64,000 nt of DNA from Solwaraspora sp. WMMD406 (GTDB lineage: Bacteria; Actinomycetota; Actinomycetes; Mycobacteriales; Micromonosporaceae): positions 3,658,001-3,722,000 of the forward strand of contig NZ_JARUBF010000001.1 in the NCBI RefSeq assembly GCF_029626025.1, in the 5' to 3' direction. The translations under genes and the position numbers were made by a program. The notes beneath the pieces are model-generated. The model had not been told where the DNA came from and did no database searches. It worked only from the letters and a program-made list of their open reading frames with translations. Positions 1 to 64,000 of this stretch are shown here, piece by piece. Position 1 is the first letter of the stretch, and every line of letters begins with the position of its first letter.

Positions 1-517
1 CGACGTTCTCCATCCGGGGTGGGGGAGCGTCGGCGTACCGCTCACCGTGCGCGTCCCGCCACGTGGTCACCGCAGCCAGGGTCAACGTCACCGGGCCGCC
101 GCTGACCAGCCGGTGGGTGACCGCCACGCACGGGCTGCCGTGGCGCATGGCGATCTCGCGTTCGATCACGATGTCGCCGATGCGCCACCGCCAGCGCGGC
201 ACGCCGTCGGTCAGGTCGAAGCGTTCCAGCAGGTTGTAGCCAGGTGGGTCCACCGCGCCGGAGGACCACTCGTGCACGCCGAGGCGGATCTGCGCCCCAG
301 TGGGCAACGTCACCGCCGGGTCCAGGCTGACCAGCCCGACCCGCCGGACCGCCGGGGTGGCTCCGGCGACCACCAGCAGGCCGTGGTAACGGCGGGTCCG
401 CAGGCCGCTGACGGTCCCCATCGCGTAGCCGCCACGACCATCCGTGACCAGCCATTCCCGGCTGGCTCCGGCGGTGAGGTCGGCGCAGAGCTGCGGTCCG
501 AAGGTGATACCGGGCAA
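1..517 (-). CDS. glycogen debranching enzyme (amylo-alpha-1,6-glucosidase), N-terminal part
   Basis: Only the first ~172 codons are present; the gene runs off the left edge. The translation contains REWLVTDGRGGYAMGTVSG followed by TRRYHGLLVVA, the hallmark of the bacterial glycogen-debranching N-terminal domain that precedes the GH133-type catalytic domain. The expected role is hydrolysis of alpha-1,6 branch points of glycogen-like glucans in the cytoplasm. I place the start at a TTG (515-517) because GGAGG lies 4 bases upstream on this strand and the family motif begins about 20 residues later; no ATG or GTG gives the same frame with a ribosome site. It is divergent from a glucosidase gene, which suggests joint alpha-glucan metabolism. 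The family call is firm; the exact start is less so. Confidence 0.82.
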   Translation of the reverse strand, partial: MPGITFGPQLCADLTAGASREWLVTDGRGGYAMGTVSGLRTRRYHGLLVVAGATPAVRRVGLVSLDPAVTLPTGAQIRLGVHEWSSGAVDPPGYNLLERFDLTDGVPRWRWRIGDIVIEREIAMRHGSPCVAVTHRLVSGGPVTLTLAAVTTWRDAHGERYADAPPPRMENV

Positions 518-549
518 CGTTCCTCCATTGCTGATGAGCCGACGAGCGA

Positions 550-623
550 GTGCGGGCGGAGCGGGGTGCCGGTGGGGCGACGAGCGGGTTCTACCGGAGC
601 GAGGTGCGGGCGGAGCGGGGTGC
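550..623. repeat. 20-bp direct repeat in divergent promoter region
   Basis: The 20-mer GTGCGGGCGGAGCGGGGTGC occurs at 550-569 and again at 604-623 (period 54 bp), in the 176-bp gap between the two divergent glycosidase genes. It resembles the dispersed G-rich purine repeats common in Micromonospora intergenic DNA. No function can be assigned. Confidence 0.6.
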
Positions 624-693
624 GGGGCCGGGGGGACCGACGAGGTGGCGATCCGACAAGTGCCGGAAACACGTCCCAGGGAGAATGTCCGTC

Positions 694-3357
694 ATGGTCA
701 ACTCCAGGCGAACGTATCGTGATCCGGAACGCACCCGGTTGGCGGAGGCCGACGCGGGTGAGCTGCCGTGGCGGGCATGGGGACCCTATGTCTCAGAACG
801 GGCATGGGGAACGGTACGGGAGGACTACAGCGAGCACGGTACGGCGTGGGACTACTTTCCGCATGATCATGCCCGATCGCGTGCGTACCGCTGGAACGAG
901 GATGGCATGGCCGGCGTCTGCGACGACCGTCAGACATTCTGCTTCGGGTTGGCCCTGTGGAACGGTGTGGATCCCATTCTTAAGGAACGCATGTTCGGCC
1001 TCGGCGGCGACGGCGGCAATCACGGTGAGGACGCCAAGGACTACTGGTGGTACGAGGACTCCACGCCCACCCACTCCTGGATGCGCTGGCGCTACCACTA
1101 TCCGCAAGCCGCCTTCCCCTACGATGACCTCGTCGCCGTCAACGGTATGCGCGGCCGCGAGGAGACCGAGTACGAACTGGTCGACACCGGCGTCTTCGAC
1201 GACGACCGCTACTGGGCGGTGACTGTCGACTACGCCAAGGCCGGCCCGACCGATCTGTGCATCGAGATCACCGTCGCCAACCGGGGCGACCAACCGGCCC
1301 GGTTGCACGTGCTGCCCAGCCTGTGGTTCCGCAACACCTGGGCCTGGGGACTGCCCGGCCGTGACCAGATCCCGGTGCTCACCGGCGACGACTCCCGCCT
1401 GGTCGGCCACCACTCGGTGCTCGGGCAGCTGGTGCTGCAGGGCGACGGCCAGCCGACCCCGCTGCTGTGCGACAACGACACCAACGCCGAACGGCTCTGG
1501 GGACAACCGTCGCGTACCCCGTACCCGAAGGACGGCATCAACGACCACGTCGTCGACGGCGCCGACACCGTCAACCCCGAGCGCACCGGCACCAAGGGCG
1601 CGCTGCACTACGTGCTTGACGTCCTACCCGGCTGCGAGGACCGGATCCGGCTGCGGTTGACGTTGACCGCACCGCCACCGGGCAACGCCCCGCCGCCCCG
1701 GCTCAACCTCGGCGCCGGGCACGCCGCCACCCTCGCCGCCCGGCACGCCGAAGCCGACCAGTACTACGACACGGTGATCCCGGCCGCCGCCACCGACGAC
1801 GAGCGGCTGGTCGCCCGACGCGCCCTGGCCGGGGTGCTCTGGGGCAAACAGTTCTACCACTTCGACGTTGCCCAGTGGCTGTCCGGCGATCCGGCCAGCC
1901 CGCCCCCGCCGCCGGGGCGGGCGCACGGACGCAACGCCGCCTGGTGGCACATGAACAGCTTCGACGTCATCTCGATGCCGGACCCCTGGGAATACCCCTG
2001 GTACGCGGCCTGGGACCTGGCGTTCCACTGCTCCACCCTGGCCCGGGTCGACCCGCAGTTCGCCAAGGACCAGCTGCTGTTGCTGCTGCGCGAGTGGTAC
2101 ATGCACCCCAACGGGCAGATCCCGGCGTACGAGTGGGCGTTCGCCGACGTCAACCCGCCGGTGCACGCCTGGGCCGCGCTGCGGGTGTTCGAGATCGACG
2201 GCCGACGCGACTTCGAGTTCCTCGCCCGGATCATGCACAAGCTGCTGCTCAACTTCACCTGGTGGGTCAACCGCAAGGACATCAACGGCAACAACGTCTT
2301 CGAAGGTGGCTTCCTCGGGCTGGACAACGTCGGCCCGTTCGACCGCTCCGCCGCGCTGCCGGTCGCCGGCATCCTGGAGCAGTCCGACGGCACCGGCTGG
2401 ATGGCCACGTACGCGCTGAACATGCTCGACATGGCACTCACCCTGGCGGTGCACGACCACACCTACACCGACATCGCCACCAAGTTCCTGGAACACTTCG
2501 CCTACATCGCCGCCGCCGCCTACGACCAGGGGCTGTGGGACGAGGAGGACTCGTTCTTCTACGACCAGCTGCGGCTGCCCGACGGCGACACCCTGCCGTT
2601 GAAGGTCCGCTCGGTGGTCGGACTGCTGCCGCTGGCCGCCACCACCACCTTGCATTCGGGCACCCTGGCCCGGCTGCCGGAGCTGGGCGCGCGGCTGCGC
2701 TGGTTCCTGACCAACAAACCGGAGTACGCCGACGTGATCGGTGCCCGCCGGCTGGCCGGCGACGGCCGGCAACACCGGCTGCTGTCGATGGTCGGCCCGG
2801 ACCAGATCGTGCGGATCCTCGCCCCGATGCTCGACGAGGAGGAGTTCCTTTCCCCGTACGGGCTGCGCACCCTGTCGCGGCGGCACCTCGACGAGCCGTT
2901 CACCGTCTCGCTCGGCGGACAGGACTTCACCGTCGGGTACGAACCGGCCGAGTCGACCAGCGGACTGTTCGGCGGCAACTCCAACTGGCGCGGCCCGATC
3001 TGGATGCCGACCAACTACCTGCTGGTCTGCGCGCTGCGGGACTTCGCCACCTTCTTCGGCGACGACCTGCTGATCGAATACCCGACCCGGTCCGGCGCGA
3101 AGCGCACGCTCAACGCCATCGCCGACGACCTGTCGCACCGGCTGATCTCGCTGTTCCTGCGCGACGAGTACGGTCGGCGGCCGATCTACGGGGCGGCGGA
3201 GAAGTTCCAGCAGCATCCCGACTGGCGGGACCTGATCGCGTTCCCGGAGTACTTCCACGGCGACAACGGGGCCGGTTTGGGCGCTTGGCACCAGACCGGC
3301 TGGACGGCGCTGGTCGCGGACCTGATCCTGACCACCCGATCCGATGGGAAGGACTGA
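694..3357 (+). CDS. GH63-like glucosidase (MGH1-type glycoside hydrolase)
   Basis: An 887-residue cytoplasmic protein with no signal peptide. Family features seen: an N-terminal beta-rich part ([23 protein letters not shown]), then an (alpha/alpha)6-barrel with [20 protein letters not shown] followed by [25 protein letters not shown], and [18 protein letters not shown] near the C-terminus. In GH63 enzymes the acid is an Asp in the WDL-type motif and the base a Glu in the last third; AAWDLAFH and the YGAAEKFQ to FPEYF region are the candidates here. Substrate is probably an alpha-linked glucoside or a mannosyl/glucosyl-glycerate type sugar, which cannot be settled from sequence. Start: ATG 694 has GGGAG about 10 bases upstream; ATG 685 in the same frame sits too close to that site. 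The reading frame extends further upstream without a better start. Confidence 0.85.
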
Positions 3358-3418
3358 ACGGACCGCCGGGGTCGGCGCGGCCGGTTCGACGGGCCGCGCC
3401 GACCCCGGCGGTCCGTTC
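3356..3418. terminator. perfect 27-bp stem bidirectional terminator
   Basis: Arms 3356-3382 and 3392-3418 are exact reverse complements (27 bp) with a 9-base loop. The left arm begins inside the stop codon of the upstream glucosidase gene, and the hairpin lies between two convergent genes, so it can stop transcription from both sides. There is no T-tract, as is usual in actinomycetes. Confidence 0.85.
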
Positions 3419-3432
3419 GGCGGGCCGCGCTG

Positions 3433-5823
<2,391 letters not shown>

Positions 5824-5936
5824 CGGGAGGTCTCCATCAGTCACGCGGGACGGCTACGGCGTCGGGTCACGGTGTCGAGCGGGCGCGAGTCACGGTGCCA
5901 TCCGGGTAGGACGGAATCCGTCCGCCGGGCGACGAC

Positions 5937-6347
5937 TCAGGCCCGCTGCTGGATGCGGATCATGTTGCCAGCGGGATCACGTACGGCACAGTCACGCACC
6001 CCGTACGGCTGCTCGGTCGGCTCCTGGACGATGTCGGCGTCGCCGGCCTGCAACCGGTCGAAGGTGGCGTCGAGATCGGTGGTGGCCAACACGATACCGG
6101 CGTAGGTGCCCTTGGCCATCATCTCGGTGATGGTGCGCCGTTCGTCGTCGGTGATCCCGGGATCGGCGGCCGGCGGATGCAGCACGATCGACGTGTCCGG
6201 CTGATCGGCGGGACCGACGGTGATCCACCGCATGCCGCTGTAGCCGACGTCGTTGCGGACCTCGAAACCGAGCAGGTCGCGGTAGAAGGCCAAGGCGGCG
6301 TCCGGGTCGTCGTGCGGCAGGAAGGACGAGGCAATGGTGACGTTCAT
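5937..6347 (-). CDS. VOC-family (glyoxalase/bleomycin-resistance fold) protein
   Basis: A 136-residue protein with the paired beta-alpha-beta-beta-beta pattern of the VOC superfamily: DPDAALAFYRDLLGFEVRNDV near the N-terminus and YGVRDCAVRDPAGNMIRIQQ at the C-terminus. Members bind metal and act as glyoxalases, dioxygenases or drug-binding proteins; the substrate here is unknown. The gene starts 5 bases after the stop of the AraC-type regulator at 6353-6802, so the two are almost certainly co-transcribed, a common regulator plus VOC pairing. Confidence 0.82.
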   Translation of the reverse strand: MNVTIASSFLPHDDPDAALAFYRDLLGFEVRNDVGYSGMRWITVGPADQPDTSIVLHPPAADPGITDDERRTITEMMAKGTYAGIVLATTDLDATFDRLQAGDADIVQEPTEQPYGVRDCAVRDPAGNMIRIQQRA

Positions 6348-6352
6348 GGTGA

Positions 6353-6802
6353 TCACGCTAGTTGCGGCTGCCTGGCCTGCGCTTCTCGATTCCTGATCGG
6401 TCTGGTGACCTGTTTGGCGACACACGACGGCATCCCGGCGGCGGCACCGACCGCCTGGCTGCGGTAGACGCTGGGCGGAACCCCGACCAATTCGGTGAAG
6501 CGAGTGCTGAAGGTGCCCAGCGACGCACAGCCGACCGCGAAGCAGACGTCGGTGACGCTGAGGTCGCCACGGCGCAGCAGCGCCATCGCGCGCTCGATCC
6601 GCCGCGTCATCAGATAGGTGTACGGTGACTCGCCGTACGCGAGGCGGAACTGCCGGCTGAGGTGGCCGGCGGACATGTGCACGCCGCGAGCGAGCGCCTC
6701 GACGTCCAGCGGCCGGGCGTACTCCCGGTCGATCCGGTCACGCACCCGGCGGAGCCGGGCGAGGTCACGCAGGCGCCGCGTCTCGTCGGATGTGCTGCTC
6801 AC
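6353..6802 (-). CDS. AraC-family transcriptional regulator (HTH only)
   Basis: A 149-residue protein consisting mostly of the AraC double helix-turn-helix: RDRIDREYARPLDVEALARG followed by VHMSAGHLSRQFRLAYGESP, then a second HTH with VTDVCFAVGCASLGTFSTRF and the ending ELVGVPPSVYR. There is no N-terminal ligand-binding domain, and the C-terminal ~35 residues after the HTH are basic and unlike known domains. It starts at GTG 6802 with a weak ribosome site. Placed directly ahead of the VOC gene, it probably controls that gene and itself; its signal is unknown. Confidence 0.85.
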   Translation of the reverse strand: MSSTSDETRRLRDLARLRRVRDRIDREYARPLDVEALARGVHMSAGHLSRQFRLAYGESPYTYLMTRRIERAMALLRRGDLSVTDVCFAVGCASLGTFSTRFTELVGVPPSVYRSQAVGAAAGMPSCVAKQVTRPIRNREAQARQPQLA

Positions 6803-6867
6803 CTGGGCGATCGTGCCACGCCGGGCCGCTGTTGCCCAGTGTCACCGGGCGCGGCGGTCGTACCCGG

Positions 6868-7782
6868 TCAACCGACCAGGGTGCCGACGGCGACCAGCAG
6901 GTACAGCCCGCCGCCGCAGGCCACGGCGAGCCCGGCGATCAGCGGCATCCGGGCCATCAGGCGTCGTACGGGTGCCCAGCCGCCGCCCCGGCCGGCGAGG
7001 CTGGCCCAGCCCCGGATGGTCAGCGCGCCGACAGCGGTCAACGTCGCCGCCATGCCGATGCCGAAGACCGCGACCAGCACGACGGCGTCGACGGCTCGTC
7101 CGGTGAGCAGGCCGCTGACCAGCACCAGGAACGCTGACGGGGAGGGAAGCAGCCCACCGGACAGGCCGATGGCGATCAGGCCACGGCGTGACCACGGGTC
7201 GGTCAGCGCGGCATGGTGATGGTGATGGTGTCGGCCGGTCGGGCGGACCCGTACCGCCACGGCACCGGCCTCCTGTCCACCCATCTGGCGATGACCGTCG
7301 TGGTCGGCGTGGCTGTGGCCGTCGTGGTGATGGTGGTCGTGGTCGGCGTGGCTGTGGCCATCGTGGTGATGGTGGTCGTGGTCGGCGTGGCTGTGGTCGT
7401 GGTGATGGTGATCGGTGCCCCGCAGGTGCCGGTAGGCCAGGTGCAGCCCGACGCCGATCACCACCGTCCCGGCCAGGACCTGCATCCACGCGGTGACCCG
7501 CTCGGTGCCGACGCTGGCGAACCCGGTCAGCGCCACCCAGGCGATCGCCAGCACCAGCACGGACAGCGTGTGCATGATCGCCACGATCAACCCGAGGCGC
7601 AGCGCGTCACGGTACCGTCCCCGGGTCCCCACCAGGTACGCCGCCGTAATGGACTTGCCGTGCCCCGGGGCCACCGCGTGCGCGGCACCGACGCCGAGCG
7701 CGACCAGCAACGCCAACCAGAACACGGCACCGCTGTCGAACATGGCGATCAGGCGTGCCTCGAATCCGTTGATCCCGGTCAC
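6868..7782 (-). CDS. NicO/RcnA-type nickel-cobalt transporter with His-rich loop
   Basis: A 304-residue integral membrane protein with about six hydrophobic segments and the family motif HAVAPGHGKS (residues ~36-45) in helix II. A large cytoplasmic or periplasmic loop (about 125-190) is packed with HHHHDHSHADHD-type repeats encoded by a tandem DNA repeat, as in metal-binding loops of Ni/Co permeases and exporters. RcnA-like proteins export Ni/Co; NixA/HoxN-like ones import, and the sequence alone does not decide. GTG start at 7782 has AGGAGG 5 bases upstream and overlaps by 4 bases the stop of the upstream gene, so the two are translationally coupled. Confidence 0.87.
   Translation of the reverse strand: MTGINGFEARLIAMFDSGAVFWLALLVALGVGAAHAVAPGHGKSITAAYLVGTRGRYRDALRLGLIVAIMHTLSVLVLAIAWVALTGFASVGTERVTAWMQVLAGTVVIGVGLHLAYRHLRGTDHHHHDHSHADHDHHHHDGHSHADHDHHHHDGHSHADHDGHRQMGGQEAGAVAVRVRPTGRHHHHHHAALTDPWSRRGLIAIGLSGGLLPSPSAFLVLVSGLLTGRAVDAVVLVAVFGIGMAATLTAVGALTIRGWASLAGRGGGWAPVRRLMARMPLIAGLAVACGGGLYLLVAVGTLVG
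7325..7420. repeat. tandem His/Asp-encoding repeat in transporter gene
   Basis: A repeated GTGGTGATGGTGGTCGTGG-type unit (about 48 bp, at least two copies plus partials) encodes the His/Asp-rich loop of the NicO transporter. Such repeats can change copy number and so alter the metal-binding loop. Confidence 0.65.
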
Positions 7783-8438
7783 CGGGTCCTCCTTCTGCGT
7801 GATGCCCGCCGCGCGATCGCCACGGCGAGTCCACCAAGGACGGCGGCGCCGGTACCCAGCGCCAGCGGAGCCGCCGCGCTTCGGTGTCCGTCGTCGGTCA
7901 GCGAGACCCGGTGGGTGGTACGGGTGGACGTGAACAGCACCTGCGCCGGGGTCATCGGCCCGGCGGCGGTGAGCATGGTCCGGTACGCGGTGTGCAGGTC
8001 GGTCAACGCGGCGAGCCTTACCTCGATCTCGGACACCGGCGCGGGGCAGGCGAACCGTAGCCGGGCACCCTGCCGCAACAGGTCCTCCAGTGGCAGGACG
8101 GTCGCCGGGCAGGCCGACCCGGACTGGCGGACCTCGATGTGGTCGGTGAGGTACCGCCGTACGGCGGCCGAGCGGGCCAGCTTCTGCTCGCCGGTCAGCC
8201 CGGTGTCGACCGGACCGGCGGTCGGATCCTCGAACGCGCCCAGCGACTGACCGAGTGCCACCCAGTCGTCCTCGGCGGCCTGCCAGGTGATGGCCACCTC
8301 AGCGCCGTCGACGTCGACGCGGGCGGTGGCCGGCGGACCGAACGGGTGCGCGGCGACCGGCGCCGGCGTCGTGAGCGCGACGGCGGCGACGGCCAAGGCG
8401 GTCGCGGCCACGCCGAGCAGGGCGGATCGAATCCTCAC
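7779..8438 (-). CDS. secreted/membrane-anchored partner of NicO transporter
   Basis: A 219-residue protein with a signal peptide (residues 1-30, cleavage near APVAAHPFG), an extracytoplasmic domain of ~150 residues and a C-terminal transmembrane helix (about 186-208) ending in a basic RRASRRRRTR tail. The exported domain has two Cys residues (SACPATV and RFACPAPV). Its stop overlaps the GTG start of the nickel/cobalt transporter by 4 bases, and proteins of this layout regularly precede NicO-type transporters in actinobacteria, so a role in metal delivery or transporter assembly is inferred. GTG start at 8438 has GGGAG 7 bases upstream. No enzymatic motif was recognised. Confidence 0.72.
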   Translation of the reverse strand: MRIRSALLGVAATALAVAAVALTTPAPVAAHPFGPPATARVDVDGAEVAITWQAAEDDWVALGQSLGAFEDPTAGPVDTGLTGEQKLARSAAVRRYLTDHIEVRQSGSACPATVLPLEDLLRQGARLRFACPAPVSEIEVRLAALTDLHTAYRTMLTAAGPMTPAQVLFTSTRTTHRVSLTDDGHRSAAAPLALGTGAAVLGGLAVAIARRASRRRRTR

Positions 8439-8452
8439 GAGGTTCTCCCTGA

Positions 8453-8510
8453 CCCGGGTACGTCCCCATCGGGGCGAGGTCGACCCCTCGGCGGCGGGGA
8501 CGTACCCGGG
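8453..8510. terminator. 15-bp stem hairpin between minus-strand genes
   Basis: CCCGGGTACGTCCCC at 8453-8467 and its exact reverse complement at 8496-8510 enclose 28 bases that can form a smaller inner GGGG/CCCC hairpin. It follows the phosphatase gene stop (8527, minus strand) and precedes the transporter operon, so a terminator is the simplest reading. A metal-responsive leader element is an alternative. Confidence 0.65.
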
Positions 8511-8526
8511 CGGATAGCGGGTGTGG

Positions 8527-10185
8527 TTACTTGGTGACGGTGATCAGCGGGCTGGTGATCTGCTGGTTCTCGCTGACCAGGTAGATGTGGTGGGTGCTGC
8601 CGTTCTTCGCGGTCGCCGGGATGGCGAACCGCTGGTCGATCCGGCCCAGCTCGTCGGCGACCAGGTTCATCACGAAGACACCGTTGCGGCCGTCGGCGGC
8701 CTTGGTGTTGCGCAGGTGGACGGCGACCTTCTCGTCCGGGTCGTAGCCGGCGGCCGAGATGGTGACCAGGCCTTCCATCGGGACCGTGGTGCGGTCGACG
8801 GTGACCTGCTCGCCGGTGGTGTTCTCCGGGGTGCGGATTTCGTTGACGGTGCGCTCACCGGCGGCGTTCTTGCGGATCAGGAATCCGTCGTGGTGCTCGC
8901 CGTTGGCGTAGCGGGCCTCGAACCGGATGCTGTCCGCCTCGACGTCGATCATCTGGTAGAGCTGGGTGTCCTGCGAACTGCTGATCACCTCGGCGCCGTT
9001 GCCGGTCCAGTTGGTGCCGCCGTTGAGGGTGTACATCTTGCCGCCGGAGACGGAGACGACGTAGACGGTGCCGTTGTGCACGGCGGCCGACTGGCGGGCG
9101 GTGGCCACGTTGCCCCGACCGTACGAGTGGTCGTGGCCCTGTAGCACCAGGTCCACGCCGTAGCGCTCGAACAGCGGACCCCACTGGGCCCGGACGTTGG
9201 GGTTGTTGCGGCTACCGGTGGTGGAGTAGACGGGGTGGTGGAAGGTGACGACCGTCCACTTGTGCGGGTTGCTCTCCAGGACCTGCTCCAGCCACGCGGT
9301 CTGCGCGGCCATCAGCGTGGCGTTGCTCTGGTGGTTGGAGTCCAGGCCGATGAACCGCACACCCTGGTAGTCCAGGTAGTACGCGGTCTGCTTGAGCTCC
9401 TCGTTACCCGGGCCGTTGTCCGGGTACGGGAACTGCGGCCGCCAGAACGTCGACAGGCCACCGCTGTACTCGTGGTTACCGGGGATGGAGATGTTGGGCA
9501 CCTGCTGGTTGACGAAGCCGTCGGCCTTGTGCCACTGGCCCCACTGCTCTTCGCTGTTGGCGTTGTCGATCAGGTCACCGGCGTTGACGATCAGCTTGGC
9601 CTCCGGCCGGTCGGCGAACGCCTGCCGGAACACCCGAGGCACCGCCGAGTCGACGTTGTTCTGCGCGTCGCCGTAGTAGATGAACGAGAACGGGTCGAAC
9701 CCGTCGGCGGCGGTGGTGAAGTCGATCCACTCGCTCCAGTTCGTGCCGTCGCCGACCCGGTAGGTGTAGCGGGTGTCCGGCTTCAGCCCGGTGAACTCGA
9801 CCTCGTGGTAGGTCGACGCGTAGCCGAGCGTGGTGTTGACCGCGCTGGTGTTGCTGGCCATCACCTTGCTGACGACGGCGTCGGCGGCGGGCACCCCGCC
9901 GACCAGGGCGCGCGGGGCCTCCAGGATCTCGGCCTGCGCCCAGTCGGCGGGCGCGTCGGCCCGCCAGGTCACCTTCTGCGAGGTGGCCGGGGTGGTGGTG
10001 GGGATGAGGATGATCCGGTCCGGGACCGGGGTCGGCTTGTGGATCTCGGCGGCCGGGTAGCGGACCGGCGGTGCGTCGCCGATCGCCGGGCTGACCGCGA
10101 AGCCGCCGACCAGCGTGGCCGCGGCACCGACAGCGACGAGCTGCGCGGTCCGGGACTTGCTGCTCCAGGCTCTTCTGACGTTCAC
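8527..10185 (-). CDS. secreted purple acid phosphatase-like metallophosphoesterase
   Basis: A 552-residue exported protein: signal peptide (residues 1-~40, RR near the N-terminus, AIGDA cleavage area), an N-terminal FN3-like purple-acid-phosphatase domain (YHEVEFTGLKPDTRYTYRVG), and a calcineurin-like metallophosphoesterase domain. The metal-ligand motifs are all visible in order: IYYGDAQ, VNAGDLIDN, IPGNHE, VTFHHPVY and LQGHDHSYGRGN. This predicts a di-metal phosphomonoesterase acting outside the cell. A C-terminal beta-rich domain of ~120 residues follows. GTG at 10185 is chosen because AGGGGG lies 9 bases upstream and it opens directly into the signal peptide; a longer frame continues upstream but encodes no leader. 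Confidence 0.88.
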   Translation of the reverse strand: MNVRRAWSSKSRTAQLVAVGAAATLVGGFAVSPAIGDAPPVRYPAAEIHKPTPVPDRIILIPTTTPATSQKVTWRADAPADWAQAEILEAPRALVGGVPAADAVVSKVMASNTSAVNTTLGYASTYHEVEFTGLKPDTRYTYRVGDGTNWSEWIDFTTAADGFDPFSFIYYGDAQNNVDSAVPRVFRQAFADRPEAKLIVNAGDLIDNANSEEQWGQWHKADGFVNQQVPNISIPGNHEYSGGLSTFWRPQFPYPDNGPGNEELKQTAYYLDYQGVRFIGLDSNHQSNATLMAAQTAWLEQVLESNPHKWTVVTFHHPVYSTTGSRNNPNVRAQWGPLFERYGVDLVLQGHDHSYGRGNVATARQSAAVHNGTVYVVSVSGGKMYTLNGGTNWTGNGAEVISSSQDTQLYQMIDVEADSIRFEARYANGEHHDGFLIRKNAAGERTVNEIRTPENTTGEQVTVDRTTVPMEGLVTISAAGYDPDEKVAVHLRNTKAADGRNGVFVMNLVADELGRIDQRFAIPATAKNGSTHHIYLVSENQQITSPLITVTK

Positions 10186-10442
10186 GGGTGAGGTCCCCCT
10201 CAAGGATCTCGACTGACCCGCCGACGGAGATGCGGCGGGACACCCCGCATTCGTTCGTGCCTGGTCAGCCGGCATTCGACGCCGAAGTGGCCGACCGATG
10301 AACTCATGATCGACGTGCGTTGGTGGTCACCCCGGCGGTGCCTTCTGGTCATTCGGTGGCCATCCGCCGTTGCGCCGAAGCCGCCGCCGGCCGGTCTACG
10401 CTGCGCACCAGTTGTCGTTCGAATACCCAGGTGAAGAGGCAG

Positions 10443-10979
10443 ATGGCCCCGATCACGCGCCGACCCGACCCCGCTCCGGCCGCTCCTGTCACGCCGACGC
10501 GACGTCCCCGGACGGCGGCGGTCGCGGCGGTGGCACTCGTCGCGTCGCTGAGCCTGACCGGGGCCGCACCGCCCTCGGCGGCGGTACGCAAGGACGACCG
10601 GTTCCTCACCGCGCAGACCCCGGGCGTGCTGCACATCGAGGCTGGCGAATGTTTCAGTGACCCGTTCCACTACGCCCGGGTCGGCGAGGTGGTGGTCGTC
10701 TACACCCCGTGCGACCAACCGCCGGTCGACAACCAGGTGTACGGCTTCGTCGAAGCAGCCGACGGGCCGTGGAACCGCGACGCCGTCGCCGACCTCGCCT
10801 GGCGGCGGTGCGGTGCGGGGTTCACCCACCACTGGTCCACCCGGGCCGAGTCCGGACTGGACTACTTTCCGGTGCTGCCGACCGAGGAGACCTGGGCGGA
10901 CGGCGACCGTACCGTGATGTGCGTGGTCTACGACCCGGCCGGCCGGTTGGCCGGCTCCGTGCTACCGTCGGCTCGCTGA
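10443..10979 (+). CDS. septum formation family exported protein
   Basis: A 178-residue protein with a hydrophobic export segment (about residues 22-45, RPRTAAVAAVALVASLSLTG) and a small extracytoplasmic domain whose LHIEAGECFSDP, then VVVYTPCDQP, and later RRCGAGF and VMCVVYDPAGRLAGS resemble the actinobacterial septum-formation domain, with four regularly placed Cys. Its cellular role is unknown beyond that family name. The start at ATG 10443 is uncertain: AGAGG lies close upstream, and an in-frame GTG at 10431 and earlier starts exist. Confidence 0.7.
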   Translation: MAPITRRPDPAPAAPVTPTRRPRTAAVAAVALVASLSLTGAAPPSAAVRKDDRFLTAQTPGVLHIEAGECFSDPFHYARVGEVVVVYTPCDQPPVDNQVYGFVEAADGPWNRDAVADLAWRRCGAGFTHHWSTRAESGLDYFPVLPTEETWADGDRTVMCVVYDPAGRLAGSVLPSAR

Positions 10980-11026
10980 CCGCCCGAGATGTCCCTCGAA
11001 ACGGTGTCCTCCAAGGTGGACACATT

Positions 11027-11944
11027 TCACTCGAAGAAGATCGGCAGCAGCGTGATCGAGTTGACCGCGCCATGCGTCACGATCAGCGCCCAGATGTTGC
11101 GGTAGCGGGCCCAGAGGTAGCCGACGAACAGGCCGAATCCACCGTTGAAGACCAGGACGACGGCCACGACCTCGGCCAACGGCCCGTCGCCGATCCGGTG
11201 TGTGTGCATCGCCGCGAATGCCACCGCGGTGACGACGATCGCCGGCCAGCGGCCGAGTAGCGCCTCCAAGCGGGTCTGCAGCACCGCCCGGTAGAAGACC
11301 TCCTCCACGACGCCGGCGGTCAGGAAGGTGAGCACCATCGCCCCGGCGAGGAACACCGGGTCGTAGTCGCGGTAGCCGGACAGGTCGTCCGGACCCCGCA
11401 GCGGGCTGTAGTAGGACAGGTATCCCCAGGCAACCATCGCCGGCAGCGGCCCGAGCCAGTACCACCCGGCCGGGATGGCGCGCCGGTGCTCCACCGCTCC
11501 GGGTGACGGTGCCGCCAAGCTCCGCAGCACCCACCACGTCCCACCGATCAGCAGCGCGACCTTGACCGGGCCGTACCAGACACTGGCCGGCCCCAGCCCG
11601 AACGCCAGCAGCGGAAACGCGACGGCGATCGCGAGGAGCGCAAGGGTCTGCCGGACGAGGGCGGTCCGGGCGTCGTCGGCGACCAGCGGCAACGTCGGCA
11701 GGCGGGCGGGCACCAGCCGGGTCAGCAGCACCCCGACGAGCAGCGGAATCACCACCGCCGAGAGCGGTACCGCGCCGGCTTCGGCGTCCGCCGAGATCCG
11801 AATCTCGGTGCGGCCGGTGAGCAGCAGCCAGGCCAGGGCACCGCCGATCGCGGTCAACCCGGCTGCCAGCACACCCAGGGCCACCGGGCCGACAGTTGAC
11901 GGAATCGCGCCGGCCGGCGGCCGGTCCTCGCCGACCGTGTCCAT
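11027..11944 (-). CDS. CPBP-family intramembrane metalloprotease
   Basis: A 305-residue polytopic membrane protein with eight or so hydrophobic segments. The C-terminal half carries the CPBP (Abi) protease motifs: EEVFYRA (glutamates plus arginine), FAAMHTHR and THGAVNS, whose Glu and His residues bind the catalytic metal. Related to CAAX prenyl protease Rce1 and to bacteriocin-immunity proteins; the substrate is not known. Start at ATG 11944: a TAGACT -10-like box ends 7 bases before the ATG and there is no Shine-Dalgarno, pointing to a leaderless mRNA. Confidence 0.87.
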   Translation of the reverse strand: MDTVGEDRPPAGAIPSTVGPVALGVLAAGLTAIGGALAWLLLTGRTEIRISADAEAGAVPLSAVVIPLLVGVLLTRLVPARLPTLPLVADDARTALVRQTLALLAIAVAFPLLAFGLGPASVWYGPVKVALLIGGTWWVLRSLAAPSPGAVEHRRAIPAGWYWLGPLPAMVAWGYLSYYSPLRGPDDLSGYRDYDPVFLAGAMVLTFLTAGVVEEVFYRAVLQTRLEALLGRWPAIVVTAVAFAAMHTHRIGDGPLAEVVAVVLVFNGGFGLFVGYLWARYRNIWALIVTHGAVNSITLLPIFFE

Positions 11945-11951
11945 TGCCGGC

Positions 11952-12022
11952 AGTCTAGTCGGGGCGGACCACCCGGCCGGACGCGCGCCGCAGGGGTGGG
12001 ACGCCCGGCCCGTCGGTAGTCT
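11952..12022. promoter_or_regulatory. divergent pair of leaderless promoters
   Basis: On the minus strand TAGACT (plus positions 11952-11957) lies 7 bases before the protease ATG; on the plus strand TAGTCT (12017-12022) lies 6 bases before the thioredoxin-like ATG. Neither gene has a Shine-Dalgarno, so both mRNAs probably begin at or next to the start codon. Confidence 0.5.
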
Positions 12023-12028
12023 GACGGC

Positions 12029-12574
12029 ATGGCTGTCACCTCGCAGATGGTTCCCCTTGGTACGCCCGCGCCCGACTTCGCGTTGCCGGACACCGGTGGA
12101 GTCGTGGTCCGCCGCGACGACTTCGCCGAAGCGCCCGCGCTGCTGGTCGCCTTCGTGTGCAACCACTGCCCGTACGTCCAGCACGTCGAGGCGGCGTTCG
12201 GCAAGCTCCTCACGGAATATCCGGCGTTGGCGGTGGTGGGCGTCTGCACCAACGACGCCGAGGCCTACCCCGACGATGCGCCGGAGCGGCTGGCCGCCCA
12301 GGCGGACCGGGCGGGCTGGACGTTCCCGTACCTGGTCGACGCGAGCCAGCAGGTCGGCCGGGCGTACCAGGCGGCCTGCACCCCGGACTTCTTCCTCTAC
12401 GGCGCCGACCGCACCCTCGTTTACCGGGGCGCGTTCGACGGCTCCACGCCCGGCAACGGCAAACCGGTCACGGGTGCGGCGTTGCGGGCCGCGATCGAGC
12501 TCGCCCTCGCCGGCGAGGCGGTGCCCGAACCGCACCAGCCCAGCATGGGATGCTCGATCAAGTGGCGGGACTGA
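12029..12574 (+). CDS. thioredoxin-like (AhpC/TSA-Redoxin) protein with CNHCPY motif
   Basis: A 181-residue soluble protein with a thioredoxin fold: APDFALPDTGGVVV, then the redox-type motif FVCNHCPYVQH (residues ~44-54; CxxC), VGVCTNDAEAYPDD, and the cis-Pro region AACTPDFFLY. This is the thioredoxin-family subgroup in which CNHCPY replaces the CGPC active site; it is generally annotated as a peroxiredoxin-like or alkyl hydroperoxide reductase-like protein. Reaction partners are not known. Initiation appears leaderless (see the promoter entry). Confidence 0.86.
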   Translation: MAVTSQMVPLGTPAPDFALPDTGGVVVRRDDFAEAPALLVAFVCNHCPYVQHVEAAFGKLLTEYPALAVVGVCTNDAEAYPDDAPERLAAQADRAGWTFPYLVDASQQVGRAYQAACTPDFFLYGADRTLVYRGAFDGSTPGNGKPVTGAALRAAIELALAGEAVPEPHQPSMGCSIKWRD

Positions 12575-12663
12575 GCGAGGTGGCCGGGCCGCGGTAGCCC
12601 CCCGAGCGCAGCCGCGGCAGCCCGCCGGGTAAACCGGATCCGACGGTGGCGCGTCCACCTGCC

Positions 12664-13407
12664 ATGACTCGTCTGCGCGTACCGCTGATCGTCTGTCTCG
12701 CGGCCCTGCTCGTGGCGACCGGCTGCACATCCTCCGGCGGCGACGGTGCCGGCTCGCAGGGATCCGTCCCCGTCGTCACCGCCACCCAGCCGGCCGGCCC
12801 AGGGCTCCAGAACGGCCCTGACCGTGGCGGTCCGCCGGATCCCACCGGCGGCTCCGGCGCGGGTCCGGCAGTCACCCTGGCCGACGGCCGCTACGTGGTG
12901 CGGTACGGCTGGGCGGTGCCACGGCATCCGGCCGAAGTGCGTCACGACGTCCGGCCGCCGGTCGCGCACCGACCGCAACCGCCGCTGCCCTACCTGGCGG
13001 AGATCCACGCGGCGGACCATCCGGTCGCCGACCCGCCGTACAGCCGCATCTCGTTCTACTTCCGTGCCGGCTTCCCGTCGTACGAGGTGAGCTACGTGCC
13101 ACGGGTGGTCTTCGCCGGCAGCGGTGACGATGTGCCGCTGCCCGGCAACTGCTATCTGCGGATCCGGTTCGTCAGCGCCCAGGCCCACGACGAACAGGGC
13201 CAGGTGACGGTCCGCCGGTCACCCACGCCGTACCTCGGTTGGTCCACCCTGCGCGGGTACGGCTTTGCCGGCGACTTCGAAGGCCAGGTCACCTACGGTC
13301 TCGGGATCCAGGTGGCCGGGGACGGCGACCAGGTGCTGCCGATCCGCGTCGGCGAGCTGACCCGCGACGGGTTTCACATCGTCGCGATCGACGTCCAGCG
13401 GGAGTGA
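12664..13407 (+). CDS. lipoprotein with AMIN-like domain
   Basis: A 247-residue lipoprotein: signal peptide with lipobox VATGC (Cys at residue ~22), a Gly/Pro/Ser-rich spacer (to about 75), then a ~170-residue beta-rich domain with SRISFYFRAGFPSYEVSYV, LRIRFVSAQAHD and FEGQVTYGLGIQV, matching the AMIN-like domain found in actinobacterial lipoproteins. It is expected to sit on the outer face of the membrane; no catalytic motif is visible. An in-frame GTG at 12646 is a possible alternative start, but ATG 12664 opens directly into the signal peptide. Confidence 0.75.
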   Translation: MTRLRVPLIVCLAALLVATGCTSSGGDGAGSQGSVPVVTATQPAGPGLQNGPDRGGPPDPTGGSGAGPAVTLADGRYVVRYGWAVPRHPAEVRHDVRPPVAHRPQPPLPYLAEIHAADHPVADPPYSRISFYFRAGFPSYEVSYVPRVVFAGSGDDVPLPGNCYLRIRFVSAQAHDEQGQVTVRRSPTPYLGWSTLRGYGFAGDFEGQVTYGLGIQVAGDGDQVLPIRVGELTRDGFHIVAIDVQRE

Positions 13408-13452
13408 CCATCCGCCCGCGAGGCGCGATGATGTCAACCGGAGGTGGACGCC

Positions 13453-14457
13453 GTGTTCGACGTCGTGGTGGTCGGTACGGGCATCATCGGACTCACCAGC
13501 GCCACCCGGATACGACAACAAGGGCTTCGGGTGTTGCTGGTCGGTGCCGACCCACCGGAGCGGACGGTCTCCGCGATCGCCGCGGCGGTCTGGTATCCCA
13601 CCCGTACCGAGGGCACGACCGCCGTGCTGGACTGGGCCAGGCGCACCTTCGACGAGTTCGCCGAGCAGGCCCGCCAGGCGGTGCCGGGCGTCGTCATGCG
13701 GCCCACCCGGATGCTGCTGCGCTCCACCGTCGACGTCCCACCCTGGTGGGGTGCGGCCGTACCTGACCTGCGGTACTACCCGATCGCCGAGCCGGGATCG
13801 GCCGGCTCGGGGCCTGCCGACGGTGGACCTGCTGGTCGGCCGGACGCGGTGGTCGCCGAGTGGCGGTGCACGATGCCGACGGTGGAGATGCGTCCCTATC
13901 TGAGATGGTTGGCGGAGCGGTTCCGGGCCGCCGGGGGAGTGACGTCACGCCGTGGCCTGGCCACGCTGGCGCAGGCGGCCGAGACGGCACCGGTGGTGGT
14001 CAACGCGACCGGGCTGGCGGCCGGCCGGCTCGCCGACGACCCGGCCGTGCATCCGGTACGCGGCCAGGTGGTGCTGATGGCCAATCCGGGGATCGTCACC
14101 TCGGTGCGCGACGAGCGGCATCCGGACGGCCCGACGTACGTGCACCCGCGCGGTCGGGACGTCGTCCTCGGCGGAACCTTCGAGCCGTACGCCGATTCGC
14201 TGCTCCCGGACCCGGCGGTGGCCCGGGCGATCGTCGCCCGCTGCACGGCGATGGTGCCCGAACTCGCCGGGGCGCGGGTGCTCGACCACCTCGTCGGGCT
14301 GCGTCCGGCCCGGCACGGCGGTGTCCGGTTGGCGGTCGATCCCGCCCCGCCGAGGGGTGTGGCGCGTCTGATCCACTGCTACGGCCACGGCGGTGCCGGG
14401 ATGACGCTCAGCTGGGGATGTGCCGACGAGGTCGCCGCCCTGGCCACCGCGTGCTGA
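13453..14457 (+). CDS. D-amino-acid oxidase-like FAD-dependent oxidoreductase
   Basis: A 334-residue flavoprotein. The N-terminal FDVVVVGTGIIGLTSATRI is the GxGxxG FAD-binding Rossmann motif; AAVWYPTR follows, and MRPYLRWLAERF, VNATGLAAGRLADDPAVHPVRGQ and the C-terminal HCYGHGGAGMTLSWGCA are characteristic of the DAAO family. Oxidative deamination of D-amino acids to keto acids and H2O2 is expected. GTG at 13453 has GGAGG 8 bases upstream and is preferred over GTG 13444, which touches the ribosome site. The segment at residues ~120-140 (GSAGSGPADGGPAGRP) is a low-complexity insert not typical of the family. Confidence 0.88.
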   Translation: MFDVVVVGTGIIGLTSATRIRQQGLRVLLVGADPPERTVSAIAAAVWYPTRTEGTTAVLDWARRTFDEFAEQARQAVPGVVMRPTRMLLRSTVDVPPWWGAAVPDLRYYPIAEPGSAGSGPADGGPAGRPDAVVAEWRCTMPTVEMRPYLRWLAERFRAAGGVTSRRGLATLAQAAETAPVVVNATGLAAGRLADDPAVHPVRGQVVLMANPGIVTSVRDERHPDGPTYVHPRGRDVVLGGTFEPYADSLLPDPAVARAIVARCTAMVPELAGARVLDHLVGLRPARHGGVRLAVDPAPPRGVARLIHCYGHGGAGMTLSWGCADEVAALATAC

Positions 14458-14532
14458 GGAGACGGCCGACGCGGTCACGGTGCGACCCGTGCCGGTGGGC
14501 GGCCGCCGGTTCACGGTGGCCGCGCACCGGCG

Positions 14533-14808
14533 TCACGGCGGCGTTCCCCGGACGATCGCCACCGCGATCCGGCAGAATTCGGTCATGTCGGGTTGAAAGG
14601 CTGCGGCGATGTCCGGGTGCAGGCCGGAGCGGGTCTCGTCGAGCAGTCGTCGACACACCTGCTCCACCGGTTCACCGGCGTAGTCCTGCCGGATCCGGGC
14701 GGTCGCTGCCTGCATCGCGGAGGTGAGTTGTTCCTCCAACGGATCGTGCAGATGACGGGTCGCCGCAGGAAGACTGGCAGGGTCGAGTGTGACGTTCGGC
14801 TCGGACAT
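14533..14808 (-). CDS. small helical protein (three-helix-bundle type)
   Basis: A 91-residue acidic protein, mostly alpha-helical by composition (DPLEEQLTSAMQAATARIRQ, PVEQVCRRLLDETRSGLHPD). GGAGG 7 bases before ATG 14808 makes the start secure. It resembles the small actinobacterial proteins annotated as three-helix-bundle dimerisation domains (Leu-His-Asp start and G-L-H-P-D in the last third). Function is unknown. It lies 79 bp downstream of, and in the same direction as, the RusA-like gene. Confidence 0.65.
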   Translation of the reverse strand: MSEPNVTLDPASLPAATRHLHDPLEEQLTSAMQAATARIRQDYAGEPVEQVCRRLLDETRSGLHPDIAAAFQPDMTEFCRIAVAIVRGTPP

Positions 14809-14887
14809 CGGAGTTCCTCCCACGCCCGCAACGTACCCGGCGAGGGGCGACCGGCAAACGTGATCGGCGCGGCGCGGATCCGGGCCG

Positions 14888-15310
14888 TCAATCCAGAACC
14901 GCCACCTTGACCAGGTACGACGGCTCGTCCGCAGGCTCCTCGCGGTAGGAGATCTGGCGGATCTGCCGGTCGTCGACGAACAGCGCCACGTCGACCAGAA
15001 CGCCGAGATGGGCCACGGCGCCACGAGGCACCCGATGCTTGTCCTGCAGGACGTCGCCGATCCCGCCGAGGAAGTTGGTGGCGTCGCCGGACGGAAGCCG
15101 TGGCGGGCGGCGGACCACCACCTCCAGGGCCACCGGATCGGTACGCGGGGTCCAGCCGCTGTGTTGAGCGGCGGTGCAGGCCGCGCTGAGCAGGGTCCGG
15201 ACCCGGGCCGCCTGCCGGTTGCCGGCGGAGAAGATCGACAGCGCCTCGCTCTTGAGCGGCGGCAGACCGGGAACCTCGAATGCCAACGCGAGCGCCGGTT
15301 GGTCACTCAC
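14888..15310 (-). CDS. RusA-like Holliday-junction resolvase fold protein (tentative)
   Basis: A 140-residue protein with a secure GTG start (AGGAGG 8 bases upstream). The segment GDATNFLGGIGDVLQDKHR followed ~20 residues later by VALFVDDRQIRQISY has the D..N...D.L and DD.QI spacing of the RusA endodeoxyribonuclease family, where these Asp residues bind catalytic Mg2+. RusA genes are usually phage-derived, but no phage genes are seen nearby, so this may be a domesticated copy. The assignment rests on the acidic-residue pattern only. Confidence 0.5.
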   Translation of the reverse strand: MSDQPALALAFEVPGLPPLKSEALSIFSAGNRQAARVRTLLSAACTAAQHSGWTPRTDPVALEVVVRRPPRLPSGDATNFLGGIGDVLQDKHRVPRGAVAHLGVLVDVALFVDDRQIRQISYREEPADEPSYLVKVAVLD

Positions 15311-15333
15311 CGCGGCACCTCCTCGCTATTGAA

Positions 15334-15413
15334 CTGTGCTGCCCGTACCGGGCAGGGATGAGCTGTGCTGCCCGTACCGGGCAGGGATGAGCTGTGCTGC
15401 CCGTACCAGGCAG
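15334..15413. repeat. three tandem 29-bp repeats, each with a palindrome
   Basis: A 29-bp unit repeats at 15334, 15363 and 15392. Each holds the inverted repeat CTGCCCG-TAC-CGGGCAG (15339-15355, 15368-15384, 15397-15413; the third has one mismatch). The array lies in the 427-bp gap between a minus-strand gene and the divergent SARP-type regulator, where operators would be expected. Confidence 0.8.
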
Positions 15414-15737
15414 TGAACGACCGTGCCGTGCCGCCAGTGGCGGCGGCGCCGGAGACAAGCGCGTGTCGGCGTCGACGGCGACCGAGCCGTAACGAAAACT
15501 ACCGACTCCGTTAACACCCCGCCCAGGGTCCGTTCGTTCACAGTTCCGGATCCAGGGTTGTGAGCACTGAGGATCGACTCAGCCGCGACGAGACCCCGGT
15601 GGACACTCCGGCGTCGGGTCGAACGATCGGGTGCCGCCCGGCCGCCGGCGAGCTACCGTACCTGCGTCAGAAGATCTTCGAAGCGTGGCTGGCGACGCTG
15701 ACCGCGTCGCCGCCGACAACGCGGGAGACGACACCCG
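15414..15737. other. regulatory gap before SARP gene
   Basis: The stretch between the palindrome array and the SARP start is less GC-rich around 15488-15515 (CGTAACGAAAACTACCGACTCCGTTAACACC), a plausible promoter area. A GTG-started frame from 15560 overlaps the SARP gene out of frame and is not supported. Nothing else recognisable. Confidence 0.4.
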
Positions 15738-18700
15738 GTGGACATTTGGTTCGGCCTGCTCGGGCCGATGGAGGTACGGCGCGACGGCACCACACTGACG
15801 ATCGTGTCGCGCCGGCAACGCCATCTGCTGGCGGCGCTCCTGCTGGAACCGAACACCGTCGTGCCGCTGGACCGGTTGATGCAGGCGACCTGGGACGACG
15901 CCCCACCGTTGACCGCGCGGACCCAGGTCCACCACTGTGTCTCCGTGTTACGTCGGGCGTTGGGGCCCGAGGAGCGAATCGTCACCCATCCGACCGGATA
16001 CCTGTTACGGGCCGACCCGCACGAGGTCGACGCGGCGTCGTTCGACCTGGCCGTCCAGCAGTCCCGGGAACACGCCGACCGTGGCCGGTCGGTGGAGGCT
16101 GCTGCGACGCTGCGACAAGGCTTGTCGTATTGGCGGGGCCGGGCGCTGGCTGGCATGGACAACCCGATGCTCGCCGCTGGTGCTCGGGTCCTCGATGAGC
16201 GTCGGATCCTGGCCCGTGAGCGACTCGTGGAGCTCGAACTCGCGCTCGGCCGACATCGGGAGATCGTGCCCGAGCTGCGGTCCTGGCTGCACGAGTCGCC
16301 GTTGCGACAACGGCTCGCCGGGCTGTTGATGACCGTGCTGCACCACTGCGGCCAGCAGGAGGAGGCGCTGATGGTGTACCACGATCTGCGCGCGCTGCTG
16401 GTGGAGCGGCACGGCCTCGAACCCGGGCCCGAGCTGCAGGCGATCCAACGGGCGATCCTCGTCTCCGATCAACCGCTCGCCGGTGGCGTGGGCACCGGTA
16501 CCGACCAGCCGGTCGCCGGTGGACCGGTACTGGATCACACCGGTCCGGAGCCGGTCGGTGCCGACCATGCCGATCCGGACCGCCGGGACCGGCTCTGCCA
16601 GTTGCCGCCAGCGCCCTCCGACGTCACCGGTCGACGTGACCTGGTCGCCACGATCGCCTCGGCGCTCACCGGTCCCCGCGACGGTCTGCCGATCGTGGTG
16701 CTCTCCGGAACTCCCGGGGTCGGTAAGTCGACCCTCGCCCTGTACGCCGCGCACCAGGTCAGGAGTCGGTTTCCCGACGGCCAGATATACCTGGAACTGG
16801 GCAGCGACTGCCCGGACGCCGTCGGGCCGTCGGCGCTGCTCGGCCGGTGTCTGCGGGCACTCGGCGTACCGGACTCCGCGCAGCCGCACAGCGTGGCCGA
16901 GCGGTCGGCCCTGTATCGGGACCGGCTGGCCGACCGGCAGGTGCTGGTGGTGCTGGACGACGCCGTACGGGCGGCTGACGTCATTCCGCTGCTGCCGGGA
17001 GCCCGTGACTGTGCCGTCCTGGTGACCAGCCGTCATCGGATGCCGGAACTGGCCGGGGCGACCCATCTCGCCGTCTCCACGTTCGCCCCCCAGGAAGCGG
17101 TGACACTGCTCCGCCGACTCGCGGGGGCCGGCCGGATCGACGCCGAACCGGAGACCGCCGCCGAAATCGTCCAACTCTGCGGCCACCTGCCGCTGGCCGT
17201 CCGGGTGGCCGGTGCCCGGCTCGCCGTCCGCCCCGGCTGGCGGCTCGCCCAGCTGGCCCGACGGCTACGTGACGAACTGGCGCGCCTCGACGAGCTGTCG
17301 ACCGGGGAGCTGCAGGTCCGGGCCAGCTTCGCGGTGGCCTACCGGGAGTTGCCGCAGCCGGCCCGCCGGTTGCTGCGCCGGCTGAGCCTGCTGCGCGTCG
17401 TCGACCTGCCGGTGCTCGCCGCCGCCGCCGTGCTGGATTGCCCGATCCGCCCGGCGGAGGCCCTACTGGAACGCCTGGTGGACGCGTCGTTGATGGACGC
17501 GGCCGAAGACCGGTCCGGACAGTTGCGGTATCGGATGCACGACCTGATCCGCCTGTACGGGCGGGAGCGGGCCATGGCGGAGGAGAGCCCGGCGCAGCGC
17601 GACGCGGCCGTGGCCCGGGTGGTCGCGGCGTGGCTGGCCCGAGCCGAGGAATGCGACGACCAGCTCGCCACCCGTACCCTCGCGCCGATCCGGACCGATG
17701 CGATGCGATGGCGGCCGACCGGCGACCGGCTGGCGGCGACGGAATCGGCCCGGAGCTGGTTCGAGGCGGAACGGGCCACCGTACCGGTGCTGATCCGGCA
17801 CGCCACGGCGCTGCGGCTGACGTCGTCCGCGTGGCAGCTGGCCGCCGCCTGCCAGGCGTACCACGAACTGAGCGGCGCCTACGACGACGCGCTGGACGTC
17901 CACCAGATGGCGCTCGCCGCCTGCGCGGCGACCGGGGACCGACTGGGTACTGCGGTGATGTTGCGTAACCGGGCCGACCTGTGGATCGCCCGGCCGGGCG
18001 CCGACCGCCAGGACAAACTGCGGGACGCGCGGTCTGCCCTGGAGATCTTCCGTGAACTCGGGGTGGACGCGGGTGCCTGCGACGCGTGGTATCTCTGCGC
18101 CGACGTTCATCGGGCCACCGGGGCACACCGCCGGGCCCGCCAGTGTCTCGACGCGGCGCTGACGGCGGCGACCAGAGCCAACTATCTGCTCGGCGAGTGC
18201 CACGCGGTGGCCCACCTGGCCGTCGTCTGCCGCGAGCAGGGACGTCCGGAGGAAGCGATCACGCTCGCCGAACGCTATCTGGCCCTGGTCGGCCAGGTGC
18301 ACGGGCACCGCGAGCGCAGCGTGGCGCTGAACGTGATCGGACTGGTCTGTCGCGATCTCGGGCAGGTCGACCGGGCCGAGACCGCGATCCGCTCGGCCCT
18401 GGAGATCTCCCGGTTGGCGGGAGACCCGGCGCAGGAGACCTACACGCTGGTACGTCTCGGCCAGCTGCTGGTCCGCCGGGACCCGCCGCAGGCGGCGGTG
18501 GTGCTGCGCGACGGGCTGGCGCGTAGCCGCGCGCAGGGCCTGGGCTTCGGCGAGGCGGTGGCTCTGGCCGGTCTCGGTGAGCTCGCCCTGGTCGAGGGCC
18601 GTACCGCGGACGCGATCGCCGAACTGACCCGGGCGGTCGAGATGTTGCACCAGCTCCGGGCGGCTTTCGTCGCGGCGCAGGCGTCGCGGACGCTCGGCCA

Positions 18701-18851
18701 GGCCTACCACGAGCACGGCGATCCGGCTGGCGCGAGTCGATCCTGGACCGCCGCCCGTGAACTGTTCGACCAGATCGGGAACGAGGACGCCGTCAGGCAA
18801 CTGGACCGCCAGCTCGGCGCGTCGACGGGTGGCGTCGGCGCCGCCGGCTGA
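15738..18851 (+). CDS. AfsR/SARP-type regulator with NB-ARC and TPR domains
   Basis: A 1037-residue transcription regulator. Residues ~1-95 form an OmpR-like winged helix (FGLLGPMEVRRDGTTLTIVS, then LLAALLLEPNTVV), ~100-245 a bacterial transcriptional activation domain (DAASFDLAVQQSREHADRG, ending LVERHGLEPGPELQ), ~295-560 an NB-ARC ATPase with Walker A SGTPGVGKST and Walker B VLVVLDDA, and the rest is TPR-like helical repeats. This is the AfsR layout; such proteins activate antibiotic clusters or adjacent operons. Its targets are unknown; the three palindromes just upstream are candidates for its own control. GTG start with GGGAG about 11 bases upstream is moderately sure. Confidence 0.9.
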   Translation: MDIWFGLLGPMEVRRDGTTLTIVSRRQRHLLAALLLEPNTVVPLDRLMQATWDDAPPLTARTQVHHCVSVLRRALGPEERIVTHPTGYLLRADPHEVDAASFDLAVQQSREHADRGRSVEAAATLRQGLSYWRGRALAGMDNPMLAAGARVLDERRILARERLVELELALGRHREIVPELRSWLHESPLRQRLAGLLMTVLHHCGQQEEALMVYHDLRALLVERHGLEPGPELQAIQRAILVSDQPLAGGVGTGTDQPVAGGPVLDHTGPEPVGADHADPDRRDRLCQLPPAPSDVTGRRDLVATIASALTGPRDGLPIVVLSGTPGVGKSTLALYAAHQVRSRFPDGQIYLELGSDCPDAVGPSALLGRCLRALGVPDSAQPHSVAERSALYRDRLADRQVLVVLDDAVRAADVIPLLPGARDCAVLVTSRHRMPELAGATHLAVSTFAPQEAVTLLRRLAGAGRIDAEPETAAEIVQLCGHLPLAVRVAGARLAVRPGWRLAQLARRLRDELARLDELSTGELQVRASFAVAYRELPQPARRLLRRLSLLRVVDLPVLAAAAVLDCPIRPAEALLERLVDASLMDAAEDRSGQLRYRMHDLIRLYGRERAMAEESPAQRDAAVARVVAAWLARAEECDDQLATRTLAPIRTDAMRWRPTGDRLAATESARSWFEAERATVPVLIRHATALRLTSSAWQLAAACQAYHELSGAYDDALDVHQMALAACAATGDRLGTAVMLRNRADLWIARPGADRQDKLRDARSALEIFRELGVDAGACDAWYLCADVHRATGAHRRARQCLDAALTAATRANYLLGECHAVAHLAVVCREQGRPEEAITLAERYLALVGQVHGHRERSVALNVIGLVCRDLGQVDRAETAIRSALEISRLAGDPAQETYTLVRLGQLLVRRDPPQAAVVLRDGLARSRAQGLGFGEAVALAGLGELALVEGRTADAIAELTRAVEMLHQLRAAFVAAQASRTLGQAYHEHGDPAGASRSWTAARELFDQIGNEDAVRQLDRQLGASTGGVGAAG

Positions 18852-19166
18852 CCGCCCGCCTGCCCGCCTGCCCGCGTCTGCGGGGCGAGGCGGGGCCGGA
18901 CGCCTTTCTCGGCGAATGGTCTGGCAGCTGCGGATCCTGCTGGCCAGACGGCCAGGAGAACCCCCGTCGCCGGCAGCTGGCAGACCGGCTCCACTCGTCG
19001 GCGTCGCGCCTCGTCCGCATCGCCAAGGACCACCGTAGCGGCGCCGGCTCGGGTCCCGGTGTCGTCCCGCTGTCGAGCCGCTACCGAGCGGCGGTCGGTT
19101 TGCGATGGGAACTCCGGGGTAGCGCAGGTACCAGGGAAGACCCGAGCGGAACTCGAGGAGCACAGG
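18852..19166. other. intergenic region with imperfect hairpin
   Basis: 315 bp with no gene. GGTCTGGCAGCTGC (18918-18931) and GCAGCTGGCAGACC (18973-18986) form a 14-bp inverted repeat with one mismatch around a 41-base loop; it could end transcription of the SARP gene or bind a regulator of wrbA. A G/C-rich CCCGCCTG repeat lies just after the SARP stop. Confidence 0.45.
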
Positions 19167-19787
19167 ATGGACGACCGGACCAAGGTATCGGTGATCTACT
19201 ACAGCGCCACCGGAACGACGTACGCGATGGCGCAGGCAGCGGTCGAGGCGGCGGAGAAAGCCGGTGCCGAGGTGCGGTTGCGCAAGGTTCGAGAGCTGGC
19301 GCCGGATGAGGCGATCCGGTCCAACTCCGGATGGCACGCCCACCGACTGGAGACCCAGGACGTGATGGAAGCCGAGATCGACGACCTCGACTGGGCCGAC
19401 GCGGTCGTGTTCGGCACCCCGACCCGGTACGGGGTGATGGCCGCGCAACTCAAGCAGTTCATCGATTCCAGTGGGCCGTTGTGGGCCAAGGGCGCACTTG
19501 TCGACAAGGTGTTCTCGGCGTTCTGCTCGACCGCGACCGCGCACGGCGGGCAGGAGGCGACACTGACCTCGCTGTTCAACGTCTTCTACCACTGGGGCGG
19601 CATCGTGGTCACACCCGGTTACGTCGAGCCGAGTCAATTCGTCGGTGGGAACCCGTACGGCGGGTCGCACACCAGCAACAACGGCGAGATCCCGCCGGAC
19701 GAGGCCGCCCTGACCGCGACGTCGTTGACCGCGCGGCGGGCGACCGAGCTCGCGACCGTCCTCAAGCGGGGCCGCGCGGCGAGCTGA
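19167..19787 (+). CDS. wrbA: NAD(P)H:quinone oxidoreductase, WrbA family
   Basis: A 206-residue flavodoxin-like enzyme. VIYYSATGTTYAMAQAA is the FMN-phosphate loop, FGTPTRYGVMAAQLKQFIDS and the FCSTATAHGGQEATL segment are WrbA signatures. It reduces quinones by two electrons using FMN and NAD(P)H, protecting against semiquinone redox cycling. ATG 19167 has GAGGAG 7 bases upstream. Length and motifs match the family; it faces the PhzE-like gene across a terminator. Confidence 0.9.
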   Translation: MDDRTKVSVIYYSATGTTYAMAQAAVEAAEKAGAEVRLRKVRELAPDEAIRSNSGWHAHRLETQDVMEAEIDDLDWADAVVFGTPTRYGVMAAQLKQFIDSSGPLWAKGALVDKVFSAFCSTATAHGGQEATLTSLFNVFYHWGGIVVTPGYVEPSQFVGGNPYGGSHTSNNGEIPPDEAALTATSLTARRATELATVLKRGRAAS

Positions 19788-19842
19788 CGCCAACCGGACT
19801 GGCCCCGGCGATCTGGTCCGGCGGACGCGGTGCGCAAGGGAA

Positions 19843-19900
19843 AGGGGGACCGGCGGTCCGAACGGGGGCTCTCGACCCGCCCGGGACCGCCGGTCCCCCT
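19843..19900. terminator. 17-bp stem bidirectional terminator
   Basis: AGGGGGACCGGCGGTCC at 19843-19859 pairs exactly with 19884-19900, enclosing 24 bases, between the convergent wrbA and PhzE-like genes. Confidence 0.8.
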
Positions 19901-19923
19901 CCTGCTACCCCGCCGGGCGGCGA

Positions 19924-21975
19924 CTATGCGTACGGGACTCCGCCGACCTCCGGCGCGGGCGTCTCGGTGAGCAGACCGGTCAGCAGGTCACCGAGGATGA
20001 TCGACCCGTCCGGACTGAGTACGGACTCCGGGTGGAACTGCACACCGGCGAAGCGGTCCGACCGCAGCGCGTGCACGGCACCGTCCGCGCCGTCCCGGCT
20101 GCACCGCGTCCGACCGTACGGGGTCGGCACGGTGTCGGCGTCGGCGAACGCGGTGAAGCTGGCGTAGAAGCCGACCCGACGCGGCGTACCAAAGAAGTCG
20201 ATCTCCCGCTGCAGTCCCTGGTACGGCATCGGCCGGCGGCGTACCGGCAGCCCCAACCGGTCGGCCAGGAGTTGATGACCCAGACAGACGCCGAGCAACG
20301 GGTGCCGGTGGCGCAACGCCCGCTCCACCAGCCGACCCAGTTCGCGGATCCGGGCCTCGGTCGGATCGCGGGGATCGCCCGGCCCGGGCCCGACCAGGAC
20401 CAGTTCGCCGGCGGCCAGGTCCAGCGCACCGGCCTCGGTCCACGGCACCACCACGACCTCGACCCCCAGTGCCCGCAGCAGATGCGTCAACATCCCGGTG
20501 AAGCTGTCCTCCCCGTCGACCATCACGATCCGGCGGTCGGCGAGCGCGGGTCGGGTCAGCGCGCCGGGTGCCCGCTGATCAAGCCAGAACCGGGCCAACC
20601 GGTCGTTGCGGGCGGCCAGCGCCCGACGTACCGCTGGATGATCGAGCTCGACCACGCCGGTGGTGGCCGCGTCACCGACGGCGGTGATGGTGGAGTGCCT
20701 GGCGGTGTCCGCCGCCCGAGGACCGGGGGCCAGACCCAGCGCCGTGAGTACCGCTGCGGCCTTGGCGTACGTCTCCGCGACCTCCCCGGCCGGGGAGGAG
20801 TGCCGGACCAGCGTCGCTCCGACCGGGACCGCGATCCGCCCGTCCAGGCTGATCTCGGCGGCCCGGATCAGGATCGGCGCGTCCAACGTCTGTTGCCCGT
20901 GCCGGTCGTGGCCGAGCAACGCCAGCACACCCGCGTAGTAGCGGCGTCCCTGCGGCTCGTATCGCGCGATCACCCGGCACGCGTTCTCGATCGGGCTGCC
21001 GGTGACCGTCGGGGCGAACATCGTCTGGCGGAGCACCTCCCGTACGTCGTGGCAGTTGCGTCCGGCCAGCAGGTACTCGGTGTGGGTCAGCCGGGACATC
21101 CGCTTGAGGTACGGCCCGATCACCTGGCCCCCGTGCTCGGCCACGGTGGCCATCATCTTCAGTTCCTCGTCGAGCACCATGTACAGCTCGTCGACTTCCT
21201 TCGGGTCGTCGAGGAAGGCCCGGAGCGTCTCGGCGTCGGGAGGTCCGTCGGGGTGCCGCAGGGTGCCGCTGATCGGGTTCATCATCGCCAGGCCGTCGGT
21301 GACGCTGACATGCCGTTCCGGGGTGGCACCGACCAGGATCCGGGTGCCGGTGTAGACCAGGAACGTCCAGTACGCCCCGTGTTCGTCGCGCAGCAGCCGG
21401 CGGAGCGCGCACAGGCCGGCGGTCAACGCCGCTGACCGCAGCCGCCCCGCCTCGGCCCTACCGTCGGCGTCGGCACCGTAGTCGTCGTCGCGGCGGCCGT
21501 CGTCGGCCAGCCGGGCCTGGAACACCCGACGCAGGACGAAGTTGGCGCCCGCGCCCGCGCCGATCTCCTCCCGCAGAACCCGCCGTACCAGGTCGGCGTA
21601 GGCGTCGTCGGCGATGTCGAAGCCGGCGGCGACGGTAGCCGGCGCGGCGGTCGGCAGGGCCGCGACGAGGTCGGCCATCGGCAGCCGACGGTAGCCCTCG
21701 ACGAGCAGGCACTCCAGCGGAGCGCCGTCGTCGACGTGGGCGAAGCCGCGTTCGCCGATCTGCCGGTAGGGGACCACGGCCAGGGTCGCGGTGGCCGGAT
21801 GGGGCCCGGTGGGCAGCGGGACGTCGGCGAGCCGATCGACCTGCTGCCGTACGCCGGTCAGCAGTTCGGCCTGTCCCTGGTCCGCGCGGTGCAGCAGCGC
21901 GAACGGACCAGGGTCGACTGCCGCGTCGACGCTGGCCAACACGTCGGCGAGGGAGGTGGGAGGAGATGTCAACAT
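19924..21975 (-). CDS. PhzE-like anthranilate / 2-amino-2-deoxyisochorismate synthase (fused glutaminase)
   Basis: A 683-residue fusion. Residues ~100-440 are a chorismate-binding synthase domain (NPISGTLRHPDG, VDELYMVLDEELKMMA, GSPIENACRVI, RRYYAGVLAL). Residues ~470-683 are a type-1 glutamine amidotransferase with catalytic GVCLGHQ and VQFHPES. VDELYMVLDEELKMMA is typical of the PhzE group, which aminates chorismate to ADIC for phenazines and related metabolites, rather than of primary TrpE. No other phenazine genes are nearby, so it may feed anthranilate or ADIC to a pathway elsewhere. ATG 21975 has GAGGAA upstream. A trp-type leader peptide and four complementary segments precede the gene. 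Confidence 0.87.
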   Translation of the reverse strand: MLTSPPTSLADVLASVDAAVDPGPFALLHRADQGQAELLTGVRQQVDRLADVPLPTGPHPATATLAVVPYRQIGERGFAHVDDGAPLECLLVEGYRRLPMADLVAALPTAAPATVAAGFDIADDAYADLVRRVLREEIGAGAGANFVLRRVFQARLADDGRRDDDYGADADGRAEAGRLRSAALTAGLCALRRLLRDEHGAYWTFLVYTGTRILVGATPERHVSVTDGLAMMNPISGTLRHPDGPPDAETLRAFLDDPKEVDELYMVLDEELKMMATVAEHGGQVIGPYLKRMSRLTHTEYLLAGRNCHDVREVLRQTMFAPTVTGSPIENACRVIARYEPQGRRYYAGVLALLGHDRHGQQTLDAPILIRAAEISLDGRIAVPVGATLVRHSSPAGEVAETYAKAAAVLTALGLAPGPRAADTARHSTITAVGDAATTGVVELDHPAVRRALAARNDRLARFWLDQRAPGALTRPALADRRIVMVDGEDSFTGMLTHLLRALGVEVVVVPWTEAGALDLAAGELVLVGPGPGDPRDPTEARIRELGRLVERALRHRHPLLGVCLGHQLLADRLGLPVRRRPMPYQGLQREIDFFGTPRRVGFYASFTAFADADTVPTPYGRTRCSRDGADGAVHALRSDRFAGVQFHPESVLSPDGSIILGDLLTGLLTETPAPEVGGVPYA

Positions 21976-21991
21976 GGGTTCCTCGGGACGG

Positions 21992-22081
21992 GGCGGCCCG
22001 ACAAAGGGCCGTACGGGGAACCCGGCTGGCCGCCTCGACGGGCGGCCGGTGGATACGCGCTAGACGCGGGGCGGGGCCGCC
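21992..22081 (-). promoter_or_regulatory. attenuator-like leader with four complementary 7-nt segments
   Basis: Reading the minus strand, segment A GGCGGCC (22075-22081, inside the leader ORF), B GGCCGCC (22041-22047), C GGCGGCC (22028-22034) and D GGCCGCC (21992-21998) can pair A:B, B:C or C:D, the four-segment logic of classical amino-acid attenuators. B:C makes a tight hairpin with a 6-base loop. No T-tract follows D, and D lies 8 bases before the ribosome site of the PhzE-like gene, so control may be on translation. Confidence 0.6.
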
Positions 22082-22119
22082 AGATCGGCGGTCCGCCAGC
22101 AACGATTGAGCGCGAGCAT
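22060..22119 (-). CDS. trp-type leader peptide (19 residues)
   Basis: The short frame MLALNRCWRTADLAAPPRV has the layout of actinobacterial trp leader peptides (Met-hydrophobic-Ala start, central Trp, then T-A-x-x-A-A), although it holds one Trp where Streptomyces leaders have a run. The Trp codon lies about 15 bases before attenuator segment A, so a ribosome stalled there could mask A. A TACGCT -10-like box (plus positions 22126-22131) ends 6 bases before the ATG, which suggests a leaderless start. Confidence 0.6.
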   Translation of the reverse strand: MLALNRCWRTADLAAPPRV

Positions 22120-22152
22120 GCCGACAGCGTACCGGTCGGGTCGGCCGCTGGG

Positions 22153-22158
22153 TACCGT
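22153..22158 (+). promoter_or_regulatory. -10 box of leaderless promoter for FGGY kinase
   Basis: TACCGT lies 8 bases before ATG 22167; no Shine-Dalgarno is present. Confidence 0.4.
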
Positions 22159-22166
22159 GATGCGCG

Positions 22167-23582
22167 ATGAGCATCCTCGCACTCGATCTCGGCACCTCGT
22201 CGGTACGTGGCCTGATCCTCGACAACGCGGCGGTGCCGCTGCCGGGAGCCCTGGCCCGGCGGAAGGTGGCGTTGGCCGTCGACCGTGACGGCGCCGCCAC
22301 CCTGGACCCCGCCGACTACCTGGCCGCGTTGATCGACTGCGTCGACGATCTCGCGCAGGCGGGCCGGCTCGACGGCGTCGAACTGGTCGCCACCGCCGCC
22401 CAGTGGCACTCGGTGCTGCCGTTGGACGCCACCGGCGCGCCGATCGGACCGTTGATGACCTGGCTGGACACCCGGCCGACGGTGCTGCCCGGCGCGCCCC
22501 GACCGCAGGACGACGCGGACTTCCACCGCCGTACCGGCACGTGGTGGCACCGGTTCTACTGGACCGTACGGCTGCCGTGGCTGCGCCGGCACGGGGCCGA
22601 CCGCCCGGTGCGCTTCGTCGGTCTGCCCGAGTTCGTCTTCGCCGACCTGCTCGACACGGCACCGATGTCCGTCTCGCAGGCATCCGGTACCGGCCTGCTC
22701 GACCTGGTCACCCTGGACTGGGACGCCGAGGCGTGCCAGCTCGCCGGGGTACGCTCGGGTGAGCTGCCCGACCTGGCCGCCGCGGACTGGCGTGGCCGGC
22801 TGCGGGACGGGTACGCCCGCCGCTGGCCGGCGCTGGCGGAGGTGCCCTGGACAGCGGCGATCGGTGACGGTGCCGCGTCCAACATCGGGTCCGGGTGCGT
22901 CGACGCGAGCAGGGCGGCGGTCACTGTCGGCACCTCCGCCGCCGTACGCCTGGTGCAGGCCGCCCCGGCCGGGGTACCGCTTTCGCCGTTGCCGGACAAC
23001 CTGTGGCGATACCGGGTCGACCACACCCGCATCGTGACAGGTCGGGCGTACTCGGCCGGTGGCAACCTCTACGGCTGGGCGAACCGGGAGCTGCGGCTGC
23101 CGCGCGGCGCCGAGCTGGACCGGGCGTTGGACCTGATCGAACCCGGTGAAGGCGTACCGGCCGACCCCCGTTTCGGCGGTGACCGCCCGCCCGGCCGGGC
23201 CCCGGCCGGTGCCGGTGAGCTGCGCGGACTCGGGTTCGGCACGACGGCGGTGGACATCCTCGCCGGCCTGATGGAAGGGGTCTGCAAGCAGGTCGCCGGC
23301 GACCTGGACAGCCTGGAGTCTACGGTGGATGGATCGGTCGACGAGGTGATCCTCGGCGGCGGCGCGCTCGCCGCCTCCCGATGGTGGCGGCGAGCCTTCG
23401 GAGTGGTCCTCGCGCCCCGGCAGGTGCGGTACATGCCGGATCCCGAGGTGGGAGCCACCGGAGCCGCGCTGGTGGCCCTCGGCCGCCTCGACGGCCCGGG
23501 ACCGCTCACCGACATCGGCCAGACGGACGATGCCGACTCGGCGACTAAGTCAGCGCCCGGTCAGCCGCTGTATCCTTCGTGA
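22167..23582 (+). CDS. FGGY-family carbohydrate kinase (gluconokinase-like)
   Basis: A 471-residue sugar kinase of the FGGY/ASKHA fold. ILALDLGTSSVRGLI (phosphate-1 loop), AAVTVGTSAAVRLV (phosphate-2 loop) and EVILGGGALAAS (adenosine motif) are all visible; AAQWHSVLPLDATG with MTWLDTRP resembles gluconate/xylulose kinases. It phosphorylates a free sugar or sugar acid with ATP; gluconate is the best guess but is not proven. It is divergent from the PhzE leader, with only ~45 bp between starts. The last ~40 residues are variable. Confidence 0.85.
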   Translation: MSILALDLGTSSVRGLILDNAAVPLPGALARRKVALAVDRDGAATLDPADYLAALIDCVDDLAQAGRLDGVELVATAAQWHSVLPLDATGAPIGPLMTWLDTRPTVLPGAPRPQDDADFHRRTGTWWHRFYWTVRLPWLRRHGADRPVRFVGLPEFVFADLLDTAPMSVSQASGTGLLDLVTLDWDAEACQLAGVRSGELPDLAAADWRGRLRDGYARRWPALAEVPWTAAIGDGAASNIGSGCVDASRAAVTVGTSAAVRLVQAAPAGVPLSPLPDNLWRYRVDHTRIVTGRAYSAGGNLYGWANRELRLPRGAELDRALDLIEPGEGVPADPRFGGDRPPGRAPAGAGELRGLGFGTTAVDILAGLMEGVCKQVAGDLDSLESTVDGSVDEVILGGGALAASRWWRRAFGVVLAPRQVRYMPDPEVGATGAALVALGRLDGPGPLTDIGQTDDADSATKSAPGQPLYPS

Positions 23583-23682
23583 GTCTTCCCGCAGGTCGCC
23601 GCGTTGACAGCGCGACAGAGCCTGATTGGATGGACTCCGCTCCTCGGCCCGGCCGGCGTCGAGGACAGCGCGAGGAGGCGTG

Positions 23683-26400
23683 GTGGTTGCTCCCGGTGGC
23701 CCATCCGACAGCATGGTGCCCAACCATCGCCGCCGGCTGACCGACAACGGTGGCGTGGTACCCCACCGGCGCCGACTGCGGTTGCGCCCCCGGGACTGGC
23801 GGATGGGCACCAAACTCACCGCCGTGTTGATCATCCCGTCGGTCGCCTTCCTGGTGGTCGCGTCGGTGCAGACCGGATCGCTGGTCGGTCAGGCCACCGT
23901 GCTCAACGGATTCGCCAGCCAGGTCGAGGTCGGCAGCCAGATCACCGCGCTGGTCCACGAACTTCAGCAGGAACGTGACCGTTCGGCCGGGGAACTCGCC
24001 GCGCGGCAGGACGCGCCCGCCCGGTTCGACCCGGTGGTGAGCGCCGAGACGCTGCAGGCGCACTACGACGCCGTCGACCGCCGGATCACCGACTTCCGGG
24101 CCGCCGCCGAGCCGCTGGTCAGCGCGGACGCCGCCTGGCAGGTGGCCTACAGCCGGGTCAGCGAGTCGCTGGACCAACTGCCGTCCCTGCGGGCCTCGGT
24201 CTCCGGCGGCGTGGTCGGCGCGGACACCGTCTTCGGCAACTACACCCGGGCGATCGACGCGCTCCTCACCCTGCTCGCCGAGCCGTCCCCCGGGGTGGAC
24301 CGACCCGATCTGACCCAGGCCGTGCTGCGGTACGTCCAGATCGCCCGGGTGAAGGAGTTCGGATCCCAGATCCGGGCCCGGCTCTACGCCGCCGCCCGCG
24401 TCGGCCAGTACGGACCCGAGGACCTGGTGGAGCTGACCGATCTACGGGCCCAGCAGCTGACCGCGCTCGCCGAGTTCCGGGTGACCGCGACCAACACCCA
24501 GATCGCCCGCTACCAGCAAGCCACCGCCGACGCACGGTTCGGGGCCGCCGTCGCGCTGGAGGAGACCACGATCGCCGGTGGCGCGGCGAGCCCGGCGGTA
24601 CTCGAGCCGGACCAGTGGTGGACCGCCAGCCAGGACCGCCACCAACTGCTGCGCGAGGTCGAATCGGCCGTCCTGGACAACGCGATCAGCCAGGCCGACG
24701 CGCGGAGCACCCAGCAACTGCGGCAGACCCTGCTGGTCGCCGGCGCGGTGCTCGGCGTCTTGTTCATCGCGCTGCTCACCTCGGTGGCGATCGGTCGGTC
24801 CATCGCCCGTTCGCTGCGGACCCTGCGGAGCCAGGCGCTCCAGGTCGCGCAGCTCGACCTGCCGGACGCGCTGCAGCGGCTCCGTTCCGTAGAGGCCGGC
24901 GTGCCGCAGATCGAGGTGGCACCCGCCGCGGTCCGTACCCGCGACGAGGTCGGCGAGGTGGCGGAGGCGTTCGTCGCGGTGCACCGCAGCGCGGTCACCG
25001 TCGCCGTCGAACAGGCGGTGATGCGGCGCAACGTCAACGCGATGTTCGTCAACCTGGCGCGGCGTAGTCAGGTGCTGGTCGAACGCCAACTCGAACTGCT
25101 CGACGAACTCGAACGCGACGAGGGCGACCCGGACCAGTTGGACAACCTCTTCAAGCTCGACCACCTCGCCGCCCGGATGCGCCGTAACGACGAAAGCCTG
25201 TTGGTGCTGGCCGGCACCGAGGCCAGCCGCCGCTGGAGCCAGCCGGTGGCCCTGTCTGCTGTCACCCTCGCGGCCGGCGCCGAGATCGAGCACTATCCCC
25301 GGATCCGGCACGACGTGGAGGAGCACCTGTACATCGTCGGGCACGCCGTCGGTGACCTCGTCCACCTGCTGGCCGAGTTGCTGGAGAACGCGACCGCATT
25401 CTCCCCGCCGTACACCAACGTGCACGTCACCGGATACGAGTACGCCCCGAGCGCGGTCCTGATCGAGGTCACCGACGAAGGCATGGGCATGTCCGCCGAG
25501 GCGCTCGAGCAGGCCAACGCGACCCTCGCCGAACCCCCGGCGGCGGACGTGGCCGCCTCGGAACGGATGGGACTGTTCGTGGTCAGCCATCTGGCGGCCC
25601 GGCTCGGCGTACAGGTGCGGTTGCGGCCCGCCGAGCGTGGACTCGTCGCCAACGTCTGGCTGCCAGCGTCCGTACTCGCCCCCGCACCGCACACCGACGA
25701 CCAACCGGGCAGGAATCCCGCCGCCGCCGGTCGCCGGGCCAGCGATTATCCGACCCGGGAGATCCGAGCGGTCGGGGCGGCGCTGCGCGCCAGCGTGGGC
25801 GAACCGGTCGCGGGTCGGGCACCCGGGGCACCCGGCGGCTATCCGCCCGCCTTCGCCGCCCCCTCGTTCACCGTGCCCGCTCCACCGCCGGCGAACCGGC
25901 CCGAACCCGCCCGGCACCCGGTGTCCGGCGACCACCCGCCGCGCCTGGTGCCGGCACCCCGGGCGGCGCCGGCGTTGCCGGCGGCCCCAGCGGCCGGCCC
26001 GGACCGCACCGGCACGGTCCGGCGCGGAAACCGGCGGAACACACCGACCCGGGCCGAGGACATCCTCGCCTCCGCTGCCGGTGGTGCCGCCGCCAGCGGC
26101 AGCGTCTGGTGGGAGCGGCAGCGGGGACCCGTCGCCCCACTGCCACCGACTCCGGCCCCGGCCGTGGTGCCGGTCACGGCGGGCACCAGCAGCAAGGGCC
26201 TTCCGGTACGGGTGCCGATGGCATCGTTGCCGGTGGCCGCCGAACCCCCCGTCCCCGCGCCACGGGACGAACCGGATCCGGATGCGGTGAGCAGCATGCT
26301 CTCCAGCTTCTATGGCGGCATCCGGCGGGCCGAAGCAGAGCAGACCACCGAGATGACCCTGGCGCCGGTCGGCCGCCGGGGCGAGGAGGAACAGCAGTGA
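23683..26400 (+). CDS. nitrate/nitrite-sensor-like histidine kinase (CvnA type)
   Basis: A 905-residue membrane kinase: helix I at ~37-58, a large extracytoplasmic NIT-type sensor domain (~60-350), helix II at ~352-375 ([20 protein letters not shown]), a HAMP linker, and a HATPase domain with [25 protein letters not shown] and [16 protein letters not shown]. The usual His phosphoacceptor helix is replaced by [22 protein letters not shown], as in conservon kinases. The C-terminal ~250 residues are Pro/Ala-rich and probably disordered. GTG 23683 has AGGAGG 4 bases upstream. The 3' end overlaps the roadblock gene as GTGA. Confidence 0.87.
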
Positions 26401-26819
26401 CGACGCTCAGCCAAGAGGCACGTGACCTGAGCTGGTTGGTGAGCGCGTTCGCCGAACGCGTTCCGGGGGTGGCGCACGCGATCGTCGTGTCCTCCGACGG
26501 GCTGCTGGTAGCCGTGTCGGATCATCTGCCCCGAGACCACGCCGACAAGCTCTCTGCGGTCACCTCCGGGTTGATGAGCATCACGACCGGAGCCGCCCAG
26601 ATGTTCGACAACGACGTGGTCAAGCAGACCGTGGTCGAGATGGGCCGAGGGTACTTCTTGATCATGAACATTCGGGACGGCTCGATCCTCGCCACCCTGG
26701 CCGCCAGCGACGCCGACATCGGGGTCGTCGGCTACGAGATGGCCAGGCTCGCCAAGCAGGCGGGCGAGATGTTGACCCCGGCGTTGCGCGCCGAACTGCA
26801 GCAGGCGCTGCCACGGTGA
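26397..26819 (+). CDS. roadblock/LC7-domain protein (CvnB type)
   Basis: A 140-residue roadblock/LC7 protein ([39 protein letters not shown]). In conservons this protein partners the membrane kinase and a Ras-like GTPase. It starts at GTG 26397, overlapping the kinase stop by 4 bases, with GAGGAGG upstream. The DUF742 (CvnC) and GTPase (CvnD) genes that normally follow are absent; the next gene is on the other strand. Confidence 0.9.
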
Positions 26820-26889
26820 TCGGCGTGGTACGGTGATCGGCCAGGGCACGGCCGCGTCGGTGGGCCCGTCGCCGGTACGGTCGGCCTGA

Positions 26890-26912
26890 CCGGCACTGCC
26901 TCGGTGTGCCGG
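26890..26912. terminator. short hairpin between convergent genes
   Basis: CCGGCAC (26890-26896) and GTGCCGG (26906-26912) with a 9-base loop lie between the roadblock and Ser/Thr-kinase genes, which converge. Stem is short, so the call is tentative. Confidence 0.4.
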
Positions 26913-26947
26913 CCTCGGTGCGCGTCGGCCAGGCCTCGCCGGGGACG

Positions 26948-28501
26948 TCAGTCGACCAGGTCGGCGACGAGGGACGCCAGCATCAGGTCGAGCTGGATCG
27001 ACAGCGCGGCCTCGACGGTCCCCTCCTGGCGGTGCCCGGCCAACTGCCGGCGTAGCCGGGCAACGTGATCGCGGATCTCGGCTACGCTGGTCCCCTCGGC
27101 GACCGTCGCGCGGAGCCTGTCGGCCGTGTCCCGCAGGTCGGCGGCGGCGTCGGCGCGGATCCGCCCGGTCGTCGACGCGTCCGCGACCAGCAGGTCGAAC
27201 TCGTCGACGAGCAACGCGGCGTTGGCCAGCAGATCGGGCGTCGCCATGGTGGGGTCCGGTGATCGACCGGCCGACGACGGCGTCGGGGTGACCGCGACGG
27301 GGGAGGGCGGACCCGCGAGCTGCTCGTGGGCGGATGGCGGTGACACCAGGAAGGCGGTCGCCACGATCGCGAGCGCCATCACGGCGGCGGCTGCCGCTCC
27401 GCAGAGCCCGACCAGGGCCAGCATCGACCGGGGCCTGGCCCCGGTCCGGCCGGGCCACCCGGCGGCCGGGTCGTCGCGTTCCGGGTCGTACCGTTCCGGG
27501 TCGTACCGGTACCGGTCGAGATGGACGTCGGCCTCGTCGTACCGGTCCAGATGGACGTCGGCCTCGTCGTTCCGGGCCGAGGCCAGCCCGTGCGGTCCGA
27601 CCGGCGCCTCGACCAGCGTACGACCGCCTCGCGGCTGACGGGCTGCGGTCGGTCTCGGCAGCGGAAACTCGACCACGACACCGAGCGCGTCGCGCAGCGC
27701 CACGGCGACTTCACTGGCGGCCGGCCGGCTGGTCGGCTCCTGACCCAGACAGGACAGACAGAGATCGGTCACCGCGGTCGGCAGGCCGTCGACAGCCGGC
27801 CGAGCCGGCAGGTCGTAGCGGCTCAGCCGGGCGGCTGCCTCCTGCCAGTTCCGCACCGCGACCGGCGGCGACCCGGTCAACATCTCGTAGCAGAGCGCGC
27901 CCAGGGCGTAGACGTCGGCGGCGGGATGCGCGGGTCCGTGCTGGAGACGCTCCGGGGCGGCGTACGTCGGGGTGCCGAGGAGCCAACCGCCGTCCGGTTC
28001 CGGCCTGCCGTCGGCGACCGCTGCGATACCGAAGTCGAGGATCTTGGCGCCGCTGGTGGTCAGCATGATGTTGCCGGGTTTGATGTCGCGGTGCACCACG
28101 CCGATCCGGTGCGCGGCGGCAAGACCGCTGGCGACCTGCGCGGTCAGCCAGGCCGCAGCCGGCCAGGGCAACGGGCCTCGGGTGAGCCGGGCGGCGAGAT
28201 TTTCTCCCTCGACCAGTTCGAGAACGAGGTAGGGCAGCGGTGGATCGCCACCGTCGATGTGCGCTTCGCCGTAGTCGTACACCTGGGTGACGTTCGGGTG
28301 GGTGATCCGGGCGGCGGCGCGTGCTTCCCGTCGACACGCCGCTCGCAGACCGGCGGCGATCGGCGGGGTCAACACCTTCACCGCGACGGGCCGGTCCAAC
28401 AGGTCGTCGCGGGCGCGCCAGACCTCGGACATCCCGCCCAACCCGATCCGTTCGCTCAGCACGTACCGCCGGTCGAGTCGGAGGCCGCAAGGGAGGACCA
28501 T
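26948..28501 (-). CDS. membrane-anchored Ser/Thr protein kinase (PASTA-less)
   Basis: A 517-residue Hanks-type kinase. Kinase domain at ~10-275: GLGGMSEVWRARDD (glycine loop), VAVKVL (Lys), VVHRDIKPGNIML (catalytic loop), ILDFGIA (DFG) and GTPTYAAPERL. A juxtamembrane part (~280-355) contains tandem EADVHLDRYD and YDPER repeats, followed by one transmembrane helix (~363-388) and an external, mostly helical domain of ~120 residues with no PASTA repeats. The signal it senses is unknown. ATG 28501 is supported by GGGAGG just upstream. All catalytic residues are present. Confidence 0.88.
   Translation of the reverse strand: MVLPCGLRLDRRYVLSERIGLGGMSEVWRARDDLLDRPVAVKVLTPPIAAGLRAACRREARAAARITHPNVTQVYDYGEAHIDGGDPPLPYLVLELVEGENLAARLTRGPLPWPAAAWLTAQVASGLAAAHRIGVVHRDIKPGNIMLTTSGAKILDFGIAAVADGRPEPDGGWLLGTPTYAAPERLQHGPAHPAADVYALGALCYEMLTGSPPVAVRNWQEAAARLSRYDLPARPAVDGLPTAVTDLCLSCLGQEPTSRPAASEVAVALRDALGVVVEFPLPRPTAARQPRGGRTLVEAPVGPHGLASARNDEADVHLDRYDEADVHLDRYRYDPERYDPERDDPAAGWPGRTGARPRSMLALVGLCGAAAAAVMALAIVATAFLVSPPSAHEQLAGPPSPVAVTPTPSSAGRSPDPTMATPDLLANAALLVDEFDLLVADASTTGRIRADAAADLRDTADRLRATVAEGTSVAEIRDHVARLRRQLAGHRQEGTVEAALSIQLDLMLASLVADLVD
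27511..27570. repeat. two tandem 30-bp repeats in kinase juxtamembrane coding region
   Basis: Near-identical 30-bp units at 27511-27540 and 27541-27570 encode the doubled (DEADVHLDRY) peptide; 15-bp GGGTCGTACC(G)-type units just before (27483-27512) encode YDPER repeats. Confidence 0.75.
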
Positions 28502-28632
28502 GGCCCCAGTCTGTCCCTGGCCCGGCGCCCCGCGCGTGGTTTCGCTGTCACCGACCGACAGGTTCCATCCGTCGGCTGACCCGCCCGTCGAGCTGGCTCT
28601 CGGGTCGCGTCAGCCGCAGCCTTCGATCCGGT

Positions 28633-30154
28633 TCAGATCGCGTGTTCGGCGATCACCTGCCGGTACCAGCGGGCGCTGCTCTTGAAGATCCGCCGCTGGC
28701 TCGGGTAGTCGACGTAGATCAGTCCCCAGCGCTGGTCGTACCCCTCAGCCCATTCGAAGTTGTCCATCAACGACCAGACGTGATAGCTCTCCACGGGTAC
28801 CCCGGAGCTCATCGCCCGGTGCACGGCCGCGAGATGGTCGCGGATGAAGTCGATCCGGCCCTGATCGTGCACGGTGCCGTCGTCACTCAACCGATCCGGC
28901 GTGGGCAGCCCGTTCTCGGTGATGGTCACCGGCACCTCGCCGTAGTCGCGGTGCACCCGGGTCAGGACGTCGTACATGCCGTCCGGGTGGATCTGCTGCC
29001 AGCTCGCCTCCGACGTCGGCCAGCGTCGCACCGTCGTACCGCTGCCGGTGACGTACAGCGGTGTGTAGTACTGGACCGCGAGCAGGTCGATCGGGGCCGA
29101 GATGACGGCCAGGTCGCCATCCTTGACGCCTCGGCGCATCCGGCTGTCCGGCCCCAGGTCGTGCAGCACGTCCGCCGGGTAGCTGGCCAGGAAGATCGAG
29201 TCGAGGTAGAGCCGGTTCTCGTAGCCGTCGTAAAGCCGGGCCGCCGCGGCGGCCTGCGGGCTGTCGTCGGCCGGGTAGCACGGGTGCAGGTTCAACGCCG
29301 GCCCGATCCGGCCGGCCGTGTTCGTCGCGCGTAGTGCCTGTACGGCGAGCCCGTGTGCCAGCTGCAGATGGTGCGCGACCAGGTACGCGGCCTGCGGGTC
29401 CGGCAGTCCGGGCGCGTGGTGTCCGGTGAGGTATCCGTTCTGGACCACGGTCTTGGGCTCGTTGATGGTCAACCAGACCGGTACGTCGGTGCCGAGCGCC
29501 TCGAACAGGATGGTGGCGTACTCGGCGAAGCGGTAGGCCACGTCGCGCGATTCCCAACCGCCGGCGTCCTGCAGCGCCTGCGGTAGATCCCAGTGGAACA
29601 GGGTGGCCATCGGTTCGATGTCGCGTTGCCCGCAGGCCGTCGACCAGTCGTCGGTAGAAGTCCAGGCCACGCTGGTTGGGGCGGCCGGTGCCGTCGGGCT
29701 GGATCCGGGGCCAGGCGATGGAGAACCGGTAGCTGTGCAGGCCGAGTTCCCGCATCAGGTCCAGGTCGTCGGCGTACCGGTGGTAATGGTCGGCGCCGAC
29801 GTCGCCGGTCTCCCCGCCCCGGATCCGCCCCGGGGTGTGGCTGAACGTGTCCCAGACCGACTCGCCACGGCCGTCCTCTTTGGTCGCACCTTCGATCTGG
29901 TACGCCGAGGTCGCCGCACCCCAGCGGAACCCGGCGGGGAAACGCAGTCCGAGCTGTCGCTGCGTACCCGCTGTCGGCTCGACGGCCGGATCGTCGGACC
30001 CGCCGGCGGTGGCCGACGGCGCTTCTGGCCGAGCGGACCGTTCGGCGGTGGAGGCACCTGCGGTGGAGGCACCTGCGGATCGGTCGCCGGCGGAGCGGGC
30101 GGCGGCGGATCGTTCAGCCCGGCGCGACAGATGACGGCGGGTGAGTACGGCCAT
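28633..30154 (-). pseudogene. GH1 beta-glucosidase broken by a +1 frameshift
   Basis: Two overlapping frames together make one GH1 enzyme. The first (from ATG 30154, GAGGAG upstream) has a ~75-residue Ala/Ser/Arg-rich extension, then [19 protein letters not shown] and reads [15 protein letters not shown]. The second continues [20 protein letters not shown], with acid/base TINEPKTV, nucleophile VTITENGLP and the C-terminal SLMDNFEWAEGY. Removing one T at 29626-29627 (one A on the coding strand) restores GLRARDIEPM, the family consensus, giving ~505 residues. So either the gene is newly inactivated or the base is a sequencing error. It should hydrolyse cellobiose inside the cell and is divergent from the GH48 cellulase with a CebR-like box upstream. 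No signal peptide is present. Confidence 0.85.
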
Positions 30155-30412
30155 CGGGCTCTCCTCGAAAGTGGTGGTCCCATCCACTGCTGGTGCTTCA
30201 GTGGCGCTTCCGAGGCGGCGGTAGCGTCGCGAATCCGGGGATGGGCTGGGGCGTGCGGGCGACGACATCGGCCGTACGGGTACGGCGATCGTCGCGACCC
30301 ACGAGCCGCGCCGGCGCGACAAGGGCAGGTGCCGGTATCGCTCGGCGGTCGACCGGTCGGGCGAGATCAGGTGGCGGGTCGACCGATTCCCCGCCGAGGT
30401 GGGGAAAGCAAT
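30155..30412. other. GH1 upstream region, no gene
   Basis: About 260 bp between the GH1 start and a hairpin. No supported ORF on either strand; possible secondary promoter for GH1 could not be identified with confidence. Confidence 0.4.
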
Positions 30413-30444
30413 GTGGGGACGGGGAGGGCAACCCCCGTCCCCAC
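30413..30444. terminator. 12-bp stem hairpin
   Basis: GTGGGGACGGGG (30413-30424) pairs exactly with 30433-30444 (8-base loop). It lies between the CebR-like box near 30680 and the GH1 start, so on the minus strand it would interrupt a long leader. It may mark the end of a lost gene or act as a leader element. Confidence 0.55.
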
Positions 30445-30668
30445 CATCAGTTGCTCACACGCACGAGCGGTTTGGCGTCCAGGTCGTGCGTGTCGCGCGG
30501 GAGCCGGGCCACGCGAGTGGCTCTGGTTCCACCTCCTCTCGCGGTGGTGTCTCGAGCCGTCGACGAAAGTCCGGGCTGGCCCGTCGACAGCTGTCCGACC
30601 GTAGCGGTGTGCCCCCGCCGGGGCGGCGGTCCACCGCAGACATGATGTTGTCCTCTGCCACGTTGCTA
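30445..30668. other. non-coding or degraded region
   Basis: Several short frames exist on the minus strand, including one starting GTG at 30661 and one with AGGAGGTGG ahead of a ~20-codon tail, but none has a recognisable domain. This may be a remnant of a gene between the promoter and GH1. Confidence 0.35.
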
Positions 30669-30678
30669 CTTCCATCGA

Positions 30679-30692
30679 TGGAAGCGCTCCCA
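30679..30692. promoter_or_regulatory. CebR-like operator (GH1 side)
   Basis: TGGAAGCGCTCCCA matches the CebR operator TGGGAGCGCTCCCA at 13 of 14 positions. CebR is the LacI-family repressor of cellulose and cellobiose genes in actinomycetes. It sits just downstream of a possible minus-strand promoter (TACAGT at plus 30709-30714) and overlaps a second 16-bp palindrome (30669-30684). Confidence 0.75.
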
Positions 30693-30863
30693 TCGACGTT
30701 GGTTTTGGACTGTAGTCTCCGTCACGGGTTTGTGAAAGACCCAAAACGAGATCGAAACATGTCGTCGTCGGTCGGTGTCGGGTCGCACGGTGGGCCTGTC
30801 GGTCATCGTGGCAGGTCAGAGCTGTTCCACCGAGGCTCAGCGGAGATGCCATCGGCGGGACAC

Positions 30864-30891
30864 TTGCTGCGGGAGCGCTCCCATGTAACAC
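30864..30891 (+). promoter_or_regulatory. cellulase promoter with embedded CebR-like operator
   Basis: TTGCTG (-35, 30864-30869) and TAACAC (-10, 30886-30891) are 16 bases apart, and CGGGAGCGCTCCCA (30870-30883; 13 of 14 match to the CebR site) fills the spacer. A repressor there would block polymerase directly, with cellobiose as the expected inducer. Confidence 0.72.
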
Positions 30892-31161
30892 TGGCGACCA
30901 TCGCGGGTGGGAGCCAACAGACCGCGCGAAGCGGGCCGCCGAGGGCAGCCGACCACAGGTCGGGACGGCGCGTCGCAGTCAACCGGAGCCGCCGCTGCGG
31001 CGCACTCCGTCGTTAGGCATCCCCGGTCCGGGACGGGTCCCCACACATCCGGCGCCATGCGTCCCACGCGCTGCTCCACGACATCGCCCACCGCGCATAA
31101 GGCGCCAAGCCGAGGCGTACCCCTGTTCGACTCGGCCTGGTTCGCGAGGAGAACCCCGCAC

Positions 31162-34077
31162 ATGAGATTGACCGCGACGAGACGACGGCTGGCGATACTC
31201 GCCGCCGGCGTGATGGTCGTCGGAGGTGTCGCCGTCGTCCCCGGCGTCGCCAACGCGGCCACCGCCTGCAACGTCGTCTATGCGACCAACGACTGGAACA
31301 ACGGCTTCACCGCCAACGTGACGATCGAGAACCTCGGTGACCCCCTCACCGGTTGGACCTTGCGTTTCGAATTTCCCGGCAGTCAGCGGGTGACCCAGGG
31401 CTGGTCGGCCAACTGGACACAGTCCGGCAACGTGGTGACCGCCACCAACGCCGCCTGGAACGGCAACCTGGCCACCGGTCAGTCCACGAACATCGGCTTC
31501 AACGGTTCGCACACCGGGTCCAACCCCAAGCCGACATCGTTCTCCATCAACGGCGTGACCTGCAACGGCGCGCAGCAGAACCAGCCGCCGACCGTCGGTC
31601 TGACCGTCCCGGCCGGCCCGTTCGTGGCACCTGCCGACGTGCCGCTGACCGCCACCGCCAGCGACCCCGACGGCACCATCGCCCGGCTCGAGTTCTACCG
31701 CAACGGCCTGCTGGTCAACACCGACACCACCAGCCCGTACCAGTACGTGCTGGAAGACCTGCCGGCCGGCAACTACACGGTGCAGGCCAGGGCGTACGAC
31801 AACGCCGGTGCCAGCGCCACCGCCGAACGCGCGTTCACCGTCGGCCAGGCCAACCCCGGACCGACCCTGGTGGCCACCCCGTCGTCGGTGAGCGTCGAGG
31901 AGGGCGGCAGCGCCACCTTCAACCTGCGGCTGAGCTCCGCGCCGACCGGCAACGTCCCGGTCAGCCTGGCGATCTCCGGTGACAGCAGCATCACCCGTAC
32001 GCCGTCGTCGGTCACCCTCACCCCGAGCAACTGGAACACCGGGGCGACGGTCACGGTTTCGGCCGCCGAGGACAGCGACACGGTCAGTGGTACGGCCACG
32101 ATCACCGCCACGGCGAGTGGACTGGCCCCCTTGGCCATCGTGGTCACCGAGATGGACAACGACTCGCCCGGTGGCGGCGACAACGAGTACATCGAGCGCT
32201 TCCTGGAGCAGTACGGCAAGATCAAGAACTCGGGCTACTTCAGCCCCGAGGGCGTGCCGTACCACTCGATCGAGACGCTGATCGTCGAGGCGCCCGACCA
32301 CGGCCACGAGACCACCTCCGAGGCGTTCAGCTTCTGGATCTGGCTGGAGGCCAACTACGGCCGGGTGACCGAGAACTGGGCGCCGTTCAACAACGCGTGG
32401 ACCGTGATGGAGCAGTACATCATCCCGGGCACCGCCGACCAGCCGACCGCTGGCGTCGCCGGCACCGCGCAGTACGCCGCCGAGTACCTGCAGCCCAACC
32501 AGTACCCGTCCCGGCTCAACCAGAACGTGCCGGTCGGCACCGACCCGCTGCGCAACGAACTGCAGTCGGCCTACGGCACCGGTGAAATCTACGGCATGCA
32601 CTGGCTGCTCGACGTCGACAACGTGTACGGCTTCGGCCACTGTGGCGACGGCACCACCCGCCCGGCGTACATCAACACCTTCCAGCGCGGCCCGCAGGAG
32701 TCGGTCTGGGAGACCGTGCCGCAGCCGTCCTGCGACACCAAGGTCCACGGCGGCCCCAACGGCTACCTCGACCTGTTCGTGGCGGAGGACAACGCTCCGG
32801 CCTCGCAGTGGAAGTACACCAACGCCCCCGACGCCGACGCCCGGGCCATCCAGGCCGCCTACTGGGCGCTGATCTGGGCCGAGGAGCAGGGCAACGAGGA
32901 CGAGATCGCGCAGACCATCGCCAAGGCCGCCCGGATGGGTGACTACCTGCGGTACGCGATGTTCGACAAGTACTTCAAGCGGATCGGTAACTGTGTCGGC
33001 GCGACCAGCTGCCCGGCCGGCACCGGAAAGGACTCCGCGCACTACCTGATGTCCTGGTACTACGCCTGGGGTGGCGCGACCGACACCTCGGCGGCGTGGT
33101 CGTGGCGGATCGGCTCCAGCCACAACCACTTCGGCTACCAGAACCCGTTCGCGGCCTGGGCGCTGACCAACGTTCCCGAGTTGCGTCCGCGTGGCGCCAC
33201 CGCCGTTCAGGACTGGACCCAGAGCTTCACCCGGCAGATGGAGTTCTACGAGTGGCTGCAGTCCGCTGAGGGCGCGATCGCCGGTGGTGCCACCAACAGC
33301 TGGAACGGCTCGTACGCCCAGCCGCCGGCCGGCACCCCGACCTTCTACGGCATGTACTACACGGAGCACCCGGTCTACCACGACCCGGGCAGCAACGAGT
33401 GGTTCGGCATGCAGGTCTGGTCGCTGCAGCGGGTCGCCGAGGTCTACTACGTCACCGGTGACGCCCGGGCCAAGCGGATCCTCGACAAGTGGGTGCCGTG
33501 GGCCATCTCGCACACCGAGATCGGCACCGGCGGGGACTTCTCGATCCCGTCGACCATGGAGTGGACCGGCGCGCCGGACACCTGGAACCCGACCAACCCG
33601 GGCGCCAACAACAACCTGCACGTCGAGGTCGTCGGTACCGGTCAGGACGTCGGTGTCGCCTCGGCGTACGCCCGGACCCTGATGTGGTACGCGGCCGCCT
33701 CCGGCGACACCGAGGCGCGCGACACCGCCAAGGGCCTGCTGGACGCGTTGTACGCCAACGCCGACGCCCAGGGCTCCTCCACGGTGGAGACGCGGGGCGA
33801 TTACCGTCGCTTCGACGACGTCTACAACGCCTCCACCCAGCAGGGCCTCTACGTCCCGAACGGCTGGTCCGGGACCATGCCCAACGGCGACGTGATCGAG
33901 CCGGGTGCCAGCTTCCTCGACATCCGCTCGTTCTACCTGGACGACCCGGACTGGCCGAAGGTCGAGGCGTACCTCAACGGTGGGCCGGAGCCCGAGTTCC
34001 GCTACCACCGGTTCTGGGCACAGGCCGACCTGGCGATGGCGTACGCCGACTTCGGTCACCTGTTCCCGGACGCCTGA
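31162..34077 (+). CDS. secreted CBM2-GH48 cellulase (exoglucanase/cellobiohydrolase)
   Basis: A 971-residue secreted enzyme: signal peptide (1-~32, cleavage after GVANA), CBM2 cellulose-binding module (~34-140; paired Cys, GWTLRFEFPG and WNGNL), an Ig-like domain (~143-232), a Calx-beta-like domain (~238-335), then the GH48 catalytic domain (~343-971). The GH48 start NEYIERFLEQYGKIKNSGYFS and HETTSEAFSFWIW with the catalytic acid Glu are clear. GH48 enzymes attack cellulose processively from reducing ends and release cellobiose. ATG 31162 has GAGGAG ~10 bases upstream. Order CBM2-Ig-Calx-GH48 differs from the usual C-terminal CBM. Control by CebR is suggested by the operator in its promoter. 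Confidence 0.93.
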   Translation: MRLTATRRRLAILAAGVMVVGGVAVVPGVANAATACNVVYATNDWNNGFTANVTIENLGDPLTGWTLRFEFPGSQRVTQGWSANWTQSGNVVTATNAAWNGNLATGQSTNIGFNGSHTGSNPKPTSFSINGVTCNGAQQNQPPTVGLTVPAGPFVAPADVPLTATASDPDGTIARLEFYRNGLLVNTDTTSPYQYVLEDLPAGNYTVQARAYDNAGASATAERAFTVGQANPGPTLVATPSSVSVEEGGSATFNLRLSSAPTGNVPVSLAISGDSSITRTPSSVTLTPSNWNTGATVTVSAAEDSDTVSGTATITATASGLAPLAIVVTEMDNDSPGGGDNEYIERFLEQYGKIKNSGYFSPEGVPYHSIETLIVEAPDHGHETTSEAFSFWIWLEANYGRVTENWAPFNNAWTVMEQYIIPGTADQPTAGVAGTAQYAAEYLQPNQYPSRLNQNVPVGTDPLRNELQSAYGTGEIYGMHWLLDVDNVYGFGHCGDGTTRPAYINTFQRGPQESVWETVPQPSCDTKVHGGPNGYLDLFVAEDNAPASQWKYTNAPDADARAIQAAYWALIWAEEQGNEDEIAQTIAKAARMGDYLRYAMFDKYFKRIGNCVGATSCPAGTGKDSAHYLMSWYYAWGGATDTSAAWSWRIGSSHNHFGYQNPFAAWALTNVPELRPRGATAVQDWTQSFTRQMEFYEWLQSAEGAIAGGATNSWNGSYAQPPAGTPTFYGMYYTEHPVYHDPGSNEWFGMQVWSLQRVAEVYYVTGDARAKRILDKWVPWAISHTEIGTGGDFSIPSTMEWTGAPDTWNPTNPGANNNLHVEVVGTGQDVGVASAYARTLMWYAAASGDTEARDTAKGLLDALYANADAQGSSTVETRGDYRRFDDVYNASTQQGLYVPNGWSGTMPNGDVIEPGASFLDIRSFYLDDPDWPKVEAYLNGGPEPEFRYHRFWAQADLAMAYADFGHLFPDA

Positions 34078-34254
34078 TGGACCGGTGTCCGGGTGGGCGG
34101 CCGGCCCCGTCCCCCCGGACACCCTGAACACGCCTGAACCGTTCCACCAGCTCCATTAGGTACCACCGCACCACCGCACCGGTGCGGCGTCGGGCTCCCC
34201 GAGTCCCGATGCCGCACCGCCCAGACGGCCTGATTCCCACGGTCAGGCCCGCCC

Positions 34255-34306
34255 GTGGTGGGTCGGCCCGGATTGGCCAACGCAGCGATCCGGGCCGGCC
34301 CGCCAC
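34255..34306. terminator. 19-bp stem bidirectional terminator
   Basis: Arms 34255-34273 and 34288-34306 pair over 19 bp with two G-T pairs and a 14-base loop, between the convergent cellulase and the minus-strand membrane-protein gene. Confidence 0.75.
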
Positions 34307-34333
34307 ACCCCTGTCTCAGGCAGGTTCTCCCGC

Positions 34334-35482
34334 TCAGCGGCGGTAGCAGCGCCAGCTGAACGCGTCGCGGTCGTCCAGAGCGGCGGCGGTCACCTCGCCG
34401 CCGTACCGCCGGGCGCAGGCGCGTGCCACGTCGATCACCGGATCCTCGCCGCGTCGGGTACAGCGCCAGTTGTCCTGCGCCGGACCGGGCCAGTCCCGCA
34501 ACCGGGCCATCGACTGCCAGCCGTACTCGTCCTTGCAGTAGCCGTCGAGGATCGGGTAGAGCTCCTCGTTGCTCGCCGGTCCGAGCAGCACCGGTTCGAC
34601 CGGCGCGGCCGGGGTGGTCGCCACCGGAGTCGGGGCGGCGCTGGTCGCCGGAGTGGACGGTGCGGGCGCCGTACGCGGCTGGTCGGCTGGCACCTGCCCG
34701 CCGTCGGACCCGACCCCGGAGGCCGGCGCGTCCACTGTCGGAGTCGGTGACGGCGTCGGCGTCGGCGGTGCCGCGGTGGCGTCGTCGGGTGCCGATGGAC
34801 TGACCGGTGTCAGGACGTCGGAGGAGTCGGCCGGACTCCACAGCAGCCCGCTTCCGGAGACGAACGGGGCAGAGCAGAGCAGGACCACCGCGGCGACTCC
34901 GCCGGCCGCGACCAGCCAGCCGTACCGGCGGGCGACGTCAAGGAATCGGTCCGGCTCGTCGACAGGAGCCCGGGGTGGCTGCGGCGTCGACGCTGGCGCG
35001 GGGGCGTCGGGCGCGCGGTGCTCCGCCGCCACGTCGTCCGTCCCGCCGGCAGCTCCACCGTCCGTCCCGTCGCCCACCGCGCCGCCGAATTCGACGGTGG
35101 CGGCGTCGCCGCTGCCGTTCACCCACGGGGCGACTCGAAGTCCTTCGCGCGGCCGGGTCGGATCGGGGCCGGTCGGTCCATCGGCTGGCCTGAGCGGCGG
35201 TGCCGAGCGGGGCCGCAGCACCGGCTGCTCGGCGGTCGGTTCGTCGAATCCGCTGGTGTCCTGGCCGCTCGTCGCCGACCGGGTTCTCGGTCGGATGACG
35301 GGCTGTTCGACAGTGGCCTGCGTGGCGGCGTCGATCGCCGACCGGTCCGCGATGACCGCGAGTTCCACGGTGGGTTGCTCGATCGCTGGTGGATCCGCAG
35401 GTTCAGTGACCGAACCGTCGCGTTCGGTATCTGGTTCATCGCGCTCGGTCGTGCCGGCAGGTTCGGTATGTTCCTGTGCCAC
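34334..35482 (-). CDS. membrane-anchored protein with disordered cytoplasmic half and Cys-rich tail
   Basis: A 382-residue protein of unknown function. The first ~190 residues are acidic, Pro/Thr-rich and contain repeated EQPT/EQPV motifs, typical of phosphorylatable disordered regions. One transmembrane helix (~191-212) is followed by a Pro/Thr/Ala spacer and an external ~75-residue domain (YCKDEYGW, NWRCTRRGEDPVIDVARACARRYGG, FSWRCYRR) with four Cys and many Trp. Such a tail resembles small actinobacterial surface domains, but no family was recognised. GTG 35482 has AAGGAGG ~10 bases upstream. Confidence 0.7.
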   Translation of the reverse strand: MAQEHTEPAGTTERDEPDTERDGSVTEPADPPAIEQPTVELAVIADRSAIDAATQATVEQPVIRPRTRSATSGQDTSGFDEPTAEQPVLRPRSAPPLRPADGPTGPDPTRPREGLRVAPWVNGSGDAATVEFGGAVGDGTDGGAAGGTDDVAAEHRAPDAPAPASTPQPPRAPVDEPDRFLDVARRYGWLVAAGGVAAVVLLCSAPFVSGSGLLWSPADSSDVLTPVSPSAPDDATAAPPTPTPSPTPTVDAPASGVGSDGGQVPADQPRTAPAPSTPATSAAPTPVATTPAAPVEPVLLGPASNEELYPILDGYCKDEYGWQSMARLRDWPGPAQDNWRCTRRGEDPVIDVARACARRYGGEVTAAALDDRDAFSWRCYRR

Positions 35483-35654
35483 AGCGACGCCGGCCTCCTT
35501 GTACGGGTACGTCCGAAGACAGCGTGGTCACTCTAGTCACCGGCGGACCATGGTGGGTCAGACGGGAAGCCGACCCGGCTCGGTAGGTCGGCCCGTCAGT
35601 CCTCGCCAGACAGTTCGAGCAGGTCAGGTGCCCGGCTGCATCCAGCGGTGGAGA

Positions 35655-36425
35655 TCACCGTTCCGGCTGCCCCGAGGGTAGCGTCGGACCCGGGAGAGGC
35701 TGCTTCCCCGTGGCGGCCTCTCCCGCTGTGTACCCGGCCCCGGTCGCCGGACCTGCCGGCATCGACGGCGGTGCGGTGGGAACCTGCGGATGCCGCAGAC
35801 CGGGATGACCAGGCGGAAGTGCCCGCTGGATGACCCACCAACTGACCGCGAGACACGCCGCGACCAGCGGCCAGGTGAGCGCGGCGCGGGCCACCACCAA
35901 CGCCATTACCTGGTCGGCCAGATAGAGGGGGACGAAGACGGCCACCCGGATCACGTACTGGCTGACCCAGATCCAACTGCCCCGGCCGTAGGCCCGCAAC
36001 AGTGCCGGATCCCGACGCCATCGGGCGCGTTGACCCAGCATCGTGCCCACCACCACCCCCAGCAGCGGCCAGCGGACCGCGATGCTGACCATCCACACCA
36101 GCGCGCTGGCGGCATTGGACAACAGCTGGAGCAGGAAGAAATCGCTGGCCCGGCCGGTGCGCAGGACGATCAGCGCGGCCACGCAGACGGCGAGTAGGCC
36201 GATCAGCACCGACCGGGGTCGGTCGCCGCGCCGGAGGCGTACGACGGCGATGATCCCGCCGACCACCAGGGCGGCGACCACACCGGGCCAGATCGACTGG
36301 CCGCCGAGCCACCAGCCGACCCCGAAGGCTACCGGCGGCAGCGTGGCGTCGATCGCACCACGCCGCCCACCCAGCAGCTGGGTGAGTGACTCCGCACGGA
36401 CATCGTCAGGGGCCCGCCGCGCCAT
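35655..36425 (-). CDS. DUF3159 family membrane protein
   Basis: A 256-residue integral membrane protein with six or so hydrophobic helices and the DUF3159 features LTQLLGGRRGAIDATLPPVAFG near the N-terminus and RAYGRGSWIWVSQYVIRVAVF. The C-terminal ~45 residues are Pro/Gly-rich. DUF3159 proteins are common in actinobacteria beside OB-fold and TrkA genes; their role is unknown. GGGAGG 5 bases before ATG 36425 makes the start firm. Confidence 0.88.
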   Translation of the reverse strand: MARRAPDDVRAESLTQLLGGRRGAIDATLPPVAFGVGWWLGGQSIWPGVVAALVVGGIIAVVRLRRGDRPRSVLIGLLAVCVAALIVLRTGRASDFFLLQLLSNAASALVWMVSIAVRWPLLGVVVGTMLGQRARWRRDPALLRAYGRGSWIWVSQYVIRVAVFVPLYLADQVMALVVARAALTWPLVAACLAVSWWVIQRALPPGHPGLRHPQVPTAPPSMPAGPATGAGYTAGEAATGKQPLPGPTLPSGQPER

Positions 36426-36456
36426 GTCCGCCTCCCACTGATCACCTTAGGCGAGC

Positions 36457-38826
36457 CTAACCGAGTTTCGGTTCGGTGGGTCGGGCTGGTCGGCCGGTCC
36501 GCCGTCGCCAGCGCAGCGGACCCGGACGCAGCGACCAGACCAGGCGGCGCCACCACGATCGTCCCTGCCGCAGGGCCGTGACGTAACCCGCCGCCAGATC
36601 GCCGGCCCGCGCGGCCTGCGCCTCGTCGGCCTGACCTGGCGCGAACGCGCTGACGTTGACCAACCGCGACAGCTCGTCCAGCGACGGTGGGTCGGCACCG
36701 GCGGCCGGCACCGCGTCCGCGTGTCGCGACACCTCGGTCGCCGACAGCTGCGGTCCGGCGGGATGCCCGGCCAGCCGCAGCGCGTCGAGTACCTCCAGCC
36801 AGGCGCCGGCGATTCGGTCGGCCGGTTCGCCGTCGGTCAGCCGATGCCGGCGCAACCGCCGCCGCAGCGCCGGTACGGCGACCGCCCACCCCGCCACGCC
36901 GAGCAGCGGGACCAGGCCACCAGTCATGCCGATCAGCCATCCGGGCGGTGCCCGGCGCGACGGCGGTGCCGTGGCGGCCTCCGGCGCTGGTGTCGGGTCC
37001 GGCTCCACCGCCGCCAACGGAGCCGGGGTCGGTGGTGGAGTCGACTCGTCGGGCAACGGCCGGAACTCCTCCTCGACCGGCTGGGGCGTCGCGTCCGGGC
37101 GGGGCAGCGGATCGAAGGCGACCCAGCCGATCCCGGCGAACAGCACCTCGGGCCAGGCGACCGCGTCGACGCCGTACACGGTGCCGCCACCAGGCGGCCC
37201 GACGAAGCCGACGACGACCCGCGTCGGCAGCCCCATCAGCCGGCCGAGGACCGCGTACGCGGCGGCGAACTGCTCCGAGGTGCCCCGCTGGCCGCCGGCG
37301 TCGCGGGGACCCAGCAGGAAGAACTCAAGATTCGGGTACGCATGACCGCTCGGCGCGTCGGCGACCAGTCGATAGTGGTCGGCGAGAAACTGCTCGATGG
37401 CCAGCGCCCGCTGGTAGGGGGCACCGTTGTCCCGCGCCAGCTCGCCGGCCAACCGCCGCAGGTCAGCCGGCACGCCATCGGCCACCCGTACCGTACGAGC
37501 CACCGTCTCGCCGGCCGGAACGTCTGCGGTGGTCAGAGTGTTCAGCGCCGGACGCGGCGGAACCGAGCCGACCGTGTAGGCCAGACCGGGGGAGAGTCCG
37601 TCCGGATGGATCAGTGTGCCGCTGTCGGCGTCGTACGCCACCCGAAGGCCGTCGACGCGAACCGCGGTTGCGGCGGCCGGTAGCAACCGACCGGAGAGCT
37701 CACCGATGGTGACCTCCTGCCGGACGGCGTCGCCAGACAACTCGGACAACTCGGCCGGATCGTCGTCGATCGTCACCGACGCCGGCGGCGGCAGGACCCG
37801 CCCGGCGTTGCGGTAGGTGCCGCCGACCCGCCAGGTGACCCCGTCGTAGTCGTGCAGCACCGCCAACCGTAGGCGCAGCGACCGGTCACCCGGCGTGGTA
37901 GCCGGTCGCGGGTCGGCCGCCGCCGGTGCCGACGGTTCCGACGCGACCCGTACGTCGAACAACGGCTGGTCCGGATTGAGCGCCCAGCCGGAGATCCGGG
38001 TCAACGGGTTCTCGTCCAGGGAGTCCACCGCCGGCGGCGTGACATAGCGACGTGGATCGACCGACGTCGTGGCGATCCGGGTCAGTAGCACCGGCGCGAT
38101 CAGCATCACCACCACCAGGACGCCGATCACGCCGGCCAGGGAAGCCATCGTCGCCCGACGCCGGAGCCGGGCCAGCGGACCGCGTGGCGCCTCGGCCGGT
38201 ACCGGGTGCTCCGCCGGGTGCGCGGTCGGCGCCGCCACCACCGGTGCCGGGTGCCCGGTGACGGCCAGTCCGATCGCCGCCGCGACGGCGAACGCCAGAC
38301 CGGGCCAGCCGGCCGGGTCGGCGTTCGGGCCGACCACGAAGACCCCGGCGCCGAACAGCAGCAGCGGTGGCAGGTAGCCGAGCAGCACCCGGCCGGCACG
38401 CACGGCGATCTCGGTCGCGGTGAATCCGGCCAGCCAGGCGGCCACCACCGGGACGAGCACCGTGTCGGGCACCGGTTCCATCGGGATCATCGCGGTCAGC
38501 AACCGGGGGATCCCGTTGGCGGCGGCCTCCGCCAGCAGCGGCGCGACCGGACCGGGCAGTCCCGCGCGCCGTGCCGACCACCAGCCGACGACCAGCAGAT
38601 AGCCGGTCATCGACGCCACCGACAGTGGTGCCACCTGCCAGTTGGGTAGCCGCCGGGCGAGCATGCCGACTCCGACCGCGCCGATCCCCGCCCCGGTCAT
38701 CAGCCAGACCAGGACAGGGCCGTCGTAGATCCGCCCGAGCAGCGTCGCGGACGTCGTGATCAGGGCGATCAACACCACCGGTACGCCGACCCGTCGGGCC
38801 GACCCGGCCAGCCGTGCGGCGTTCAC
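36457..38826 (-). CDS. transglutaminase-like membrane protein (DUF3488/TgpA type)
   Basis: A 789-residue protein: seven or so N-terminal transmembrane helices (to about residue 250), an external domain with a transglutaminase core, one C-terminal helix (~600-620) and a basic cytoplasmic tail. In the core, AYPNLEFFLLGPRDAGGQRG to TSEQFAAAYAVLGRLMGLPTRVVVGF follows the TGase pattern, but the usual catalytic Cys is replaced (GTSEQFA, where families show G.C..FA), and AVAWPEVLFAGIGWVAFDP supplies a W-E in place of the usual H. It therefore looks catalytically inactive. GTG 38826 overlaps the DUF58 stop by 4 bases; part of the MoxR operon. Confidence 0.83.
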   Translation of the reverse strand: MNAARLAGSARRVGVPVVLIALITTSATLLGRIYDGPVLVWLMTGAGIGAVGVGMLARRLPNWQVAPLSVASMTGYLLVVGWWSARRAGLPGPVAPLLAEAAANGIPRLLTAMIPMEPVPDTVLVPVVAAWLAGFTATEIAVRAGRVLLGYLPPLLLFGAGVFVVGPNADPAGWPGLAFAVAAAIGLAVTGHPAPVVAAPTAHPAEHPVPAEAPRGPLARLRRRATMASLAGVIGVLVVVMLIAPVLLTRIATTSVDPRRYVTPPAVDSLDENPLTRISGWALNPDQPLFDVRVASEPSAPAAADPRPATTPGDRSLRLRLAVLHDYDGVTWRVGGTYRNAGRVLPPPASVTIDDDPAELSELSGDAVRQEVTIGELSGRLLPAAATAVRVDGLRVAYDADSGTLIHPDGLSPGLAYTVGSVPPRPALNTLTTADVPAGETVARTVRVADGVPADLRRLAGELARDNGAPYQRALAIEQFLADHYRLVADAPSGHAYPNLEFFLLGPRDAGGQRGTSEQFAAAYAVLGRLMGLPTRVVVGFVGPPGGGTVYGVDAVAWPEVLFAGIGWVAFDPLPRPDATPQPVEEEFRPLPDESTPPPTPAPLAAVEPDPTPAPEAATAPPSRRAPPGWLIGMTGGLVPLLGVAGWAVAVPALRRRLRRHRLTDGEPADRIAGAWLEVLDALRLAGHPAGPQLSATEVSRHADAVPAAGADPPSLDELSRLVNVSAFAPGQADEAQAARAGDLAAGYVTALRQGRSWWRRLVWSLRPGPLRWRRRTGRPARPTEPKLG

Positions 38827-40097
38827 CGTACGCCCACGGAATCCCAGCCGGCGGCGAACTCGGCACCGTCGGCCGCCTCCAGCACCAGCACGCCCGCCAC
38901 CTGATCCACCGTCCGGGCCGCCGCGCCCGGACCAGCCGCCGGGCCGGGGCCGGGGGAGCCGGCGGTCGGCGGGTCGGCTCCGGTGATCCGCCCGACCAGG
39001 ACCGAGGCGAACGCGCCCCGCAGCGCGCCGACCCGGGCCACCGCGTCGGCGTCCCCGGGCCCGGTGACGAAGACCAGCGTGTCGCCCGGCCGCAGGTCGC
39101 GGAGCTGGTCGCACACCTCGACCAGCCGGTCCGGACCGGCGAGCCGGTCGGTGGCGACCAGCGACACCTCGGCCAGCCGGTCCAACGGGTGCCGACTGGC
39201 CGCTGACGCGGCGACGCTGTTCCGGGTCGGTGTCGTGGGCCGCGCGGCGGGAGGGCCGACGTCGGGTGCGTCGACCACCATCCGCAGCGCCACCGGCAGG
39301 TCGGCCCGGATCGCGGCGGCGACCACCGAGGCGACCGCCTCGCAGGCCGCCTCGAACGTGGCCGACCCGCCGTCGCGTACGTCCGGATGCGCGACCGCCC
39401 GGTTGTCCAGCAGCAGCACCAGGCGCGGCAGGCTGGTGTCCACGTGTTCCCGGACCATCAACCGACCCACCCGTGCCGTGGTGCGCCAGTGCACCCGTCG
39501 CAACTCGTCGCCGACGACGTACTCGCGCAACGAGTCGAAGGTGATGGTGCCGTGCGGCACCTGGTCCGCCTGACCGTCGAGGCTGCGGGTACTGCCGACC
39601 GGTACGGCGTCCATCGGATGCACGCGGGGCCGAACCCACACCTGGATCGGGTCGCCGTGCGTACGGGCGAACGACATCAGCCCGAACGGATCCTGGCGCC
39701 GTACCCGCAGCGGCCCGATCGTCAACACCCCGCGCCGGTCGGTCGGCACCGGATAGCGCACGGTGGTCCGCGCGCCGGTGGCCAGCCGTACCAGGGGAAC
39801 CGGAAGCCAGTCCGGGCCGCAGCGTTCCTCGGTGAGTACGGTGACCGCCCCCCACCGCCGGACCGGTCGGACCACGAGGGTCACCACACAGGCCGCACCG
39901 CGATCGACCCGGTCGGGTGCCGCGCTGCGGCTGACCGCGAACCGCGGCTGCCACAGCACGTGACCCACCGCGTAGGCGACGGCGGTCAGGCCGGCGGTGC
40001 CGAGCAACGCGAGTTCCGGATATCCCAGGACGGAGCCGATGGTGGTGAGCAGCGCGGCGGCGACGACCAGACCGAGGCAGCGGGCAGTGATGATCAT
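38823..40097 (-). CDS. DUF58-domain membrane protein
   Basis: A 424-residue protein with two N-terminal hydrophobic segments (~5-40), a beta-rich part, and the DUF58 core (FDSLREYVVGDELRRVHWRT, HVDTSLPRLVLLLDN) that resembles a VWA domain with a DxS-like site. DUF58 proteins pair with MoxR ATPases, which remodel them. ATG 40097 lies 11 bases after the MoxR stop. No good ribosome site is seen, so coupling to MoxR translation is likely. The longer frame upstream is an artefact. Confidence 0.87.
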   Translation of the reverse strand: MIITARCLGLVVAAALLTTIGSVLGYPELALLGTAGLTAVAYAVGHVLWQPRFAVSRSAAPDRVDRGAACVVTLVVRPVRRWGAVTVLTEERCGPDWLPVPLVRLATGARTTVRYPVPTDRRGVLTIGPLRVRRQDPFGLMSFARTHGDPIQVWVRPRVHPMDAVPVGSTRSLDGQADQVPHGTITFDSLREYVVGDELRRVHWRTTARVGRLMVREHVDTSLPRLVLLLDNRAVAHPDVRDGGSATFEAACEAVASVVAAAIRADLPVALRMVVDAPDVGPPAARPTTPTRNSVAASAASRHPLDRLAEVSLVATDRLAGPDRLVEVCDQLRDLRPGDTLVFVTGPGDADAVARVGALRGAFASVLVGRITGADPPTAGSPGPGPAAGPGAAARTVDQVAGVLVLEAADGAEFAAGWDSVGVR

Positions 40098-40108
40098 CGG
40101 CGCGGCGG

Positions 40109-41128
40109 TCAGGCGGGCGCCGGGGTCGGCGCTGGCGGGGACGTGGGCGCGGGCCGGCCGGCCGGCAGCGGCACCGGCACCGAGCCCACCGCCTCGGCGA
40201 GCACCTCGCTCGCGCTCGCCCCGCGCAGCCGTGCGTCGGAGGTGAGCAGGACCCGGTGGGCGAAGACCGGCTCCACCAGTGCCTTGAGGTCTTCGGGCAG
40301 GACGTAGCCACGACCGTCGGTCAACGCGTACGCGCAGGCCGCCCTGGTCAGCGCGATCACGCCGCGTGGGCTCACGCCCACCCGTACCTGGGGGTGGGTC
40401 CGGGTGGCGGTGGCCAGCCGCACCGCGTAGCCGTAGAGCGGGTCGGCGATGTGGACCCGCTGCGCCATCCGGATCAGTTCGCCGACGGTGGCGGTGTCGG
40501 TCACCGGGTCGAGCGCCTCCGGTGACCGGATCGTCGCGCCGCGCAGCACCTCGATTTCGGTCTGCTCGTCGGGGTAGCCGACCGACAATCGGACCAGGAA
40601 CCGGTCGAGTTGCGCCTCGGGCAGCCGGTAGGTGCCGTCCATCTCGACCGGGTTCTGGGTCGCGACCACCAGGAACGGTCGGGGCACCGGGTGCCGGATC
40701 CCGTCGACGGTGACGGTGCGTTCCTCCATCACCTCCAGCAGCGCTGACTGGGTCTTCGGCGACGCCCGGTTGATCTCGTCGGCGATCACGATGTTGGCGA
40801 ACACCGGCCCGGGATGGAACTCGAAGCCCTGGGTGGACTGGTTGAAAATGGTGACCCCGGAGACGTCGGAGGGCAGCAGGTCCGGCGTGAACTGGATCCG
40901 TCGCCAGTGCCCGTGCACGGTGGCCGCGATCGCCCGGGCCAGCGTCGTCTTGCCCACCCCGGGCACGTCCTCCAGCAGGACGTGTCCCTGGGCGAACAAC
41001 GCGGTCAACGCCAGCCGTACGACCTGGGGCTTGCCCAGGACGACGGTGGATATCCCGTCGGCGAGGCGTGCGGCGATCGAGGCGAAGCCCTGCACCTCGG
41101 ACGGGGTCAGGGGCGCGGTCGCTGTCAC
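40109..41128 (-). CDS. MoxR-family AAA+ ATPase
   Basis: A 339-residue AAA+ chaperone-like ATPase: Walker A LEDVPGVGKTTLA (~45-57), Walker B NIVIADEINRASPKTQSALLE, sensor-1 VATQNPVE, and sensor-2 region VSPRGVIALTRAA. MoxR proteins work with DUF58/VWA proteins to mature protein complexes. Here it lies between the FN3 gene and DUF58, transcribed in the same direction. GTG 41128 has GAGGAG ~10 bases upstream. The last ~25 residues are Pro/Ala-rich. Confidence 0.92.
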   Translation of the reverse strand: MTATAPLTPSEVQGFASIAARLADGISTVVLGKPQVVRLALTALFAQGHVLLEDVPGVGKTTLARAIAATVHGHWRRIQFTPDLLPSDVSGVTIFNQSTQGFEFHPGPVFANIVIADEINRASPKTQSALLEVMEERTVTVDGIRHPVPRPFLVVATQNPVEMDGTYRLPEAQLDRFLVRLSVGYPDEQTEIEVLRGATIRSPEALDPVTDTATVGELIRMAQRVHIADPLYGYAVRLATATRTHPQVRVGVSPRGVIALTRAACAYALTDGRGYVLPEDLKALVEPVFAHRVLLTSDARLRGASASEVLAEAVGSVPVPLPAGRPAPTSPPAPTPAPA

Positions 41129-41163
41129 TGCGGTCGGTCTCCTCGGCGGTCGGGCAGGGCGGG

Positions 41164-43902
41164 TCAGCAGCTGGGCAGGACGTCGAGGTCGTCGTCGCCC
41201 GGCAGATTGAGCCAGGCCCAGGGAATGTAGTTCTGCCCCTCGTACTCGACCCGGATCCACCAAGTGCTCGCCTTGTGGCCGTTGTAGATCCAGGCGTCGA
41301 CGTGTTCACCGGCTCGCCGGCACAGCGCGGTCAGCCGGGTGCCGTTGGGTACCCAGCCGACCTGCCGGTCGTTGTCCTGCTCCGGTACGGCGAAGATCTC
41401 GTTGCCGTTGCGCCCGGCCACGTCATCGTCGCAGTAGGTGCGTTGCGCGCCGTCGGGCCCGTTGACGCAGGTGGCCACGCCGATCAGGTCGGCGGTGGAC
41501 CGGGAGTGCGTGGCGCTGCCGGTCCCGGCGGCGTTGGTGGCCCGTACGGTGAAGTTGTACGGCCGACCCGGGTAGAGCCCGGTGACCCGGATCGAGTCGC
41601 AGGCGCCGGCCACCGGCTGGCCGCCGTCGGCCAGTGCACTGCAGGTCACCTGGCCGCCACCGGCGTCGACGGTGAAGGTGAGGGTCACCGAGGTAGCGTC
41701 GGCGGTGGCACCGGTCACCATCACCTGGGCGACGGCGACGGTCCGGGCCGTGGTACGCGCCGCCGGCCCGTCGCCCGCCTCGTTCACCGCCAGCACGCTC
41801 ACCTCGACGTTCGCTCCGTCGCCGAGGCCGGTGACAGTCGTCTCGGTGGCTCCGGAGACCTCGATACGTCGGTCGCCGACGACGACCACGTAGCCGGTCA
41901 CCGGGCGGCCGTTCTCCACCGCTGGTGACCAGGTGACCCGGATCGCGCCCCGCTGGTCGGCCACCGTGGACGCCTGCAGCTGTCCCGGCTCGCCCGGAGC
42001 GGCGTACGGCACCACCGTCTCGCTCAGCGGTGACGGCTCCGAGTTGGCGCCCCGGTCGTTGGTCGCCACGACGGTGAAGGCGTACTGCGTGCCGTAGGTC
42101 AAAGCGCCGGCCGGAAGCACGAGTTCGGTGCTGGTGGAATCGCCGACGGCGGCGGCCGACTCGGCGGAGATCGCGGTCACGGTGTACGCTGCGATGGCGG
42201 CGCCCCGACCGTTCGCCGCCGCCCAGCTCACCGCGACCGTACCGTCCGGTCGGGCCTGCGCCGTGACGCTCGGCGGGGCGTCGGGGACCTCGGCGGTCGG
42301 GGTCACCGGGTTGGACCGGCGGGCGGGACCGGCTCCTTCCGCGTTGACCGCGTACACCGAGAACCGATAAGTCTCGCCGTTGGTCAGCCCGGTCACGTCG
42401 AAGGACCGTTGGTTCGCTCCGACGTCGAAGACCTGTCCGGCACCTTCGACGACGTACCGGATGATGCTGGCGCCGTTGGCCGATGCCGCCCGCCAGCTGA
42501 CCCGGGCGCTGGCGTCGCCAGCGGCGGCGGTGACGTCGCGGGGCGCGCCAGGAGGGCCGACGGTCGGTTCGACCGGCGGTGGTGGAGGTGGCGGGACCGG
42601 CGGCGGATCGCCGCCCAGGATGTCGTTGGCGTACTTGTCGACCTCACGCACCTCGTGGTCGTCGGTCACCACCCGGGCGGTGGCCGAGTCGGGCGCGTTG
42701 ATGAACAGGTGGTTCTCCCGGACCTCTAGGTCGAGTGGGCCGCTGGGGTGCGAGAAGGCGATCGCGGGTAGCGGCTCGCCGGACTCGGTGAACGTGTGGA
42801 TCTGCCCGGCTCGTTCGTCCGCGCAGTAGATCCGACCCGCCCAGCTGACAGCGGCCCGCAACGCCGTGCCGCTGCCGGGTACCGCGAACTCGCGGATCTC
42901 GTCGTCGCTGACCAGCAGCACCCGCCGGGCGTCCGGGTCGGTGACCGCCACCTGCGCGCCGACCGACCGGGACGGCATGATCCCCGGTCCGCGCAGGTCC
43001 AGTGGGACCTGTCGCCGTTCGTCGCCGCGCAGCACGGTCAACACCCCGGCGGTACGGTTGAGCACCGCTACACCGTCGTCGAGCGCCGAGATCGTCAGTT
43101 CGTTGCTGGGTGGCGCGACGGCCACGGTGCGGATCAGCGCCGGTCCGGCGCCACTGGCGTCCGGGCCGGCCGCCGTCGGGCCGGCCGCCGTCGGGCCGGC
43201 CGCCGTCGGGCCGGCCGCCGTCGGGCCGGCCGCCGTCGGGCCCGCCGGATCGTCGCCGCTGATCGTCGCCGAGGTGTCGGGAGTCTCCGGCAGCGGCGCG
43301 GCGGTGATCGCCGAGACGGTTCCTTCGCTGGGTACGCCGATCCAGAGCCGGCCGTCGCCGTCGAACGCGCCACCGGTGATGCCGGGCGGATAGTGGATCG
43401 CTTCGCCGACGGGCCGCAGCGACCGTGGATCCAGTTGCCGGACGACGCCCTGGACCGCGTCGATGACGAAGGCCGCGTCGTCGTGCATCGCGACGCTGAC
43501 GCCGAGCCCGGTGGTGCTGCGGGTGGTCGCGCCGATCTGCAAGGTGGCGAGGTTGAGCGAACTGATCTGGCCGGTGGCCAGGTCACGCAGGACGAGGAAC
43601 TGGTCGGTCTGCACGACGTGCGTCCGGTGGCTGCGTGACTCGGCGACCTCCACCCGGGTGTCCACCCGGCCGGTCAGTCCGTTGACCCGGGCGAGTTCGC
43701 CCCTCGTCGAGCTCCACAGCCACGAACTGGCGTCGTAGCCGGCGACCGCGTGGTCGGCGGCACCGAGCCCGAGTACGGTCAGGCCCATCCCGGCGACCAG
43801 GGCGGCCACGGTGCCGGCGGTGACCACGACGCCGCGACCGCGTAACGGACGCGGTCTGGCCTTTTCGGTCGATTTCCTGGTGCTGCTGTCCGTGGTGGCC
43901 AC
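41164..43902 (-). CDS. large exported FN3-repeat protein with propeller-like N-half and SH3-like tail
   Basis: A 912-residue protein with an N-terminal transmembrane/signal anchor (~24-48), a ~370-residue beta-propeller-like region (LDPRSLRPVGEAIHYPPG, DGDGRLWIGVP), a PPPVPPPPPPPVEP stalk, then three clear FN3 domains and a fourth, divergent one (~455-810), and a C-terminal ~100-residue SH3-like domain with paired Cys (RTYCDDDVAG, TALCRRAGEHVDAWIY). A run of five GPTAA repeats sits in the propeller region. It is probably a surface-exposed protein acting with the MoxR-DUF58-TGase genes immediately downstream (35-bp gap). GTG 43902 has GGGAGAGG upstream. Confidence 0.82.
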   Translation of the reverse strand: MATTDSSTRKSTEKARPRPLRGRGVVVTAGTVAALVAGMGLTVLGLGAADHAVAGYDASSWLWSSTRGELARVNGLTGRVDTRVEVAESRSHRTHVVQTDQFLVLRDLATGQISSLNLATLQIGATTRSTTGLGVSVAMHDDAAFVIDAVQGVVRQLDPRSLRPVGEAIHYPPGITGGAFDGDGRLWIGVPSEGTVSAITAAPLPETPDTSATISGDDPAGPTAAGPTAAGPTAAGPTAAGPTAAGPDASGAGPALIRTVAVAPPSNELTISALDDGVAVLNRTAGVLTVLRGDERRQVPLDLRGPGIMPSRSVGAQVAVTDPDARRVLLVSDDEIREFAVPGSGTALRAAVSWAGRIYCADERAGQIHTFTESGEPLPAIAFSHPSGPLDLEVRENHLFINAPDSATARVVTDDHEVREVDKYANDILGGDPPPVPPPPPPPVEPTVGPPGAPRDVTAAAGDASARVSWRAASANGASIIRYVVEGAGQVFDVGANQRSFDVTGLTNGETYRFSVYAVNAEGAGPARRSNPVTPTAEVPDAPPSVTAQARPDGTVAVSWAAANGRGAAIAAYTVTAISAESAAAVGDSTSTELVLPAGALTYGTQYAFTVVATNDRGANSEPSPLSETVVPYAAPGEPGQLQASTVADQRGAIRVTWSPAVENGRPVTGYVVVVGDRRIEVSGATETTVTGLGDGANVEVSVLAVNEAGDGPAARTTARTVAVAQVMVTGATADATSVTLTFTVDAGGGQVTCSALADGGQPVAGACDSIRVTGLYPGRPYNFTVRATNAAGTGSATHSRSTADLIGVATCVNGPDGAQRTYCDDDVAGRNGNEIFAVPEQDNDRQVGWVPNGTRLTALCRRAGEHVDAWIYNGHKASTWWIRVEYEGQNYIPWAWLNLPGDDDLDVLPSC
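43163..43237. repeat. five tandem 15-bp repeats (GPTAA coding)
   Basis: The unit GGGCCGGCCGCCGTC repeats exactly five times and encodes the (GPTAA)5 run on the minus strand; likely variable in copy number. Confidence 0.85.
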
Positions 43903-44172
43903 AGCCGGCCGCCTCTCCCACCCGAATGCTTCGACGGTGCCGTCGCCTGCTCGAACCGCCGCTGCCTGTACACGCTGTCACCGGTCGACTGTCGCCAGCG
44001 GACCGGACGCCATCTTATGGCGCTACCAGCGGATGAAGAAACCGCGTCCGGTGGGCTGTGGACAACGGAGGCGCCGAGGGCCGACGACAGCGACGCTTCT
44101 TCATGTATCCGCAGGTCGTCGCCACCGAACCGGGCGATCGAATTGACCATGATCGGCGGATGCGAACCTGCG

Positions 44173-45228
44173 CTAGTCGGTGCGGGCGGCGTTGCGGTCG
44201 GTGCACACCTGGGCCGACGGGGCGTATTCGTCGGTCGAGTAGACGGCCAGCACCGCGAAACAGTAGTCGAGGTCGGGACTGAGGCCGTTGATGGTGAACA
44301 GAGTCTGACCGGGATTGATCGTGGCCAGCGCGCCGAGTTGTGCGCCGGCGCGTCCGCTGGCGACGATGAAGGGCACCGAACCGGCGGTCGGGTCGGTCCA
44401 GGTGAGGGTGACCGCCACGCCGTCGTCGGTGAGTGCCACCTCCGTCGGCGGGTCGCCGGCGGCCGCTGGCGGGTTCGGGGCCGGGTCCCGCCGGGGGGTC
44501 GATCGTTCACCGTCGAACAGGACCACGACGCCGACCACGACCGCCACCGCGGCGGCGAGGACGGCTGCGGCCGCGGAGCCCGCCGCCACGAGGGTCGGCA
44601 GCGTCCGGTTCACCGCCGGGCTCGTGGAGGTGGTCACGATCATCGGTGTCGCGTCGGGCGCGGCCGGTTCCTGGGTGGACGGTCGCCGGGTGGATGGTCG
44701 CTGGGCGGCCGGTGCCGGTGCGGCCGGTGGGTAGGCGAGGTGGTCGGTTACCGCCGGACCGGTCATCGGGTCCGGAACCGGGCCGGTCAGGGTCTCGGCA
44801 GTCGATCGGGCAAGGTGGTCACGCGCGGCGGCGACCAGCCGGTGATCGGCGCCGAGGACGGCCGGTCCGGCCGCCACGACCCGGCCGAAGTTGCGTCGAG
44901 CCTCGTGGCGGTTGCCGAGTTCCTCGGCTATCTCGCCGAGGTCGTAACTGATGGTGAGCATCGCCGGGTGGTGTCCGCCGAGCCGGATCTCGCCCCCGGC
45001 CAAGGCCTCTTCGAGGATTCGCCGGGCCGCCGCCGGATCGTCGGCGCGACGGTGCAGTCGCGCGAGGAGCCGGGCGGTGTTCAGGACCTCGGGCTCGTCG
45101 TCACCGAAGGCGGCGCGGGCCGACTCCAACGCCCGGGTCAGGTAGTCGATGGCGGCGACGAGATCCCCGGCGTCGTGTAGCGCGACGGCGTTGTCGCGTA
45201 CCGAAGCGAGTAGTGCTGGCTGGGTCAC
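44173..45228 (-). CDS. TPR-containing membrane protein with C-terminal FN3-like domain
   Basis: A 351-residue protein. Residues ~10-150 are TPR-like (DAGDLVAAIDYLTRALESAR, RRADDPAAARRILEEALAGG, GNRHEARRNFGRVV); a Thr/Ser/Pro spacer with RRPSTQEP repeats precedes a transmembrane helix (~205-233), then a short external FN3-like domain (VTLTWTDPTAGSVPFIV, GLSPDLDYCFAVLAVYS) with two Cys. It shares its orientation with the FN3 gene. Start at GTG 45228 is a choice among several in-frame starts; it begins the conserved TPR part. Confidence 0.72.
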   Translation of the reverse strand: MTQPALLASVRDNAVALHDAGDLVAAIDYLTRALESARAAFGDDEPEVLNTARLLARLHRRADDPAAARRILEEALAGGEIRLGGHHPAMLTISYDLGEIAEELGNRHEARRNFGRVVAAGPAVLGADHRLVAAARDHLARSTAETLTGPVPDPMTGPAVTDHLAYPPAAPAPAAQRPSTRRPSTQEPAAPDATPMIVTTSTSPAVNRTLPTLVAAGSAAAAVLAAAVAVVVGVVVLFDGERSTPRRDPAPNPPAAAGDPPTEVALTDDGVAVTLTWTDPTAGSVPFIVASGRAGAQLGALATINPGQTLFTINGLSPDLDYCFAVLAVYSTDEYAPSAQVCTDRNAARTD

Positions 45229-45592
45229 CCCGCCATGCTGCCGGCCGGACGTCGGACGCGCCAGCGTGCCGGGCACCGTGTCGCGTCTTATATCGCTGAT
45301 CCGGAGAACTGTCACGGCATAACGGTCCGATGTGATCAGTCCCACAGGGTCAGTTGGGATTATCCGTGATCGATGTCGTAATCCGTCGGCCGTCGGGCAG
45401 ATGCCCGAGTGCTGACTCAGGCAAGTCAAGGTAATTGGTCAAGAACGTTCACACGACCGTAACTGAGCGCCGTTAGGTTTCTCCGAGGAGTGACATCTAT
45501 TGATGGAAAATATTCGCTCCTAGCTGCCGTAACGGTGGATCCTCCGGCGGCCAGCACCAATCCGAGACCACTGCTCATGAAGCGGGAGTCTG
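45229..45592. promoter_or_regulatory. PKS operon upstream region
   Basis: 364 bp between the divergent TPR gene and PKS1. The 45421-45520 stretch is less GC-rich, with GTCAAG twice (45425-45430 and 45438-45443, period 13) and CCGTAAC/CCGTTAG-like elements, so promoter and regulator sites are expected there. A TATAAG-like box for the minus-strand gene lies near plus 45291-45296. None of these could be tied to a known regulator. Confidence 0.45.
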
Positions 45593-48500
45593 ATGAGTAC
45601 TGCACTCGACATGCGTGACCTGGTGATCGCCTACGACGCATGTGGCGAGATCGAGCCAAGTCCCCGGATCGCCAGCGCAGCCCGCCGAGGCGGCGGGATC
45701 GGTGTGCTCGACCTGGCCGGCGGGGGTGCTCGGACGCTGCGGGCCCTCGAACAACTCGCCTCCTGGTCCACCGAGCCGATAGCCGTCCGGGTGCCGGCCA
45801 GATGTCTGGCCACGATCGACGACGTCGAACGGGCAGCCGCCGGACGCATCGACCTGGTCGTGGTCACCGGCGAACTGCCCTGGTCACTCCCGGACCTGGT
45901 CACCCGCTACCGGGTGCTCGCCGAGGTCACCAGCATCGCCGCCGCCCGTACGGCGGTCGCGGCGGGCGTGCACGGCCTGATCGCCCGGGGGTCGGAGTCA
46001 GGCGGCGAGGTCGGCGAACTCAGCACGTTCGTCCTGCTGCAGCAGCTGACGGCGGCTGACGACATCGAGGTGCCCGTCTGGGCCGCCGGCGGCATCGGCC
46101 CGTACACCGCCGCCGCCTGCGTCATGGGCGGCGCCGCCGGTGTCGTGCTGGACAACCAACTGGCCCTGATGCCCGAGTCCGACCTGCCCGCCGACGTACA
46201 GGCCCTCTTCCGGCGGATGGACGGATCAGAGAGTGTCCTGACCGACGGATACCGTGGCGTACCCCGGAAGATGCGACCCGGCGCACCCACCAACCCGAGC
46301 CGGGCCGACCTGATCCCCATCGGACAGGACGGATGGCTCGCCGCCGAATTCGCCCGCCGGTTCTCCGACACCGCCGCCGCGGTACGTGGCCTGCGCGCGT
46401 CTATCGTGGACGCCGTCACCGACACTGAGTCGGCCACCGCCGTCGGGCCCGGCGCACCCCTGGCCGCCAGTCTCGGCCTGCGGGTCCCGATCGCCCAGGG
46501 ACCGATGACCCGGGTCAGCGACGAACCCGGGTTCGCCGCCGCCGTCGCCGCCGACGGCGCGTTGCCGTTCATCGCGCTCGCGCTGGCCACCGCCGAGCGC
46601 ACCGAGGAGATGCTCACCGAGACCGCCGCGCGGCTCGGCGATCGACCCTGGGGCGTTGGCGTTCTCGGCTTCGCCCCCGACGAGATCCGTACGGCCCAGA
46701 TCGACGTGATCCGCCGGATCCGGCCCAGTTGCGCGATCATCGCCGGTGGCCGCCCCGCCCAGGCCAAGGAACTCGAACGGGAAGGGATCACCACCTTCCT
46801 GCATGTGCCGTCGCCCGGACTGCTCCGGCAGTTCCTGCGCTCCGGGGCCCGCCGCTTCATCTTCGAAGGCTCCGAGTGCGGCGGTCACGTGGGCCCGCGC
46901 GCCAGCTTCCCCCTGTGGGAGGCGCAGCTCGCCGTACTCGACGAGCATCTCGCCACCGCGTCGCCGCAACAGGCAGCCGAGGTGCAGGTCTTCTTCGCCG
47001 GCGGCATCCACGACGACCGGTCGGCCGCCATGATCGCGGCCCTGACCGCTCCGCTCACCCGTCGTGGTGTGCAGGTGGGCGTCCTGATGGGCACGGCCTA
47101 CCTGTTCACCCGCGAGGCCGTCGCCCATGGAGCGATCCAGCCGGCGTTCGCCCAGATGGCACGGCAGGCCACCCGGACCGCCCTGCTGGAGACCGCCCCG
47201 GGACACGCCACCCGATGTCTGCACAGCACCTTCGTCGACGACTTCCACGCCCTGCGGACCGAGCTGGAGTCCGCCGGCGTCGAGAACCGCCAGGTGTGGG
47301 AGCACCTCGAACTGCTCAACGTGGGCCGACTGCGTATCGCGAGCAAGGGCAAACGTCGAGACGGCGACGCCCTGGTCGACGTCGACGAACCGACCCAGCT
47401 CACCGACGGACTGTTCATGGCCGGGCAGGTCGCGGTGCTGCGCGACAGCGAGACGACCGTCTCCGAGCTCCATGCCACGGTGACCGAGCAGGCGGTGCGC
47501 TACCACGCCGGCCGGGCCGAGACGTTGCGCGCCGCGTTGACGCCGCCGCCCCCGCAGACCGACGCCGCGCCGCTGGACATCGCCATCGTCGGCATGGCCT
47601 GCATGCTGCCCAACTCGCCCGACCTCGCGGCGTTCTGGCGGACCGTACTGGACAGCGACGACGCGATCACCGAGGTGCCGGCGGACCGCTGGGACACCAG
47701 CATCTACTACGCCCCCGAGGTCGGGCCCGGAGAAGCCGGCCGGATCAGCGTCTCCAAGTGGGGCGGCTTCCTGGCCGAGGTGCCGTTCGACGCCATCGGG
47801 TACGGCATCCCGCCGGCGGCCCTGGCCAGCATCGACCCCACCCAGCTGCTGGCCCTGGAGGTGTCCCAGCGCGCCCTGGCCGACGCCGGCTACACCGCGG
47901 GTGGCGGCGGGGTCGACCACTCGCGTACCGGGGTGGTGTTCGGCGCCGAGGCCGGCAGCGACATGGGTCACGCCCAGACGCTGCGAACCATGCTGCCGGC
48001 CTACCTGCCGGAGATCCCGGGTGAACTGGCCGAGCAGCTGCCGACCGTCACCGAGGACTCCTTCCCCGGCGTGCTCGCCAACGTCATCGCCGGCCGGGTC
48101 GCCAACCGCCTCGACCTCGGTGGCCCCAACTACACCGTCGACGCGGCCTGCGCCTCGTCGCTGGCCGCAATGGACGCGGCCTGCAAGGAACTCGCCAGCG
48201 GTGGCAGCGACCTGATGATCTGCGGCGGGGCCGACCTGCACAACGGCATCAACGACTTCCTCATGTTCACCTCGGCGCACGCGCTGTCGCCGACCGGCCG
48301 GTGCCGTTCGTTCGACAGCACCGGTGACGGCATCGCGCTCGGCGAGGGCGTCGCCGCCGTCGTACTCAAGCGGCTCTCCGACGCCGAACGCGACGGCGAC
48401 CGGATCTACGCCGTGATCAAGGGTCTCGGCGGGTCCAGCGACGGCCGGGCCCTCGGCCTGACCGCGCCCCGGGCCGAGGGGCAGCGTCGGGCCCTGGACC

Positions 48501-51500
48501 GGGCGTACCAGCAGGCCGGCATCTCCCCGGCCCAGGTCGGTCTGGTGGAGGCGCACGGCACCGGCACCGTCGTCGGCGACCGGACCGAGCTGGAGACGTT
48601 GACCCGGATGTTCACCGACGCCGGCGCCACCGCCGGCAGCTGCGGCCTCGGCTCGGTGAAGTCCCAGATCGGCCACACCAAGTGCGTCGCCGGTCTGGCC
48701 GGCGTGATCAAAACCGCGCTGGCCCTGCACACCGGGATCAAGCCGCCGACCCTGCACCTCACCCGCCCCAATCCCGCCTGGCACCCGGAGCAGAGCCCGT
48801 TCGCGTTCTACTCCGAAGCCCGGCCCTGGGTCGCCCCCGCCGCCGAGCGGATCGCCGGGGTGAGTGCCTTCGGGTTCGGTGGGACCAACTTCCACGTCGT
48901 GCTGAGCGCGTACGCCAACGCGCCGGAGCCCCGGCACGCCCGCGACGACTGGCCGGCGGAGCTGTTCTGCTTCCGCGCCGGCGACCGGTCCGGGGCGTAC
49001 CAGGCGATCCGGTCGCTGCTGGGCACCATCGACACCCGCGACTCGCTGGGTCGGCCCTGGCGGTTGCGCGACCTCGCGGCCGCGCAGTCGCGCGAGACCG
49101 AGAACCGGGGTGGACAGGTGCAGGTCGCCGTCGTCGCGGCGGATCTCGACGAACTGGCCACGCTCCTACGGCGGGCGCTCGACGGCGACCACGATCCGGC
49201 GCGCGGTCTTTACCAGCCCGCTTCCGCCGCAAATCTCGACGGCAAGGTGGCCTTCCTCTTCCCGGGCCAGGGCAGCCAGCGTCCGGGGGCGCTCGCCGAA
49301 CTGTTCGTCAGCTTCCCCGAACTGCGGCGGTTCCTCGACATCGGCCGTGACTACGCCGAGCGACTGTTCCCGCCGACCGCCTTCGACCCCGGGCTCGACC
49401 GCGAACAGCAGGAGCGGGTCCGGGACACCCGGATCGCCCAGCCCGTCCTGGGCATCGGTGGACTGGCCGTGCATCACCTGCTGGGCCGGGTCAACGTCCG
49501 TCCCGACCTGGCCGGCGGGCACAGCTACGGCGAACTGGTCGCGCTCAGCGTGGCCGGCGCCTTCGACGACCGGACCCTGCTGAACCTGAGCCGGGAACGC
49601 GCCGACGCGATCCTCTCCGCCGCCGGCACCGATCCGGGCACGATGGCGGCGGTCGCCGGTACGGCCGAGGAGATCTCGGTGGCACTCGGTGCCGCCGGAC
49701 TCGCCGATGAGGTCGTGCTGGCCAACCACAACGGTCCGAAGCAGGTGGTCATCTCCGGTTCGACGGCATCGGTGCAGCGGGCGGTGAGCGCGCTGAAGGA
49801 GCGTGGGCTGACCGCCCGGCCGATCCCCGTCGCGTGCGCGTTCCACAGCCCGGTCGTCGCTGGCGGGGTGGAGACGTTCCGCGGCGTGCTGCGCGACCAA
49901 CCGGTCGCGGTGCCGGCCTTCCCGGTTTGGTCCAACCGCACCGCCGCGCCGTACCCCACCGGCCCGGAGCAGATCCGCGACGAACTCGCCGCGCAGATCG
50001 GCGCGCCGGTGCGGTTCGTCGAGCAGATCGAGTCGATGTACGCCGCCGGGGCCCGGATCTTCGTCGAGGCCGGACCGGGCCAGGTGCTGAGCCGGCTGGT
50101 CGACGCGGTGCTCGGTGACCGCCCGCACCTGGCGGTCGCCTGCGACGCGCCCCGCTCCGGCGGCCTCCGCGGCTTCCTGTCCGCCCTCGCCGAACTGGCC
50201 TGCGCCGGCGTTCCGGTCCAGACCAGCTGGCTCTACCACGGCCGGCGCATCGCGCCGGTGACGCCGGCGGCTTCGACCTCCCGGCCCATCTGGACGGTCG
50301 ACGGACAGCTCGTCCGCGACCAGCATGGCCGCCCGCTGCCCGGCGGCATGACGCCTCCCCGACGAATCAAGGAGCTGTCGATGAGTACATCCACCGACAT
50401 GGGCAATGGGAACGGCAACGACGCCAGCTACGAATACGGAAACGTCCTCGACGTCAGCAACGGACACGGCAACGGCAACGGAGCTGTCGCCGGCAACGGC
50501 AACGGTGCTCTCGTCCCGAACGGCATCGGCAATGGAAACGGCTCGGGCAACGGGCACGCGCCCGCTCCCCGCGACGGTCGGGAGGACCTGGTCAGTGAAT
50601 TCCTGCGGACCAGTCGGGACCTGATCGCCTCGCAGCGCGACGTCATGCTCGCCTACTTCGGTGAACGGCCGGCGCTCACCAACGGGTGGTCCGCGCCGGA
50701 GCCGTACCAGTCGACGACGGCCGTCCAGCCGGCTGTCGCGGCGCGAACCGCGATCTCGCCCCCGGAGGCCGCCCGGCCCGCCCCGGCCGCGCTGACCGCC
50801 GCCGCGCCGCCTGCGGTGGCCCCACCGGCCCCGGCCGCGCCGGCTGCGGCGCCGGTGTCAGCGGCCCCCGCCGCACCGCCGGCACCGGTCGCGGTGGTGG
50901 CCGCTCCGGTGCCGGTCGCCGCGCCTGCTCCGGCTGCGGTGCCCGCCGCTGCGGTCGCTGTCGCGGCTGCTCCGGCTCCGGTCGCGCCCGCGCCGGTTGC
51001 TGTCGCGGCTGCTTCGGCTGCTTCGGGGGTGGGTGTGGTGCAGTTCCAGGAGGCGATCCTGGCGGTGTTGAGTGAGCGTACGGGTTATCCGGTGGATCTG
51101 ATCGAGTTGGATTTGGATCTTGAGGCTGATCTGAGTATCGATTCGATCAAGCGGGCTGAGGTCGCTGGTGAGGTGGCGACGCGGTTGCGGTTGTCGGTGG
51201 ATGGTGACGAGTCGGAGTTGGAGGATCTGGTCAAGGCGCGGACGGTGCGGACGATGGTGTCCTGGCTGACCGACCGGATGGCCGCCGATTCTCCGGCTGC
51301 GGTCGCTGTCGCGGCTGCTCCGGCTCCGGTCGCGCCCGCGCCGGTTGCTGTCGCGGCTGCTTCGGCTGCTTCGGGGGTGGGTGTGGTGCAGTTCCAGGAG
51401 GCGATCCTGGCGGTGTTGAGTGAGCGTACGGGTTATCCGGTGGATCTGATCGAGTTGGATTTGGATCTTGAGGCTGATCTGAGTATCGATTCGATCAAGC

Positions 51501-53590
51501 GGGCTGAGGTCGCTGGTGAGGTGGCGACGCGGTTGCGGTTGTCGGTGGATGGTGACGAGTCGGAGTTGGAGGATCTGGTCAAGGCGCGGACGGTGCGGAC
51601 GATGGTGTCCTGGCTGACCGACCGGATGGCCGCCGATTCTCCGGCTGCGGTCGCTGTCGCGGCTGCTCCGGCTCCGGTCGCGCCCGCGCCGGTTGCTGTC
51701 GCGGCTGCTTCGGCTGCTTCGGGGGTGGGTGTGGTGCAGTTCCAGGAGGCGATCCTGGCGGTGTTGAGTGAGCGTACGGGTTATCCGGTGGATCTGATCG
51801 AGTTGGATTTGGATCTTGAGGCTGATCTGAGTATCGATTCGATCAAGCGGGCTGAGGTCGCTGGTGAGGTGGCGACGCGGTTGCGGTTGTCGGTGGATGG
51901 TGACGAGTCGGAGTTGGAGGATCTGGTCAAGGCGCGGACGGTGCGGACGATGGTGTCCTGGCTGACCGACCGGATGGCCGCCGATTCTCCGGCTGCGGTC
52001 GCGCCACCCGTACCGGCACCGGCGGCGGCGCCCGCCGCTGCGGTAGCTCCGTCACCCGCGCCCGTCGCCCCGGTGGCCACCGCACCAGTGGCCACCGCCC
52101 CGGCCGTCGACAGCCAGGACACGACATCCGCCGGTCTCGGCATCGCCCCGCGACGACTGGTCGCCCAAGAGGTTCCCGGTGGCGGTGCGGTCGTCGCGCC
52201 GGCTGCGCTGTCCGGCACCCGGTTCCTGATCACCGGTGGAGCTCCGGTACTCGGACCGCTGGCGGAGCAGCTCGGCTCGTACGGCGCGGCGGGACGGACC
52301 GGCTCGATCCACGAGGACGACCCCGACCAGTTCGCCGGCTACGACGGCGTGGTCATCCTCGACGGGCTCAGCCCGGGTGGCGGCCCGCTGCTGCCCGGAC
52401 TCTTCCCCTTCATCAAGAAGGCGCTGGCCAGCGGAGTCCGGTGGCTGGTGGCCGCCGGCACCGCCGGACCACGCAGCGACGGGATGGCCGGCCTGTTCCG
52501 TACCATCAGCCGTGAGTACCCGCAGGTGTCGGTGAGCTACGTGGAGGCACCGGCGGACGCCGAAGCCGCCGCGCTCGCGACCGGGCTCGTCACCGAACTG
52601 CTGTCCGGTGGACAGACCCCGGTCGTCACCTGGACCGCACAGGGCCGTACGGCGTTCGACCTGGCCGCCGTCGGTCTCGGTCCGCTGGCGGCCGGCGGTG
52701 CCGGCCCGGCCGGGGACGGCGTCGCGGAGGCCCAGGCGATCGGTCTCGACCAGGACTCGGTCGTGGTCATGTTCGGTGGCGCGCGCGGAATCACCCCCTG
52801 GTTCGCCCGCGCTCTGGCGGCCGCGAGCCGATGCCGGATCGAACTGGTCGGGCGAACCCCGCTGCCGGACGGAGCCGAGTCACCGACACTGGCCGCGGCG
52901 GCGGACAAGCCGGCGCTGCGGGCCGCCCTGATCGCACAGGGAATGCGCTCCCCGGCGGAGATCGACCGGCTGGCCAACCAGATCCTGGCCGCCCGTGAGG
53001 TCCGGGCCACCCTCGACGAACTGCGCGAACTCGGCAGCCAGGTGCGTTATCACAGCGTAGACGTCAGCGACGAGACCGCGACCCGGCAGCTGCTCAAGGA
53101 GATCCACGGTGAGTTCCGCCGGATCGACGGCGTGGTCTACGCCGCCGGCCGGATCGAGGACAAGCTGATCGCCGAGAAGGACCCGGAGTCGTTCAGCCGG
53201 GTCTACCAGACGAAGGTCCTGGGCGGCACCACCGTACTCGACGCGATCCGCGACGTCGCTCCGCTGCGCTTCGTGGTCCTGTTCGGCAGCATCGCCGCCG
53301 CGTACGGCAACCGGGGACAGAGCGACTACGCCGCCGCCAACGACGCGTTGGACCGGATCGGCGGGCGGTGGGCGGCCGACAGCGGGGTTCGCTGCCTGAC
53401 GGTGCATTGGGGGCCCTGGGCGCCGGGCAGCGTCCACGGTGGCATGGTCAGCGCCGAGCTGAGCCGGGAGTACGCGCGGCGCGGCATCGAGCTGATCGAC
53501 CCAGAGGAAGGCGCGCTCAGCCTGCTGCGGGAGCTCGCCTGGGGTGACCCGGCGGTCACCTCGGTCGTCTACACCGCCTCGGGCTGGTGA
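45593..53590 (+). CDS. PUFA-synthase-like polyketide synthase 1: PfaD-like ER, KS, AT, three ACP, KR
   Basis: A 2665-residue multidomain enzyme. N-terminal ~1-230 and ~285-620 both look like FMN TIM-barrel (nitronate monooxygenase/PfaD) halves: first SESGGEVG with AAGGIGPYTAAACV, second PIAQGPMTRVSDEPGFA, GSECGGHVGPR and FFAGGIHDDRSA. Then KS ~660-1105 (active Cys853 in DAACASS; HGTGT, IGHTKC), AT ~1219-1530 (GHSYGE, Ser1311), three ACPs with pantetheine Ser at 1851, 1967 and 2083 (DSIKRAE), and a PfaA-type KR ~2385-2600 (VVMFGGARGITPW; Ser2566, Tyr2579). It should build an acyl chain iteratively from malonyl units, with reduction steps. GGGAG 5 bases before ATG 45593. It overlaps PKS2 by 4 bases. 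Confidence 0.9.
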   Translation: MSTALDMRDLVIAYDACGEIEPSPRIASAARRGGGIGVLDLAGGGARTLRALEQLASWSTEPIAVRVPARCLATIDDVERAAAGRIDLVVVTGELPWSLPDLVTRYRVLAEVTSIAAARTAVAAGVHGLIARGSESGGEVGELSTFVLLQQLTAADDIEVPVWAAGGIGPYTAAACVMGGAAGVVLDNQLALMPESDLPADVQALFRRMDGSESVLTDGYRGVPRKMRPGAPTNPSRADLIPIGQDGWLAAEFARRFSDTAAAVRGLRASIVDAVTDTESATAVGPGAPLAASLGLRVPIAQGPMTRVSDEPGFAAAVAADGALPFIALALATAERTEEMLTETAARLGDRPWGVGVLGFAPDEIRTAQIDVIRRIRPSCAIIAGGRPAQAKELEREGITTFLHVPSPGLLRQFLRSGARRFIFEGSECGGHVGPRASFPLWEAQLAVLDEHLATASPQQAAEVQVFFAGGIHDDRSAAMIAALTAPLTRRGVQVGVLMGTAYLFTREAVAHGAIQPAFAQMARQATRTALLETAPGHATRCLHSTFVDDFHALRTELESAGVENRQVWEHLELLNVGRLRIASKGKRRDGDALVDVDEPTQLTDGLFMAGQVAVLRDSETTVSELHATVTEQAVRYHAGRAETLRAALTPPPPQTDAAPLDIAIVGMACMLPNSPDLAAFWRTVLDSDDAITEVPADRWDTSIYYAPEVGPGEAGRISVSKWGGFLAEVPFDAIGYGIPPAALASIDPTQLLALEVSQRALADAGYTAGGGGVDHSRTGVVFGAEAGSDMGHAQTLRTMLPAYLPEIPGELAEQLPTVTEDSFPGVLANVIAGRVANRLDLGGPNYTVDAACASSLAAMDAACKELASGGSDLMICGGADLHNGINDFLMFTSAHALSPTGRCRSFDSTGDGIALGEGVAAVVLKRLSDAERDGDRIYAVIKGLGGSSDGRALGLTAPRAEGQRRALDRAYQQAGISPAQVGLVEAHGTGTVVGDRTELETLTRMFTDAGATAGSCGLGSVKSQIGHTKCVAGLAGVIKTALALHTGIKPPTLHLTRPNPAWHPEQSPFAFYSEARPWVAPAAERIAGVSAFGFGGTNFHVVLSAYANAPEPRHARDDWPAELFCFRAGDRSGAYQAIRSLLGTIDTRDSLGRPWRLRDLAAAQSRETENRGGQVQVAVVAADLDELATLLRRALDGDHDPARGLYQPASAANLDGKVAFLFPGQGSQRPGALAELFVSFPELRRFLDIGRDYAERLFPPTAFDPGLDREQQERVRDTRIAQPVLGIGGLAVHHLLGRVNVRPDLAGGHSYGELVALSVAGAFDDRTLLNLSRERADAILSAAGTDPGTMAAVAGTAEEISVALGAAGLADEVVLANHNGPKQVVISGSTASVQRAVSALKERGLTARPIPVACAFHSPVVAGGVETFRGVLRDQPVAVPAFPVWSNRTAAPYPTGPEQIRDELAAQIGAPVRFVEQIESMYAAGARIFVEAGPGQVLSRLVDAVLGDRPHLAVACDAPRSGGLRGFLSALAELACAGVPVQTSWLYHGRRIAPVTPAASTSRPIWTVDGQLVRDQHGRPLPGGMTPPRRIKELSMSTSTDMGNGNGNDASYEYGNVLDVSNGHGNGNGAVAGNGNGALVPNGIGNGNGSGNGHAPAPRDGREDLVSEFLRTSRDLIASQRDVMLAYFGERPALTNGWSAPEPYQSTTAVQPAVAARTAISPPEAARPAPAALTAAAPPAVAPPAPAAPAAAPVSAAPAAPPAPVAVVAAPVPVAAPAPAAVPAAAVAVAAAPAPVAPAPVAVAAASAASGVGVVQFQEAILAVLSERTGYPVDLIELDLDLEADLSIDSIKRAEVAGEVATRLRLSVDGDESELEDLVKARTVRTMVSWLTDRMAADSPAAVAVAAAPAPVAPAPVAVAAASAASGVGVVQFQEAILAVLSERTGYPVDLIELDLDLEADLSIDSIKRAEVAGEVATRLRLSVDGDESELEDLVKARTVRTMVSWLTDRMAADSPAAVAVAAAPAPVAPAPVAVAAASAASGVGVVQFQEAILAVLSERTGYPVDLIELDLDLEADLSIDSIKRAEVAGEVATRLRLSVDGDESELEDLVKARTVRTMVSWLTDRMAADSPAAVAPPVPAPAAAPAAAVAPSPAPVAPVATAPVATAPAVDSQDTTSAGLGIAPRRLVAQEVPGGGAVVAPAALSGTRFLITGGAPVLGPLAEQLGSYGAAGRTGSIHEDDPDQFAGYDGVVILDGLSPGGGPLLPGLFPFIKKALASGVRWLVAAGTAGPRSDGMAGLFRTISREYPQVSVSYVEAPADAEAAALATGLVTELLSGGQTPVVTWTAQGRTAFDLAAVGLGPLAAGGAGPAGDGVAEAQAIGLDQDSVVVMFGGARGITPWFARALAAASRCRIELVGRTPLPDGAESPTLAAAADKPALRAALIAQGMRSPAEIDRLANQILAAREVRATLDELRELGSQVRYHSVDVSDETATRQLLKEIHGEFRRIDGVVYAAGRIEDKLIAEKDPESFSRVYQTKVLGGTTVLDAIRDVAPLRFVVLFGSIAAAYGNRGQSDYAAANDALDRIGGRWAADSGVRCLTVHWGPWAPGSVHGGMVSAELSREYARRGIELIDPEEGALSLLRELAWGDPAVTSVVYTASGW
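50381..50383 (+). promoter_or_regulatory. internal ribosome site and start codon in PKS1
   Basis: AAGGAG (50369-50374) lies 6 bases before ATG 50381, in the PKS1 frame at residue 1597, between AT and the ACPs. The codons that follow (MSTSTDM) resemble the start of PKS1 itself (MSTALDM). This could be a leftover of a gene fusion, or an internal start making a shorter ACP-KR protein. Confidence 0.5.
50948..52002. repeat. three tandem, apparently identical 348-bp ACP repeats
   Basis: The 348-bp unit starts at 50948, 51296 and 51644 and encodes linker plus ACP (116 residues). By eye the three copies are identical to the base. Their codon use (many GAT, TTG, GTT, CTT) is much less GC-biased than the rest of the gene. 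Confidence 0.9.
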
Positions 53591-56500
53591 GCATGAGCAC
53601 CGATCCCCGCGAGACGATCGCCATCGTCGGGATGGCCGCTCTCCTGCCGGGCGCGCCTGACCTGGACGCCTACTGGCGCAATCTGGTCGACGGCGTCGAC
53701 GCGATCACCGACGTGCCGCCGCACCGGTGGGACGAGGAGTTCTACGATCCCGACCAGGCGCACCGGCCGGACCGGCTCTACTGCCGGCGCGGCGGCTTCG
53801 TCGACGACCACGCCACCTTCGAGCCGCTGCGGTTCGGCATCATGCCGACCTCGATCGGCGACATCGAACCCGACCAGCTGATCACGTTGCAGGTCGCCGC
53901 CGCGGCCATCGACGACGCCGGCGGCCAGGACCGGCTGCCGGACCGGGACCGGATCGGTGTCCTGCTCGGCCGGGGTGGCATCCTCAGCCCGGCCCAGGCC
54001 CGGTACGCCCAGCGGGTCCGGATGTCGAGTCAGGTCATCGGCATCCTCAAGGAGCTGATCCCGGACCTGCCGCCGGAGAGCCTGGACCGGGTCCGGCGCA
54101 AGTTCGACGAACGACTCGGCCCGCAGCAGCCCGAGGGCACCATCGGCCTGGTGCCCAACCTGGCCGCGTCGCGGGTGGCGAACCGGCTCAACCTGCGCGG
54201 CCCGTCGTACACGATCGACGCCGCGTGCGCGTCGTCGCTGATCGCCGTCGACCAGGGGATGACCGAACTGCGTGCCGGCCGGCTGGACGCGGTGCTGGCC
54301 GGCGGCGTCCACCATGTCCACGACATCAGCTTCTGGTCGGTGTTCAGCCAACTGCGGGCGCTGTCGCGCCAGGGCGAGATCCGCCCGTTCGACAGCTCCG
54401 CCGACGGGCTGCTGATCGGTGAGGGCACCGGGATCGTGGTGCTCAAGCGGCTGTCGGACGCGCTCGACGCCGGCGACCGGGTCTATGCCGTGATCCGGGG
54501 CAGCGGGGTCTCCAGTGACGGCCGTTCGGCCAGCATGTTCAACCCGGCGAGCAGCGGACAGTCGCTGGCGATCAGGCGGGCGTGGCAGTCCGCCGGCCTC
54601 GACCCGACCGACCCGGACGCGGTGGGTCTGCTGGAGGCGCACGGCACCGGCACCCCGACCGGGGACGCCGCCGAGCTGGTCACCGTCGCCGACGTCTTCG
54701 GCTCGTACCGGGGTGGTCCCCGGCCGGTGATCGGCTCGGTGAAGTCGATGATCGGGCACACGATGCCGGCGGCCGGGATCGCCGGGCTGATCAAGGCGAC
54801 GCTCGCCGTTCACCGTGGGGTGCTGCCCCCGACGCTGCACTGCGGTGAACCGCGTGCGGAGATGGCCGCGACCCGATTCGCGCCGATCGCCGCCGCACAA
54901 CCGTGGGAGGGTGACGGACCGCGCCGCGCCGGCGTCAACGCGTTCGGCTTCGGCGGCATCAACGCCCACCTGATCATCGAGGAGCCGTCGGCGAGCGTCG
55001 CCGCTTGGTCCGCCGGTCCGGTACCGTCGCCGGCCGCCGCCCCGGCGAACCCGACCGCCGCCGGTGCCACCGGTCCGACGGTCGCTCCGGCGACCGTGGA
55101 CGAACCGGAGCTGGTGCTGTGGCTGGCCGCCGAGCAGCCGGCCGGGCTCGCCGCGCTGCTGGACCGTGACGACGCGGCGGTACGCGAGACCGGGCTGGCC
55201 TTCGCCCGGGACGCCCGTGCCGTCGAGGCTCCGGCCTGCCGCCTGGGCGTGGTGAATCCCACCGACAAGCGGCTGGCCACCGCCCGCCGGGCGGTCGAGC
55301 GGGGTGATCCGTGGCGGGGCGCCCGCGACATCTGGTTCACCTCTCGGCCGCTGCTCGGACCGAACGGCGGCGGCAAGCTGGCGTTCGTGTTCCCCGGACT
55401 GGAGGCCGAGTTCACTCCCCGTACCACTGATCTGGCCGCCCACTTCGGCCTGGCGGACCGGGAATGGTCCGCCGCCGACCTGGGCCGGCACGGGGCCGGG
55501 CTGATCGAGGTGGGCCGGTTCCTCAACGACGTGCTCGCCCGGATCGGCGTACGGCCGGATCTGGTCGGCGGGCACTCCATCGGTGAATGGGCGGCCGCCG
55601 CGGCGACCGGCCAGGTCAGCACCACCGACATGGACGGCTTCCTGAAGCTGTTCGACGCGGACTCGGTCGCGGTGTCCGGCTACGTCTTCGCGGCGATCGG
55701 TGCCGGTGCCGAGCAGGTGACGCCGCTGCTCGCCGACTGCCCGGGCGTGGTCCTGTCGCACGACAACGCGCCGGCGCAGTCGGTGGTCAACGGGCCGGAG
55801 AGCCAGGTCGACCTGCTGGTCGACGAACTACGTCGGCGCAACGTCCTGTGTCAGAAGCTGCCGTTCCGGTCGGCGTTCCACACCCCGATCTTCGCCGAGG
55901 GGCTGCGGTCGATCGGCGCGGCGCTGCAGTCCTGGAAGGTGCACCCGACATCGGTGCCGGTGTGGTCGGCGACGCTGGCCGCGCCGTTCCCGACCGACGA
56001 GGAGCAGGTCAACGAGATCTTCGTCCGGCACATGATGGAACCGGTCTGGTTCCGGCAGACCGTCGCGGCCATGTACGCGGCGGGCACGCGGGCATATCTC
56101 CAGGTGGGTGCGGGTCAGCTCGCGTCACTGATCAGTGACAACCTGCGGGGCAAGGACCACCTCGCCATGCCGGTCAACGTCGGCCACCGTACCGGCCTCG
56201 ACCAGTTGCGCCGGGTGGCGACCGCGTTGTGGGTCGAGGGCGCGGCCCCGGACCTCGCGGCCCTGTCGCCGCGTCCGCCGGTGGCCAGCGTGGCGCCGGC
56301 CGCGCCAGCGTCGAACGGCTCGAACGGCGCGAAGCCGGCCGGCGGATCGGCCACCGCGAGTGGCTCCTCGTCCGGTGGTTCCTCGTCCGGTGGCGGTGCG
56401 TCCAGCGCGCCCCGGCGGGGGCCGAGTATCCGGCTGGACCTCGGCGGACCGTTGGTACGGCTGGGTCCGGGGGCGAGCGAACTTCTGGGACTCGGCAGCC

Positions 56501-58545
56501 GGCCGGCGGCACCAGCCGCCCCGTCGCCCGGGGAACCGACCCGACCGACGGCACCCGCCGTACCAGCCGCGCCCACCGCACAGGCGGTGCCGGCCGCGAC
56601 CGCGCCGGCACGACCGGCGGACCCGGTTGAACCGGCGGATCCGTCGCCGGCCGGCAACGGCACCACGACCCAGAATCCGGGCGCTCTGACGGCGTTGCAT
56701 CAGTTGGCCGGACGGTCCAAGGCGGCCGCCGAACTCGCCGCGCTGCTGCGTGACGCCGCCGATGGCGCGGTCAGCGTGCTGGACGCCGCCACCCGACCCG
56801 GCGCGTCGGGCGCTCCAGCCGCCGCGCCGCCGGCTGCCACGCCGCCCGCCGCCGCGCCGGCTCCCGCGCCGCCCGCCGCCGCGCCGGCTGCCACGCCGCC
56901 CGCCGCCGCGCCGGCTGCCACGCCGCCCGCCGCCGCGCCGGCTCCCGCGCCGCCGACTCCGGCTCCGGTGGCGCGGCCGAGTCTGCCGGTCCGTACGGAG
57001 ATCGCCCGCAACATCCTGCGGGTCTCCGTCGACACCATGCCCTACCTGCGGGACCACTGTTTCTTCGTCCAGCCCGACGACTGGCCGCACGCCGAGGACC
57101 GCTGGCCGGTGGTACCGGCCACCACGGTCGTGTACCACATGATGGACGCGGTCGCCCAAGCCGTACCGGGGATGCGGGTGGTAGGGGTGCGCGACGCCCG
57201 GTTCAACCGGTGGACGATCGCCGCGCCCGGTCAGGACGTGGAAATCAGCGTCAAGGTGGCCGGTCCGGACCAGTACGCGGTCACCTTCGGCAGCTACGCC
57301 CGGGCGACCGTCGAGGTGGCCGCCGTCTACCCGGCACCGGTCGAGCCGCCGTGGACCCACGACCCCGCCACCGAGAAGCCGCCGAGGATCAGTGCCGAGG
57401 AGATGTACTCCGAGCGGCTCATGTTCCACGGGCCGCAGTTCCAGGGCGTGACCGCCGTACACGCCCTCGGCGAGATGCACGTCCGGGGTGTGGTGACGGC
57501 ACCGGTGCCCCCGGGAGCCCTGCTCGACAACGCGTTGCAGCTGATCGGCAACTGGCTCATCACCACGCAGCCGTTCCGTACCGTGGCCCTTCCAGTCGGC
57601 CTCAACCGGGTCCGGTTCTTCGGCCCGCCGCCAGCGCCCGGTACGGCGTTCGAATGCGTCGCCCGGGTCCGGTCCATCGACGACACGCAACTGGTGGCCG
57701 ACACCCAGCTGTTCATCGGCGACCGGGTCTGGGCGCAGATCGACGGCGCGGTCGACCGTCGGTTCGACAGCCACCCGCAGGCCAGGCCGGCGGAACGGTT
57801 CCCGGAGCGCCACCCGATGTCGCTGCGGCAGCCCGAAGGCTGGACGGTGGTATTCGACGCCTGGACCGACCTGGTGACCCTGTCGATGGCGTCGCGCGGC
57901 ATCCTCGGTACGGCGGCGTTCGCCGACTACGAGCGTCAGCCGGCGAAGACCCGTAAGCAGTGGTTGCTCGGCCGGATCGCGGCCAAGGACGCGGTGCGGT
58001 TCCGGCAGTGGGAGGCCGGGCACACCGACGTCTACCCGATCGAGTTGACCATCGCGAACGATCCGAATGGCCGTCCCCGGGTGGATCTGCGGCCCGGCCG
58101 GGGACTGCAGGAATGCGACCTGTCGCTGGCGCACAGTGCCGAGATCGCGGTCGCGATTGCCGGGCCGGCGCGACCCCGCCCGGACGCGCCCGGCGTCGGC
58201 ATCGACGTCGTCGAACTCGTCGAGCGGCCGGAGAGCACCCTGCGGTACGCGCTGTCCGACCCGGAGTTGGCCCTGCTCGACCGGATCGCCACTGCCAGCG
58301 GCACCGACCGGCAGTACTGGTTCGCCCGGTTCTGGGCGGCCAAGGAAGCGGCAGGTAAGGCCGAGGGGACCGGGTTGGACAACGCTCCGAGGCGGCTACG
58401 GGTCACCGCCGTGGACGGCGACACGCTGATGGTCGCGGTCGCCGGACGGACCTACCGGGTTGTCTGCCGTGAGATTGAGAACCCGGCTGATCTGCCGCCC
58501 CGGCGGTACGTCGTGGGCTGGACCCACGGCCCAGAAGGCCACTGA
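53587..58545 (+). CDS. PUFA-synthase-like polyketide synthase 2: KS, AT-like, DH, Sfp-type PPTase
   Basis: A 1652-residue enzyme. KS ~8-465 (Cys214 in DAACASS, EAHGTGT, IGHTMPA). An AT-like domain ~597-890 has GHSIGEW (Ser664) and FRSAFHTP, but reads FPGLEAEF where AT domains have GQGSQ, so its activity is uncertain. A Pro/Ala-rich linker with 27-bp DNA repeats (~1075-1125; 56815-56960) follows, then a hotdog DH (~1130-1400; His1157 in YLRDHCFF, Asp1314 in LLDNALQ), and a C-terminal Sfp-type phosphopantetheinyl transferase (GVGIDVVEL ~1537, WAAKEAAGK ~1583) that should activate the ACPs. No ACP is present in this protein, so it must use those of PKS1 or the discrete ACP. Start GTG 53587 overlaps the PKS1 stop; ATG 53593 is possible. 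Confidence 0.88.
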   Translation: MSMSTDPRETIAIVGMAALLPGAPDLDAYWRNLVDGVDAITDVPPHRWDEEFYDPDQAHRPDRLYCRRGGFVDDHATFEPLRFGIMPTSIGDIEPDQLITLQVAAAAIDDAGGQDRLPDRDRIGVLLGRGGILSPAQARYAQRVRMSSQVIGILKELIPDLPPESLDRVRRKFDERLGPQQPEGTIGLVPNLAASRVANRLNLRGPSYTIDAACASSLIAVDQGMTELRAGRLDAVLAGGVHHVHDISFWSVFSQLRALSRQGEIRPFDSSADGLLIGEGTGIVVLKRLSDALDAGDRVYAVIRGSGVSSDGRSASMFNPASSGQSLAIRRAWQSAGLDPTDPDAVGLLEAHGTGTPTGDAAELVTVADVFGSYRGGPRPVIGSVKSMIGHTMPAAGIAGLIKATLAVHRGVLPPTLHCGEPRAEMAATRFAPIAAAQPWEGDGPRRAGVNAFGFGGINAHLIIEEPSASVAAWSAGPVPSPAAAPANPTAAGATGPTVAPATVDEPELVLWLAAEQPAGLAALLDRDDAAVRETGLAFARDARAVEAPACRLGVVNPTDKRLATARRAVERGDPWRGARDIWFTSRPLLGPNGGGKLAFVFPGLEAEFTPRTTDLAAHFGLADREWSAADLGRHGAGLIEVGRFLNDVLARIGVRPDLVGGHSIGEWAAAAATGQVSTTDMDGFLKLFDADSVAVSGYVFAAIGAGAEQVTPLLADCPGVVLSHDNAPAQSVVNGPESQVDLLVDELRRRNVLCQKLPFRSAFHTPIFAEGLRSIGAALQSWKVHPTSVPVWSATLAAPFPTDEEQVNEIFVRHMMEPVWFRQTVAAMYAAGTRAYLQVGAGQLASLISDNLRGKDHLAMPVNVGHRTGLDQLRRVATALWVEGAAPDLAALSPRPPVASVAPAAPASNGSNGAKPAGGSATASGSSSGGSSSGGGASSAPRRGPSIRLDLGGPLVRLGPGASELLGLGSRPAAPAAPSPGEPTRPTAPAVPAAPTAQAVPAATAPARPADPVEPADPSPAGNGTTTQNPGALTALHQLAGRSKAAAELAALLRDAADGAVSVLDAATRPGASGAPAAAPPAATPPAAAPAPAPPAAAPAATPPAAAPAATPPAAAPAPAPPTPAPVARPSLPVRTEIARNILRVSVDTMPYLRDHCFFVQPDDWPHAEDRWPVVPATTVVYHMMDAVAQAVPGMRVVGVRDARFNRWTIAAPGQDVEISVKVAGPDQYAVTFGSYARATVEVAAVYPAPVEPPWTHDPATEKPPRISAEEMYSERLMFHGPQFQGVTAVHALGEMHVRGVVTAPVPPGALLDNALQLIGNWLITTQPFRTVALPVGLNRVRFFGPPPAPGTAFECVARVRSIDDTQLVADTQLFIGDRVWAQIDGAVDRRFDSHPQARPAERFPERHPMSLRQPEGWTVVFDAWTDLVTLSMASRGILGTAAFADYERQPAKTRKQWLLGRIAAKDAVRFRQWEAGHTDVYPIELTIANDPNGRPRVDLRPGRGLQECDLSLAHSAEIAVAIAGPARPRPDAPGVGIDVVELVERPESTLRYALSDPELALLDRIATASGTDRQYWFARFWAAKEAAGKAEGTGLDNAPRRLRVTAVDGDTLMVAVAGRTYRVVCREIENPADLPPRRYVVGWTHGPEGH
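56815..56960. repeat. 27-bp tandem repeats in PKS2 linker
   Basis: About five near-identical 27-bp units encode ATPPAAAPA/PAPPAAAPA, a Pro/Ala linker between the AT-like and DH domains. Confidence 0.8.
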
Positions 58546-58592
58546 CCGTACGCCGATTCCGACAGCACACCGCCACGACAAGGAGAACACCC

Positions 58593-58922
58593 ATGCCCGC
58601 GGACCACGACACCATCCTGGCGGAAATCTCCCAGATGCTCCGCGCGGTGCTCGCCGGGGTCGAGCCCGAGGACGAGATCACCCGCGACACCAGCTTCCGC
58701 GACGACCTCGAGATGGAAAGCATCGACGTGATCGCTCTCGCCGGCCGGCTGCAGGCACGGTACGGCGACGCGGTCAACTTCGCGCAGTACGTCGCGTCGC
58801 TCGACATGGATTCGGTACGGGCGCTGCGGGTCGGTGAGCTGGTCGACCACATCTCGGCCGAGCTCGACAAGAACCCGTCGCCGACGGCGGCCGCGGTGCC
58901 GGCGCAGGTGGCCGGCCAGTGA
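58593..58922 (+). CDS. discrete acyl carrier protein
   Basis: A 109-residue ACP with the pantetheine-attachment motif DDLEMESIDVIAL (Ser in ESID), helices typical of the fold and an Ala/Pro-rich C-terminal tail. AAGGAG lies 7 bases before ATG 58593. It starts 47 bp after PKS2, and its stop overlaps the hydrolase start by 4 bases. It probably receives the finished chain or a late intermediate from the synthase, or carries it to the sulfotransferase and hydrolase that follow. Confidence 0.9.
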   Translation: MPADHDTILAEISQMLRAVLAGVEPEDEITRDTSFRDDLEMESIDVIALAGRLQARYGDAVNFAQYVASLDMDSVRALRVGELVDHISAELDKNPSPTAAAVPAQVAGQ

Positions 58923-59878
58923 CCATGGTCCGGGCCAACGGCCTGGTGATGCACGTCCAGCAGCTGCCCCCGGCCGCTGGGGGCACCTCGGCCGCTGGCG
59001 GCACCGCCCGGCCCGGTCCGTCGGCCGGCACGGGCGCGCCGCCCGGGACCGGCACGGGGGTAGTGGACGCGGCGGCGAGCGACGGTACCGCCGAACCGTC
59101 GGCGCCGTCGGTCACCGCAGTGCCGACGGCCGTGCTGATCCACGGCATCGGCTCGGACAATCTGGCGAGCTGGTACCTCAGCCTCGCCCATCCGCTGACC
59201 GCCGCCGGGTTCCGGGTCGTCATGTACGACCTGCGTGGGCACGGCCGCACCGAGCGCCCGCCCACCGGCTACCGAGTCGACGACCTCGTCGACGACCTCG
59301 CCGCGCTCCTCGACCAGCTCGGGGTACGGGAACCGGTGCACCTGCTGGGCAATTCGCTCGGCGGCACGATCGCGTTCAGCTTCGCCGCCCGGCAACCGGC
59401 GCGGGTGGCCTCCATCGTCGCGGTCGAGGCGGCCCCGCCCACCGCCGACTGGCTGGCCCGGGTCGGTCGGCAGCTCGCTCGGGCCGCCGCACCGGCCACG
59501 GCCGACGACGACACGGCCCTGGTCTCTCAGCGGGGCGAGCGGGGTGCGCGGTACGCGGCAGCCGTACGGCAGCTGCTCGCCACCACCACCGCCGGTCGGG
59601 ACCTGCCCGCCAGCACGGCGCTCGGCCCGGCTGACCTGAGCGCTGTCGGCTGTCCGGTGCTCGGCGTGTTCGGCAGCGACTCGGCGGCGATCGATCTCGC
59701 CCCGGTGGTGGCCGAACTGCTGCCGCAAACCCGGCTCGTGGTGGTACCGGGGCATCGGCACGCGGTCCTGGTCACTGCCCGCGACCAGGTACGGGAACTG
59801 GTGCTGCCCTGGCTCGCCCAGCGGGTCACCAGCGGCGACGCACCAGTAGCGACTGGCTCACCGGCCCTGCGTCGCTGA
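58919..59878 (+). CDS. alpha/beta hydrolase, thioesterase-like
   Basis: A 319-residue alpha/beta hydrolase: oxyanion/strand-3 VLIHGIGSDNLASWYL, VMYDLRGHGRTERP, nucleophile elbow LLGNSLGGTIAFS, an acid near VFGSDSAAIDL, and histidine in VPGHRHAVLV, so a Ser-Asp-His triad is plausible. Residues ~17-55 form a low-complexity Gly/Ala/Thr/Pro insert between the first two strands, unlike family members. Coupling (GTGA) with the ACP suggests that it releases the chain from that carrier. A C-C bond hydrolase or esterase is an alternative role. Confidence 0.85.
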   Translation: MTMVRANGLVMHVQQLPPAAGGTSAAGGTARPGPSAGTGAPPGTGTGVVDAAASDGTAEPSAPSVTAVPTAVLIHGIGSDNLASWYLSLAHPLTAAGFRVVMYDLRGHGRTERPPTGYRVDDLVDDLAALLDQLGVREPVHLLGNSLGGTIAFSFAARQPARVASIVAVEAAPPTADWLARVGRQLARAAAPATADDDTALVSQRGERGARYAAAVRQLLATTTAGRDLPASTALGPADLSAVGCPVLGVFGSDSAAIDLAPVVAELLPQTRLVVVPGHRHAVLVTARDQVRELVLPWLAQRVTSGDAPVATGSPALRR

Positions 59879-60006
59879 ACCAGCTCGACAACCAGGCGGT
59901 GAACCAGCTCGACATGAGGCGTGAACCGCTCGACACCAGGCGTCAACCGCTCGACACCAGGCGTCAACCGCTCGACATGAGGCGTGAACCGCTCGACACC
60001 AGGAGG
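59875..60006. repeat. six tandem ~21-bp repeats ahead of the sulfotransferase
   Basis: Six copies of a 21-24-bp unit (TCAACCGCTCGACACCAGGCG type) run from the hydrolase stop to the sulfotransferase ribosome site; the last unit ends in AGGAGG. An in-frame ATG at 59914 opens a 35-residue (REPLDTR)n frame that ends at 60021, overlapping the ATG of the sulfotransferase. Confidence 0.9.
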
Positions 60007-60013
60007 TTTCCCC

Positions 60014-60976
60014 ATGAGTAGTGCTGCACCCGGACGGGCGATCATCATCAGCAGTGGCCGGTGCGGGTCCACGCTGCTGTCCGACCTGATCGTCGCCGAA
60101 CCGGAGACGCTGTCGGTCCAGGAGTTCTTCATGGCTACGCCGGCCTGGGCGAAATCCGGCACGGAGATCACCGGGGAGGCGTACTGGGCGGTGCTCAGCA
60201 GCCCGAAGCCGGAGCTCAGCACCTTGTTCACCATCGGCCTGCCGCCCAAGGAGGTGCGCTATCCCAGCGACGGCCGCTGGTCGGGGGCGCTGGCTGAGCT
60301 GCCTCAGCTGCTGGCGATCACGCTGCCCAAGCTGACCGACGACCCCGACGCGCTGTTCGACGAGCTCGCCGACCAGGTTCCGGCGTTCCCGGTGCAGTCG
60401 TTCGCCGCGCACCACCGGATGTTCCTGGATCTGCTCACCAGGCTGACCGGTAAGCGCCGGTGGGTGGAGCGCTCCGGCGGTTCGAGCCAGATCGCGCCGT
60501 ACCTGTTGCGGTCCTTCGGCGACACCAAGATCGTGTATCTGACCCGGAACTGGCCGGACACCGCGCGGTCGATGAGCCGGCACCCGTCGTTCCAGCTCAT
60601 CCAGCTGCGCCTGGAGTTCGTCTCTCGATGCGGCATCGATCCGTTCCAGATGACCCCGGACCAGAAGGTGCCGGCGGAGCTGGAGCACCTGCTGCCGGAC
60701 CGGATCACCGCCGATCTACTGCGTGAACGCGGCGAGGACAGCAAGCGTTACCTGGGCCTGTGCGCCTTCATGAGCGCCCAGGCCGAACAGGCGCTGGTCG
60801 ACAACCCGCCGGCCCAACTGCTCACGATGCGCTACGAGGACCTGGTCGCCGATCCGGTGCCGGAACTGAACCGCCTCGGTGAGTTCCTCGACTTCGCTGA
60901 TCCGGACGACTGGGCGCGGCAGGTCGCCGGCCAGGTGAGCCGGGGCGGTGCGGTGCGCCAACCAGCTGTCGCCTGA
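60014..60976 (+). CDS. sulfotransferase (Stf0-like, PAPS-dependent)
   Basis: A 320-residue cytosolic sulfotransferase. IIISSGRCGSTLLSDLI (residues ~10-26) is the 5'-phosphosulfate-binding loop; WVERSGGSSQIAPYLLRSF, then KIVYLTRNWPDTARSMSRHPS, is the 3'-phosphate-binding region, and YEDLVADPVPELNRLGEFLDF closes the family pattern. It should transfer sulfate from PAPS to a hydroxyl; the acceptor is probably the beta-hydroxyl of the ACP-bound chain or another lipid hydroxyl. AGGAGG 8 bases before ATG 60014 comes from the last tandem repeat. It is the fifth gene of the operon. Confidence 0.86.
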   Translation: MSSAAPGRAIIISSGRCGSTLLSDLIVAEPETLSVQEFFMATPAWAKSGTEITGEAYWAVLSSPKPELSTLFTIGLPPKEVRYPSDGRWSGALAELPQLLAITLPKLTDDPDALFDELADQVPAFPVQSFAAHHRMFLDLLTRLTGKRRWVERSGGSSQIAPYLLRSFGDTKIVYLTRNWPDTARSMSRHPSFQLIQLRLEFVSRCGIDPFQMTPDQKVPAELEHLLPDRITADLLRERGEDSKRYLGLCAFMSAQAEQALVDNPPAQLLTMRYEDLVADPVPELNRLGEFLDFADPDDWARQVAGQVSRGGAVRQPAVA

Positions 60977-61028
60977 TCAACGAAGGTGTCCACCCCAACC
61001 ACACCACTGTAGAGGGAGAGAACGGTTG

Positions 61029-62891
61029 ATGCGTAGGTTACGCCCATCTGCGGGCCGGTCGGTCGCCGCCGCCGTGCTCGTCGGGCTGGTCCTGGCGGCA
61101 GGACCAGCGGCGGCGGCACCGGTGGCGGGTCCCGATTCCGCAGCTGGCACCGACGGCCATGGCGGGCATCACGGCGACCTCCGGCACGAGGCGACGCTGC
61201 TCGCCAAGGCGCCGGTCGACGAGTGCTTCGTCGACATCGGCATCGACTACCCGGCGGGACCACCGTGCGAGACGGGGCAGCCCAAGGTCAACCAGTCCTA
61301 CGTCTGGGGCATGACCCGCTACAAGCATCGGTTGTGGTTCGGCACCGGCGCCAACATCAACTGCATGACGAGCGGCAACAACCTGCGCAACACGCAGCCG
61401 ACCCGTAACGACGACTGGGTCTGCGAGTACGGCCAGAGCCAGATCGCCCGCTACAACCCGGATCTGCCGCCGACGCTCGGCGACCACCGTGCTCCGCGCA
61501 TCTACACGTACGACACCAAGAGCCGGCAGATGGTCGAGCGCACCGACGCGGTGCGCAACGCCTCGTCCGACGACGCGTACCGGCTGACCACCACCGCCGG
61601 CCTACGCTCGGCCGGCAACCACCGAGGCGTCGTACTGCTCGGCGGCCCGGCGCTCGGCGCGACGCTCAACCTGTTCGCCTTCAACGCCGACACCGGGGCG
61701 TTCCTGGGTTCCCGCAACTTCACCCAGTACGGCAACATCCGCCACTTCCTGGTGGCCGACAACGAGCTCTACACCGGGGTCGGCGTCGGGCCGAACGGCG
61801 GTGAGCGGGGCCTGGTGCTGCGCTGGACCGGCAGCAAGTCGGATCCGTTCAGCTTCGTCGAGGTGGCGAACCTGCCGGCGCAGGCCGTCGACCTGGCCGC
61901 GCACCAGGGTCGGATCTACGTGACCACCTGGGTCGGTGCGGAAGCCACCATGGCGCAGGCCACCGCTGGTCCGTTCTCGCCGACCGCCGACATCGCCGAC
62001 CCGGTCACCGCCGACGACCCTGAGCCGGCGAACGTCGCTGGCGTGTGGATGAGCCCGAAGCTGTCCGAGAACGGCCCGGGCCTGGACCCCTCCGACGCGG
62101 ACCGGTGGACCCGGGTGTGGAGCGTGTTGGACTACGAACCGGACCCGATCATCGCACGCACCTACGGGCTGGGTGGCCTCGCCTCCTACGGCGGCTACCT
62201 CTACTGGGGCACCATGCACGTGCCGCTGAAGTCCACCACTGTGCACCTGGCCGTCTACCCACCCACCGACGAGCAGGGTGTCCGTGACTCGGTTCGCAAC
62301 ACCCAGCGCGCGATCGGCATTTTCCGGGGCAGCTTCAAGGGCCACGGCCACGGCCATCACGGCCACACATCCGGTGGACCCGGCCACGGTGGACCCGGGC
62401 ACGGCCACGGCCAGCGGATCGACCTGCTGTACGGCGCGGCTGAACTTCCCGCCTACGATCCGGCGGCCGCCGACGGCGCCGGCGCCTGGGCCACGGTGCC
62501 GACGGGCTACACCCCGCTGTACGGGGCGTCCGGATTCGACAACCCGTTCCTCAACTACACCTGGAAGATGGTGGTGGCCGGTGGCCGGCTCTACGTCGGC
62601 ACCATGGACTGGAGCTACATGGCCAAGGAACTGGCGGACGCGCCGGAGCTGCCCGAGGAGCTTCCGTACGGTGCCGACCTGTGGATGTTCGAGTCTCCGC
62701 ACCGGGCGGCGACCGCCGTGGACACGAGCGGACTCGGAAATTATCTCAATTACGGGGTCCGCAGCATGGTGGTGGACGGGTCCACGGTATACCTCGGTAT
62801 GGCCAACCCGATGAATCTGCGGACCGATTTGACCGACGATGTACCTGAGGGTGGTTGGGAGTTGATCAAGTTGACTCCCAAGCACCACTGA
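61029..62891 (+). CDS. secreted propeller-like protein with His-rich loop
   Basis: A 620-residue exported protein: signal peptide (1-~33, AAA-AP cleavage area), then repeated short beta-strand blocks (RLWFGTGANI, ELYTGVGVGP, RIYVTTWVGAE, YLYWGTMHVPL, RLYVGTMDW, TVYLGMAN) that suggest a beta-propeller. A His/Gly-rich loop (~437-463, HGHGHHGHTSGGPGHGG) is inserted. Three or four Cys are near the N-terminus (DECFVDIG, PCETGQ, NCMTS, VCEYG). No enzyme motif is known. It is 52 bp after the sulfotransferase gene in the same direction and so probably belongs to the same operon. GGGAGAG 8 bases before ATG 61029. Its role could be handling or binding the exported product. Confidence 0.75.
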   Translation: MRRLRPSAGRSVAAAVLVGLVLAAGPAAAAPVAGPDSAAGTDGHGGHHGDLRHEATLLAKAPVDECFVDIGIDYPAGPPCETGQPKVNQSYVWGMTRYKHRLWFGTGANINCMTSGNNLRNTQPTRNDDWVCEYGQSQIARYNPDLPPTLGDHRAPRIYTYDTKSRQMVERTDAVRNASSDDAYRLTTTAGLRSAGNHRGVVLLGGPALGATLNLFAFNADTGAFLGSRNFTQYGNIRHFLVADNELYTGVGVGPNGGERGLVLRWTGSKSDPFSFVEVANLPAQAVDLAAHQGRIYVTTWVGAEATMAQATAGPFSPTADIADPVTADDPEPANVAGVWMSPKLSENGPGLDPSDADRWTRVWSVLDYEPDPIIARTYGLGGLASYGGYLYWGTMHVPLKSTTVHLAVYPPTDEQGVRDSVRNTQRAIGIFRGSFKGHGHGHHGHTSGGPGHGGPGHGHGQRIDLLYGAAELPAYDPAAADGAGAWATVPTGYTPLYGASGFDNPFLNYTWKMVVAGGRLYVGTMDWSYMAKELADAPELPEELPYGADLWMFESPHRAATAVDTSGLGNYLNYGVRSMVVDGSTVYLGMANPMNLRTDLTDDVPEGGWELIKLTPKHH

Positions 62892-62919
62892 CCACGTAAC
62901 GACCGAAAGTAGGTAGGCG

Positions 62920-63987
62920 ATGGCACGGTACCGGCACCGGCTGGTGGCTCCTGTCCTGATGGGCGCGCTTGTCGCGCTGATCGCGGGCTGCACCTCGGTG
63001 CCGGACCGGGCGTCGCCGTCGTCGCCGTCGTCGCCGTCGGTATCGCCGGAATCGTCCGCGCCGGACGACTCCGGCGACACCGGCGATGACGGTCGACCGG
63101 ATACCGGCGACCCGGCCGGCCGGCCGGCCGACCTGCCGCCGGCCGGCTCGTCGGAGCAGACGATCACCGTCGACGGCTACGAGCGGACCTTCCGTCTCTA
63201 CCGGCCCGGTGGTCTGGCCGAGGACACCCCGGCACCGTTGCTCGTCATGCTGCACGGTGTGCTCGGCACCGGCCAGCAGGCCGAGTCGTGGTACGGCTGG
63301 AACGCGGTCGCCGACCGGGAGGGGTTCGTGGTCGCCTACCCGGACGCGCGCAACCGCGCCTGGGCGGTGACCGACGAGTGCTGCGGCGCGTCTGCCCGGG
63401 ACGGGATCGACGACGCCGGGTTCGTCCTGGCCGTGGTGGAATCCCTGCGGCAGCGGATGACCCTCGACCCGGACCGGCTCTACCTGTCGGGGATCTCCAA
63501 CGGCGGAATGCTCGCCTACAAGCTGGTCTGCGAATCCTCGGTGTTCGCGGCGGTGGCGGTGGTGGCCACGACCATGCTCACCGACTGCTCGGCCGCCGTA
63601 CCGATCTCCGTCCTACACATTCACGGCACCGCTGACGACACGATCCCCTACACCGGCGGTACGGGCCGGCGGGAGGGCGCGTCCCGGGGCCGGGTGCCGG
63701 ACACGGTCGACGGCCCGCCGGTGCCGGATCTGGTCCGCCGATGGCAGCGGATCGACGACTGCGCTCCGGCCCAGACCCGTACCGAGGCGACGGTGACCAC
63801 GTCGACCGCCTCCTGCCCGGGTGGCCGCGACGTCACGCTGATCACCATCGACGGCGCCGGCCACCAGTGGCCCGGTTCGTCGCCCGGCGCGGCCAGCCGG
63901 CTGCTCGGGCTGGATCCGCCCGCGACCGAAATCGACGCCACCACCACCAGTTGGAATTTCCTCGCCGCCCACGCCAAGCCGGCGTGA
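62920..63987 (+). CDS. PHB-depolymerase/feruloyl-esterase-like lipoprotein (LpqC type)
   Basis: A 355-residue lipoprotein esterase: lipobox LIAGC (Cys23), a Ser/Pro/Asp-rich linker, then an alpha/beta hydrolase of the PHB depolymerase/esterase LpqC family: LLVMLHGVLGTGQQAES (oxyanion), YLSGISNGGMLAYKL (nucleophile Ser), HIHGTADDTIPY (Asp) and IDGAGHQWPGS (His). Substrates in the family are short polyesters or hydroxycinnamate esters. It lies 28 bp after the propeller-like gene. It may act on an ester of the operon product at the cell surface, but this is inference. The next 13 bases contain no further feature. Confidence 0.86.
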   Translation: MARYRHRLVAPVLMGALVALIAGCTSVPDRASPSSPSSPSVSPESSAPDDSGDTGDDGRPDTGDPAGRPADLPPAGSSEQTITVDGYERTFRLYRPGGLAEDTPAPLLVMLHGVLGTGQQAESWYGWNAVADREGFVVAYPDARNRAWAVTDECCGASARDGIDDAGFVLAVVESLRQRMTLDPDRLYLSGISNGGMLAYKLVCESSVFAAVAVVATTMLTDCSAAVPISVLHIHGTADDTIPYTGGTGRREGASRGRVPDTVDGPPVPDLVRRWQRIDDCAPAQTRTEATVTTSTASCPGGRDVTLITIDGAGHQWPGSSPGAASRLLGLDPPATEIDATTTSWNFLAAHAKPA

Positions 63988-64000
63988 CCCGCAAGCCGGC

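Follow-up and report, generated by a model that had tools for sequence, protein, structure and literature searches.

What kind of synthase is encoded by two large multidomain polypeptides of Solwaraspora sp. WMMD406 (contig NZ_JARUBF010000001.1), and what might a sulfotransferase (ST) gene do beside them? All coordinates below are positions in the window, i.e., the whole 64,000-nt stretch of DNA that was analyzed. Open reading frames and their translations showed that five genes lie side by side in one direction between 45593 and 60976, in the order ER-KS-AT-ACP3-KR, KS-AT-DH-PPTase, free ACP, alpha/beta hydrolase, and ST. The first of them encodes PKS1, with the following features.

45593..53590, plus strand: PKS1, 2665 aa, with pseudo-ER, ER, KS, AT, three ACP, and KR (ORF, translation, Pfam, NCBIfam)
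45593..46447, plus strand: N-terminal FabK/NMO-like TIM barrel with a GGEVG motif, without the catalytic His (TIGR03151, 5e-14; AlphaFold model, pTM 0.90)
46460..47497, plus strand: FabK/NMO-type enoyl reductase with a GGHVG motif (TIGR03151, 1e-24; fold search)
47576..48760, plus strand: KS1, Cys-His-His intact (Pfam; 75/75 rows with the residue)
49253..50110, plus strand: AT1, malonyl type, with GHSYG, the malonyl-site Gln and Arg, and AFH (Pfam; alignment columns)
50948..52002, plus strand: three ACP units (348-bp tandem repeat, 3.0 copies, 100% match; DSIKR three times)
52760..53422, plus strand: KR, K-S-Y-N present (Pfam; Tyr in 79/80 rows with the residue)

The second encodes PKS2.

53587..58545, plus strand: PKS2, 1652 aa, with KS, AT-like, DH, and PPTase (ORF, Pfam; alternative start ATG 53593)
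53611..54984, plus strand: KS2, Cys-His-His intact, not a CLF (Pfam; 84/84 rows with the residue)
55522..56112, plus strand: AT2, Ser and His retained, malonyl-site Gln and Arg gone (Pfam; alignment columns)
57034..57786, plus strand: DH of the PKS type, PS-DH (Pfam; His and Asp in 91/91)
57844..58521, plus strand: PPTase domain, left boundary approximate (Pfam ACPS match 58192-58455; motif counts)

Pfam and NCBIfam identified KS, AT, PP-binding, KR, and NMO domains in PKS1, and KS, AT, PS-DH, and ACPS domains in PKS2. Active-site columns were read in 81 rows for PKS1 and 91 for PKS2, with frequent truncation where a locus ends; motifs are present for both KS, both AT, the three ACP, KR, DH, and PPTase, and are invariant or nearly so where the residue is aligned. 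These findings, based on Pfam/NCBIfam and motifs, agree with the inventory given by the sequence-only reading of this DNA (five adjacent genes with two KS, two AT or AT-like domains, three plus one ACP, KR, DH, PPTase, and ST), and the domain order likewise bears out the two-polypeptide layout that it proposed, with ER at the N terminus of the first protein and PPTase at the C terminus of the second. This compression, although real, is not new, since like fusions (pfaDA and pfaBC-PPTase) are described in PMC13291983 (2026), where they are likened to an uncharacterized Renibacterium cluster.

The same reading had called the ER PfaD-like, which we could not uphold. When the ER pieces were compared with family models, only FabK matched (E up to 0.01), the genome's only TIGR02814 match is at another locus, and a fold search with the second barrel returned FabK/NMO structures as best, with PfaD at rank 46. 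PfaD identity was rejected: the region is a tandem FabK-type pair outside the PfaD family. The second barrel has its His in 73/73 rows with the residue. In the first, this column holds Glu in the window and R 47, gap 19, E 7, P 3, K 2, and H 2 times among 81 rows (one row unlisted), and the barrel is probably a structural partner. Such a pair, with one barrel devoid of His, would be the fused counterpart of the recently solved ER heterodimer from a thraustochytrid (PMC13311796).

How far, then, does the synthase resemble a Pfa system? As in Pfa synthases (Types A and B, and also Type L of S. coelicolor), there is an iterative KS-AT-ACPn-KR protein, a second protein with KS, AT, and DH, an ER, and a PPTase; PKS1 carries KS, MAT, tandem ACP, and KR in one protein, and AT2 has lost its Gln-Arg pair as has PfaB, for which the absence of this malonyl-site pair is reported in PMC12895367. 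Unlike in Pfa, the ER is a FabK-type tandem instead of PfaD, PKS2 has one PKS-type DH versus two FabA-type DH in the second Pfa protein, there is no CLF, and an extra ACP, a hydrolase, and an ST are present. Indeed, two FabA-type DH/isomerase domains were not found in the operon, where Pfam detects only PS-DH in PKS2, and neither was a KS-CLF pair, the one KS of PKS2 having its Cys intact. A canonical Pfa cluster does exist elsewhere in the same genome, with PfaD and a FabA pair by family model and, as CLF, a KS-like segment in which the Cys motif of the active site is missing. Canonical Pfa membership was thus rejected on three features: PfaD ER, FabA-type DH/isomerase pair, and CLF. The earlier description of an iterative, Pfa-related lipid/PKS system stands, but not that of the full enzyme set of Pfa-type PUFA synthases. 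That the locus nevertheless encodes a genuine PUFA synthase, supplying the membrane with polyunsaturated fatty acids, and that the ST nearby is unrelated to it, is very improbable. Although PKS1 scores 982 bits against the PfaA model, just under the cut-off of 1010, and has tandem ACPs, the three missing features are all housed in the genome's other cluster, and PfaD is above cut-off in 0/9 relatives with a window-type operon, 6/9 giving only weak matches below it. The linkage of ST to synthase in 25/25 genomes, detailed below, also argues against it.

A closer counterpart is found among the Type M secondary-lipid synthases of Frankia, Actinosynnema, Renibacterium, and S. avermitilis (Shulse & Allen 2011, PMC3098273), the product of which was listed as uncharacterized in 2011. 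Shared traits are the actinobacterial origin, a PPTase that has P1a and P1b' but no P0, and the fused pfaDA and pfaBC-PPTase order given for the Renibacterium-like layout in PMC13291983, but the ER here is FabK-type, not PfaD. In PKS2 rows, P1a, x(G/D)xP, occurs in 91/91, P1b', hShxH, in 90/91, and P0 in 1/91, a pattern that fits Types M-T and so is not specific to M. In a small KS tree, the KS is resolved only from that of the resident PfaA and from one Type P KS, no Type M reference strain being among the loci. The synthase therefore matches the Type M kind by motifs and published description rather than by sequence comparison with Type M strains. A word search of the main texts of PMC3098273 and of PMC13291983 did not return "sulfotransferase".

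The genes downstream of PKS2 are listed next, including two that follow the ST.

58593..58922, plus strand: free acyl carrier protein (PP-binding; Ser in 90/90 members)
58919..59878, plus strand: alpha/beta hydrolase (Abhydrolase_1; nucleophile Ser 87/89, Cys 2; His 89/89)
60014..60976, plus strand: PAPS-type sulfotransferase (Sulfotransfer_3, Pfam)
61029..62891, plus strand: secreted beta-propeller protein, function unassigned (no Pfam match; model pTM 0.81, mean pLDDT 75, propeller matches)
62920..63987, plus strand: secreted esterase of the PHB-depolymerase family (NF050058 above cut-off; signal/lipobox read from sequence)

The hydrolase is probably the releasing enzyme, judging by its family and active site, in which the triad acid is not conserved in the expected column (D 46, E 30, A 6, R 3, and N 2 of 89). 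Homologue alignment, with AGGAGG just upstream, places the ST start at ATG 60014, not GTG 59984. The Arg and Ser of both the 5' and 3' PAPS-site motifs and a Glu-Arg are invariant in 33/33 ST members, and the genome encodes an APS kinase for PAPS. PDB matches of the ST are weak and, like its profile match, limited to a C-terminal stretch, which counts somewhat against the sulfated-lipid reading set out below.

We wondered whether the ST is a constant companion of this synthase, and compared 91 related loci, 34 from Micromonosporaceae and 57 from others. The core is well kept: PKS1 is directly upstream in 83/91 (no upstream gene in 7, a small called gene between in 1), and PKS2 is followed by the ACP in 90/91 and the hydrolase in 89/91. 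In 33/34 Micromonosporaceae loci, synthase, ACP, and hydrolase are followed by an ST, the remaining locus ending at PKS2, while the same slot holds a glycosyltransferase (GT) in 55 of the 57 others (one is cut, one has a fragment only). ST and GT never occur together in the stretches compared from the 91 loci. The GT is EryCIII/UDPGT-like (one tested), and a further family, present in 36 loci, is a methyltransferase (one tested); in Streptomyces and some other families, the core is followed by GT, often with the methyltransferase. On a PKS2 tree with 31 ST and 51 GT rows, the state changes once. As read from this tree, the swap is a single event tracking taxonomy, not many independent cases; such a replacement on a constant core is new here. 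Among 150 sampled genomes of the family, the DH-PPTase profile matches 28 and the ST profile 25. All 25 ST genomes are among the 28, with the ST always downstream of the synthase match, on the same contig and strand, 1067-1469 bp apart, which rejects chance proximity. In the other 3/28, the synthase is more distantly related and this ST is absent. The dedicated ST noticed earlier is thus a fixed part of the Micromonosporaceae version rather than an oddity of one genome.

Taken together, these findings make it moderately probable that the locus encodes an iterative synthase of secondary lipids, Type M in kind, together with a head-group module for sulfation, so that a lipid hydroxyl would be sulfated here and glycosylated in sister lineages. 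The sequences themselves show the order of the genes, their domains, the conserved active sites, the linkage, and the ST/GT replacement; substrate, chain structure, step order, lipid sulfation, and export are inferred, as follows. The built-in PPTase would activate the tandem ACPs, which AT1 would load with malonyl units, and KS1/KS2, KR, DH, and the FabK-type ER would build a long chain retaining at least one hydroxyl. AT2, devoid of the malonate-binding pair, would transfer either the completed chain or a starter acyl unit, with the free ACP as the probable donor or recipient. The hydrolase would then free the acyl product and the ST add sulfate to the hydroxyl, a role that GT, often with the methyltransferase, would take on the same core in Streptomyces and some other families. 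Such a sulfate-or-sugar switch is cheap evidence on the product, which should offer an acceptor usable by both ST and a UDP-sugar-type transferase. It predicts mass-spectrometric losses of SO3 in one lineage and of a methylated hexose in the other, and hints that a class of sulfated lipids may exist in bacteria.

Could the ST instead serve to make a terminal alkene? A fusion of ST and TE behind an ACP on a PKS is the defining trait of CurM/Ols, whose PKS clusters likewise pair a PAPS sulfotransferase with an alpha/beta hydrolase. By such a route, the ST would sulfate the beta-hydroxyl of an ACP-bound chain, the hydrolase would release the acid, and a 1-alkene would form by decarboxylation as sulfate leaves. 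The adjoining ST and hydrolase genes are compatible with this, as are weak matches of the ST profile to the CurM sulfotransferase (E 0.0057) and to 4gox "Polyketide synthase" (E 0.065), the Ols ST, and a match of the hydrolase to 3qit "Polyketide synthase" (E 7e-9), the CurM TE, among 57 mostly generic hydrolases. The exporter is absent in most named ST loci, so that a polar product is not proven. However, ST and hydrolase are separate genes here, with no ST-TE fusion on the PKS, and the glycopeptide sulfotransferases Teg14 and TEG12 outscore CurM. Moreover, loci with GT in place of ST carry the hydrolase and the free ACP just as well; the hydrolase is therefore not an ST partner as such, and we regard the alkene route as quite unlikely. 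Of the two products suggested by the sequence-only reading, a sulfated lipid is the best interpretation, while terminal desaturation, though possible, is the less likely outcome, given that relatives have a GT next to this ACP and hydrolase.

The acceptor of the ST could, however, be a sugar or another molecule. It is unlikely, if less so than the alkene route, that the ST modifies not the chain but a sugar or another head group that later receives the chain as an ester, as in mycobacterial sulfolipid-1, an actinobacterial precedent (PMC4365757). The GT-type relatives do suggest a polar, variable head-group position, and extracellular acyl transfer could be the work of the secreted esterase-like protein. 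Against this, the genes from PKS1 through to the exporter revealed neither a GT nor a stand-alone acyltransferase, and in Pfam the ST matches Sulfotransfer_3 and Sulfotransfer_1 but no further sulfotransferase family.

Returning to sulfation of the lipid chain, known glycolipids offer analogies. The secondary lipid of heterocyst glycolipid (hgl, Type F) synthases has a sugar head group, reminiscent of the GT-type relatives, but Hgl has KS-CLF-AT and no DH/I (PMC3098273), whereas here CLF is absent and DH present. Cycloviracin and fattiviracin are actinobacterial glycolipids with long trihydroxy fatty acids and glucose, methoxylated in cycloviracin (PMC4365757); compared as compounds only, they would fit core, GT, and methyltransferase. 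We propose, by analogy and as a tentative idea that is on balance doubtful, that the Type M core produces long fatty acids with several hydroxyl groups, like those of these compounds, glycosylated and O-methylated in Streptomyces-like lineages and sulfated, as a new lipid class, in Micromonosporaceae. If true, a constant core whose head-group gene has been exchanged would allow products to be assigned to a type of synthase listed with none in 2011. Literature searches gave no gene cluster for cycloviracin/fattiviracin, the names of which, beyond the review PMC4365757, appear only in reference lists; full-text searches of open-licence papers found neither a characterized cluster with this domain set nor a paper on a sulfated-lipid cluster of this kind.

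Finally, the operon extends past 60976, where the sequence-only reading had ended it: in the window genome and nine relatives, two secreted proteins and an ABC-2 exporter (ATPase and permease) follow. Homologues of all seven window genes occur in identical order in 9/9 relatives and, because this order and the core order among the 91 loci are kept, the gene set is not a chance assembly. The beta-propeller gene is also downstream of ST in 19/23 named ST loci (two of which hold only two genes after ST), the esterase gene in 16/23, and the ABC pair in only 6/23; the exporter is thus weakly linked to the ST operon by gene order, and in this genus and near relatives it and the two secreted proteins would probably export and handle the lipid. 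Solved relatives of the propeller protein are only generic propellers, with TM-scores by query length of at most 0.37 among the 50 matches listed. A promoter/terminator scan of the locus gave nothing above shuffles. The TPR and fn3 genes at 41164-45228 on the minus strand were left out of the operon, being divergent and of families that turned up in no loci other than the window and six of the same genus. A plasmid search returned 14 records, with a Type P KS among the partial ones, and two of them (Streptomyces; one examined) cover at least 80% of PKS2.

The synthase genes lie in a window of 71% GC within a 7.16-Mb genome, and the predicted products from PKS1 to the right-hand end of the window are as follows.

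45593-53590, PKS1: pseudo-ER, enoyl reductase (ER), KS, AT, three ACP, KR
53587-58545, PKS2: KS, AT-like, DH, PPTase
58593-58922, free ACP
58919-59878, alpha/beta hydrolase
60014-60976, sulfotransferase (ST)
61029-62891, secreted beta-propeller protein (AlphaFold model, pTM 0.81)
62920-63987, secreted esterase of the PHB-depolymerase family

Past the window end, genes for an ABC ATPase and an ABC-2 permease continue in the same direction, followed by an amidohydrolase gene on the opposite strand and a COX1 gene. Structural matches of the propeller protein are to generic propellers only. The gap between the hydrolase and ST genes (59876-60003) is filled by about six copies of a 21-bp tandem repeat, and elsewhere in the window there is a GH48 cellulase with a CBM2 domain (31213-34077, + strand).

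Genome contigs were scanned with a profile of the DH-PPTase part of PKS2, and the best 80 of 197 relatives, among which Micromonosporaceae such as Micromonospora chokoriensis were the nearest named ones, were combined with one Streptomyces plasmid, nine further relatives and the window. In the resulting 91 loci, with genes predicted by a purpose-made codon-based caller, the ACP follows PKS2 in 90 loci, the hydrolase is present after it in 89, and PKS1 is immediately upstream in 83 (seven have no upstream gene, and one has a small called gene in between). The next gene is an ST in 33 of the 34 Micromonosporaceae loci (24 assigned by taxonomy, nine by kinship, plus the window), the other, L047, stopping at PKS2. 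In 55 of the 57 other loci, it belongs to a glycosyltransferase (GT) family; of the remaining two, L096 breaks off past the ACP and L095 shows no more than a short fragment at that position. Within the stretches read, ST and GT occur together in none of the 91 loci. The ST/GT label changes once on a PKS2 tree with 84 rows (31 ST, 51 GT, and 2 unlabelled), so the switch is a single event tracking taxonomy. As judged from gene content, the core is constant and the putative decorating gene varies, sulfate versus sugar. Pfam describes one GT as EryCIII/UDPGT-like. In 34 loci the GT is immediately followed by a methyltransferase-family gene, in 7 by an ABC-family gene, and in 7 by a gene of an unidentified family; one methyltransferase and two ABC proteins were also searched against Pfam, which found no match for one member of the unidentified family. 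One GT-type core (L011, NZ_CP108492.1) sits on an 869-kb linear Streptomyces plasmid that is predicted to be mobilizable and carries IS transposase genes a few kilobases downstream of the core.

Among 150 sampled family genomes (E below 1e-60), the synthase profile matches 28 and the ST profile 25. All 25 ST genomes are among these 28, with both genes on the same contig and strand, 1067-1469 bp apart; the other three have more distant synthases. In a phylum sample of 346 genomes, two have the ST (E below 1e-40), both Micromonosporaceae, and seven have the synthase (E below 1e-60). The PAPS-site residues of ST are invariant (33/33), and the genome encodes an APS kinase. Read most simply, the core would deliver a lipid with a free hydroxyl that would receive sulfate here and a sugar in sister lineages. 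An alkene-forming CurM/Ols-type route is possible but less likely: although the ST profile weakly matches CurM (E 0.0057) and PDB entry 4gox (E 0.065), the glycopeptide sulfotransferases Teg14 and TEG12 come ahead of both, and although the hydrolase matches PDB entry 3qit (E 7e-9) among 57 mostly generic hydrolases, hydrolase and ACP are just as fixed in loci without ST.

Active sites were inspected in alignments of 81 PKS1 and 91 PKS2 rows, many of which are truncated where a contig or locus ends. Wherever the residues are covered, the Cys-His-His triad is kept in KS1 of PKS1 (75/75) and KS2 of PKS2 (84/84). The DH is of PKS type, with His and Asp in 91/91 rows. In the hydrolase, the catalytic acid is not fixed at its expected alignment position (D 46, E 30, A 6, R 3 and N 2 of 89). 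The AT of PKS1 (AT1) has the malonyl signature. In the AT-like domain of PKS2 (AT2), His is found in 86/86 and Ser in 85/86 rows with a residue, there is no conserved Arg in the seven columns examined, and the malonyl-site Gln position of AT1 is mostly Arg or His, in a region where the AT1/AT2 alignment is uncertain by a few residues. PMC12895367 describes the same loss of malonyl-site residues in PfaB and names that enzyme a terminal acyltransferase; GHSxG is retained in AT2, which sets it apart from bacterial PfaB. The ER region consists of two TIM barrels; FabK and NMO structures are the nearest matches of its model (pTM 0.90), with PfaD at rank 46. The second barrel has the catalytic GGH in 73/73 rows with a residue; at that position, the first has Arg in 47 of 81 rows, Glu in 7, His in only 2, and gaps in 19. 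Two ER domains form a heterodimer in a thraustochytrid synthase, as reported in PMC13311796; the tandem ER may, by analogy, be a fused counterpart.

The sequence-only reading had seen the enzyme set of Pfa-type PUFA/secondary-lipid synthases here. The set is not a canonical Pfa one: PKS1 scores 982 bits against the NCBIfam PfaA model (cut-off 1010), and the sole PfaD-family match of the genome (C1:2264457-2265764, same contig) lies outside the window, in a second cluster that is canonical Pfa-type (G000:C1:2258515-2280808, L120-L123). In order, that cluster encodes TE-KS-AT-ACP-KR-DH; KS followed by a KS-like segment lacking the active-site Cys motif, an AT and two FabA domains; PfaD; two proteins resembling acyl-CoA dehydrogenases; a PPTase; and an MFS protein. 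The window-type operon seems independent of a PfaD because none of nine relatives carrying it has one above cut-off (weaker matches occur in six). When 27 KS segments are placed on a tree, KS1 of the window groups with its homologues (support 99), separate from the genome's own PfaA; deeper order is unsafe because branches are very long. With motif definitions from PMC3098273, the PPTase has P1a in 91/91, P1b' in 90/91 and P0 in 1/91 rows, a pattern consistent with Types M to T. Fused pfaDA and pfaBC-PPTase genes, likened to those of Renibacterium, are reported in PMC13291983, and Renibacterium is a Type M organism in PMC3098273. By its PPTase motifs and this published description of gene fusions, we class the synthase as Type M-like.

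The three ACP units of PKS1 (50948-52002) form a repeat of 348 bp x 3.0 with a 100% DNA match. Such a repeat was called in 7 of 16 relatives at 90-99% match, the repeat finder giving no call in the other 9. The repeats look homogenised, and the identical units in the window suggest that they were recently duplicated or arose by gene conversion. A simple count of motifs in 75 PKS1 sequences 1500 aa or longer, partly cut ones included, shows that ACP number varies: 2 or 3 in 20/28 ST-type sequences and 1 in 40/46 GT-type sequences.

Genes past ST are less constant. In the genome of the window and in 9/9 relatives, ST is followed by the propeller protein, the esterase and the ABC pair; among 23 other, named ST loci, these are found in 19, 16 and 6, respectively, two of these loci holding only two genes after ST. 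Export via the linked ABC pair would be likely only where the pair is present. The propeller-protein family occurs downstream of ST in three tandem copies in loci L032, L038 and L041, and in two copies in other loci.
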